A DNA stretch of 38,118 bases from Rubrivivax sp. (GTDB taxonomy: Bacteria; Pseudomonadota; Gammaproteobacteria; Burkholderiales; Burkholderiaceae_C), in the NCBI GenBank assembly GCA_016790425.1, contig JAEUPF010000103.1, positions 1 through 38,118 on the forward strand, in the 5' to 3' direction. The position numbers and the translations under genes were made by a program. The notes beneath the pieces are model-generated. The model was not told the DNA's origin. It made no database searches and saw nothing but the letters and a program-made list of their open reading frames with translations. Shown piece by piece: positions 1-38,118 of this stretch. Within the stretch, counting starts at the first letter, position 1. Each line of letters opens with the position of its first letter.

Positions 1-2
1 TG

Positions 3-800
3 TACTTCATCGAGAAGAACGCGCCCTTGCTGGAGCCGTGGCAGCGCGAGGTGGTGCGCATCGTGCGCAAGGTCAGCCAGTACTTCTACCCGCAGCGCCA
101 GACGCAGGTGATGAACGAGGGCTGGGCCACCTTCTGGCACCACCGGCTGCTCAATACGATGTACGACGAGGGCTGGCTCACCGACGGCGTGATGATCGAG
201 TGGCTGAAGAGCCACACCAACGTGATCTACCAGCCGCCCGTGGGGCACAAGGCCTACAGCGGCCTGAATCCCTATGCGCTGGGCTTCGCGATGTACACCG
301 ACATCGAGCGCATCTGCCGCGAGCCCACCGACGAAGACCGCCAGTGGTTCCCCGACCTCGCCGGCAAGCCGTGGCTGCCGGCGCTCGACCACGCGATGCG
401 CAACTTCAAGGACGAGAGCTTCATCGGCCAGTACCTCAGCCCCAAGCTGATGCGCGAGCTGCGCCTGTTCGCCATCACCGACGACGAGGCGCAGGCCGAG
501 CTCGAAGTGAGCGCCATCCACGACGACGCCGGCTACCGGCGCGTGCGCGAGAGCCTGTCGCGCCAGTACGACCTCGGTTCGCGCGAGCCGAACATCCAGG
601 TCTGGAACGTCAACCTGCGCGGCGACCGCAGCCTCACGCTGCGCCACTTCCAGCACAACGACCGCCCGCTGCACGAGACGGCGCAGGAAGTGCTCAAGCA
701 TGTCGCGCGGCTGTGGGGGTTCGGCGTGCAGCTCGAAAGCGTCAACGCCAAGGGCGACGTGAGCAAGCGCTGGAGCGTGCCGGCGCCGGCCGGGAACTGA
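3..800 (+). CDS. SpoVR family protein, C-terminal part (5' end outside window)
   Basis: The frame is open from the left edge (it reads YFIEKNAPLLEPW at the start) and ends with TGA at 798-800, so this is the last ~265 residues of a protein that is usually about 500 residues long. Family signatures visible are the QVMNEGWATFWHH segment, the NPYALGF segment and the C-terminal RGDRSLTLRHFQH block. SpoVR proteins are soluble cytoplasmic proteins of poorly known function, commonly encoded in proteobacteria beside yeaH and prkA, which lie upstream and outside this window if present. The gene is separated by 369 bases from the next one and is probably not part of the secretion/oxidase locus. The family call is secure; the function is not. 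Confidence 0.93.
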   Translation, partial: YFIEKNAPLLEPWQREVVRIVRKVSQYFYPQRQTQVMNEGWATFWHHRLLNTMYDEGWLTDGVMIEWLKSHTNVIYQPPVGHKAYSGLNPYALGFAMYTDIERICREPTDEDRQWFPDLAGKPWLPALDHAMRNFKDESFIGQYLSPKLMRELRLFAITDDEAQAELEVSAIHDDAGYRRVRESLSRQYDLGSREPNIQVWNVNLRGDRSLTLRHFQHNDRPLHETAQEVLKHVARLWGFGVQLESVNAKGDVSKRWSVPAPAGN

Positions 801-1169
801 ACTGAAGCGAACGGCCCTGACGCCGACGGGCGCGCCTGGCGGCGCAGACCACGGGTGCGCCGCGTCCCGCAGGCCGTGACCGACCGCACGTCCTGGCGGG
901 CGTGCCCACACGATCGACGTTAGGCCGGCCCCACTGCCCGGCGCCACCCGCCCGCGGGATGGCCCGGGCGCACGGCTTGGCTCCGCTGAAGAACTGGGGA
1001 GTTCCACCCACCTGACCGGGCCCGCCGGCGGGTCTCCCACCAGTCGCAAGCACCCCGCATGCCGCTGACCGCGGCGCAGCGGGCACTTAAGTTTCGCTCC
1101 CACAGGTGATGCGCAGGGGCTCGTCGTCGGGCCCGCCGAACGCGGCGCAGGAACCTCGGGAGCGAACCG
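801..1169 (+). other. Structured intergenic leader before the multicopper oxidase operon
   Basis: No gene is visible in these 369 bases. Besides the hairpin at 839-863 there are nested inverted repeats: ACTGG at 993-997 with CCAGT at 1040-1044, enclosing CCCGCC/GGCGGG at 1021-1032, and a GC-rich stem around 1060-1085. A CTTAAG hexamer at 1086-1091 is followed by the ribosome-binding site GGGAG at 1158-1162. The promoter of the 15-kb operon must lie here or in the SpoVR gene, but I cannot pick a convincing -35/-10 pair. The folded segment could be a regulatory 5' leader; I could not match it to a known riboswitch class. Confidence 0.5.
839..863 (+). terminator. Hairpin after the SpoVR gene, possible terminator
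   Basis: An 8-bp perfect stem (GCGGCGCA at 839-846 with TGCGCCGC at 856-863) with a 9-base loop lies 39 bases after the stop codon. There is no T-run, so it would be at best an atypical intrinsic terminator or an RNA 3'-end stabiliser. Confidence 0.3.
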
Positions 1170-4100
1170 ATGAAGAAGCCCTTTCCGGTCCGGCGTCGTG
1201 TGGCAGTGGCGGCGGCCGCCGTCGCCTCCAGCCTGTTCGCGCAAGCGGCGCTGGCGGTGAACATCACGGTGCGCGACGCCAGTGGCGCGCCGGTGACGAC
1301 CGCCGTGCGCTGGGTGCTGGAAGAAGACCGCACCTACGACGTCGCGCCAGGCATCACCGGCACACCCGCGGCGCCCAACCCCGGCGAGACGTTGTCGCTG
1401 CGCTTCCACCGCAGCTACATGCCGGTGGTGGCCACGGGCGAATCGAGCGGCGCGGTGATCACCATCCCCAACGCCCAGCTCGACCCGGCGAAGCGCTACT
1501 TCCTGTCGCTGCTGCCGCGCGCCGACGCCGCCGGCAACGGCCTGTACTCGATGACCGGCGTGCCCATCCGGCCGCAGAACGGCACCTTCCCGGCCGCGCT
1601 CAATGCCGTCGTGGACAACCTGCCGCTGAAGACGGCGCAGATCTCCGTGCTGCTGTACCACGACGCCAACCCCGTGAACGCGCAGGCCGACGCCATCGGC
1701 TCGCAGGAGTTCGGCCTCTGCGGCTTCGAGGTGCACCTGTACGACGCCGGTGGCACCTATGGCGCCTCGGGTGGCCGCATCAGCACCGACACCTACGGCA
1801 ACCCGCTGGGCACCGAGTACCCCGGCGGCGACCTGAACAACCCGGTCATCGGACCGATGATCCTGAAGACCGACCGCATCGGCGTGCTGCGCATCCGCAA
1901 TCTCGCGCCGGGCAAGTACACGATCTTCCCCTTCCAGCCCCAGGTCAAGCCGCCGCAGTCCGAGTGCCCCGGCTACTACCCGGGACCGAACGGCGAGCCG
2001 CCGCAGACGCCGTGGCCCGAATCGGGCGTCTGGATGGCCACCAGCACCATCGAAGGCACGCCGGGCGACGACGCCTGGGTGAAGGCGAACGAGCCGGCCT
2101 ACTTCAAGGAGTTCGGACCGCCCGGCCACCACATCAGCAAGGGCTTCGCGGCCAAGGCTGCCGACGCCGCGGCGCTGAGCGGGCCGGGCACGGTGAGCGG
2201 CCGCGTCGTCAACATCCACATGAGCCGGCCGCCCAACTTCGCCTTCTACAACGGACGCCCGGTCGAGCAGTGCCGCATCGCGCTGAACGAGTCCGCGAGC
2301 CTCGCCACCGGCGGCGGCCGCGTCGTCTGGGCCGGGCCATGCGCCAGCGACGGCACGTTCAGCATCAGCGGCACCAAACCCAACACGCGCTACCAGATTG
2401 CCGTGTGGGACGAGCCGCTGGACAACGTCTTCGCCAGCTACGACTTCGTCACCGACACCAACGGCGACGTCGTGCTGCACGACGTGCCGGTGTTCAACTG
2501 GTTCGGCCACATGCTGGGCAAGGTCTGCCAGGACCCCGGCGAGACCGGCTTCTGCGCCACCGGCTCGCTCGGCATCGCCGGGCAGGCGGTGAACCTGCGT
2601 TTCCGCGACGGCTCGATCTACCAGAGCGCCGCCACCGGCGATGACGGCGAGTACGAGTTCCCCGAGGTCTTCCCGTTCTTCAACTGGCTCGTGGCCGAGG
2701 TGGACTTCGCGCGCTTCAAGGCCACCGGCATGACCGCCGTGGTCGACGGCGGCGGCCCGCTGCAGCCCGACAACGGCTGGGCCAACCCCACCAGCGGCCG
2801 CATCACGCCGCAGCCGCAGTTCAACGGTGCAACGCCGGCGGTCAACCCCAACACCGGCAACAACCTCGCCCGCACCGAGACGGGACCGGTGCTGTTGCAG
2901 GGCATCCAGAGCTTCCTCGGCCTGACCAACCGGCTCGACTGGGGCAAGAAGCCCTACACGAGCAGCGAGAACGGCGGCATCTCCGGCATCGTGCGCTACG
3001 CCTCCACGCGCGCCGAGAGCGACCCGCGCCTGGCCGCCGCCGAGAACAACGAGCCCGGCATCCCCGGCGTGCGCGTGCAGCTCTTCCTCGCCGACCCGGC
3101 CAACCCGCGCCGCGTCAACCCGGCCCGGCCGAACGCCGTGGCCGAAGTGACCACCGACAGCTGGGACGCCGCCAACCCCAGCGGCTGCCAAGGCCCGGTG
3201 TTCACGATCAACAGCATCAGCACCGACTGCTTCGACGGTCTGCGCAACTTCAACCAGGTGCGCAACGCCGTCTTCGACGGCGGCTATGCCTTCACGACCT
3301 ACGAACCCAACGGCATCGGCACGCTGGCCACGCCGCTGCCCCTGCCGCCGGGCAACTACATCGTCAAGGTCGTTCCGCCCGCCGGCTACGAGGTGCAGAA
3401 GGAGGAGGACAAGAACGTCGACTTCGGCGACTTCTACGCCGTCAGCACGCTGGCGCTGCCGCCCGAGTGCGTCGGCACGCGGCCCTACCCCGTGCCGGCC
3501 GAACTCACGCTCTTCCCCGGCGTGCCGATCCCGGCCGCGTACCGCGACCAGCCCGGCAAGCCGCGGCCGCTGTGCGACATGAAGGCCGTCACGCTGACGG
3601 CGCAACAGAACGCCGCCGCCGACTTCGCGCTGTTCACCACCGTGCCGGTGGCCGGCCACATCGTCGGCATGATCCTCGACGACACGGCCAACGAGTTCTC
3701 GCCCACGTCGCCCGCGTTCGGCGAGAAGTACGCACCGCCGTTCATGCCGGTATCGCTGCGCGACATGGCCGGGCGCGAATTCTCGCGCGTGTACTCCGAC
3801 CGTTACGGCACCTACAACGCGCTGGTGCCGTCGACGTTCACGTTCAACGTGCCGATGCCCTCGGGCGTGTCGCCCAACATGATCCAGGCGTGCCTGAACT
3901 CGCCGTTCACGACCGACCCGGTGACCGGCGCCAAGACGCTCGACCCCCACTACAACAAGAGCTACACGCAGTTCTGCTACAACTTCCAGTACCTGCCGGG
4001 CAAGACCACGTACCTCGATACGCCGGTGCTGCCCATCGCCGCGTTCGCCGGCCCGCAGCAGTACATGCTCGATTGCGAGCAGCCCGACCTGGTGCCGGCA

Positions 4101-6446
4101 ATCAGGAGCGTCACCAACCTCGCCAACCAGGGCCCGTGGATCGCCACCGGCGCCACCGGCACCGCGCGGCAACTGCGCATCACGTCGATGGGCACGCGGC
4201 AGGTGCCCAACCCGCAATACAACCAGGACGACCCGGGCAGCGGCACGCCCAAGCTCGTCAACCGCGACTACGGCTTCGGCGCCGCCGCCGGCAGCGTCAC
4301 CGTCAACGGCACCGCCGTCACCATCGTCAGCTGGAGCAACAGCGAGATCGTCGTCCAGCTGCCCGCCACCGGCAGCGCGGCCAACGGCGGCCAGTTGCTC
4401 GTCACGCGCGCCGGCAGCAACGGCAAGACCACCGTGCGCGGCGTCAACGTGCACGTGGGCGGCGCGGTGCCCACCGTGGTCGCCGCCGGCGGCAGCATCC
4501 AGGCGGCCATCGACGCCACGCCGGCCGGAGGCCTCGTCACCGTGCCGCCGGGCATGTACGAGGAACGCGTCATCGTCGACAAGCGCGTGCGCGTGCAAGG
4601 CTGGGGCGCCGGCGGCACGCTCGTCAACCCGGTGGCGCAACCCACCGAGCGCGTGCGCGAGTGGCGCGTGAGCCTGTGCAACCGGCTGTGGCCGACGGTC
4701 AACGTGGCCAACGGCACCTCGCCGATGCTGCTGCCCGGGCAGACGGTGCCGCCGAGCTACCAGGCCTGTCTGGACGGCAACGTGGCTGACAACGCGCCGC
4801 TCCTGTTCGGCGACGAGGAGGCCCCGGGCTTCTTCGTGCTCGACCGCTCCGACTCCAACAAGACGCAGCGGCTGCTGATCGACGGCTTCACCATCGCCGG
4901 TGCCGACATCGGCGGCGGCATCAACGTCAACGGCTACGCCGAGAACCTGGAGATCGCCAACAACTTCATCACCGGCAACCAGGGCATCCGTGCCGGCGGC
5001 ATCCGCATCGGCCACCCCGATCTCGTGGCCGCCGAGCTGCCCGTGCGCAGCCGCAACGACCGCGTCTACATCCACCACAACGAGATCACGCAGAACGGCA
5101 ACACCGCCGGCGAGGTGGGCGGCGGCGGCGGCGGCATCGGCATCTTCTTCGGCAACGACGCCTACCGCGTCTCGCGCAACTTCGTCTGCGGCAACTACTC
5201 CAGCGGCAACGGCGGCGGCATGGCGCACCTGGGCGTCAGCCAGGGCGGCGTGATCGAGTTCAACACGTTCCTGTGGAACCAGAGCTTCTACCAGGGCGGC
5301 AGCGTGCAAGGCGGCGGCCTGTCGATCGCCGGCTCGCCTTCGCTGGCCGCGGGTGCGGCCGGAACGCCGGGCCTGTCCACGGGCACGGGTGACGTCACCG
5401 TCAACGCCAACACCTTCCAGGGCAACCTGGCCGGCGCCGGCGACGGCGGCGCCATCCACCTCGCGGGCGTCAACGGCAACGAGCTCGGCGTGCGCCTGCA
5501 GCCCTACCGCGTCGACCTCTACAACAACGTCGTCGTCAACAACGTGGCCGCGGTGGCCGGCGGCGGCATCGCCCTCGTCGACTCGCCCAACGTGCGCATC
5601 GTCAACAACACGATCGCGCGCAACGACAGCGCGGCGGTGGCGGCGCGCACGTTCAACACCAGCCTCATCCAGGGCCTGGCGAACGGCCTGTCGCAATCGA
5701 CGCCGCAGCCCGGCGCCGGCATCGCCAGCTACCGCACCAGCCCGGCGCTGGCCGCGCGCCTCGGTGCCGGCGTGCCGGTGCTCGACGGTCGCCTCCTGTC
5801 GCCGCAGTTCTCCAACGCGCTCGTCTTCAACAACATCGTCGCGCAGAACCGGCAGTTCTATTTCGGCTTCGACTTCGTCAACAACGACCCCACCAGCCCG
5901 CAGTGCCAGGTGAACGCGGGCACCAACGCCTGCTACGGCCTGCTGCCGCCGGCGGCAACCCCCGTGTACAGCGAAGTGGCCGTCGTCGGCGACACGGCCG
6001 GCCAGCCGCTGTTCGCCAGCTGGCAGACCGCCGCCCACTGGCGCAACAACGTCGTCTCCAGCGCCCAGCAGCCGTTCTCCTCGCAGTACTACAACGGCCC
6101 GCGCGACGCGATCGTGCTCGACCCCGAGACGGCCACGAAGGGGCTGGCCGTGGCGGCGGCCTTCGACGAGGGCGGCAACTTCATCGACCTGCGCTACGGG
6201 CCGCTGTCGTTGCACCAGCCCAGCGGCAACCCGTGGGGCAACTACCACCTCACCGGCACCGGCGGCGCGCTCGGCCAGGGCCTCAACCTGCTGCTGCTCG
6301 GCCCGATCTTCGGCGCCCCCGAACTGCTGCGCGACCGCGACGGCGCGCTGCGCCCGGTCATCGGCAACTGGGTCGCCGGCGCCTTCCAGACGACGCGCGT
6401 GCCGAACGCGCCGCTGAAGACGCAGCAGATTGCCGAAGCGCAGTGA
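1170..6446 (+). CDS. Giant secreted multidomain beta-helix protein (1758 aa)
   Basis: First gene of the plus-strand operon; ATG at 1170 has GGGAG eight bases upstream. Residues 1-29 form a Sec signal peptide ending in AQAALA. Residues ~30-1000 contain several Cna-B/SdrD-like or carboxypeptidase-regulatory-like beta-sandwich segments (for example LRIRNLAPGKYTIFPF and LPPGNYIVKVVPPAGYEV). Residues ~1000-1100 look like an IPT/TIG domain (GSVTVNGTAVTIVSWSNSEIVVQLP). From ~1104 (GGSIQAAIDATPAGGLVTVPPGMYEE) to ~1640 the sequence is a right-handed parallel beta-helix of the pectin-lyase fold, with repeated Asn-rich rungs such as NNFITGN and NNTIARND and Gly-rich turns. There are no haem motifs and no copper HxH clusters. 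It is probably a cell-surface or extracellular scaffold exported with the copper proteins encoded 20 bases downstream. The enzymatic role, if any, is unknown; similarity to polysaccharide lyases is only in the fold. Confidence 0.88.
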   Translation: MKKPFPVRRRVAVAAAAVASSLFAQAALAVNITVRDASGAPVTTAVRWVLEEDRTYDVAPGITGTPAAPNPGETLSLRFHRSYMPVVATGESSGAVITIPNAQLDPAKRYFLSLLPRADAAGNGLYSMTGVPIRPQNGTFPAALNAVVDNLPLKTAQISVLLYHDANPVNAQADAIGSQEFGLCGFEVHLYDAGGTYGASGGRISTDTYGNPLGTEYPGGDLNNPVIGPMILKTDRIGVLRIRNLAPGKYTIFPFQPQVKPPQSECPGYYPGPNGEPPQTPWPESGVWMATSTIEGTPGDDAWVKANEPAYFKEFGPPGHHISKGFAAKAADAAALSGPGTVSGRVVNIHMSRPPNFAFYNGRPVEQCRIALNESASLATGGGRVVWAGPCASDGTFSISGTKPNTRYQIAVWDEPLDNVFASYDFVTDTNGDVVLHDVPVFNWFGHMLGKVCQDPGETGFCATGSLGIAGQAVNLRFRDGSIYQSAATGDDGEYEFPEVFPFFNWLVAEVDFARFKATGMTAVVDGGGPLQPDNGWANPTSGRITPQPQFNGATPAVNPNTGNNLARTETGPVLLQGIQSFLGLTNRLDWGKKPYTSSENGGISGIVRYASTRAESDPRLAAAENNEPGIPGVRVQLFLADPANPRRVNPARPNAVAEVTTDSWDAANPSGCQGPVFTINSISTDCFDGLRNFNQVRNAVFDGGYAFTTYEPNGIGTLATPLPLPPGNYIVKVVPPAGYEVQKEEDKNVDFGDFYAVSTLALPPECVGTRPYPVPAELTLFPGVPIPAAYRDQPGKPRPLCDMKAVTLTAQQNAAADFALFTTVPVAGHIVGMILDDTANEFSPTSPAFGEKYAPPFMPVSLRDMAGREFSRVYSDRYGTYNALVPSTFTFNVPMPSGVSPNMIQACLNSPFTTDPVTGAKTLDPHYNKSYTQFCYNFQYLPGKTTYLDTPVLPIAAFAGPQQYMLDCEQPDLVPAIRSVTNLANQGPWIATGATGTARQLRITSMGTRQVPNPQYNQDDPGSGTPKLVNRDYGFGAAAGSVTVNGTAVTIVSWSNSEIVVQLPATGSAANGGQLLVTRAGSNGKTTVRGVNVHVGGAVPTVVAAGGSIQAAIDATPAGGLVTVPPGMYEERVIVDKRVRVQGWGAGGTLVNPVAQPTERVREWRVSLCNRLWPTVNVANGTSPMLLPGQTVPPSYQACLDGNVADNAPLLFGDEEAPGFFVLDRSDSNKTQRLLIDGFTIAGADIGGGINVNGYAENLEIANNFITGNQGIRAGGIRIGHPDLVAAELPVRSRNDRVYIHHNEITQNGNTAGEVGGGGGGIGIFFGNDAYRVSRNFVCGNYSSGNGGGMAHLGVSQGGVIEFNTFLWNQSFYQGGSVQGGGLSIAGSPSLAAGAAGTPGLSTGTGDVTVNANTFQGNLAGAGDGGAIHLAGVNGNELGVRLQPYRVDLYNNVVVNNVAAVAGGGIALVDSPNVRIVNNTIARNDSAAVAARTFNTSLIQGLANGLSQSTPQPGAGIASYRTSPALAARLGAGVPVLDGRLLSPQFSNALVFNNIVAQNRQFYFGFDFVNNDPTSPQCQVNAGTNACYGLLPPAATPVYSEVAVVGDTAGQPLFASWQTAAHWRNNVVSSAQQPFSSQYYNGPRDAIVLDPETATKGLAVAAAFDEGGNFIDLRYGPLSLHQPSGNPWGNYHLTGTGGALGQGLNLLLLGPIFGAPELLRDRDGALRPVIGNWVAGAFQTTRVPNAPLKTQQIAEAQ

Positions 6447-6466
6447 CCGCCACCGAGGGCAAGCAC

Positions 6467-7768
6467 ATGGTCAAGCCAATGAAGTCTCAGCTCCAGCGCC
6501 TGGCGCTGGCCGCCGCCGCGTCGCTGGCGCCGCTCGTCGCGCAGGCCGGCATCTACCCGGAGTGCCCGCCGGGGGCCGTGCCGCTGGGGCCCAACGCCGC
6601 CGGCAACGGGCTCGAAGAGAGCGCCGCGCCGCGCGTCTGCGGCCACCTCACCGCCGGCGACGGCTGGATCCAGTTGCCCAGCGGCGAGCGCAGCTACATC
6701 TTCGGCTTCTCGCTCGCCGACCCCGACCCGGCCAACGTGATGGTGCGCGGCATCTTCAACGCCAAGTTCCCGGCGCCGACCCTGGTCTTCCGCGAGCGCC
6801 AGGAGGTGTTCCTGTCGCTGTCCAACGTGGGCATGGCGCACCGGCCGGACCTGTTCGACCCGCATTCGATCCACTTCCACGGCTACCCGCAGGCCTCGGC
6901 GGTGTACGACGGCGTGCCCGAAGCCTCGGCCACGGTGAACATGGGTTCGTCTTTCACCTACTTCTACAAGCTCAACGACCCCGGCACCTACGTCTACCAC
7001 TGCCACGTCGAGGCCACCGAGCACATGCAGATGGGCATGACCGGCAACCTCTACGTGCGGCCGCGCCAGGACGGCTCGGCGTTCACCTTCCCCGCCGCGG
7101 CGCTGGCCGGCGCGCAGGCCGATGTGCTCGGGCCGCTGGCCCCGCGCACCGCTTCGCGCTTCGCCTACAACGACGGCGACGGCTCCAGCGGCTACGACGT
7201 CGAGGCGGCACTGCAGTTGTCCAGCTTCGACCAGGGCTTCCACCTGCTGCACGAGGCCGTGCAGCCGCTGCCCTTCGAGAGCCTGCGCAGCACGCACACC
7301 TTCATCAACGGCCGCGGCTACCCCGACACGTTGAACCAGGCGACGACGAGCTTCGACCCGCCGGTGCCCGACGACAGCGCGCCGCTGCCGGAGTCGTCGC
7401 AGCCCAACCCCTCGCTGGTGGTGGTGCAGCGCGGCCAGCGCCTGCTGCTGCGCCTGTCCAACCTCTCGGTGGTCGACTACTTCACCGTCACTGCGCTCGG
7501 CCTGGACTTCCGCGTCGTCGGCGCCGGCGCCAGCCACACGCGCGCCGACCCGGCGCGGCTGCCCGGCGGCCTGCCCGGCGTGGTGACCAAGGACTGGTCG
7601 CACCGCACGAGCTCGGTGACGCTGGGCGGCGGTGAGGCGGTCGACGTGATCGTCGACACCGACCGCGTGCCGGCGGGCACCTACACCTTCTTCACGACCA
7701 ACCTGCAGTACCTCAGCAACGGCAGCGAGGACCGCGGGGGAATCATGACGCACATCGTCGTGCAGTGA
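6467..7768 (+). CDS. Multicopper oxidase-like protein A, with type 1 copper site (433 aa)
   Basis: The ATG at 6467 has GAGGG seven bases upstream; an ATG at 6479 is a weaker alternative. A signal peptide ends near residue 27 (LVAQA). The first cupredoxin domain contains His133-Ser-Ile-His136-Phe-His138-Gly, matching the copper motif HxHG, and His178-Cys179-His180 followed by His186 and Met189/Met191, matching the HCH...H...M motif that supplies a type 1 copper and two type 3 ligands. The second domain (~250-433) has a cupredoxin outline without copper ligands. The protein therefore has only two of the four HxH pairs required for a trinuclear cluster; the other two are in the next gene. Periplasmic or extracellular location is predicted. 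Oxidation of a metal ion such as Mn(II) or Fe(II), or electron transfer to or from minerals, is inferred from context. Confidence 0.9.
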   Translation: MVKPMKSQLQRLALAAAASLAPLVAQAGIYPECPPGAVPLGPNAAGNGLEESAAPRVCGHLTAGDGWIQLPSGERSYIFGFSLADPDPANVMVRGIFNAKFPAPTLVFRERQEVFLSLSNVGMAHRPDLFDPHSIHFHGYPQASAVYDGVPEASATVNMGSSFTYFYKLNDPGTYVYHCHVEATEHMQMGMTGNLYVRPRQDGSAFTFPAAALAGAQADVLGPLAPRTASRFAYNDGDGSSGYDVEAALQLSSFDQGFHLLHEAVQPLPFESLRSTHTFINGRGYPDTLNQATTSFDPPVPDDSAPLPESSQPNPSLVVVQRGQRLLLRLSNLSVVDYFTVTALGLDFRVVGAGASHTRADPARLPGGLPGVVTKDWSHRTSSVTLGGGEAVDVIVDTDRVPAGTYTFFTTNLQYLSNGSEDRGGIMTHIVVQ

Positions 7769-7791
7769 CGGCGCCGCAGCGGGGAGTCCAC

Positions 7792-9309
7792 ATGCAACAA
7801 GCCATCCAACGCAGCGCGCGTGCCGCCGCAGTGGCGCTCGTCGCCGGCCTGGCCGCGCTGCCGGCGGCGGCCGCGATCGCGGGGCTGACCGGCACCGCGA
7901 TCGGCGACTGCGCCGTCGGTGCCGGCACGGGCCCGGGCCGGCAGTTCGACCTCATCGCCGCCGAGGGCTACCTCAGCACCGCCGACGGCGGCAGCCTGTA
8001 CGCCTGGGGATACGGCGAGGCCGGCAAGGCGATGCAGTACCCGGCGCCCACGCTCATCGTCGAGCAAGGCGCCTGCGTGCGCGTGCGGCTGACCAACCAT
8101 CTGCCGGTGCACACGTCGATCATCTTCGGCGGCCAGCGCGAAGTGCTGGCGGGCACGACCGCGGCCACCAACGGCGGCACGCAGCCCACGGCGGCGGCGG
8201 CGGTGAAGTTCGCGCGCGAGGTGGCGCCGCCGCGGCGCGCGACCACAGGCGCGATCCTCACCAGCACCATCACCTACACGTTCATCGCCAGCCAGCCGGG
8301 CACCTATGTCTACCAGTCGGGCACGCAGGTGGGCGTGCAGCAGGAGATGGGGTTGGCCGGCGCGCTCATCGTGCGGCCGGCCGGCGCGCCCAAGCAGGCC
8401 TATGCGCACGCTGCCACTGCCTTCGACCGCGAGGCTTTGTATGTCGTGAGCGAGGTCGACCCGGCGCGCCACGCCGACATCGAAAGCCAGGTCGCCGCCG
8501 CGCGCGCCGCCGCCACCGGCAACAACGCGCAGGCCCTGCCGGCGCGCATCGGCCTGCCGCAGAACTGGCGCCCGAACGAGGCAGCCTGGGCCGCCTTCTG
8601 GCAGCCGCAGTACTGGTTCGTCAACGGCCGCACCGCCCCCGACACGCTGACGGCCGCCGGTACCGAGACGCTGCCGCACCAGCCGTACTCGGCGCTGGCG
8701 CGGCTGCATCCGGGCGACCGGCTGCTGCTGCGCGTGATCAATCTCGGGCGCGACCTGCACCCGATGCACCACCACGGCAACCACAGCGTCACCATCGCCC
8801 GCGACGGCCGCATGCTCAGCAGCGTCGCCGCTGCCGGGCCCGACCTGGCGCAGGTGGACTTCACGCTGCGCCTGGTGCCCGGCCAGACCACCGACGCCAT
8901 CTGGTCGTGGACCGGCAAGGGGCTCGGCTGGGACATCACCGGCGCCACCTGCAATGCGGCGCAGCCGGTCAGCGAAGGCAACTGCCCCTACGGCAAGTAC
9001 AGCAACACCGGCACGCTGCTCGAGGCCGGCGTGGCGACCACCTCGCAGGACTGGTCCGACCTCTACAAGCCGATGCCCACGCGCATGCCGGCGGCGCTGG
9101 AACTCACCTACGGCGAGATGTTCAGCGGCAGCCCCTACCTCGGACAGACCTCGGTGCGCCCGGTGGGCGCGGGCCTGGCCAACCAGGGCGGCGGCATCTG
9201 GCACATGTTCCACAGCCACAACGAGCGCGAGATCGTCAACTTCGGCATCTTCCCCGGCGGGCTGATGACGATGCTGCTGATCGAGCACTGGTCGGTGCAG
9301 ATCGACTGA
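7792..9309 (+). CDS. Multicopper oxidase-like protein B, lacking type 1 Cys (505 aa)
   Basis: ATG at 7792 has GGGGAG six bases upstream and lies 23 bases after the preceding stop; a GTG at 7765 overlapping that stop is less likely. The N-terminus is a signal peptide (AALPAAAA). Domain 1 (~50-200) is cupredoxin-like, but its copper motifs are lost: the usual HWHG region reads LPVHTSIIF and the usual YHSH reads YQSG. The C-terminal domain retains His323-Pro-Met-His326-His327-His328-Gly, the HPxHxHG motif, and His471-Met-Phe-His474-Ser-His476-Asn-Glu, which resembles the last copper motif but with Ser where the type 1 Cys would be. It thus complements protein A precisely: together they hold four HxH pairs and one type 1 site. 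I infer that A and B form a hetero-oligomeric oxidase. Confidence 0.88.
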   Translation: MQQAIQRSARAAAVALVAGLAALPAAAAIAGLTGTAIGDCAVGAGTGPGRQFDLIAAEGYLSTADGGSLYAWGYGEAGKAMQYPAPTLIVEQGACVRVRLTNHLPVHTSIIFGGQREVLAGTTAATNGGTQPTAAAAVKFAREVAPPRRATTGAILTSTITYTFIASQPGTYVYQSGTQVGVQQEMGLAGALIVRPAGAPKQAYAHAATAFDREALYVVSEVDPARHADIESQVAAARAAATGNNAQALPARIGLPQNWRPNEAAWAAFWQPQYWFVNGRTAPDTLTAAGTETLPHQPYSALARLHPGDRLLLRVINLGRDLHPMHHHGNHSVTIARDGRMLSSVAAAGPDLAQVDFTLRLVPGQTTDAIWSWTGKGLGWDITGATCNAAQPVSEGNCPYGKYSNTGTLLEAGVATTSQDWSDLYKPMPTRMPAALELTYGEMFSGSPYLGQTSVRPVGAGLANQGGGIWHMFHSHNEREIVNFGIFPGGLMTMLLIEHWSVQID

Positions 9310-9325
9310 TCGAGGGAGTCCGGAC

Positions 9326-11497
9326 ATGCTCAGCATCCCTACCCGTGCCCGGTGTGGCGCGGCCCTTGCGCGCCTGACGCTGGTGGCCGCAGCCGTGGCC
9401 GGCCTCGCGCCAGCGGCTCATGCGGTGACCTATGCGCTGAAGGCCGCCCAGTTCGTCGAAACGCAGCCCGACGGCACGCAGGTCACGATGTGGGGCTACC
9501 GCGCCTCGGTGGCCAACCCGACGGCGGCCCAGGTAAACAGCCTGGCTGCCGCCACGACCCTCTTCACATCGCCCGGCCCGGCCCTGGTCGTGCCGCCCGG
9601 CGATACGCAGCTGAACATCGTGCTCATCAACGGGCTGCCCAATGGGCGCCTGACCTCGCTGGTCGTGCACGGCCTCGTCAACGGCGCCGACCCCGTGTTC
9701 GCCACCAGCGCCGAGGCCAGCGGCACGCCCTGCACGCCGGGCACCGGTTCGCTGGCCGACCAGCGCGGCTGCCGGCTGCGCTCGCTCACCGCCGAGACGG
9801 CCAGCGGCGGCACCCGCACCTACACCTTCAACGACGTGGCCCCGGGTACCTACCTGTACCAGTCAGGCACGCACCAGCAGGTGCAGGTGCAGATGGGCCT
9901 GTACGGCATGCTCAACAAGGACGCGCAGACGGCCGGCACGCAGCGCTACGCCTACGGCAGCGCGGCCGCGCTCACCGCGCCGTTCGAGAACCAGACACGC
10001 CTCGTCTTCAGCGAGATCGACCCCGTGATGCACGCGCTGATCGCCTCCGGCAGCGGCCTGCCCGGCAGCGCGCTCACGTACCAGCCGACGATCTTCCGCC
10101 TGCACCGCTACGCGGAGCCGCCAGCGACCACGCCGCTGGCGCCGATGTCGCCGACGCGGCTGGCGCACACGGCACCGGACACCAGCAACCAGACGCTGAG
10201 CATCCAGACGACGCAGCGGCAGCTCGTGCGCATGGCCAACGCCGGCCTGACCACGCGCGCGCCGGCGCTGCGCGACGGCCACATGAGCTTCGTCGCCGAG
10301 GACGGCAAGCCCTACCCGTACCCGCGCGAGCAGTCGGTGGCGCTGCTGGCCGCGGCGAAGACGCTGGACGCCGTGTTCACGCCGAGCCTGTCGCAGCAGG
10401 CCGTGGCGTCGCCCAACGCGACCGAGCGCGACGTGATCCTCTTCGACCGCCGCGCCGGCCTCACGACGACCACCGACGGCCGCCTGAACGGCGACTTCGT
10501 GCGCCTGCGCCAGAGCACGACCGCTGCGCTGCCGACGCTGGACCTGACCACCCTGCCGCTCGTCGCCAACCAGGGCGTGCCGTATTCGGCCACGGCCACG
10601 GCCACGGGCGTGGCGCCTTTCGCCTACGCGCTGCTGCAGGCGCCGGCCGGCATGAGCATCGACGCGGCCACCGGCGTCATCGCCTGGACACCCAGCGACG
10701 CGCAGGCGCAGAAGCCCTCGCAGCCGACGCTGACGCACGCCGTGACCGTGCAGGTCACCGGGGCCAACGGGCGCAGCGCATCGGGCACGGTGAACGTCGC
10801 CGTCATCAACGCCGACGACCTGGCCGTGGCCAACCCCGACACCTACGTCGTCAACGGCGGCCTCGTCAGCATCGCCGCGGCGCAGGGCGTGCTCGCCAAC
10901 GACGCCGACCCCGACGGCGGCGTCGTCAGCAACGCCCAGGTGGCCTCGGCGCCGGCGCTGCCGGTGGACGCCTTCGCCCTCAACGCCGACGGCAGCCTCG
11001 CCCTGGACGTGCGCAACCAGAGCTGGTTCCGCGGCATCGTGCCGACCTCGTCGCGCGCGCTCACCTTCACGTACACCGTGCAAAGCCCGAGCAGCACGCC
11101 GCCGAACCTGCCGCTGACCTCGCTGCCCGGAACCGTGACCTTCATCGTTCGCGGGCACCAGCCACCCACGGCTAACGCCGAAACGGTGGCCTACGCGCTG
11201 ACTGCGGCGCGCCCGCCCATCGACATCGCGGTGCTGGCCAACGACAGCGCCGAGGACGGCTGGAGCCTCGTGCCCGGCACGCTGGCGCGTGTGGGCGCCG
11301 GCGGCAGCTCGGGCGGCACCGTGACGCCGGTCGAGCCGGCCAGCGGCAACCCCTGCACGCCCACGAGCGCGCAATGCGTGATGCGCTACCGGCCCGCCGT
11401 CGGGGCCATCCGCGGCTCCGAGACTTTCTCCTACCGCGTGCGCGACAACTTCGGCCTATGGTCGAACATCGTCCGCGTCACCGTGAACATCCAGTGA
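9326..11497 (+). CDS. Copper-motif-free oxidase paralogue with C-terminal Ig/cadherin-like domains (723 aa)
   Basis: ATG at 9326 follows GAGGGAG and sits 16 bases after the preceding gene. A signal peptide ends near residue 33 (APAAHA). Residues ~35-230 are clearly homologous to domain 1 of the preceding protein: both share GTYxYQSGT..., an xVQxxMGL segment and a later FSEIDP/VSEVDP block. The catalytic C-terminal domain is missing and no HxH copper pair is present. Residues ~404-500 look like a putative Ig/cadherin-like domain (LPLVANQGVPYSATATATG, ending before VNVAVINADD), and two further Ig-like domains start near 501 (ANPDTYVV) and 612 (PPTANAETV). These usually act as spacers or adhesive modules. 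I infer a structural or anchoring subunit of the oxidase complex rather than an enzyme. Confidence 0.82.
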   Translation: MLSIPTRARCGAALARLTLVAAAVAGLAPAAHAVTYALKAAQFVETQPDGTQVTMWGYRASVANPTAAQVNSLAAATTLFTSPGPALVVPPGDTQLNIVLINGLPNGRLTSLVVHGLVNGADPVFATSAEASGTPCTPGTGSLADQRGCRLRSLTAETASGGTRTYTFNDVAPGTYLYQSGTHQQVQVQMGLYGMLNKDAQTAGTQRYAYGSAAALTAPFENQTRLVFSEIDPVMHALIASGSGLPGSALTYQPTIFRLHRYAEPPATTPLAPMSPTRLAHTAPDTSNQTLSIQTTQRQLVRMANAGLTTRAPALRDGHMSFVAEDGKPYPYPREQSVALLAAAKTLDAVFTPSLSQQAVASPNATERDVILFDRRAGLTTTTDGRLNGDFVRLRQSTTAALPTLDLTTLPLVANQGVPYSATATATGVAPFAYALLQAPAGMSIDAATGVIAWTPSDAQAQKPSQPTLTHAVTVQVTGANGRSASGTVNVAVINADDLAVANPDTYVVNGGLVSIAAAQGVLANDADPDGGVVSNAQVASAPALPVDAFALNADGSLALDVRNQSWFRGIVPTSSRALTFTYTVQSPSSTPPNLPLTSLPGTVTFIVRGHQPPTANAETVAYALTAARPPIDIAVLANDSAEDGWSLVPGTLARVGAGGSSGGTVTPVEPASGNPCTPTSAQCVMRYRPAVGAIRGSETFSYRVRDNFGLWSNIVRVTVNIQ

Positions 11498-11531
11498 GGC
11501 CGGGCTGCGCGTGAACAACACAGGAGCGTCC

Positions 11532-12095
11532 ATGGTCGTGTCTTTCGCCGCCGCGTGCCGCCGGCGCGTTCTCGCGGCGCTGGCCCCGGCCCTGGCGCTG
11601 GCCGCGTGTGCCACGGCGCCGGCACCGGTGGCGGCGCCGGTGGCGGTCGCTGCGCCAGGCGAAGCGCCGCCGGTGCCGCCACGCGCTGCCGCCGCTGCGA
11701 CCGCCGCTGCCCCCGCTTTGACCGCGGCCGTTCCGGCCGCCGCACCCCTCGCGGCAGCGGCCTTCGGCATCGAGTTCCTCGAAACGCGCCTGTCGGCGGC
11801 CGGCAGTCTCGTCGACCTGCGCTACCGCGTGCTCGACGCCGACAAGGCCGCGCCGCTGCTGGACCGCAAGGTGCGCCCCGTGCTCGTGCATGTCGACACC
11901 GGCAAGCGCTACTACGTGCCGCAGCCGCCGATCGTCGGCGCGCTGCGCCAGACCACGCGCAGCGGCCAGGCGCCGCAGCCGGGGCGGACCTACTTCATGC
12001 TGTTCGCGAACCCCGACCGTGCCCTGAAGAGCGGCGACACGCTGGCGCTGTTCGTCGGCGACCAGCGCGTCGGCGAGTTCCGCATTCTTCAGTAG
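11532..12095 (+). CDS. Small lipoprotein of unknown function in the oxidase operon (187 aa)
   Basis: ATG at 11532 has AGGAG five bases upstream; an upstream GTG at 11511 is in frame but has no such site. The signal sequence ends in the lipobox LAAC (ALALAACATAP), so the mature protein should be lipid-anchored. An Ala/Pro/Val-rich low-complexity stretch of about 50 residues follows, then a compact domain of ~110 residues (FGIEFLETRLSAAGSLVDL, RVLDADKAAPLLDRK, TYFMLFANPDRALKSGD). I do not recognise the family. Eight bases separate its stop from the protease gene. A role in assembling or tethering the secreted copper proteins is possible but only inferred from the operon. Confidence 0.8.
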   Translation: MVVSFAAACRRRVLAALAPALALAACATAPAPVAAPVAVAAPGEAPPVPPRAAAAATAAAPALTAAVPAAAPLAAAAFGIEFLETRLSAAGSLVDLRYRVLDADKAAPLLDRKVRPVLVHVDTGKRYYVPQPPIVGALRQTTRSGQAPQPGRTYFMLFANPDRALKSGDTLALFVGDQRVGEFRILQ

Positions 12096-12103
12096 CCGCT
12101 GCG

Positions 12104-14212
12104 ATGCCCGCCGTGGCGATGGTCCCGCTGCGGCGGCGCAGCATGCAGGTGGCGCTCGCTGCCGCCGCCGCGATGCTCGGCGCCGCGTCGTTCGGGCCTG
12201 CCGGTGCCGGCGAAGTCGACGAGGCCGTGCAGGCCAGCCTCGCGATGCGGCCGGCCGGCGCCATCCGCGTCATCCTTCAGCTCGATGCGCCGCCGTCGTT
12301 GCAGCACCTGAAACCGTCGCTGCAGGCGCTGCCACGACAGGCCCGCGCCGGCGCCATCGCGCACGCGCTGCGCGGACCCTTCCTCGAACGCCAGGCGGCG
12401 CTCGTGCAGCGGCTGCGCGCCGTCGGTGCGCAGGACATCCAGGCCTTGTGGCTGGAGCACGCGCTGGCCGTGGAGATGCCGCGCTCGCGCGTCAAGGAAG
12501 TGGCCGGGTGGCCGCAGGTGCGCCGCGTGCAAAGCGACATCGTGCTGCGCGGCCCGGCGCGCCCCGCGCGCAGCGACCCGCGCCTGGCGCAGCGGCAGGA
12601 CGAGCAGGCGCGCGCGGCGCTGTCGCGCTTCGCGGCAACGGCGAGTGCGGTTGCAGCCGTGCAGCCGCCGGCAGCGGGCCAGCCGCCGTGGCAACTGGCC
12701 GAACACCTGGCGGCCATCGACGCGCCGCGCGCGTGGCTGGCCGGGCTCGACGGCCGCGGCACCACGGTGGCCGTGGTCGACAGCGGCGTCGACCTGCGCG
12801 TGCCCGCGCTCGCCGCGGCCTACCGCGGCGGCGGCGCGGACTGGTTCGACCCGTACGAGCAGCATCGCCTGCCGCACGACGCCCAGGGCCACGGCACGCT
12901 GGTGGCCAGCCTGCTGGCCGGCCATGCCGGCGGCGGCGCGGCGCCGCTGGCGGTCGCACCGGCGGCGCGCTTCGTCGCCGCCAGGCTCTTCGACGATGCC
13001 GGGCAGGGCCGCCTGTCGGCCGTGCACCGCATCTACCAATGGCTGCTCGACCCCGACGGCGACGAGCGCACGGCCGACGCGCCGCAGGTGGTCAACAACT
13101 CCTGGGGCCTGGCCGGCACCACCGACCAGTGCAACCGCTTGCTGGCGCGCGTGTGGCAGGCGATGGCGCTGGCCGACGTGGCGGTGGTGTTCGCCGCCGG
13201 CAACGACGGGCCGCACGAACGCACGAGCATGAGCCCGGCCAACAACGCGGGCGTCGTCTCGGTGGGGGCGCTCGAAGCCGACGGCAGCGTGGCGCGCCAG
13301 AGCAGCCGCGGCCCTTCGGCCTGCGACACGCCCGGTGCACCGGCCTCGCCGTTCCCGACGCTGCACGCGCCGGGCATCGCGCTGCCCACGCTGGACCGCA
13401 TCGGCGTGTCGGCCGGCGTGGCGCAGCGCAGCGACGGCACGTCGTTCGCCGCGGCGGTGGCGAGCGGCGCGCTGCTGCTGTTGCGCCAGCGCGAGCCCGA
13501 GTGGAGCGTGGCGCAGCTCGTGCAGGCGCTGGCCGGCCAGGCCGTGGCCGCCGCGCCGGGGCTGCCGCCGGGCGTGCATGCCGGGGCGCTGGCGGCGGCG
13601 CCGGTTGAGCGCCCGCGCCTGCGCGCCTTGCGCCCGGCCGACGGCCGGCTCGACACGCAGGCGCTGCGCGCCGTGTTGCCGCATGCGGTTTCCGTGCAGC
13701 GCATCGAGGCGGCATCGCCGGCCTTGCCCGCCGGTCTTTCCTTGCATGGCGAGCACGCCGCGTGGCAACCGCAACCGCAACCGCAGCCGCAGCCGCAGCC
13801 GCAACCGCAGCCGCAACCGCAGCCGCGACCACAGGCGCAAGCCCAGCCGCAGCCGCAGCCGCAGCCACAGGCCGAAGTCGCCGAGGCCCGCATCGAGCTG
13901 TGGCTGGCGCTGTCCGACGGCACGCGGCTGCCGCTGCAAGTGGTGCAGCCATCATTGGCGCACGCCGCCGGGGCGGCGGCCGAGGCGCGCGTGCTCGCGG
14001 TGCAACGCGACACGCCTTTGGCGCTGGCCACCGAGGTGGCACAGGCGCCGGCCGATGCCGCCTGGAGCCAGCCGCTGCGCGGCGGGCGCATCGTCCGCGA
14101 CGCCGAAGGCCGCTGGTGGTATCGACCGCCCTCGGGTTTCGTCGGCACCGACCAGTTCGCGCTGCGCACCGCGCAAGGCGTGCAGCCCTACAAGGTGGTG
14201 GTGCGGCCGTGA
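12104..14212 (+). CDS. Subtilisin-like (S8 family) secreted serine protease (702 aa)
   Basis: The catalytic triad is complete: Asp226 in VAVVDSGVDL, His263 in GHGTLVASLLAG and Ser447 in DGTSFAAAVASG, with the oxyanion Asn in FAAGNDGP. The N-terminal ~35 residues are basic then hydrophobic, as in a signal peptide. Residues ~45-200 fit a propeptide (AIRVILQLDAPP). Near residues 555-590 lies a Gln-Pro repeat linker coded by a simple repeat, and the C-terminus (PPSGFVGTDQFALRTAQG) resembles the Ig-like domain ends of the preceding oxidase paralogue. The start is uncertain because ATG at 12104, 12119 and 12143 all lack a strong ribosome-binding site; 12104 is chosen for proximity to the upstream stop. 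It could mature or release the secreted oxidase proteins; substrate unknown. Confidence 0.9.
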   Translation: MPAVAMVPLRRRSMQVALAAAAAMLGAASFGPAGAGEVDEAVQASLAMRPAGAIRVILQLDAPPSLQHLKPSLQALPRQARAGAIAHALRGPFLERQAALVQRLRAVGAQDIQALWLEHALAVEMPRSRVKEVAGWPQVRRVQSDIVLRGPARPARSDPRLAQRQDEQARAALSRFAATASAVAAVQPPAAGQPPWQLAEHLAAIDAPRAWLAGLDGRGTTVAVVDSGVDLRVPALAAAYRGGGADWFDPYEQHRLPHDAQGHGTLVASLLAGHAGGGAAPLAVAPAARFVAARLFDDAGQGRLSAVHRIYQWLLDPDGDERTADAPQVVNNSWGLAGTTDQCNRLLARVWQAMALADVAVVFAAGNDGPHERTSMSPANNAGVVSVGALEADGSVARQSSRGPSACDTPGAPASPFPTLHAPGIALPTLDRIGVSAGVAQRSDGTSFAAAVASGALLLLRQREPEWSVAQLVQALAGQAVAAAPGLPPGVHAGALAAAPVERPRLRALRPADGRLDTQALRAVLPHAVSVQRIEAASPALPAGLSLHGEHAAWQPQPQPQPQPQPQPQPQPQPRPQAQAQPQPQPQPQAEVAEARIELWLALSDGTRLPLQVVQPSLAHAAGAAAEARVLAVQRDTPLALATEVAQAPADAAWSQPLRGGRIVRDAEGRWWYRPPSGFVGTDQFALRTAQGVQPYKVVVRP
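13767..13872 (+). repeat. Simple repeat coding a Gln-Pro linker in the S8 protease
   Basis: The CCGCAG/CCGCAA hexamer is repeated more than a dozen times with few interruptions, coding (Pro-Gln)n near residues 555-590. The in-frame hexamer makes the linker length prone to change by replication slippage without frameshift. Confidence 0.9.
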
Positions 14213-14913
14213 GCGGGCCCGGCGCCGCGCCGTGCACCCGCGCGCCGCGAGGCGCGGTGCGAAAGGCGGCGCACCCCGCGGCGCGGCGGCGGTTCGTGGC
14301 GGCGGCAGGCGGCGTTGCCGGCTGGCTCGCCGCCGGCCCGGCGCGTGCCTTGGCTCCCGCACCCGCAACGGCACCCGCAACGGCACCCGCATCCGCACCC
14401 GCACCCGCGCCCGACTACCGCGTGGCGCGCCAAGACGTCGCGCGCCTGCCCGACATCGCGCTCGTCACGATGCACAAGCGGCCGACGACGCTGGCGCGCG
14501 AGCTCGACACCGAGCAGCCGCTGTGGCTGAACTTCGTCTTCACCACCTGCTCGACCACCTGCTCGATGCAGACCGCGGTGCTGGCGGCGCTGCAGGCGCG
14601 GCTGCACCGCGAGCAGCGCGCGGCGAGGTTCTTGAGCCTCACCATCGACCCCGAAGGCGACACGCCCGAGCAGCTCAGCGCCTTCGCCACGCGCTTCGGC
14701 GTGCAGGCGGCGAGCTGGCAGTTCTGCACCGGCCGCTTCGAGGACCTGCTGGTGCCGCAGCGCGCCTTCGATGTCTACCGCGGCTCCAAGGCGTCGCATC
14801 CGCCGGTGGTGCTGTTGCGCCCGGCGCGCAGCGCGCCGTGGTGGCGCGTCACCGGCTTTCCGACGCCCGAAGACCTGCATGGCGTGCTGCTGGCGAAGCT
14901 GCGCGGCGCCTGA
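14209..14913 (+). CDS. SCO1/SenC family copper protein (234 aa)
   Basis: GTG at 14209 overlaps the protease stop by four bases, the usual sign of translational coupling. The thioredoxin-fold copper motif is Cys114-Ser-Thr-Thr-Cys118 (CxxxC), with His197 in the expected later position; these three residues bind copper in SCO proteins. The N-terminal RRRFVAAAGGVAGWLA resembles a twin-arginine or Sec signal, followed by an Ala-Pro-Thr linker coded by short repeats (~14361-14410). SCO proteins deliver copper to, or reduce cysteines in, copper enzymes in the periplasm. In this operon the likely client is the multicopper oxidase pair rather than cytochrome oxidase, which is not encoded nearby; that client assignment is inference. 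Confidence 0.92.
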   Translation: MSGPGAAPCTRAPRGAVRKAAHPAARRRFVAAAGGVAGWLAAGPARALAPAPATAPATAPASAPAPAPDYRVARQDVARLPDIALVTMHKRPTTLARELDTEQPLWLNFVFTTCSTTCSMQTAVLAALQARLHREQRAARFLSLTIDPEGDTPEQLSAFATRFGVQAASWQFCTGRFEDLLVPQRAFDVYRGSKASHPPVVLLRPARSAPWWRVTGFPTPEDLHGVLLAKLRGA

Positions 14914-16579
14914 GCGGCGGGCGCCTGGCACGCGCCTGCTGCCGTGGGTCCGTGGCGCGCTGCGGCTCGCCGGCGCGGCCTGCGCGCTTGCCCTTTGCGC
15001 GGCGGCGGCGGCGCAGACGCTGTCGTCGTCGTCCTCGCCGTCGCTGTCGTCGTCGTCCTCGCCGTCGCTGTCGCCGTTGCCCTCGCCGTCAACCCTCGAC
15101 GAAGGACGCGCGCTCTACGAAGGCCGGCATCCGGCGCTCGCGGCCACGCTGCGCGGCGAGTCGCGCACGCCGCTGCCGGCCCAGCAGGCGGCGTGCTTGA
15201 GCTGCCACCGGCCCAGCGGCCTTGGCAGCTTCGAAGGCGAAGCCGTCGTGCCGCCGATCTCCTCGGGCCTGTTGTCGCGGCCGTTCGATCCGGCGACGAC
15301 GCGCCGCTACGGGCCGCGCGGCCAGCCCGGCGAGCCCGGTGTACCGCGGGTGCGCCCGGCCTACGACGCGGCGGCGCTGCACCGCCTGCTGACCGAGGGC
15401 GTCGCGCCCGACGGCCGCGCCCTCGGCCCGCTGATGCCGCGCTACACGCTCGCGCCGCGCCACAGCGAAGCACTGCTCGCGTTCCTCGACACGCTGGGGA
15501 CGCAGCCGGCGCCCGGCGTCGACGACGACGTGGTGCACTTCGCCACCATCACCGGCGACGACGTGCCCGAGGCGCAAGCTCGGCAGCTGGTGCTGCTGCT
15601 GGAGCAGTTCATCGCGCGCAAGAACGCGCAGACGCGCGGCGAGGTGCAGCGGCGCGCCGCGGCGCGCCGCACCGAGCACGTGATGTACGCGCGCTACCGG
15701 CGCTGGGAGCTTCACCACTGGGCGCTGCGCGGTGCGCCCGACACGTGGCCGCGGCAGCTGGCGGCGCTGTATGCAGCGCGGCCGGTGTTCGCGGTGCTGT
15801 CGGGCCGAAGCGACCGCGACTGGAGTCCCGTGCACCGCTTCTGCGAGGCCGAGCGCGTGCCGTGCCTGTTCCCCATCACCGCCTGGCCGCACGAGACGGG
15901 CGGCTTCTACACCGCCTACTTCAGCGGCGGCGTGCTGGCGCAGGCGCGCTGGCTGGCGCAGGCCGGCGAGGCGGCGCCCGCAGCGCCCGCGCCGGGCCGG
16001 CCGTGGCTGGTGCTGGGCGGCGACGCGCAGCACGAGCAGGCGCAGGCGCAGCGCATCGCCTCGGCCCTGGGCGGCGAAGGCGGGGCGGCCGCCGCCATCA
16101 CCGCTTCCGGCCACTGGCACGGTGAGCCGGTGATCGTCAGCGCCTTGCCGGCGCGCGAGGTGGCGCAGCGCCTGGCGGCCGGCATGGCTTCAGCGAGGGC
16201 GGCTGCGCCGCGCGTGTACCTGCTGGCCGGCGCCTCGCCGCCTGCCAGCGAGCCGGTGGCGTGGCCGCCGGGGGTGGACGTGCAGTGGGTCACGCAGCAA
16301 GCCGCCGACGCCACCCGCCTGGCGCGGGCGCGGGCCTGGTGGCGCGCGCAGGGCCTGCGCCCTGCCGACGAGGCGCTCGCCGCGCAGGTGCTGTTCGCGG
16401 CCACCGCGGCGGTGGAAAGCCTCGTGCATGTCGACGAGCGCTTCTCGCGCGAGTACTGTCTGGAGAAGCTCGAGCACAACCTGGAGAACATGCCGCCGTT
16501 GACGGCGTACCCGCGGCTGGCGCTCGGTCCCAATCAGCGCCTGGCGGCCAAGAGCGTGTGGCTCGCGCGCGTGCCTTGA
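14879..16579 (+). CDS. Cytochrome c fused to a periplasmic-binding-protein-like domain (566 aa)
   Basis: ATG at 14879 overlaps the SCO1 gene by 35 bases; it is the last in-frame ATG before the signal peptide, but the start is uncertain because no good ribosome-binding site is seen. A hydrophobic segment (GALRLAGAACALALCAAAAAQ) is followed by a Ser-rich linker coded by 24-bp repeats. One haem c motif is present, Cys106-Leu-Ser-Cys109-His110, in a mono-haem domain of ~120 residues (LMPRYTLAPRHSEALLAFLDTLG is its C-terminal helix). From ~216 to the end the sequence resembles the type I periplasmic ligand-binding fold (RPVFAVLSGRSDRDWSPVHRF, YTAYFSGGV, PRVYLLAGASPP). Such a fusion could couple redox state to binding of a ligand, or serve as an electron acceptor from the copper proteins. 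No transporter genes accompany it. Confidence 0.82.
   Translation: MACCWRSCAAPERRAPGTRLLPWVRGALRLAGAACALALCAAAAAQTLSSSSSPSLSSSSSPSLSPLPSPSTLDEGRALYEGRHPALAATLRGESRTPLPAQQAACLSCHRPSGLGSFEGEAVVPPISSGLLSRPFDPATTRRYGPRGQPGEPGVPRVRPAYDAAALHRLLTEGVAPDGRALGPLMPRYTLAPRHSEALLAFLDTLGTQPAPGVDDDVVHFATITGDDVPEAQARQLVLLLEQFIARKNAQTRGEVQRRAAARRTEHVMYARYRRWELHHWALRGAPDTWPRQLAALYAARPVFAVLSGRSDRDWSPVHRFCEAERVPCLFPITAWPHETGGFYTAYFSGGVLAQARWLAQAGEAAPAAPAPGRPWLVLGGDAQHEQAQAQRIASALGGEGGAAAAITASGHWHGEPVIVSALPAREVAQRLAAGMASARAAAPRVYLLAGASPPASEPVAWPPGVDVQWVTQQAADATRLARARAWWRAQGLRPADEALAAQVLFAATAAVESLVHVDERFSREYCLEKLEHNLENMPPLTAYPRLALGPNQRLAAKSVWLARVP
15021..15090 (+). repeat. 24-bp tandem repeat coding a Ser-rich linker
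   Basis: Two identical 24-bp units (15021-15044 and 15045-15068) rich in TCG triplets are followed by a diverged third. They code the Ser/Pro/Leu linker between the signal peptide and the haem domain of the cytochrome fusion. Confidence 0.85.
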
Positions 16580-16650
16580 GCACGGGCGCGGTGCCTCGAG
16601 CGCGGGCGCGGTGACTCGAGCGCGGGCGCGGTGCCTTCAACAGCGGCGCC
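16571..16650. repeat. 20-bp tandem repeat at the convergent gene end
   Basis: Three 20-bp units (16571-16590, 16591-16610, 16611-16630) share the core GAGCGCGGGCGCGGTG with one or two changes each, and a fourth is degenerate. The first unit contains the stop codon of the cytochrome fusion gene. The repeats fill most of the 124 bases between two converging operons. No clear intrinsic terminator is visible. Confidence 0.8.
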
Positions 16651-16703
16651 GGTGCCTCCGTCGCGCGCGCTGCCTTCAACGCGGGTGCCCGGGGACCGGC
16701 GCG

Positions 16704-17420
16704 TCAGGTCGCCGCGGCCGCCTGCAGGCGAAAGCCGTCGACCACGCGCACCACGGCGGCCGGCCGCTCGATGAAACCGGCCTCCAGCGCCAGCACCGCC
16801 AGCTCGGCCACCGTGCGCAGGCCGAGCTTGCGCATCATGCTGGCGCGGTGCTTCTCGATCGTCTTCTGGCTCAGGCTGAGCAACTGCGCCGCGTCGCGAT
16901 TGGTGTGGCCCTCGGCCACCAGGCGCAGGATGCTGCGCTCGCGGCGTGTCAGGTGGTCGAAGTGCGACAGGACCGGGTCGTTGCCCTTGGGGTCGAGGTA
17001 GCGGCGCACGACATGGCCGCTGACCTCGGGGCTGAGGTAGGTGCGCCCGCGCAGCACCGAGCGCATCGCGATCAGCACCTCGTCGAACGAGGTGTCCTTC
17101 ACCAGGAAGCCGTTGGCGCCGGCGGCCAGCGCCTCGCGCACCTGTGTCGGCGCGCGCAGCGCCGTCAGCACGACGATGCCCAGGTGCGGGCAGCGGCGGC
17201 GGATGTCGGCGATGGCTTCGATGCCGCTCATGCCGCTGCTGCCGTTGAAGGCGATGTCGCACAGCACGAGGCCCGGCGGCTGCGCGATCACCTGGCGGAT
17301 GGCTGAAGGCCCGTCGGTGGCCTCGGCACCGACGCGCAGGTCGGCCTGCGCATTGATGAGCGCGCGCAGCCCCTCGCGCAGCAGCACGTTGGATTCGACG
17401 AGCAGCACGTTGATGGTCAT
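16704..17420 (-). CDS. NarL/FixJ-type response regulator (238 aa)
   Basis: The receiver domain (1-~120) has the phosphoacceptor Asp55 in VLCDIAF and the conserved Lys in GFLVKD. The acidic pocket is reduced: the usual pair reads Glu9-Ser10. The C-terminal LuxR-type helix-turn-helix (~155-215) contains LTRRERSILRLVAEGHTNRDAA and SQKTIEKHRASMMRKLG. ATG at 17420 is preceded by GAGGGAA. It is the last gene of the secretion operon, 31 bases after the preceding stop, and no NarX-like kinase is near, so it is an orphan regulator or is phosphorylated from elsewhere. It probably controls the secretion operon or the facing oxidase operon; that is inference. Confidence 0.93.
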   Translation of the reverse strand: MTINVLLVESNVLLREGLRALINAQADLRVGAEATDGPSAIRQVIAQPPGLVLCDIAFNGSSGMSGIEAIADIRRRCPHLGIVVLTALRAPTQVREALAAGANGFLVKDTSFDEVLIAMRSVLRGRTYLSPEVSGHVVRRYLDPKGNDPVLSHFDHLTRRERSILRLVAEGHTNRDAAQLLSLSQKTIEKHRASMMRKLGLRTVAELAVLALEAGFIERPAAVVRVVDGFRLQAAAAT

Positions 17421-17451
17421 GAGCAGTTCCCTCGTCAGTTCTGGTGTTGTC

Positions 17452-18036
17452 TCAACGTGAAGGCGGGCGCAACGCGGGCCCCGCCTGCGCCGGCGGCTTG
17501 AACAGGAAGACCCACTGCGACACCTCGGCGGCGCCGGCGAAGCCGGCGTAGCGCTCGGGGAACCGGGCCCGCTTCAGCGGCTGCACGCTGGCCAGGCTGT
17601 GCACGCCGGCCAGGCGGCCGCCGATGCGCACGAAGCCCCAATCGGGTTCGCCGAAGGGGTCGGCGTAGGCGCGGCGCAGGTGCTGCACCGGCTGCGGATA
17701 GCGATCGTCCAGCAGCAGCTGCGAGATGCTGGCCGGCAGGATGCGCGGCGTGCCCGGCGGCGCGCCCCAGTAGTAGCGCTCGATGGCCTGCCGGTACTGG
17801 TCGCCGGCGAACAGCAGCTCCTGCTCGCGCTCGCGCTGGCGTGTGGTGGCGCTGACCTCGACCACGGCCATCAGCGCCAGGCCCATCAGGCCCATCGCCA
17901 GCAGCAGCGCCAGCAGCACGACGCCGCGGCGCGGCGCGCGTGCCGCACGCGCCGCGCGTGTCGAACGCGGCGCGGGAGGCGCACACCCCGCACGCGGCGA
18001 ACGGGCAGGACGGCAAGGGGCCAGCGGCGCTCGCAC
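17452..18036 (-). CDS. GspK/PulG-like minor pseudopilin lacking Glu5 (194 aa)
   Basis: A 38-residue basic leader ends in RAPRRG, followed by a hydrophobic helix (VVLLALLLAMGLMGLALMAVV), the form of a class III prepilin. The residue at mature position 5 is Leu, not the usual Glu, a feature known for the GspK tip pseudopilin. The rest (EREQELLFAGDQYRQAIERYYW, LASVQPLKRARFPE, GAAEVSQWVFLF) is far shorter than a full GspK of ~320 residues. GTG at 18036 starts one base after the preceding stop. It is likely a minor, tip-located pseudopilin of the system. Confidence 0.78.
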   Translation of the reverse strand: MRAPLAPCRPARSPRAGCAPPAPRSTRAARAARAPRRGVVLLALLLAMGLMGLALMAVVEVSATTRQREREQELLFAGDQYRQAIERYYWGAPPGTPRILPASISQLLLDDRYPQPVQHLRRAYADPFGEPDWGFVRIGGRLAGVHSLASVQPLKRARFPERYAGFAGAAEVSQWVFLFKPPAQAGPALRPPSR

Positions 18037-18037
18037 G

Positions 18038-18427
18038 TCAGTTCGCTCCGCCGGCCGCCGCTTCGGGGGGCTGCACGTCGTAGACGCCCTTCTCGGGCTC
18101 CTGCGGCGGCACGATGCGCCAGTCGCTGCGCTCCGTCACCGGGTCCAGTGGCACTTCGCGCAGGTAGCGGCGCGCCACCAGCTCGTCCAGCGTCTCGGGG
18201 TAGCGGCCGCTGTCGGCGCGGAACTGGTCGATGGCGCCGCGCAGCGCGGCGATGTTCTGCCGGCGCACGTTCTCGCGCCCCTTGTCGATGCTGCCGAGGA
18301 AGCGCGGCGCGGCGATCGACAGCAGCAGGCCCACGAGGGCCATCACCACCACCAGCTCGATGAGCGTGAAGCCGCCGCCGCCGCTGCCGCGCCGGCTGAA
18401 ATCGACCCGCCTTTCACCACTGCTCAT
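18038..18427 (-). CDS. Type II secretion pseudopilin, GspG-like (129 aa)
   Basis: A 19-residue leader ends in GGGG, then the canonical FTLIELVVVMALVGLLLSIAAP segment with Glu at mature position 5. The C-terminal half (AIDQFRADSGRYPETLDEL, RYLREVPLDPVTERSDW) is the GspG-type layout. ATG at 18427 is chosen because GGGAG lies six bases upstream; a start at 18481 would overlap the preceding gene further. The preceding gene overlaps by 14 bases. Processing and methylation would need a prepilin peptidase, which is not encoded here. Confidence 0.88.
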   Translation of the reverse strand: MSSGERRVDFSRRGSGGGGFTLIELVVVMALVGLLLSIAAPRFLGSIDKGRENVRRQNIAALRGAIDQFRADSGRYPETLDELVARRYLREVPLDPVTERSDWRIVPPQEPEKGVYDVQPPEAAAGGAN

Positions 18428-18989
18428 AGCGGCTCCCGTCCAGCGCCACGGCGTTGGAGCTCGAGGCGACGTCGAAGACATCGCGCCCGCCGGCGTCCCA
18501 GGCGTCGCCGGCGCTGCCGTAGGCGCGCGTGCGCCATGTGGCCGCGGCGGCCAGCCGCCGGTCGGTGGCGAAAGGGTCGCGCGGCAACTGGCGCAGCAGC
18601 ACCAGCACGCCCGGCTCGCCCTCGGCGGCGCCCTGCACCGCCAGCGGCCGCGTCAGCACCTCCAGCGTCGGCGGGTAGCCCGACTCACTGGCCGCGCGCG
18701 GCAACTGGCCGGCGTCGACGGCGGCCTTGTATTGGTCGAGCGCGCCGCGGATGACGCGCAGCGAGCGCTTCAGCTCGGCTTCCTTGACGCGCGTGCTCGT
18801 CACTTCGGCCAGCGGCAGCGCCACCAGCGCCAGCACGCCCACCAGCGCCAGCGCGACGACGAGTTCCAGCAGCGTGAAGCCGCGCCGGGTGCCGCGCCGG
18901 GTGCCGCGCCCGGTGCCGCGGCGCTGAAGCCCGTGCACCCGGCGCGGCCGGCGCGTGGCGGGGTGGCCGAGCGAAGCGTTGCGCGTCAT
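18414..18989 (-). CDS. Type II secretion pseudopilin with long leader (191 aa)
   Basis: The 37-residue Arg-rich leader ends in GTRRG and is followed by FTLLELVVALALVGVLALVALP, with Glu at mature position 5. The globular part has the GspG-like pattern ALDQYKAAVDAGQLP and later LPRDPFATDRRLA and GRDVFDVASSSN. The ATG overlaps the secretin stop (ATGA). The leader just before the cleavage site is coded by a 12-bp tandem repeat (18879-18914). It likely acts as a minor or second major pseudopilin. Confidence 0.88.
   Translation of the reverse strand: MTRNASLGHPATRRPRRVHGLQRRGTGRGTRRGTRRGFTLLELVVALALVGVLALVALPLAEVTSTRVKEAELKRSLRVIRGALDQYKAAVDAGQLPRAASESGYPPTLEVLTRPLAVQGAAEGEPGVLVLLRQLPRDPFATDRRLAAAATWRTRAYGSAGDAWDAGGRDVFDVASSSNAVALDGSRYEQW
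18879..18914. repeat. 12-bp tandem repeat at a prepilin cleavage site
   Basis: Three units of GCCGCGCCGGGT (the third with one change) code the repeated Gly-Thr-Arg-Arg of the prepilin leader, ending exactly at the cleavage glycine. Unit number alters leader length without changing frame. Confidence 0.8.
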
Positions 18990-21703
18990 GGCGTCGTCTT
19001 CAGCCGCAGCGGCGCACCGCGGGAAAGGCGCAGCGGCTGGTTGTCCTCACCTTTGGCGTCGAGCGCGCTCACGAGCAACTGCGTCTGCGCGCGCGGGCTC
19101 ACGGCGGCAAAGGTGAGGGCCACCAGCGGCCGCTCGCTGACCGGCGCCGCCTTCGGGAACTGCAGCGCGATCTCGACGCGCCCGACGAGTGGGTCGACGC
19201 GCACCGGCTGCAGCGTGGCGCCGGCCGCTGCGGCGGTGACGGCCAGCGCGGCGTCGACGAAGCGCATCACCAGCGGGTCGTAGCGCACCACCAGCGGCCA
19301 GCGGCGCAGCGCCGGCAGTTCGATCGCGGCCACCTCGGCAGTGAACGGGGCGCCGATCTGCGCTTGCCGCGGGCCGCTCCAGCGCAGCTCGCCGCCGCCA
19401 GCCATCGCCGGCAGGTCCGCCGGCTCGGCCTTCACCGATTCGGCGCCCGGCGCCTTGGCCGGCGGCGTGTTGGGCACCGGCGGCGCCGGCACCGCGGCCG
19501 GCGCGTAGATCGCCCCGGGCCGGATGGCCGGCGGGATCGTTGCGCGGTTGATCGGCACCGGCGGCGGCGCCGGCACCACCACTGCCGGCGGCGAGGCCGG
19601 CGCGCCTGGGCCGGCCGGCGTCCCGGGCGCCGGCAGCGCCGCGGCGGCGAGGCCGCCGGTCGAACTCGTCACCGGCGCGGCGGCGGCCGGCGCCGACGCT
19701 GCGGCGCCGGGGGCGGGCGCCGCACCCGGTGTGGCCGGTGCGGAAGGTCCGGCGCCGCCTTCGCCCGCCGCGCCCGGGACAGCGGTGCCGCCGGGGCTCG
19801 TGAACGGGCTGCCGGCAGCGCCGCCGTTGCCTTGGCCGGCGCCGTTGCCGACCCCCGACAGCGGCGCGCCAGGCATCGCGCCCACCGAGTCCAGCCGCAG
19901 CGGCCGTACGCGGATGGCCGCTTCGGTGCCCGAGTAGACCTCGTGCGTCTCGGCCGTGGCCACCGCGGGCGGGCGGATGATGCGCGGCGTGATCGACAGC
20001 ATGATCTCCTTCTTGCTGCCGCTGCCGGTGTTGTTGCCGAACAGCATGCCCACCACCGGCAGGTGCCCCAGGCCCGGCAGCTTGGCCGCCGTGTTGCGCT
20101 CGTCGTCGGAGATCAGGCCGGCGAGCACCTGCGTCTCGCCGTCGCGCAGGCGCAGCGCCGTGGAGGCGTTGCGGGTGCCGATCTGGTAGGCCAGCGATCC
20201 CGACGGCCCGGCGATCTCGCGCGTGATGCTGCTCACTTCGAGGCTGACGCGCACGCCCACCTCCTGGTCGCTGTAGACCTGCGGCTCGAAGTCGAGCTTG
20301 AGGCCGACCTCCTGGTACTGCACGGTGCCGGTGACGACCGAGCCGCCGGTGGTCACCGGCGTCACGGTGTTGGTGATGATCGGCACGCGGTCGCCGATGA
20401 GCACGCGCGCCTTCTCCTTGTTGCGCGCGCGCAGGCGCGGGCTCGACAGCAGGTTGGCGTCGGTGTCCTGCAGGCGGAAGTTGATGCCGGCGGTCAGGCC
20501 GCTGGCGAGCAGGTTGTCGCGCGTCAGCGCGCGCAGCGTGCCCACGGTGAGCTGGCCGTTGGCGTCGGTGGGGGTGGCCAGGCCGATGCCCTCGGGGAAC
20601 TGGACGCCGATGTTGCTCAGGCGGTCGCGCGAGACTTCCAGCACTTCCACTTCGAGCATCACCTCGGGCTCGGCCACGTCGTGCGCGGCGATGACCTTGG
20701 CCGCCACGGCGATGGCGTCGGGCGTGTCGCGCACGACGAGGGTGCCGTTCTTCTCGTCGATCATCACGTCCTTGAGCTTGAGCACCGTCTTCAGCACGCC
20801 CTGGATGTGCTTGGGGTCGCCGCTGGCGATGTGGAAGGTGCGCACGACGAGATCCTGGTACTCCTTGTGCTTGGCGGCGGTGGCGGGGTAGACGAAGAGC
20901 GTGCTGCCGTTGAGCACCTTCTTGTCGAGCTGGTTCTGCAGCAGGATCAGGTCGACGGCGTCCTCGACGGCGGCGTCCTTGACGAAGATGGTGGTCTTCA
21001 GGTCGGGCTTGACGTCGCGGTCGAGGACGACGTTCAGGCCGGTGGTGCGCGCCAGCGCCTCGAACACCATGCGCAGGTTGGCTTCGCGGAACTGCAGCGT
21101 CACCGGACGCCGCATCACCGACGCGGCAGCTTGCTGCGCTTGGCGAGCCACCGCCTGCTGCTCCAGCAGCGCACCGACTTCGCGCTTGAGCGCCAGCGCG
21201 CCGGCGTGCGCGCCGTTGATGGCCAGCGCGCGCGTGACGAGGTCCTGCGCCGCCTCGGCGCGCTTGTCCTTGAGCTGCGCGCGGGCCTGCTCCAGCCAGC
21301 GGCCGATGACCGCGTCCTGCTCCAGTGCGGCCAGACCGACGACGGCGCGGTCGAGGCCCGGCGAGACCTTGAGCGCCTGCTGGTACAGGACTCTGGCCTG
21401 TGCCGCGTCGCCGGCGCCGCGGGCCTCGTCGGCGCGCGTGACCAGCTCGCGTGCGATGCCGGCCTGGGCGTTCAACAGGTCCAGCTTGTAGCGCGGGTTG
21501 CCGGGGTCGCTGGCGGCGGCTTCCTGCAATTGCCGCAGGCCCTGCTCGCGCTGGCCGGCGGCGAGTGCGGCCATGCCTTCGCGGTGCATGCGCTCGGCGG
21601 CGCAGCCGGCCAGCAGCGCCAGTGCCAAGGCGGCGGCGGCGCGGCGAGCCCAGGGCCCGCGGCGCGGGCGGCGCGGCGGGGCGATCGGCGGCGGTCGGTT
21701 CAT
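18986..21703 (-). CDS. gspD: Secretin (GspD/PilQ-like lipoprotein) with C-terminal cohesin-like domain (905 aa)
   Basis: ATG at 21703 has GGGAG six bases upstream. The signal sequence ends in the lipobox LAGC (Cys34). Residues ~40-190 are TPR-like helices; ~196-275 is an N0/STN domain (RPVTLQFREANLRMVFEALA, LNVVLDRDVKPDLKTTIFV); N1/N2-type repeats follow (SGDPKHIQGVLKTVLKLKD). The secretin core lies at ~400-576 (VGLKLDFEPQV, DGETQVLAGLISDDE, LPGLGHLPVVGMLFG, EIMLSITPRII). After a ~190-residue Pro/Ala/Gly linker, residues ~770-900 look like a cohesin-type beta-sandwich (LVVRYDPLVMRFVDAAL, RPLVALTFAAVSP). It forms the outer-membrane pore. A TPR-bearing lipoprotein secretin is typical of atypical T2SS and MSHA-type systems rather than classical GspD. 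Confidence 0.93.
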   Translation of the reverse strand: MNRPPPIAPPRRPRRGPWARRAAAALALALLAGCAAERMHREGMAALAAGQREQGLRQLQEAAASDPGNPRYKLDLLNAQAGIARELVTRADEARGAGDAAQARVLYQQALKVSPGLDRAVVGLAALEQDAVIGRWLEQARAQLKDKRAEAAQDLVTRALAINGAHAGALALKREVGALLEQQAVARQAQQAAASVMRRPVTLQFREANLRMVFEALARTTGLNVVLDRDVKPDLKTTIFVKDAAVEDAVDLILLQNQLDKKVLNGSTLFVYPATAAKHKEYQDLVVRTFHIASGDPKHIQGVLKTVLKLKDVMIDEKNGTLVVRDTPDAIAVAAKVIAAHDVAEPEVMLEVEVLEVSRDRLSNIGVQFPEGIGLATPTDANGQLTVGTLRALTRDNLLASGLTAGINFRLQDTDANLLSSPRLRARNKEKARVLIGDRVPIITNTVTPVTTGGSVVTGTVQYQEVGLKLDFEPQVYSDQEVGVRVSLEVSSITREIAGPSGSLAYQIGTRNASTALRLRDGETQVLAGLISDDERNTAAKLPGLGHLPVVGMLFGNNTGSGSKKEIMLSITPRIIRPPAVATAETHEVYSGTEAAIRVRPLRLDSVGAMPGAPLSGVGNGAGQGNGGAAGSPFTSPGGTAVPGAAGEGGAGPSAPATPGAAPAPGAAASAPAAAAPVTSSTGGLAAAALPAPGTPAGPGAPASPPAVVVPAPPPVPINRATIPPAIRPGAIYAPAAVPAPPVPNTPPAKAPGAESVKAEPADLPAMAGGGELRWSGPRQAQIGAPFTAEVAAIELPALRRWPLVVRYDPLVMRFVDAALAVTAAAAGATLQPVRVDPLVGRVEIALQFPKAAPVSERPLVALTFAAVSPRAQTQLLVSALDAKGEDNQPLRLSRGAPLRLKTTP

Positions 21704-22275
21704 CAGCGGCTCCCGGGAGGCAGCGGCAGCGACTGGGCCTGCTGCAGCGGCAGATAGACGAAGTCGACGGTGGTCGCCGTGACGTTGGCCAGGCGGTAGC
21801 GGCGCCCGGCGAGTTCGTCGCCGCGGCGCGCCACGATCAGCTCGTCGCCCAGCGCCAGCAGCACCTTGGGGCCGCCGCCGTCGGCCTCGATGAAGCCGAC
21901 GAAAGTGAACGGCAGCGGTGGCGCCTTCGGTGGCGGTGGTGGGGGCGCTGGCGGCGGTGGTGGTGTCGGCGGGGCCGGCTTGGGCGGCGGTGGTGGCGGC
22001 GGCGCCCAGCTGCGCCGCGCGAAGAGATCGACCGCCGCGGCCTCGGCTTGCGCGCTGCTGGCGAGGCGACCGGCGGTGGCGCGTGCCGGTGCCGGAGCCG
22101 GTGCGGCGGCGCGTGCGGCAGCGCTCGCGCCGGCCGACGCCGCGGTTGCCGGCGCGGCGGCCGCGGCCAGCGCCGGCTGCGCAACGGTGAGCGCCAGCAG
22201 CGTCGCTGCGAGGGCAGCGCGGGCGGTGTGCGCCGTGTGCGCCGTGAATCGGGCGGCGGTGTCGTGGCACCTCAT
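21703..22275 (-). CDS. PilP/GspC-like periplasmic linker protein, proline-rich (190 aa)
   Basis: ATG at 22275 overlaps the preceding stop (ATGA), and its own stop shares one base with the secretin ATG. An N-terminal signal-like hydrophobic stretch (AATLLALTVAQPALA) is followed by Ala-rich sequence and a block of almost pure Pro with Lys (~100-125). The C-terminal ~65 residues (FTFVGFIEADGGGPKVLLAL, GDELIVARRGDEL, YLPLQQAQSLPLP) match the small beta-domain of PilP and the GspC homology region, which contact the secretin N0 domain. It probably links the inner-membrane platform to the secretin. I recall homologues in betaproteobacterial genomes labelled 'secretion system X'. Confidence 0.78.
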   Translation of the reverse strand: MRCHDTAARFTAHTAHTARAALAATLLALTVAQPALAAAAAPATAASAGASAAARAAAPAPAPARATAGRLASSAQAEAAAVDLFARRSWAPPPPPPPKPAPPTPPPPPAPPPPPPKAPPLPFTFVGFIEADGGGPKVLLALGDELIVARRGDELAGRRYRLANVTATTVDFVYLPLQQAQSLPLPPGSR

Positions 22276-22871
22276 GGCTCGGCCCGCTGGTAGTGGAAGC
22301 TCAAGCGCACGCGCACCTGCAGTTCGCGGCTGCCGATGTGGCTGCGCTCCAGGCGCAGGTCGTCCAGCGCCACATGTGGCAGCCGTTCGAGCACGCTGCG
22401 CGTGAACGCCTTCACTTCCGGGTAGCCGGCGGTGAGCGGGAAGGTGGCGCTCACGGTCACCCAGGACGACTCGGCCAGCGCACGCAACTGGTACTCGCCG
22501 TTCGCCAGTTCGACGCGGTGCAGGTCGGCCACCTCGAAAACGGCGCGCAGGTCGGCCGGGTGCTGGCGCATCGGCGGCAGCGCGCGCAGCGTCTGCTGCG
22601 CGGTGGCGGCATCGAGCCGCGGCCGCAGCTGCTGCAGCTCGCGCGCCTGCTGCTCCAGCTTCAGGATCGAAGCATCGATGGCCGGGCGCCGCATCGCGTG
22701 CCAGGCGGCGAAGGCCATTGCCAGCGCGAGCACGAGCACGGCCGCGGGGCCGAAGCGGCCGAGCCGCCGGTGCAGCGGCCAGGCGGCGCGGCGCAGCGTC
22801 GCGCGCCACTCGCCACGCGCCAGTGTGTGCGGCAACGCGCGCGCCGCGTCGCGCAGCAGCGTGAGGCTCAT
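22272..22871 (-). CDS. PilO-like inner-membrane platform protein (199 aa)
   Basis: One transmembrane helix (FGPAAVLVLALAMAFAAWHA, ~40-60) follows a basic cytoplasmic N-terminus. A coiled-coil segment (ASILKLEQQARELQQLRPRLD) and a ferredoxin-like periplasmic domain (WVTVSATFPLTAGYPEVKAF, LQVRVRLSFHY) complete the PilO/GspM layout. ATG overlaps the preceding stop by four bases. It should pair with the PilN-like protein in the inner-membrane alignment subcomplex. Confidence 0.8.
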   Translation of the reverse strand: MSLTLLRDAARALPHTLARGEWRATLRRAAWPLHRRLGRFGPAAVLVLALAMAFAAWHAMRRPAIDASILKLEQQARELQQLRPRLDAATAQQTLRALPPMRQHPADLRAVFEVADLHRVELANGEYQLRALAESSWVTVSATFPLTAGYPEVKAFTRSVLERLPHVALDDLRLERSHIGSRELQVRVRLSFHYQRAEP

Positions 22872-23401
22872 GGCGCCGCCCCCCACGACGCCTGCACCTG
22901 GAAGCGCACACCGCGCCCGCCGGCTTCGGCCGGCACCGGCTGGTGCATCAGCAGCAGCACCTCGGACAGCCGGCCCTCGGCCTGTAGCGCCTCCAGGAAG
23001 CCGAGCATCGCCTGGCGGCTGCGCGCCTCGAGCTGCAGCCGCACGGCGCGCTTGGAAGCGGTGGGCTCGACACCCAGCACGGCGACATCGCGGCTGAGCC
23101 CGCCTTCGAGCGAGCGCAGCAGGTGGTCCCAAGGCGTGTCGAGATCGCGCCGCAGATTCGCCAGCGCGCGGCGGGCGCGCTCCTCGGCGGGCTCAACGCG
23201 CTGCGGCGGCTTCGCCGCGCGCGCCCGCGCCTGCGCCGAATCGAGCGCCGCGTTGGCCTCGCGCAGGCGCACCATGTCCTCCTCGACGTAGCGCACGGCG
23301 CCGACGGCGGCCAGCAGCGCCAGCGCCACGGCCGCGAGCGACGCCACCGGCCAGCGCCGCCGCGGCGGCGCCAGGTCGAGGTCGATCGGCGGCAGCCTCA
23401 C
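22868..23401 (-). CDS. PilN-like inner-membrane platform protein (177 aa)
   Basis: GTG at 23401 overlaps the stop of the preceding gene (GTGA). The short cytoplasmic N-terminus contains LPPIDLDLAPPRRRW, like the conserved INLLP segment of PilN that docks into PilM. A single transmembrane helix follows (VASLAAVALALLAAVGAV), then a coiled coil (EEDMVRLREANAALDSAQAR) and a ferredoxin-like domain ending in VRFQVQASW. Role: inner-membrane anchor and scaffold of the secretion machine. Confidence 0.8.
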   Translation of the reverse strand: MRLPPIDLDLAPPRRRWPVASLAAVALALLAAVGAVRYVEEDMVRLREANAALDSAQARARAAKPPQRVEPAEERARRALANLRRDLDTPWDHLLRSLEGGLSRDVAVLGVEPTASKRAVRLQLEARSRQAMLGFLEALQAEGRLSEVLLLMHQPVPAEAGGRGVRFQVQASWGAAP

Positions 23402-24177
23402 GCCGCTGCTCCTTGCGCCCGCAGCGCCACGCGCTGCACATGCCAGGGCGCGCAGCGGCGTTCGTCGACCGGCGCCGCGGTGAGCAGGATGCGGCGCGTG
23501 CGCTCGTCGATGGCGTCGCCGTGGCGGGCGAGCAAGCGCTGCGCCGACTGGTTCAACGTGCCGGCGCTGCCGTCCACCGCCTCGCGGCCGAGCGCGGCCA
23601 TCGAGCCGCGCCGCATGTGTACGAAGACCCCCTGGCCGCCGTGCAGCCAGGCGACGACGCCGTCGCGCAGCTCCACGGTGGCGGCGGCGGCGTTCCAGGC
23701 GCGCGCGAACGCCGGCTCCATGCGCGCGAGCGTGGCCTGGTACTGCGCCAGCGCCTCGTGCACGGCACGCACGAACGCCTCGGGCACCGCCAGCAGCAGC
23801 GCATGACGGCCATCGGCCTGCAACTGCCAGCGCAGCGCCTGCGCCGCCGCGTCCTCGCCGAAGATCTCCTCGGCGCTGGCCTGCATCAGGGCGCGGACGA
23901 CGCGCTCGGGCTGGCTCGCGAAATCGCCTTGCACGACGTCGAGCCAGCACAGCGGATCGTCCAGCAGCACCTGCACCGGCCAGCCGCCGCGTGGCGGTGC
24001 CCCGGCCTGGCCGAGCGCCTCGGCCAGCACCTCGGCCACCGCGGCTTGCAGCTCGGCCGGCGGCATGCCGACGCTGACCGCGCGCTCGGCGCGCGCCATG
24101 CGCGGGCCCGACCCGCACACCTCGATGCCGGCGGCACCCAGGGTCAGTTCAATGGCGGCCGTGGGTCGGCGTGACAC
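23398..24177 (-). CDS. PilM/GspL-like cytoplasmic platform protein, divergent (259 aa)
   Basis: GTG at 24177 lies seven bases after GAGGAGG, one of the best ribosome-binding sites in the operon, and overlaps the GspE gene by 29 bases. The position before the PilN- and PilO-like genes and fragments such as VPEAFVRAVHEALAQYQATL and RMEPAFARAW fit the actin-like PilM/GspL cytoplasmic domain. The N-terminal nucleotide-binding motif of PilM is poorly conserved (AAIELTLGAAGIEVCGSG). It would link the GspE ATPase to the membrane components. The assignment rests mainly on gene order and size. Confidence 0.65.
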   Translation of the reverse strand: MSRRPTAAIELTLGAAGIEVCGSGPRMARAERAVSVGMPPAELQAAVAEVLAEALGQAGAPPRGGWPVQVLLDDPLCWLDVVQGDFASQPERVVRALMQASAEEIFGEDAAAQALRWQLQADGRHALLLAVPEAFVRAVHEALAQYQATLARMEPAFARAWNAAAATVELRDGVVAWLHGGQGVFVHMRRGSMAALGREAVDGSAGTLNQSAQRLLARHGDAIDERTRRILLTAAPVDERRCAPWHVQRVALRAQGAAA

Positions 24178-25909
24178 GCTTGACCTCCTCGAGCGTGGTG
24201 TGGCCGGCGTGCGCCAGCGCCAGCGCCGCTTCGCGCAGGCCGACGAAGCCTGCGGCCACGGCGGCCTGGCGGATGCGGCTGACGGGCGCGCGCTGCACCA
24301 TCAGCTCGCGCAGCGGGTCGGTGAGGTGCAGCGTCTCGGCGATGGCGACGCGGCCGCTGTAGCCGCTGCCACGGCAGGCGGTGCAGCCGACCCCGCGCTT
24401 CCATTGCGGCGGCGCGCCGGCCGCGTCGCCATCGGCGGCAGCGACTTCGCAGACGTCACCGGCGGCCACGCCGCAGGCGGCCAGCAGTGCGGGCGCGGGC
24501 GTGTACGGCTCGGCGCACGCGGTGCAATTGCGGCGCATCAGCCGCTGCGCCAGCACGCCGGTGAGCGCCGAGACCAGGTTGTACGCGTCGACGCCCATGT
24601 TGGCGAAGCGGCCGATGACGTCGAACACGTTGTTCGCGTGCACCGTGGTGAACACCTGGTGGCCGGTGAGCGCCGCCTGCACCGCGATCTGCGCCGTCTC
24701 GGCGTCGCGGATCTCGCCGACCATGATCTTGTCCGGGTCGTGGCGCAGGATGCTGCGCAGGCCGCGCGCGAAGGTCAGGCCCTTCTTCTCGTTGACCGGG
24801 ATCTGCAGGATGCCGGGGAGTTGGTACTCGACCGGGTCCTCGATCGTGATGATCTTGTCCAGGCCCGTGTTGATCTCGCCGAGCACGCCGTACAGCGTCG
24901 TCGTCTTGCCGCTGCCGGTGGGGCCGGTGACGAGCAGCAGGCCGTAGGGCTGGTCGGCCAGTTCGCGCACGAAGGCGAGCACGGACGGCTCGAAGCCCAG
25001 CGTGTCCAGCGTCAGCCGGCGCATCGTGCCGGCCAGGTGGGCGCGGTCGAGCACGCGCAGCACCGCGTCCTCGCCGAACAGGTTGGGCATCACCGAGACG
25101 CGGAAGTCGATGTCGCGGCCCTGCGCGCGCACGGCGAAGCGGCCGTCCTGCGGCACGCGGCGCTCGGCGATGTCGAGCTCGGCCAGCACCTTGATGCGCG
25201 ACAGCGCCTGGTCGGCCATCGCCGCGTCGGCGATCTGCTGCACCACCTCGAGCACGCCGTCGATGCGGTATTTGACGACGAGGCCGCTGCCGCTGGTCTC
25301 GAAGTGGATGTCGCTGGCGTTGGCGCGCAGCGCGTCGTGCAGCATCGAGTCCACCAGGCGCACGACCGGGCTGGCGGCGGCGTCGATCTCGGCCAGCGAG
25401 AGGTTGATGTCGACCTGCGCGCCGGCCGGCGCGCCGCTGCCCGCGGCGCCGGCGATGCGCAGCGAATCCTTGGCGCGCATCTGGTGCTCGGCGCGCGCCA
25501 GCAGCGCGCGCAGATCCTCGGGCGTGGCCAGCAGCGTGCGCGTGCGCGTCGCCGTGCGCAGCCGCAGGTCGAGCCAGGCCGCCAGGCGCGCATCGGTGGG
25601 GTCGGTCAACACCACCAGCGTGTGGCTGCTGCCCTGCACGGTGCCCACCACCACCTGCCGGCGCTGGCATTCGGCAAAGCTGATGCGGCCGAAGTCCGGC
25701 GACAACTGGCGCAGGTTGGCCGGGCTCGCGGCATCGAGACCGAAGAAGGTGGCCGCCTGCGGCAGCAGCGTGGCCACGTCGACGCCGGCCTGGCGCGCCA
25801 GCCACGGCAGCCGCTGCCCCGGCTCGCTGTAGGCGATGGCCTCGCGCACGGCGGCCGCGGTGACCCAGGCGCCGGGGGCGCTGGTGGCGGCCGAGGGGGC
25901 GAGGCTCAC
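24149..25909 (-). CDS. gspE: Type II secretion ATPase GspE (586 aa)
   Basis: The Walker A motif GPTGSGKT is at residues 329-336, with an Asp-box and Walker B region DKIMVGEIRDAETAQIA following. A C-terminal zinc-binding pair, Cys462-x2-Cys465 and Cys509-x2-Cys512, is intact as in GspE/PilB. The N-terminal MshEN-like domain begins near residue 20 (AIAYSEPGQRLPWLARQAGV). This hexameric cytoplasmic ATPase drives pseudopilus assembly. GTG at 25909, eight bases after the GspF stop, is the chosen start but lacks a good ribosome-binding site. Confidence 0.93.
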   Translation of the reverse strand: MSLAPSAATSAPGAWVTAAAVREAIAYSEPGQRLPWLARQAGVDVATLLPQAATFFGLDAASPANLRQLSPDFGRISFAECQRRQVVVGTVQGSSHTLVVLTDPTDARLAAWLDLRLRTATRTRTLLATPEDLRALLARAEHQMRAKDSLRIAGAAGSGAPAGAQVDINLSLAEIDAAASPVVRLVDSMLHDALRANASDIHFETSGSGLVVKYRIDGVLEVVQQIADAAMADQALSRIKVLAELDIAERRVPQDGRFAVRAQGRDIDFRVSVMPNLFGEDAVLRVLDRAHLAGTMRRLTLDTLGFEPSVLAFVRELADQPYGLLLVTGPTGSGKTTTLYGVLGEINTGLDKIITIEDPVEYQLPGILQIPVNEKKGLTFARGLRSILRHDPDKIMVGEIRDAETAQIAVQAALTGHQVFTTVHANNVFDVIGRFANMGVDAYNLVSALTGVLAQRLMRRNCTACAEPYTPAPALLAACGVAAGDVCEVAAADGDAAGAPPQWKRGVGCTACRGSGYSGRVAIAETLHLTDPLRELMVQRAPVSRIRQAAVAAGFVGLREAALALAHAGHTTLEEVKRVTPTHGRH

Positions 25910-25917
25910 GGCGCGGC

Positions 25918-27141
25918 CTACTGCAGTTGCGCTGCCAGATCGAAGATCGGCAGGTACATGAGGACGACGATGGCGCCGATGACGAGCCCGATGCCGACCA
26001 TCAGCGCCGGCTCGATCCAGCGGCTCGCGATGTCCAGGCCGGCTTCGAGTCGGGCCTCGGCGCGCGTGGCGATGCGCTCCAGCATCTGCGGCAGCGTGCC
26101 GGTGCGTTCGGCCACCACCAGCATGCGCTGCACCACGGGGTCGGCGAGGCCGGCCTCGGTGAGCGCCTGGCTGATCGCCTGGCCTTCGCCCAGGCGCGCG
26201 ACCGCCGCCAGCAGCTTCTCGCGTTCGCGTGGCGGCAGCAGCGGCGCCGCTTGCCGCAGCGCCTGCGGCGCCGGCACGCCGCCGCGCACCAGCACGCCAG
26301 CCGTGCGGTAGACCTGCGAGTGACGGTACAGGCGCGTCAGCGTGCCCACCAGCGGCAGCCGCGGCAACCAGCGCTCGGCGCCGCCGCTCTTCACGTGCCA
26401 CACCAGCGCCACCGCGGCGGCGACGAGCGCGCCCAGCAGGAGCACCAGGGCTTCGGGGTGGTCGCTCATCGCCTTGCCGAACTGCATCAGCCAGCGCGAG
26501 GCCAGCGGCATCTCGGCGCGCGTGGTCTCCACCAGCCCCGCGAAGCGCGGCACGACGAAGCCGAGCAGGAACAGCACGACCGCCGAACCCACGCCCAGCA
26601 GGATCAGCGGGTAGGTGGCGGCGCCGGCCACGCGCGCGCGCAGGCGCTGCATGCGGCGCTCGTGCTCGGCGTGGCGCTGAAGCGTCGCCACGAGGTCGCC
26701 TGTGCGCTCGCTGGCCCGCATGGCGGCGATGAACAGCGGCGGGAAGCGGCCCGTGGCGGCGAAGGCATCGGACAGCGGGCGCCCTTCGGCGAGCGCGGCG
26801 GCGACAGCAGCCAGCACCTGGCGCCGTGCCGCCGAGCCGCCGCCGGCGCGCAGCGCATCGACCGCTTCGAGCACGCCGAGGCCGGCGCCGAGCAGCGTCG
26901 ACAACTCGTCGGCCAGCGCGCCGTGATCGAGGTCGCCGCGCTGGCGCGGCGGCGCGGCGGCGGCGGCAACCGGGGCGGCATGGGCGGCGGCGCCCTCGGC
27001 GCGCGCGGCGCTCCTGCCGGCCGAGAGAACCTGCAACCCCTCGGCCGCTGCGCGTGCCTGCGCGGCGGCGAGGTCGGCGGCCTCGAAGCTGCGCACCATC
27101 ATTCCGGCGGAGCGGGAGCGCACGACGAGTTCGATTCGCAT
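25918..27141 (-). CDS. gspF: Type II secretion inner-membrane protein GspF (407 aa)
   Basis: Two T2SSF repeats are visible: ~70-200 (LADELSTLLGAGLGVLEAVDAL) and ~270-395 (YRTAGVLVRGGVPAPQALRQA). Three membrane segments follow the family pattern: YPLILLGVGSAVVLFLLGFV, ALVLLLGALVAAAVALVW and ALMVGIGLVIGAIVVLMYL. The N-terminal ~60 residues match the GspF leader domain. It is the membrane platform that interacts with GspE. It lies 60 bases after the gspG stop. Confidence 0.94.
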   Translation of the reverse strand: MRIELVVRSRSAGMMVRSFEAADLAAAQARAAAEGLQVLSAGRSAARAEGAAAHAAPVAAAAAPPRQRGDLDHGALADELSTLLGAGLGVLEAVDALRAGGGSAARRQVLAAVAAALAEGRPLSDAFAATGRFPPLFIAAMRASERTGDLVATLQRHAEHERRMQRLRARVAGAATYPLILLGVGSAVVLFLLGFVVPRFAGLVETTRAEMPLASRWLMQFGKAMSDHPEALVLLLGALVAAAVALVWHVKSGGAERWLPRLPLVGTLTRLYRHSQVYRTAGVLVRGGVPAPQALRQAAPLLPPREREKLLAAVARLGEGQAISQALTEAGLADPVVQRMLVVAERTGTLPQMLERIATRAEARLEAGLDIASRWIEPALMVGIGLVIGAIVVLMYLPIFDLAAQLQ

Positions 27142-27201
27142 GTCCGCCGTCCCCTGGGGCTGTGCGTCGGGCCTTGCGTTGTGGGGCTGGCGCGCCCGGC
27201 C

Positions 27202-27687
27202 TCAGCGCTGCGCGGTGGCGGCCGCGGGCGACCACGAGGTGGCGTCCTCGGCTTCGCCGGTGCCGCCGGGCTGGCCGTCGGCGCCGTACGACGCGAGGTC
27301 GACGTCGCCGTGTTCGCCCGGCGACTTGTAGAGGTAAGGCCGGCCCCACGGATCCGGCGGCACCGCCTTCTTGAGGTACGGCCCGGCCCACTTCTCGGCG
27401 CCGGCGGGCTTGGCGAGGAGCGCCGCCAGGCCTTGCTCGGTGCTCGGGTACTGGCCGACGTCGAGGCGGTACTGGTCGAGCGCCTTCTCCAGCGCAACGA
27501 TCTGCGCCTTGGCGACCTTGACGTTCGACTTGCCGACCTGGTCGAAATAGCGCGGCGCGACCAGCGTTGCCAGCAGGCCGATGATGACGATCACCACCAG
27601 CAGCTCCAGCAGCGTGAAGCCGCGGCGCCGGCCGGTGGCGTGCAACGGGCGCGCGTGGCGCCGCGCAGGGACGGGTGCAAGAGGCAT
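27202..27687 (-). CDS. gspG: Major pseudopilin GspG (161 aa)
   Basis: The leader ends in ATGRRRG, followed by FTLLELLVVIVIIGLLATLVAP with Glu at mature position 5. The body carries the GspG signature VGQYPSTEQGLAALL, PYLKKAVPPDPWGRPYLY and the calcium-binding C-terminus YGADGQPGGTGEAEDATSW. ATG at 27687 has no strong ribosome-binding site. It is the first gene of the minus-strand secretion operon and polymerises into the pseudopilus after prepilin peptidase processing; no peptidase gene is in the window. Confidence 0.96.
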   Translation of the reverse strand: MPLAPVPARRHARPLHATGRRRGFTLLELLVVIVIIGLLATLVAPRYFDQVGKSNVKVAKAQIVALEKALDQYRLDVGQYPSTEQGLAALLAKPAGAEKWAGPYLKKAVPPDPWGRPYLYKSPGEHGDVDLASYGADGQPGGTGEAEDATSWSPAAATAQR

Positions 27688-27762
27688 GGTGGCGGGCGGC
27701 CTGTCGTTGTTGCGGCGGAAACGCCCGCCGCGTGCCGAGGACTCTCCCGCCGGCAAATGAAA

Positions 27763-27779
27763 CGATCCTTAGTCGAGCC
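27763..27779 (-). promoter_or_regulatory. CTAAGG-type site upstream of gspG
   Basis: On the minus strand this reads GGCTCGACTAAGGATCG and matches the site at 31145-31161 in 15 of 17 positions. It lies about 80 bases upstream of the gspG start. Only one half of the 11-bp-spaced direct repeat seen at the other two sites is well conserved here. Candidate binding site for the neighbouring OmpR-type regulator. Confidence 0.45.
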
Positions 27780-27801
27780 CCCTTTCCCCCGCGAGTCGGC
27801 G

Positions 27802-27818
27802 GTGGGGAACCTCCCCAC
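27802..27818. promoter_or_regulatory. Perfect 7-bp palindrome in the divergent region
   Basis: GTGGGGA and TCCCCAC are separated by three bases. It is placed between two divergent promoters and could be an operator for a dimeric regulator or a hairpin in the leader RNA of the regulator gene. Confidence 0.35.
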
Positions 27819-28042
27819 GCGCGTCGCGGCGCTTGCCGCGCCGCCAACAAGTTCACGGGTTAGCTGCGGCGCGCCCCCCGGCCCGGCACGGCCGCCGGCC
27901 GGCGAGCGTGCCGCGCTGCGCGAAAGCCACTCCCTCACGCAGGCGGACGGGCGCGACGGCCGGGCGCCCGGGGGGCGAGAATCCGCACCGTGCCGAAGAA
28001 CCAGCCGGCGCGCACGGAACCGGGTTGCGACGAAAGGGCGCC

Positions 28043-28723
28043 ATGAGGCTTCTGCTGGCGGAAGACGACATGCTCCTGGGTGAGGCGGTCAGCCGCGGGC
28101 TCATGCAGATGGGCTACGCCGTCGACTGGCTGACGTCCGGCGAGCGCCTGCGCGTCGCCGTCAAGAACTGCTCGTACGACTGCATCCTGCTCGACCTCGG
28201 CCTGCCCGATGTCGCCGGCGAGACCTGCCTGCAGCGGCTGCGCCAGGACAAGCTGAACACGCCGGTCATCGTCATCACCGCGCGCGACGGCAAGCTCGAC
28301 AAGATCCGCGTGCTCGACGGCGGCGCCGACGACTACCTCTCGAAGCCCTTCGACCTCGATGAACTGGCCGCGCGCATCCGCGCCGTCGTGCGCCGCGGTG
28401 CCGAACGCGGCGAGGCCGAGGTGGTGGTCGAGTTCCGCAGCGGGCCGCTGTCGATCCACTCGGCCTCGCACGCGGTGCAACTGGCCGGCGAGCCCAAGGT
28501 GCTGACGGCCAAGGAGTTCTGGCTGCTGGAGACGATGGTGCGCCACCGCCACCGCATCGTCACACGCCAGATGCTCGAGGAGCGGCTGTACGGCTGGGGC
28601 GACGAACTCACCAGCAACACGATCGAGGTCTACGTGCACCAGTTGCGGCGCAAACTGGGCAAGGAACTGATCAAGACGGTGCGCGGCCTGGGTTATCGCC
28701 TGGCCCGGGTCGACGAGTTCTAG
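28043..28723 (+). CDS. OmpR/PhoB-type response regulator, QseB/PmrA-like (226 aa)
   Basis: The receiver domain has the acidic pair Asp8-Asp9, the phosphoacceptor Asp51 in LLDLGLPD and the conserved Lys in YLSKPF. The C-terminal winged helix (~130-220) contains LTAKEFWLLETMVRH and SNTIEVYVHQLRRKLG. ATG at 28043 follows AAAGGG. The kinase gene starts two bases after its stop. QseB/PmrA-type regulators bind direct repeats spaced 11 bp, such as those seen at 31143 and 32937, so a role in controlling this locus is plausible. Confidence 0.94.
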   Translation: MRLLLAEDDMLLGEAVSRGLMQMGYAVDWLTSGERLRVAVKNCSYDCILLDLGLPDVAGETCLQRLRQDKLNTPVIVITARDGKLDKIRVLDGGADDYLSKPFDLDELAARIRAVVRRGAERGEAEVVVEFRSGPLSIHSASHAVQLAGEPKVLTAKEFWLLETMVRHRHRIVTRQMLEERLYGWGDELTSNTIEVYVHQLRRKLGKELIKTVRGLGYRLARVDEF

Positions 28724-28725
28724 CG

Positions 28726-30174
28726 ATGCCCGCCACACCGGCCACCCCCAAGGATCGGCACTGGTCGCTGCGCAGCCGCCTGTACCTGGTGGCCGGGCTG
28801 GCGGTGCTGCTGGCCTGGGTGGGCGGTGGCCTGGCGATGCTGGTGGCGGCCAAGGACGCCAGCGAGCGCCTGTGCCGCGAGAACCTGGCGAACCTGGCGC
28901 ACACCGTGCTCGGCTTCGCCGCGCACGAGCTGGAGGAGATCCGTGCCGACGCTGGCGGCGCCTTGCCCGACGTGGTGCACCGCGAGACCGCCACGACGTT
29001 GCCGGCGCGCTACGCGTACCAGATCTGGTCGGCGCGCGGCGAGTTGCTGCTGCGCAGCGTGCATGCCCCGGGCGACCGGCGCCTGACGCCGCCGGGCTTC
29101 ACCGGCTTCGACACCCCCGAGGTCGACGGCCGCAAGATCGAGGTCTTCGCGCTGACGTCCAAGAGCGGCGAGATGACGGTCATCGTCGCCGACACCGAGG
29201 ACGACGGCGTGTTCGAGGCGGTGTTCGGCGCTCACTTCGCCGCCGTCATGGCGGTGCTGCTGCCGGCGGTGCTGGGCGGCACCTGGTGGATGCTGCGGCA
29301 CGCGCTGGCGCCGCTGCTGCGCACCTCGCGCGAGCTGGGCCGGCGCGGCCCGCACGGCCTGGCACCGCTGCCGCTGGACGGCGCGCCGGCGGAACTGCGC
29401 GCGATCATCGATGCCGTCAACCGGCTGCTGGTGAAGGTGGACGACGCGCTGTCGCAGGAGCGCGAGTTCACCGCGCTGGCCGCGCACGAGCTGCGCACGC
29501 CGCTGGCTTCGCTGCGCGTGCAGGCGCAGGTGCTGGCGCGCAGCCGCGACCCGGCCGAGCACCGGCACGAGCTGGCGGCGCTGGAGGTCAACGTCGATCG
29601 CTGCACGCGCATGCTCAACCAGATGCTCGCGCTGGCCCGCGCCGACGCCTTGCGGCCTGAGAACCTCCAGCATGAGTGGATCGACACCGGCGAGCTGGTC
29701 GCCGAGGTGCTGGCCGACTTCGTCGTCGTGGCCGGGCAGCGCGGCATCGAAGTGGAGTGCGAGCTGAACGAGGCGCGCTTGTTCGCCGACCGCGTGCTGC
29801 TGCAGACGCTGCTGCGCAATCTGCTGAGCAACGCCATCCGGCACGCGCCCGATGGCGGCCGCGTGCGCGTGTGCTCGGCGCGGCGCGGCGGGACTCCGAG
29901 ACTGGCGGTGGAGGATTCGGGTCCGGGCATCCCCGACCATGAACGCGCCCGGGTCTTCGAGCGCTTCTACCGTGGCGCCGGTGAACGCGGCCCTGGGGTC
30001 GGGCTCGGCCTGGCCATCGTTGCCGCCATCGCCCGCGCCCACGGTGCGCGCATCGGCCTGGCGAGCTCGGAGCTCGGCGGCCTGCGCGTCGAGCTGAGCC
30101 TGCCGCGGCCGGCGCCGGCCGACGGCCACGCCGGTGGCGCGGCGACGCTCGCGGCGGCGGGCGAGAACGCCTGA
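28726..30174 (+). CDS. Sensor histidine kinase, QseC-like (482 aa)
   Basis: Two membrane helices (~20-42, LYLVAGLAVLLAWVGGGLAM; ~167-187, AAVMAVLLPAVLGGTWWML) flank a periplasmic sensor of ~125 residues. The phosphoacceptor is His254 in AAHELRTPLASLR. The ATPase domain shows the N box (RNLLSNAIRHAP), G1 (DSGPGIP), F box (FERFYRG) and G2 (GVGLGLAI). The signal is unknown; the sensor domain has no Cys or His cluster suggesting metal binding. It pairs with the regulator just upstream. Confidence 0.94.
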   Translation: MPATPATPKDRHWSLRSRLYLVAGLAVLLAWVGGGLAMLVAAKDASERLCRENLANLAHTVLGFAAHELEEIRADAGGALPDVVHRETATTLPARYAYQIWSARGELLLRSVHAPGDRRLTPPGFTGFDTPEVDGRKIEVFALTSKSGEMTVIVADTEDDGVFEAVFGAHFAAVMAVLLPAVLGGTWWMLRHALAPLLRTSRELGRRGPHGLAPLPLDGAPAELRAIIDAVNRLLVKVDDALSQEREFTALAAHELRTPLASLRVQAQVLARSRDPAEHRHELAALEVNVDRCTRMLNQMLALARADALRPENLQHEWIDTGELVAEVLADFVVVAGQRGIEVECELNEARLFADRVLLQTLLRNLLSNAIRHAPDGGRVRVCSARRGGTPRLAVEDSGPGIPDHERARVFERFYRGAGERGPGVGLGLAIVAAIARAHGARIGLASSELGGLRVELSLPRPAPADGHAGGAATLAAAGENA

Positions 30175-30199
30175 AGCGCATCCTCACGTGCGAAGTGGT

Positions 30200-30254
30200 G
30201 GCGCGCCAAGGGGCGGCGCGCCAAGGTAGTGGCGCGCCAAGGTAGTGGCGCGCC
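30200..30254. repeat. Tandem repeat of GGCGCGCC palindromes
   Basis: Four copies of GGCGCGCC begin at 30200, 30215, 30231 and 30247, separated by 15-16 bases, with CCAAGGTAGT spacers in the last two units. Each unit is a self-complementary octamer, so the array could pair in several registers. Confidence 0.9.
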
Positions 30255-30371
30255 AAGGCCGCCGGGTGCTCGCCTCTGCTCGTGTCCTCTTTCGGCCGCC
30301 CGGCTCGCTGCGCTCGCATGGCGCCCGAATGCCCCCTCTACCTCGCTCGGGCGAGCACCCGGCGTCCTTGG
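30253..30371. repeat. 119-bp element bounded by 22-bp inverted repeats
   Basis: The arms 30253-30274 and 30350-30371 are complementary in 21 of 22 positions (core GCCGGGTGCTCGCC perfect) and enclose 75 bases with further partial complementarity. No coding frame. It may be a large hairpin terminator serving both converging genes or a small non-autonomous palindromic element. Confidence 0.75.
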
Positions 30372-30481
30372 CGGGCACCGGCGTGTGTCTTCCTCGAGGA
30401 GGGAACCACGGGTGCCGGGCCGGCCCGATCTCGCCACGGACCGTCGCGGTGGCGTTTCATGCGTGGCACGCAGGCCGAGCG

Positions 30482-31129
30482 TTAGGCGCGGGTGCTTCGG
30501 TCCGAGCGGCGTGCCGAGCGCCGCACCGCGCCGAGCGCAGCGAGGCCGACGCCGGCCAGCAGCAGCGATGCCGGCTCGGGGACGGCGGCGGCGCGCTCGT
30601 TCAGTGCCACGTCGTCGACCAGGAACCAGGCTCCGAAGTCCAGCCGCAACTCGTCGATGGCACCGTTCATCGCACCGAAGTTGACGAAGACATCGGTCAG
30701 CGTGCCCGCCTGCGTCCAGATCTCGGCGCCGTTGTTGAAGCCGCGCAGCGTCACGTCGCGCGGGCCGGGTTCGTGCGCGGCGCGCGCCCACAGGCCGTCG
30801 AAGCTGAAGTCGGAGCCGTCGGCGGCGCGGATCACGCCGGTGCCGCCCCAGGGGTTGTTGAGCGTGAAGTCGCCGCTCGTCGCGCCTTGCTCCCACGACC
30901 CCGGTCCGACGGTGTCGATCCAGGCCAGGTAGTTGTAGCCCTCGCCCAGATCGCACGGGCCGCCGGTGCAGGCGAACGTGTAGCCCATGTAGATGGCGGG
31001 CATCGGGCCATACGTGTCCTGGATCGATCCGCCGGGCACGTCGTCGAAGGTCAGCACGGCGGCGTGGGCGGTGCCGAGCGAGGTGGCGAGCGAGGCAGCC
31101 AGCGCGATGGCAGTGAGCAGCTTGCGCAT
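30482..31129 (-). CDS. PEP-CTERM sorting-signal protein (215 aa)
   Basis: ATG at 31129 has AAAGGAA upstream. A signal peptide ends at GTAHA. The C-terminus has the PEP-CTERM pattern: VPEPASLLLAGVGLAALGAV followed by Arg-rich sequence. This tail is cleaved by the EpsH exosortase in bacteria that make exopolysaccharide, so the protein is probably placed at the cell surface or in the matrix. The body (VLTFDDVPGG, GYTFACTGGPC, FVNFGAMNGAIDELRLDFG) is a beta-rich domain without known function. It contains no metal motif. No exosortase gene is in the window. Confidence 0.92.
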   Translation of the reverse strand: MRKLLTAIALAASLATSLGTAHAAVLTFDDVPGGSIQDTYGPMPAIYMGYTFACTGGPCDLGEGYNYLAWIDTVGPGSWEQGATSGDFTLNNPWGGTGVIRAADGSDFSFDGLWARAAHEPGPRDVTLRGFNNGAEIWTQAGTLTDVFVNFGAMNGAIDELRLDFGAWFLVDDVALNERAAAVPEPASLLLAGVGLAALGAVRRSARRSDRSTRA

Positions 31130-31140
31130 GTCGGGTTCCT

Positions 31141-31161
31141 TTAAGGCTTGACTAAGGTTCG
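31141..31161 (+). promoter_or_regulatory. 11-bp-spaced AAGG direct repeat upstream of the PEP-CTERM gene
   Basis: TTAAGG at 31141-31146 and CTAAGG at 31152-31157 place AAGG twice exactly 11 bp apart, one helical turn, as in PmrA/QseB boxes. The pattern agrees with the site at 32934-32953 in 16 of 20 positions. Its orientation is opposite to the PEP-CTERM gene and one half overlaps that gene's ribosome-binding site, so it would act as a repressor site or serve plus-strand transcription. Confidence 0.5.
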
Positions 31162-31381
31162 CTGAGACGACCTTTCAGCGCGCAAGGCGTGTGCCGGCCG
31201 CGACCAAGGCACTGGAAATCAATGCGTTGGACAACGCGCTCGCGAGCCGCGCGCACTTGCGAGCCGTTGCTTGTAAGGAGAGCCGACTGTGAAATGCTGG
31301 CGCCATGCACAACAAGCCCGTTAGGTTGAGGGGTGTCGTGCGCGGGCGAGCCCGCATGCAGCGGCGGGAAGTCCCTACCGG

Positions 31382-31407
31382 GGCGCCGGGGCCGCCGGTA
31401 CGGCGCC
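31382..31407 (-). terminator. Hairpin after the oxidoreductase gene
   Basis: GGCGCCG (31382-31388) and CGGCGCC (31401-31407) form a 7-bp stem with a 12-base loop just past the minus-strand stop at 31411. There is no T-run, so terminator function is uncertain. Confidence 0.3.
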
Positions 31408-31410
31408 GCT

Positions 31411-32700
31411 TCACGCGGTGCCGTACTTCGTCGCGAAGCTGATCCCCGCCTTCTGCAGCAACGCCGTGGGCAGCACGCCGCCGGCGCAGACGATCACGGC
31501 GTCGTTGTCGAGCACGACGGGTTCGGCGGCGCCCTTCAGCGTCACCGCGCCGGCATCGATGCGGCTGACCTGCGTGCCCAGCAGCAACTGCACGCGCCCC
31601 GCCGCTGTCGCCGCCTCGAGCGCGGCCCTGTTCTTCTCCTTGACGCGCGCGAAGGCCTCGCCGCGGTAGGAAAGGGCCACGCGCGTGCCCGTCTCGGCCG
31701 CCAGTGCCACCGCCGCTTCGAGCGCGCTGTCGCCGCCGCCGACGACGAGCACGTGCTGGCCGCGGTACTGCTCGGGGTCGACGAGGCGGTAGGTCACCTT
31801 GGCCGACTCCTCGCCGGGCACTTCCAGCTTGCGCGGCGTGCCGCGCCGCCCGATGGCCAGCAGCACCGAAGCCGCGTGGTGCTGCCCCTGGTTGGTGTGC
31901 ACGACGAAGCCCTCGCCGCTGCGCTCGAGCGACTCCATGCGCTCGTGGAAGCTGATCTGGAGCCCGGTGCGCCTGACGATGTCGTTCCACAAGCCGAGCA
32001 AGGCCTCCTTGGCGATCTCGCCCACCTTCACCTTGCCCACGAGCGCCAGGTTCACCGGCGAGGTCATCGTGATCTTCTGGCGCGGGTAGTGGTAGACGGC
32101 GCCGCCGAGCGAGTCCTCCTGCTCGATGAGGCGGTAGCGCAGCTTGTGCTCCAGCGCCGCCAGGCCTGCGGAGATGCCGGCCGGGCCGGCGCCGACGATG
32201 AGCACGTCGAGCCCGGCGCGGCCGCGCGGCCGGCGGCGGATGTGGTCGATCGCCTGGCGGCCCTGCTCGGCGGCCTTGCGCACCAGGCCCATGCCGCCGA
32301 GTTCGCCGGCGATGAAGAGCCCCGGCACGTTGGATTCGAAGTTCGGCGCCACCTCGGGGATGTCGATGCCGCGCTTCTCGGTGCCGAAGACGAGCTGGAT
32401 CGCCTTCACCGGACACGCCGCCTCGCAGGCGCCGTGGCCGATGCAGGCGCTGCCGTTGATGAGCACCGCCTTGCCGCCGATGATGCCCAGCGCCTTCTCC
32501 GGGCAGGCGTGGACGCAGCCACCGGAGCCGATGCAGCGGCTCGGGTCCACGACCGGGTGCAGCGAAGGCGGCTCGTTCAGCCCCTGGCGCTCGGACTCGC
32601 GGCGCGCTTCGTCGTTGCGGCGATCGCGGCGCCGCCGCAGCGTGAGGTGGATGACCAGGGCCGCCACCCCGATCAGGGCATAGAGGACTGCAGCTTCCAT
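31411..32700 (-). CDS. Membrane-anchored FAD/NAD(P) oxidoreductase with two ferredoxin-like motifs (429 aa)
   Basis: An N-terminal membrane helix (~4-21, AVLYALIGVAALVIHLTL) anchors the protein. Two ferredoxin-like motifs follow: Cys56-Ile-Gly-Ser-Gly-Gly-Cys62-x3-Cys66-Pro and CIGHGACEAACP; in both, the second Cys of CxxCxxCxxxCP is replaced (Ser59; His in the other). Residues ~165 onward form a thioredoxin-reductase-like fold: FAD-binding VLIVGAGPAGISAGLAA and NAD(P)-binding VLVVGGGDSALEAAVALA. There is no CxxC redox pair, so it is not a thioredoxin reductase. It probably moves electrons between NAD(P)H or ferredoxin and membrane partners; the divergent cytochrome genes suggest those partners. 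ATG at 32700 lacks a clear ribosome-binding site. Confidence 0.88.
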   Translation of the reverse strand: MEAAVLYALIGVAALVIHLTLRRRRDRRNDEARRESERQGLNEPPSLHPVVDPSRCIGSGGCVHACPEKALGIIGGKAVLINGSACIGHGACEAACPVKAIQLVFGTEKRGIDIPEVAPNFESNVPGLFIAGELGGMGLVRKAAEQGRQAIDHIRRRPRGRAGLDVLIVGAGPAGISAGLAALEHKLRYRLIEQEDSLGGAVYHYPRQKITMTSPVNLALVGKVKVGEIAKEALLGLWNDIVRRTGLQISFHERMESLERSGEGFVVHTNQGQHHAASVLLAIGRRGTPRKLEVPGEESAKVTYRLVDPEQYRGQHVLVVGGGDSALEAAVALAAETGTRVALSYRGEAFARVKEKNRAALEAATAAGRVQLLLGTQVSRIDAGAVTLKGAAEPVVLDNDAVIVCAGGVLPTALLQKAGISFATKYGTA

Positions 32701-33020
32701 CGGACAGGCAACGAGAGCGGGCTGAACTTCAGCGGTGGTCTTTCGACTCTTCGACCGCGCGCCGATCCTTCAGATTCGGTTCAACCTTGAGACGAATTGT
32801 GGGAAGGCGTGCCAGGCGCAAGCCGCGGCCGACCCCAGGCCGCAAGCGGAAAGTTCTTGTGAAACAAGGACTTGCCACGGCCGGCGGGGTCCGCCCGCGG
32901 GTCGGCTTGGCGCTGATGGTGACACGTGCGGCCCTAAAGGCGTGGCTAAGGTTGGATCGCTAACCTCCGATGAGCCGGATCTGTCGCCGCACGCGGCGAG
33001 TGATCCCAGGTGAGACCCGA
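32701..33020. other. Divergent control region before the cytochrome genes
   Basis: This 320-base gap separates the oxidoreductase (minus) and the b-type membrane protein (plus). It holds the direct-repeat site at 32934-32953 and an AGGTT/AACCT inverted repeat around 32950-32967. The ribosome-binding site AGGTGAG precedes the ATG at 33021. No gene is seen. Confidence 0.7.
32934..32953 (+). promoter_or_regulatory. 11-bp-spaced AAGG direct repeat upstream of the cytochrome genes
   Basis: CTAAAGG at 32934-32940 and CTAAGG at 32946-32951 place AAGG exactly 11 bp apart, on the same strand as and 68-87 bases upstream of the start at 33021. It shares 16 of 20 positions with the site before the PEP-CTERM gene, so a common OmpR-type regulator is likely. 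Confidence 0.5.
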
Positions 33021-33962
33021 ATGCCTGCAGTTTCCGAATCCATCGCCACACAAGAGTGCGCGCCGGTCGCCGCGCCGACGACGAAGAAGAGCCGCGCGCC
33101 GCGGCCGGCCAGAGCCGCCGGCACGAACCGTTCCGCGCACGAGTGGCGCGTCTACGCGGCCATCGCGGTGGCGGTGGCCATCGCCTGGCAGCTCGGCAAG
33201 CTGCCGATGTTCGACCCGCGCACCGAGACGGGCTACTGGGTGGGCGTGGTCGGCGGCTCGATGATGCTGCTGCTGTTCGCCTACCCGCTGCGCAAGCGGT
33301 TCGCCTTTATGGCGCGGCTGGGCACGACGCGGTTGTGGTTCGTCGTGCACATGGTGCTCGGGGTGTTCGGGCCGGTCATCGTGCTCGCGCACTCGGGGTT
33401 CCACATCGGTTCGCTGAACGCCGGCGTGGCGCTGGTGAGCATGCTCGTCGTCGCGCTGAGCGGCGTCGCCGGCCGCTTCATCTACCTGCACGTGCACCGC
33501 GGCCTCGGCGGCGAACACGAGACGCTGCAGAACCTGCAGGCGCAGCTCGGCCTGCTGGACGACTCGGCAGTCGGCGGCCTGGCCTTCGCGCCGCAGGCGC
33601 AGGCGGCCATGCGCGACCTGCACCGCCATGTCGGCCAGCCGCAGGACCGCTTCAGCGAGCACCTGCGCCGTTTGACCGTCATGCCGCTGCAGTTGATGGC
33701 GTGCCGCAGGGACATCCGCGCCGAGGTGCGGCGGCAGATCCGCCGGCTGGCCGAGGCCGAAGGCTGGCCACCCGAGACGCTCGAGCGGCGGCTGCGCAAG
33801 GCGCTCGGCCTCGTCGACGAGCACGTCGCGGCGGTGCAGCGGGTGGCGCAGTTCGCCGCCTACGCGCGCGCGCTGTCCTTCTGGCACGTGCTGCACGTGC
33901 CTTTCGTCGTGATGATGGTCGTCTGCGCGATCGTGCACGTGGTCGCGGTCCATGCCTACTGA
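33021..33962 (+). CDS. Four-helix membrane protein, probable b-type haem (313 aa)
   Basis: ATG at 33021 is preferred over 32970 because AGGTGAG lies upstream. Four membrane segments are predicted: ~46-60 (VYAAIAVAVAIAWQLG), ~75-90, ~105-150 (LWFVVHMVLGVFGPVIVLAH and VALVSMLVVALSGVAGRFIYL) and the C-terminal FWHVLHVPFVVMMVVCAIVH. His residues in the helices (FVVHMVL, LAHSGFH, YLHVH, WHVLHVP, VHVVAVHAY) are spaced as in cytochrome b561 or ferric-reductase-like proteins, consistent with one or two b haems. A soluble helical insert (~155-285) sits between helices. It is followed 45 bases later by the 27-haem cytochrome. I infer quinol-to-periplasm electron transfer; the family is not exactly identified. 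Confidence 0.78.
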   Translation: MPAVSESIATQECAPVAAPTTKKSRAPRPARAAGTNRSAHEWRVYAAIAVAVAIAWQLGKLPMFDPRTETGYWVGVVGGSMMLLLFAYPLRKRFAFMARLGTTRLWFVVHMVLGVFGPVIVLAHSGFHIGSLNAGVALVSMLVVALSGVAGRFIYLHVHRGLGGEHETLQNLQAQLGLLDDSAVGGLAFAPQAQAAMRDLHRHVGQPQDRFSEHLRRLTVMPLQLMACRRDIRAEVRRQIRRLAEAEGWPPETLERRLRKALGLVDEHVAAVQRVAQFAAYARALSFWHVLHVPFVVMMVVCAIVHVVAVHAY

Positions 33963-34007
33963 GGCGCGCCTTGCCGCAAAGCCGCAGCGACGGGCCCGCC
34001 ACCGGGC

Positions 34008-36074
34008 GTGAAGCAAGGCGTCATGGCGGCCGCGCTGGGCGCCCTGGCCAGGGCGTGGCTCGTCGCCGCGGCGTTGCTGGCCTGCGCCGGCCCGCCGGCC
34101 GCGGCGCAGGGGCTGGAGTCGGCGTTGTCGCCCGGGCCGCTGATCCGCGGCCACCAGAAGGTCGAAGGCGAGTGCTCCAAGTGCCACGTGCGCTTCGACC
34201 GCGCCGGGCAGGATCGCTTGTGCCTGGACTGCCACAAGGACGTGGGCCAGGACCTGCGCACGAAGGCCGGGATGCACGGGCGGCTGAAGCCGCAGACCTG
34301 CCGCAGCTGCCACACCGACCACCGTGGCGCTGACATGAAGATCGCCGAGTTCGACCGCAAGGCGTTCGACCACCGGGCCACGGACTACCCGCTGGCGGGC
34401 AAGCACGCCAGCGTCGAATGCGCCTCGTGCCACCGCGCCGGCCAGAAGTGGCGCGAGGCGCCGGGCGACTGCCTGTCCTGCCACCGCAAGGACGACAAGC
34501 ACAAGGGCACCCTCGGCGCCGACTGCGCGAGCTGCCACACCGAGCAGAACTGGAAGGACGCCAAGGTCGACCACGCGAAGACGAAGTTCCCGCTGGCCGG
34601 CAAGCACCTCGAGACCCGGTGCGAGGCTTGCCACAAGAGCGCCGTCTACAGCGAAGCGCCCACCGCCTGCATCGGCTGCCACCGCAAGGAAGACAAGCAC
34701 AAGGCGCGCTACGGCGAGAAGTGCGACAGCTGCCACAACGCCAGCCGCTGGGGCCAGATCATCTTCCGCCACGACGTGGACACGCGCTACGCGCTGCGCG
34801 GCAAGCACCGTGATGCCCGGTGCGAGAGCTGCCACACCGGCATCCTCTACCGCGACAAGGTCGGCACCGCCTGCATCGACTGCCACCGCAAGGACGACAC
34901 GCACAAGGGCGCGCTCGGCACCAACTGCGCCGCCTGCCACAGCGAGACGCGCTGGAGCGAGATCGGCCGCTTCGACCACGACAAGACGCAGTTCCGCCTG
35001 CGCGGCGGCCATGTCAAGGTCGAGTGCAAGTCGTGCCACACCACCGCCGACTACCGCGCCGCGCCCACCGAGTGCATCGGCTGCCACCGCAAGGACGACA
35101 AGCACGAGGGCACGCTCGGCCAGGACTGCGCCGCCTGCCACACCGACGCCAACTGGAAGGCCAGCCGCTTCGACCACGCCAAGACCCGGTTCGCGCTCAC
35201 CGGCAAGCACACGGTGCCGCCGCTGAAATGCGCCGACTGCCACCGCGACCAAAGAAGCTATCGCAGCGCGGCCACCGAGTGCCTGGCCTGCCACCAGAAG
35301 GACGACAAGCACGAGGGCACGCTCGGCCGTGACTGCGCGAGCTGCCATACCGAGCGCGACTGGAAGGCCACCCGCTTCGACCACGGCAAGACGAAGTTCG
35401 CGTTGACGCTGGGCCACGCGTCGCCGCCGCTGAAGTGCGACGCCTGCCACCGCGGCATGAAGAGCTTCCGGCCGACGCCGCTGGACTGCTGGTCGTGCCA
35501 CCGCAAGGACGACAAGCACGAAGGCCAGCTCGGCCGGCGCTGCGAGACGTGTCACGCGGCTGCGAACTGGAAGGTGCCCGGCTTCGACCATGCACGCACC
35601 CGCTACGCGCTGGTGGGCGCGCACATCAAGGTGGCCTGCGCAAGCTGCCACAAGAGCCTGCGCTACCGCGACGCCGCGCGCGAGTGTGCCGGCTGCCACC
35701 TGAAGGAAGACAAGCACAAGGCGCGCTTCGGCACCGCCTGCGAGAGCTGCCACAACGCGCGCGACTGGCGGTTGTGGAACTACGACCACGCCAAGCGCAG
35801 CGGTTATGCGCTGGAGGGCAAGCACGCGAAGACGGCGTGCGAAGCCTGCCATCGCGCGCCGGCCCCGGCGGGCAAGGCGGCGGCGCCGCTGGACCGCGGC
35901 TGCAGCAGCTGCCACCGCGCCGACGACGTGCACGACGGCAGCTTCGGCCCGCGCTGCGACCAGTGTCACGGCGTGGAGAACTGGAAGCAGGTGAACCGGC
36001 GCATGCGCACGTCGCGCGCGCCGGGGCCGCAGCAGGCGGTGCGCGTGGCGGCGGTCCGGGGAGTCCTCTCATGA
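34008..36074 (+). CDS. 27-haem c-type cytochrome (688 aa)
   Basis: I count 27 CxxCH haem motifs in 688 residues, all canonical. A signal peptide ends near PAAAQ. The body is built from repeats of ~70-75 residues, each with about three haems and the pattern FDHAKTxFxLxGKH...C..CH ... CIGCHRKDDKHxGxLGxxCAxCH. The extra conserved His residues could be sixth haem ligands. The start is GTG 34008 or ATG 34023 (AAGG six bases upstream); both keep the signal peptide. No membrane helix follows the signal, so it is periplasmic or outer-surface. It should act as a haem wire for long-range electron transfer. The final codons overlap the next gene (ATGA). Confidence 0.94.
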   Translation: MKQGVMAAALGALARAWLVAAALLACAGPPAAAQGLESALSPGPLIRGHQKVEGECSKCHVRFDRAGQDRLCLDCHKDVGQDLRTKAGMHGRLKPQTCRSCHTDHRGADMKIAEFDRKAFDHRATDYPLAGKHASVECASCHRAGQKWREAPGDCLSCHRKDDKHKGTLGADCASCHTEQNWKDAKVDHAKTKFPLAGKHLETRCEACHKSAVYSEAPTACIGCHRKEDKHKARYGEKCDSCHNASRWGQIIFRHDVDTRYALRGKHRDARCESCHTGILYRDKVGTACIDCHRKDDTHKGALGTNCAACHSETRWSEIGRFDHDKTQFRLRGGHVKVECKSCHTTADYRAAPTECIGCHRKDDKHEGTLGQDCAACHTDANWKASRFDHAKTRFALTGKHTVPPLKCADCHRDQRSYRSAATECLACHQKDDKHEGTLGRDCASCHTERDWKATRFDHGKTKFALTLGHASPPLKCDACHRGMKSFRPTPLDCWSCHRKDDKHEGQLGRRCETCHAAANWKVPGFDHARTRYALVGAHIKVACASCHKSLRYRDAARECAGCHLKEDKHKARFGTACESCHNARDWRLWNYDHAKRSGYALEGKHAKTACEACHRAPAPAGKAAAPLDRGCSSCHRADDVHDGSFGPRCDQCHGVENWKQVNRRMRTSRAPGPQQAVRVAAVRGVLS

Positions 36075-38118
36075 AGTGGTCGGGTTGGCTCGGGCCGTTC
36101 AGGCCGATGGCGGCGATGGTCCTGTTCGCTGCCATCGCCACGGTGGCCGCGGTGCTGCCGCAGGCGGTGCTGGCGCAGGCGGCCGGCCGCGCCAACTTCG
36201 ACCACCTGAGCACCGGCTTCGCGCTCACCGGCACGCACACCAACGCCCGCTGCGAGAGCTGCCACGTGGACGGCGTCTTCAAGGGCACGCCGCGCGACTG
36301 CGAGTCGTGCCACGTTGCGGGCGCCCGCCTGGCGCGCGGCAACGTCGTCAAGACGGCCAACCACGTGCCCACCACGCTGGCCTGCGAGAGCTGCCACAAC
36401 ACGCGCACCTTCACCGGCGCGCGCATGAACCACACCGGCGTGGCGCGCGGCACCTGCGCCTCGTGCCACAACAGCCAGCAAGCCGGCGGCAAGCCGCCGA
36501 CGCACATGACCACCACGGCGAGCTGCGACTCCTGCCACGGCACCAATGCCTGGCGCCCCGCCAGCGGCTTCGACCACAGCGGCGTCGCGCCGGGTACCTG
36601 CGGCACCTGCCACAACGGCGTGCGCGCCACCGGCACCAGCGCCAACCATGTGCCGTACGCGCAGGCGCCGGCCACGGCCACGGCCACCTGCGACACCTGC
36701 CACCGCTCGGGCTTTCGCGCCTGGGTGCCGGCGCGCGTGCACGCCAACGTTGCCGTCGTCGCGCAGTGCGCCGCCTGCCACGCCGCGATCAAGCCGGCCA
36801 CACCCATCCACGCCGGCCAGACCGTCTGCGAGAACTGCCACAAGAGCACCTCGAGCTGGGCCGCCGCGAAAGTCGACCACAGCACCTTCACCGCGGCCAC
36901 CAACTGCGCCACCTGCCACAACGGCAGTGCGGCCACCGGCCGGAACGCCACGCACGTGCCGGTGGGGGCGGCGAACTGCTTCGCCTGCCACAACACCACG
37001 ACGTGGAAGCCGACCAAGTTCAACCACACGCAGGTGCCGGTGACGGGGCAGTGCGCCAGCTGCCACACCGGCAGCTTTCCGCCCGCCGACGGCAAGGGCG
37101 CCACGCACACGCCCTACCAGCTGGTGACGACGCTGGCCAGCGCCAACTGCGACACCTGCCACAAGGCGGGCTACACGGCCTGGACGCCGGCGCGCGTGCA
37201 CGCGAGCACGACCGTGACCGCGCAATGCGCCACGTGCCACGCCGGCATCAAGCCGGCGACGCAGGTGCACGCCGGGCAGACCGTCTGCGAGACCTGCCAC
37301 AAGAGCACCTCGAGCTGGGCTGCAGCGAAGGTCGACCACAGCACGTTCACCTCGGCCACCAACTGCACCACCTGCCACAACGGCACCAGCGCCACCGGCA
37401 AGAACGCCACACACGTGCCGGTCGGCACGACCAATTGCTACGCGTGCCACAACACCAGCACCTGGAAGCCGACCAAGTTCAACCACACGCAGGTGCCGGT
37501 GACGGCGCAATGCGCGTCCTGCCACACGGGCACCTACCCGCCGGCCGACGGGAAGGGCGCGTCGCACACCCCTTACCAGCTGGTGGCCACGCTCGCGGCA
37601 GCCAACTGCGACACCTGCCACAAGGCCGGCTACACGGCGTGGACGCCGGCCCGCGTGCATGCCAACGCCACCATCACGGGGCAGTGCGCGAGCTGCCACG
37701 CGAGCATCAAGCCGACGACGCAGGTGCACGTGGGCCAGACGGTCTGCGAGGGCTGCCACAAGAGCACGACGACGTGGCTCGGCGCCAAGACCGACCACAC
37801 GGCCTTCACCGCGGCCACCGTCTGCACCAACTGCCACAACGGCACCGCGGCCACGGGCAAGAACGCGACCCACATCCCGTCGGGCACGACCAACTGCTAC
37901 GCGTGCCACAACACCAGCACCTGGAAGCCGACCAAGTTCAACCACACGCAGGTGCCGGTGACGGCGCAGTGCGCCTCCTGCCACACGGGCACCTACCCGC
38001 CGGCCGACGGGAAGGGCGCGTCGCACACCCCCTACCAGCTGGTGGCCACGCTCGCGGCGGCCAACTGCGACACCTGCCACAAGGCCGGCTACACGGCGTG
38101 GACCCCGGCGCGCGTGCA
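36071..38118 (+). CDS. Giant multihaem c-type cytochrome, 3' end outside window (at least 25 haems)
   Basis: ATG at 36071 overlaps the preceding stop. A signal peptide ends near residue 35 (QAVLA). The frame stays open to the right edge (682 residues) and contains 25 CxxCH motifs. From 36689 onward the gene is a tandem array of 459-bp (153-residue) units with six haems each, including CDTCHKAGYTAWTPARVHA, CHKST, CHNGTSATGKNATHVP, CYACHNTSTWKPTKFNHTQV and CASCHTGTYPPADGKG. CHNGT-ATGK repeats are known from very large cytochromes of metal-cycling bacteria. It is likely exported and acts with the 27-haem protein as an extracellular or trans-envelope electron conduit. Full length and haem number cannot be given. 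Confidence 0.93.
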   Translation, partial: MKWSGWLGPFRPMAAMVLFAAIATVAAVLPQAVLAQAAGRANFDHLSTGFALTGTHTNARCESCHVDGVFKGTPRDCESCHVAGARLARGNVVKTANHVPTTLACESCHNTRTFTGARMNHTGVARGTCASCHNSQQAGGKPPTHMTTTASCDSCHGTNAWRPASGFDHSGVAPGTCGTCHNGVRATGTSANHVPYAQAPATATATCDTCHRSGFRAWVPARVHANVAVVAQCAACHAAIKPATPIHAGQTVCENCHKSTSSWAAAKVDHSTFTAATNCATCHNGSAATGRNATHVPVGAANCFACHNTTTWKPTKFNHTQVPVTGQCASCHTGSFPPADGKGATHTPYQLVTTLASANCDTCHKAGYTAWTPARVHASTTVTAQCATCHAGIKPATQVHAGQTVCETCHKSTSSWAAAKVDHSTFTSATNCTTCHNGTSATGKNATHVPVGTTNCYACHNTSTWKPTKFNHTQVPVTAQCASCHTGTYPPADGKGASHTPYQLVATLAAANCDTCHKAGYTAWTPARVHANATITGQCASCHASIKPTTQVHVGQTVCEGCHKSTTTWLGAKTDHTAFTAATVCTNCHNGTAATGKNATHIPSGTTNCYACHNTSTWKPTKFNHTQVPVTAQCASCHTGTYPPADGKGASHTPYQLVATLAAANCDTCHKAGYTAWTPARV
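36689..38118 (+). repeat. 459-bp tandem repeat array inside the giant cytochrome gene
   Basis: Equivalent Cys codons (the CDTCH motif) occur at 36689, 37148, 37607 and 38066, each exactly 459 bases apart. The second and third full units are nearly identical in nucleotide sequence over their last ~200 bases, implying recent duplication or gene conversion. A fourth unit is cut by the window edge. Confidence 0.95.

Follow-up and report, generated by a model that had tools for sequence, protein, structure and literature searches.

Ordinary two-domain multicopper oxidases (2dMCOs) are rings of three identical two-domain chains. The structures 3g5w (Nitrosomonas europaea) and 2zwn (a metagenome laccase) we take to be type C members of the group. 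Type C 2dMCOs, as defined in PMC13151041, have two cupredoxin domains in each chain, a type 1 site in domain 1 and a cluster lying between domain 1 and domain 2 of the neighbouring chain. A gene cluster of Sideroxydans lithotrophicus ES-1, Slit_1812-1818, holds three tandem MCO/cupredoxin genes, according to PMC5566968 and PMC12016527. MCO motifs are present in two of the encoded cupredoxin proteins and absent from the third, larger one; an SCO1/SenC gene and a cytochrome gene are also present. Clusters of this kind reportedly occur in Paraburkholderia too, and the S. lithotrophicus cluster is more abundant on magnetite (PMC12016527). The text available from both treats the products as individual copper proteins whose role is unknown and makes no mention of a shared split site. 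MofA (Leptothrix) and OmpB (Geobacter) combine all MCO motifs in one large chain, and PMC5566968 places genes for a MofC-like cytochrome and SCO1 next to them (for background on MofA see PMC8218464 and PMC11412304).

The window, a stretch of 38,118 nucleotides of Rubrivivax sp. DNA, carries three consecutive genes, A, B and C (Table 1), whose products are probably secreted subunits of a single heteromeric two-domain multicopper oxidase. Like type C 2dMCOs, the chains have two cupredoxins each (from Pfam and NCBIfam matches; 2dMCO and NirK chains superpose on A) and the type 1 site is in domain 1. They differ in that type C enzymes are homotrimers of one gene product with eight cluster histidines, whereas here two genes out of the three share the histidines, and an A-B-C ring would have no more than one cluster. 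By description, the gene content of Slit_1812-1818 agrees with that of the A-B-C locus, and A-B-C was found in Paraburkholderia (locus L014); the two are very probably the same system. The first-pass annotation knew of no oxidase with this division. What appears to be this gene cluster is in print, though its split site was not seen in the text available, and no heteromeric, heterotrimeric, split or tandem MCO of this design was recognised among the papers listed by searches of the open literature.

Table 1. Features of the window, with the basis for each assignment.
Feature	Coordinates	Strand	Basis and remarks
Protein D, 1758 aa	1170..6446	+	SdrD_B-like surface protein; Pfam
Protein A, 433 aa	6467..7768	+	Translation; Pfam Cu-oxidase_3/_2/Cu-oxidase; ligand columns
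A motif HSIHFHG	6863..6883	+	H133 type 1, H136/H138 cluster; roles by analogy
A motif H178-C179-H180...H186...M191	6998..7039	+	Type 1 Cys/His/Met and two cluster His; roles by analogy
Protein B, 505 aa	7792..9309	+	Translation; Pfam; ligand columns
B motif HPMHHHG (H323, H326, H328)	8758..8778	+	95/95 rows
B motif HSHNE (H474, S475, H476, E478)	9211..9225	+	94-95/94-95 rows
Protein C, 723 aa	9326..11497	+	Translation; Pfam sub-cut-off Cu-oxidase match only
SCO1/SenC copper chaperone	14251..14913	+	Pfam SCO1-SenC 58 bits, profile; start codon not settled
MofC-like protein	14771..16579	+	Neighbour-family profile, E 6.4e-107; start probably later than 14771
Type II secretion secretin	18986..22270	-	Pfam Secretin
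Type II secretion ATPase (T2SSE)	24149..27856	-	Pfam; matched C-terminal ~400 aa of ORF only

In protein A, which consists of two cupredoxin domains, domain 1 bears the type 1 site together with one half of the trinuclear cluster; the best sequence matches of A are homotrimeric type C 2dMCOs. The translation shows H133-S-I-H136-F-H138-G, H178-C179-H180, H186 and M191, in agreement with the HxHG and HCH...H...M motifs named by the first-pass annotation. The HSIHFHG motif aligns with HTIHWHG of a single-gene 2dMCO and its histidines are H in 90/90 rows of the homologue alignment; the second motif is unchanged in every covering row (91-92 of 91-92). Cluster ligands are absent from domain 2 of A, as judged from the translation and the ligand columns. 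In B, also a two-cupredoxin protein, it is domain 2 that bears the other half of the cluster, and domain 1 is without ligands. Its HPMHHHG aligns with the domain 2 motif HAIHTHG of a 2dMCO, and its HSHNE with HDHVD. A alone has the type 1 site in domain 1, the Cys being absent from B and C; no HCH motif occurs in the 505-aa translation of B. Both B motifs had been correctly recognised at the outset. The accompanying statement that Ser replaces Cys in B calls for correction: at the residue matching Ser475, the four single-gene 2dMCOs compared with the three proteins (A, B and C being represented by 13 loci and the window) carry Asp instead of Cys. Plain loss of the type 1 Cys was rejected on these grounds; going by the alignment, Ser475, itself invariant (94/94 rows), need not be a lost type 1 Cys.

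The division of ligands between A and B is confirmed across homologues. A retains the complete domain-1 set of four cluster histidines (90/90 rows); of the domain-2 four it has none in 88/92 rows and one in 4/92. Conversely, B keeps all four domain-2 histidines (94/94 rows) and none (50/95) or one (45/95) of the domain-1 four. As had been proposed, the HxH pairs of the two proteins add up to four, with a single type 1 site. A homologue with both halves, which would speak against the split, was looked for in all A and B rows and none was seen; in none of A, B and C do all eight histidines stand on one polypeptide, C having neither set. Because the ligands are identical in all 90-92 rows covering A and all 94-95 covering B (the window being one row), the division is not a matter of chance. 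The scan that supplied 80 of the 98 loci (it returned 80 of 297 confirmed relatives) picked them on the two B motifs, so that conservation of B is partly selected there; the A ligands lay outside its selection criteria. Among the 16 counted loci that came from profile, protein or tblastn searches, agreement is complete (16/16) at every A and B ligand. Ligand and neighbour-family counts leave out L130 (on the same contig as L045), L054, L099 and L129 as duplicates or near-duplicates.

The order A-B-C is found in 94 of the 98 loci, a count that still includes those four entries, and the remaining four loci stop near a contig edge; most loci are contigs of metagenome-assembled genomes. A and B adjoin in every uncut locus and co-diverge in a distance test on the 78 loci that were left once a further 13, whose genes were cut or partial, had been set aside. 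No fused A-B homologue occurs in the 98 loci. Interpretation as a single broken gene was discarded, as A and B are separate ORFs in 98/98 loci and both conserved. C is present in 95/98 loci, the three without it sitting at contig ends, and follows A-B in every locus of sufficient length except L115, where the last 467 bases of the contig gave no C match. The A-B-C set is also seen under the titles of largely anaerobic groups, Desulfobulbaceae and Desulfuromonadales, carriers that fit an O2-reducing role less well.

The two-gene scope of the first-pass annotation proved too narrow: a third paralogue, C, comes next after B. Protein D and the SCO1/cytochrome surroundings had been passed over along with it. 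The N-terminal ~390 residues of C form a two-cupredoxin paralogue of A and B without ligands (89/92 rows lack any HxH), scoring 459 bits with the C profile and 96 bits with the B profile; in the tree it groups with B (95/88). The C-terminal part of the window's protein consists of Ig/cadherin-like domains by Pfam. C evolves more quickly, with a mean identity of 0.42 versus 0.55 and 0.53 for A and B. In Cupriavidus and Paraburkholderia a homologue of D makes up the C-terminal portion of C itself, D matching residues 638-2674 (L013) and 629-2700 (L014) of ~2.7k-aa proteins by blastp.

Genes of the SCO1 and cytochrome families adjoin A-B-C loci, the window included. The MofC-like protein has one CxxCH haem motif, read in the sequence, and no Pfam match; its label follows the description of neighbours in PMC5566968, a comparison by description, not by alignment to MofC. 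On that description, A-B-C loci would resemble those of MofA and OmpB, with SCO1 and a cytochrome of the described kind next to them; unlike the single large chain there, A and B occupy separate ORFs in every locus. In L169 and L170 the same two families adjoin large ORFs that are MCO-like by motif only. The A, B and C profiles matched none of the large MCO-like ORFs of L163-L171, including those of 2132 aa (L169) and 1797 aa (L170). Type II secretion, encoded further downstream, is a possible export route for the subunits.

AlphaFold gave a confident model (pTM 0.86) for a natural A-B-C set translated across its stop codons, with the proviso that the tether holds A, B and C as one chain and may favour assembly. 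The three-domain MCO 6vow superposes on it from domain 1 of A to domain 2 of B (376 residues, 2.6 A, VIA-align), as read from the end residues and from how many residues were aligned. This laccase-like placement agrees with the heteromeric cluster geometry put forward in the first-pass annotation, and the model supports A1/B2 as the arrangement that would join the four HxH pairs at one cluster. The best VIA-align rows are homotrimeric type C 2dMCOs, 3g5w among them. Chains of 2dMCOs placed on A reach C at their end; most rows placed on A end inside A and are uninformative on C. A model of A and B only is also confident (pTM 0.82), and 3gdc superposes on its B part (positions 475-898). Among the 50 rows listed for this model there is no three-domain MCO, which neither supports nor refutes the interface. 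In the models each chain takes up a two-domain fold like that of NirK and 2dMCO chains. With six cupredoxin domains in all, the A-B-C set is like ceruloplasmin, factor V/VIII and MnxG, and six-domain MCOs of these kinds (MnxG as 9bxa) head the Foldseek list for the A-B-C model; ceruloplasmin and MnxG have the six on one chain, and here they come from three ORFs. None of the three appears among the 50 VIA-align rows listed for either model. The sequential Foldseek superposition of ceruloplasmin is poor (TM 0.21-0.22, rmsd about 34 A); it speaks at most slightly for the A-C-B order, since Foldseek handled 6vow badly as well (TM by target 0.53, rmsd 14.4). A folding alignment layout, A4, was discarded because single C rows were aligned to B.

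A second, two-gene split class, B'-A', exists, and in four loci its proteins divide the cluster pairs as A and B do. The tree sets A, A' and 2dMCOs apart from B, C and B' (96/91), with bootstrap unsettled and a grouping that follows the retained motifs.

Most likely, three paralogous chains replaced the identical ones of the 2dMCO ring with complementary loss of sites. A would have retained domain 1, with type 1 copper and four cluster histidines, B the four histidines of domain 2, and C no site at all, serving as a structural or adhesive subunit that closes the ring. A cluster shared by A and B is very likely. An A-C-B heterotrimer is rather more speculative, though favoured; this order would set domain 2 of B against domain 1 of A, and each heterotrimer would have a single type 1 site and a single trinuclear cluster. 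The type 1 copper of A would accept electrons from the substrate; these would travel via H178-C179-H180 to the A/B cluster and reduce O2 there, the copper having presumably been loaded by SCO1. The substrate is probably an extracellular metal, e.g. Fe(II) or Mn(II); metal oxidation as the function is evenly poised.

The place of C in this scheme can be disputed. The split cluster may be real and C stand outside the ring, A and B forming a heterodimer or higher oligomer that C, with D, anchors to sheath, mineral or cell surface as an adhesin or scaffold. The confident model of A and B alone, the two genes of the B'-A' class, the Ig/cadherin-like extension of C (a D-like protein in L013 and L014) and its faster divergence would all suit such an arrangement. 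Against it, C is missing only at contig ends, is a two-cupredoxin paralogue grouping with B, and is where 2dMCO chains laid on A come to an end in the A-B-C model. We regard it as rather unlikely. A quite different proposal, that A and B are independently degenerate MCOs whose division of ligands is coincidental, A being a NirK-like type 1/type 2 or electron-transfer cupredoxin and B a non-catalytic paralogue, seems very improbable. The chains do fold separately as two-domain units resembling NirK and 2dMCOs, and degenerate cupredoxin pairs exist, C itself being one. However, B keeps exactly the half that A is missing in all 94 covering rows, the two genes are adjacent and co-diverge, and the B'-A' proteins repeat the division. 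NirK, whose sites are a type 1 and a mononuclear type 2 copper and which has no trinuclear cluster, has fewer HxH histidines than eight, the number that A and B keep between them.

The direction of electron flow is a separate matter. The complex might work as a metal reductase or as a conduit for extracellular electron transfer, exchanging electrons with the MofC-like cytochrome and not O2, and both the adjoining cytochrome family and the occurrence in largely anaerobic groups point that way. This too we consider doubtful: the eight cluster histidines, kept in every covering row, favour a working trinuclear O2 site, and the S. lithotrophicus proteins, according to PMC12016527, reach higher abundance late in growth on magnetite, an oxidising mode, than on Fe(II)-citrate.

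For annotation, the heteromeric oxidase would mean that motif-based methods count A and B as separate MCOs and possibly overlook C, and that A or B expressed alone is expected to give inactive protein. If the split is true, it would account for the higher abundance of the cluster in S. lithotrophicus grown on magnetite, and would give studies of extracellular Fe/Mn oxidation three concrete proteins to target across many lineages. It would also provide a clear example from nature of a homomeric ring enzyme turning into an obligate heteromer via complementary site loss. We lean slightly towards a broader picture, in which gene triplication converted a homotrimeric, three-site oxidase into an obligate one-site A-C-B ring and freed the third chain for adhesion or surface attachment. 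Such a ring would be a widespread extracellular oxidiser of metals or minerals, and the B'-A' class would show that the gene-split trinuclear site is a general, overlooked design.

Translation of A and B, two neighbouring cupredoxin proteins, gave the motif content described in the first-pass annotation, which had proposed that the copper ligands of one multicopper oxidase (MCO) are split over these two genes; the division of ligands is observed. Ligand columns were read in an alignment of 14 A, 14 B and 14 C sequences (C being the third cupredoxin protein of the set) with four single-gene two-domain MCOs (2dMCOs), the latter having every ligand. A carries the domain-1 ligands (H133, H136, H138, H178, C179 and H180), B the domain-2 ligands (H323, H326, H328, H474 and H476) and C neither set. 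The halves are complementary throughout the homologues. All four domain-1 cluster histidines are present in 90/90 A rows, and all four of domain 2 in 94/94 B rows. Conversely, A has none of the domain-2 four in 88/92 rows and one in 4/92; B has none of the domain-1 four in 50/95 rows and one, always at the same column, in 45/95. HCH occurs in 0/95 B rows. HxH is absent anywhere in C from 89/92 rows.

The ligands of A, H186 and M191 included, are invariant (90-92 of 90-92 rows), as are those of B (94-95 of 94-95). The genome scan that supplied 80 of the 98 loci searched two B motifs, the A ligands lying outside the selection, so that conservation in B is partly selected; the 16 counted loci found by other means have 16/16 at each A and B ligand. 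At the place that a domain-2 type 1 site would take in B (window 8758-9231), H323 (95/95), S475 (94/94), E478 (95/95) and E480 (94/95) are kept. These could form a substrate-metal site.

Genes of the window around the A-B-C set
Feature	Coordinates	Strand	Remarks
D, SdrD_B-like surface protein, 1758 aa	1170-6446		upstream of A
Protein A, 433 aa	6467-7768		Pfam multicopper oxidase domains
Protein B, 505 aa	7792-9309		Pfam multicopper oxidase domains
Protein C, 723 aa	9326-11497		directly after B; ligand-free cupredoxin part joined to Ig/cadherin-like domains
194-aa ORF	11511-12095		directly after C; lipobox-like start by eye; no match in Pfam search
Subtilase-family (S8) serine protease	12104-14212		between C and SCO1/cytochrome genes
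Type II secretion secretin	18986-22270	-	Pfam; downstream of oxidase cluster
Type II secretion ATPase	24149-27856	-	Pfam; downstream of oxidase cluster
Two-component system	27833-30174	+	downstream of oxidase cluster

The source assembly measures 4.3 Mb in 178 contigs and is 82% complete; the closest B match in the genome scan comes from a Rubrivivax MAG (L037; 82% in the best segment). A and B start with Sec-type signal sequences, as judged by eye. The N-terminal ~390 residues of C score 459 bits against the C profile and 96 bits against the B profile, identifying C as a third two-cupredoxin paralogue, without copper ligands. D is homologous to the C-terminal part of the C proteins, ~2.7k aa long, in Cupriavidus metallidurans and Paraburkholderia.

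Profiles for each protein found A, B and C together in 94/98 loci, a count that includes a few near-duplicates. The four incomplete loci all lie at contig ends: C is missing where 93, 30 and 467 bases are left after B (L037, L084 and L115, respectively), and in L103 the contig starts at B, leaving out A. Never among the 98 loci do A and B share an ORF; for 78 of them a check covered gene order (A, B, C) and common strand. In L088, L104, L108 and L127, A is the final part of a very large ORF of 2201-2869 aa; elsewhere (e.g., L013, L014, L117, L131) C is the first part of one. Record titles name Beta- and Gammaproteobacteria, Desulfobulbaceae, Desulfuromonadales, Nitrospira, Acidobacteria, Verrucomicrobia, Lentisphaerae, Planctomycetes/Phycisphaerales, Myxococcota and others; since most records are MAGs, individual assignments may be mistaken. 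Occurrence is sporadic, with the set in 5/200 genomes of the bacterial family and, at E <= 1e-100, in 10/369 of the class (own genome included in both). The A, B and C distance matrices correlate (0.85, 0.73 and 0.73 over 78 loci; permutation maxima 0.20-0.25), indicating that the three descend together, part of the correlation being shared species history.

Sequence search of solved structures gave 2dMCOs, nitrite reductases and other MCOs as best matches, aligned over one domain; close relatives of either protein were absent from the results. As fold prediction takes one chain, we modelled a Desulfobulbaceae MAG locus (L071) in which A, B and C lie in one frame with single stops between them, the stops being replaced by Gly; the alignment held 56 rows of checked placement. 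The best of five models reached pLDDT 85.0 and pTM 0.86; segments below 50 were confined to the two junctions, residues 63-65 and the six C-terminal residues. In VIA-align, 6vow, a three-domain MCO, spans model residues 23 to 828 (376/409 residues, 2.6 A); its end residues and aligned count, by which this superposition is known, imply that A domain 1 corresponds to domain 1 and B domain 2 to domain 3. In three-domain enzymes the trinuclear cluster lies between domains 1 and 3, as the abstract of PMC5796215 states for Fet3p. Most VIA-align rows placed on A have their last residue within A. Others run from A to C (3g5w ending at 958, 2zwn at 949, 1ntd at 931; these are 2dMCO and several nitrite reductase chains), which in the model would fit a ring order A-C-B. 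Sequential Foldseek alignment to ceruloplasmin was poor (TM 0.21-0.22, rmsd ~34 A), perhaps as expected for a modelled ring that departs from gene order, but 6vow too was poorly aligned by Foldseek (rmsd 14.4). A model of A and B only, from a Burkholderiales MAG (L055), docked confidently (pTM 0.82) and, having no three-domain MCO among the 50 rows listed, does not confirm the interface. Overall, the heteromeric cluster proposed in the first-pass annotation is supported as a site shared by A and B; its two-gene composition was incomplete, C being a probable third subunit.

A second split class emerged from short A-profile hits with the domain-1 set only, each adjoining a protein with the domain-2 set only: B' (~340 aa, domain-2 HxH pairs), then A' (about 330-390 aa, domain-1 HxxHxHG and HCH). 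The B' profile matched 16/274 genomes of the class; for G207 the sole match was to protein B of its A-B-C set. A' adjoins B' in 15/16 fetched loci (14 genomes) and in 19/20 overall (L172-L175, L186-L201); L201, with a weak B' match, shows no A' in the ~660 bases left on its contig. A'/B' cluster pairs are divided as in A/B (four loci), and tree support for one versus two origins of the splits was not decisive. In L172, B' has a weak Tat-signal match and a CusB-like gene (Pfam HlyD_D23, HMBD) follows the pair; the following genes in L173-L175 have an efflux-pump look by eye. In L191-L194, HCH occurs in B' domain 2 as well, which may provide the pair with a second type 1 site and so a type A arrangement in heteromeric form. 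L200 falls outside the division (B' with a single HxH pair, overlapping A' ORF with an extra HLH).

Near A-B-C, a cytochrome family occurs in 27/94 loci and SCO1/SenC in 18/94, many loci being too short to show neighbours; representatives match Pfam Cytochrom_C and SCO1-SenC. The window holds both, at about 14.25-16.58 kb. We label the cytochromes MofC-like, by description, because PMC5566968 reports genes of this kind next to these MCOs; Pfam found no periplasmic-binding domain in them. T2SS-type genes, by appearance, lie near A-B-C in L013, L049, L053, L056 and L108. Within the same bacterial family, both neighbour families also lie near large single-chain ORFs, MCO-like by motif (L169, 2132 aa; L170, 1797 aa), without match to the A, B or C profiles.

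PMC5566968 also reports that Sideroxydans lithotrophicus ES-1 has three MCO genes in tandem, whose products are predicted to be extracellular, together with mofC-like genes and genes for a copper chaperone. According to PMC12016527, Slit_1812-1818 includes those MCOs (Slit_1817 and Slit_1818 carry MCO motifs, which the larger Slit_1816 lacks), an SCO1/SenC gene and a predicted cytochrome, the proteins being more abundant in late cultures on magnetite than in those on Fe(II)-citrate. Compared by these descriptions, gene content agrees with A-B-C. Because of this match, the likeliest role, to which we give an even chance, would be extracellular oxidation of Fe(II), Mn(II) or minerals. Titles of largely anaerobic lineages among the carriers of A-B-C make a function in reduction or as an electron conduit possible as well. 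The A-B-C gene cluster is very probably already in print; the literature searched gave no description of a split, heteromeric MCO active site. Such a site, probably built with a third subunit, would be new within the two-domain multicopper oxidases.
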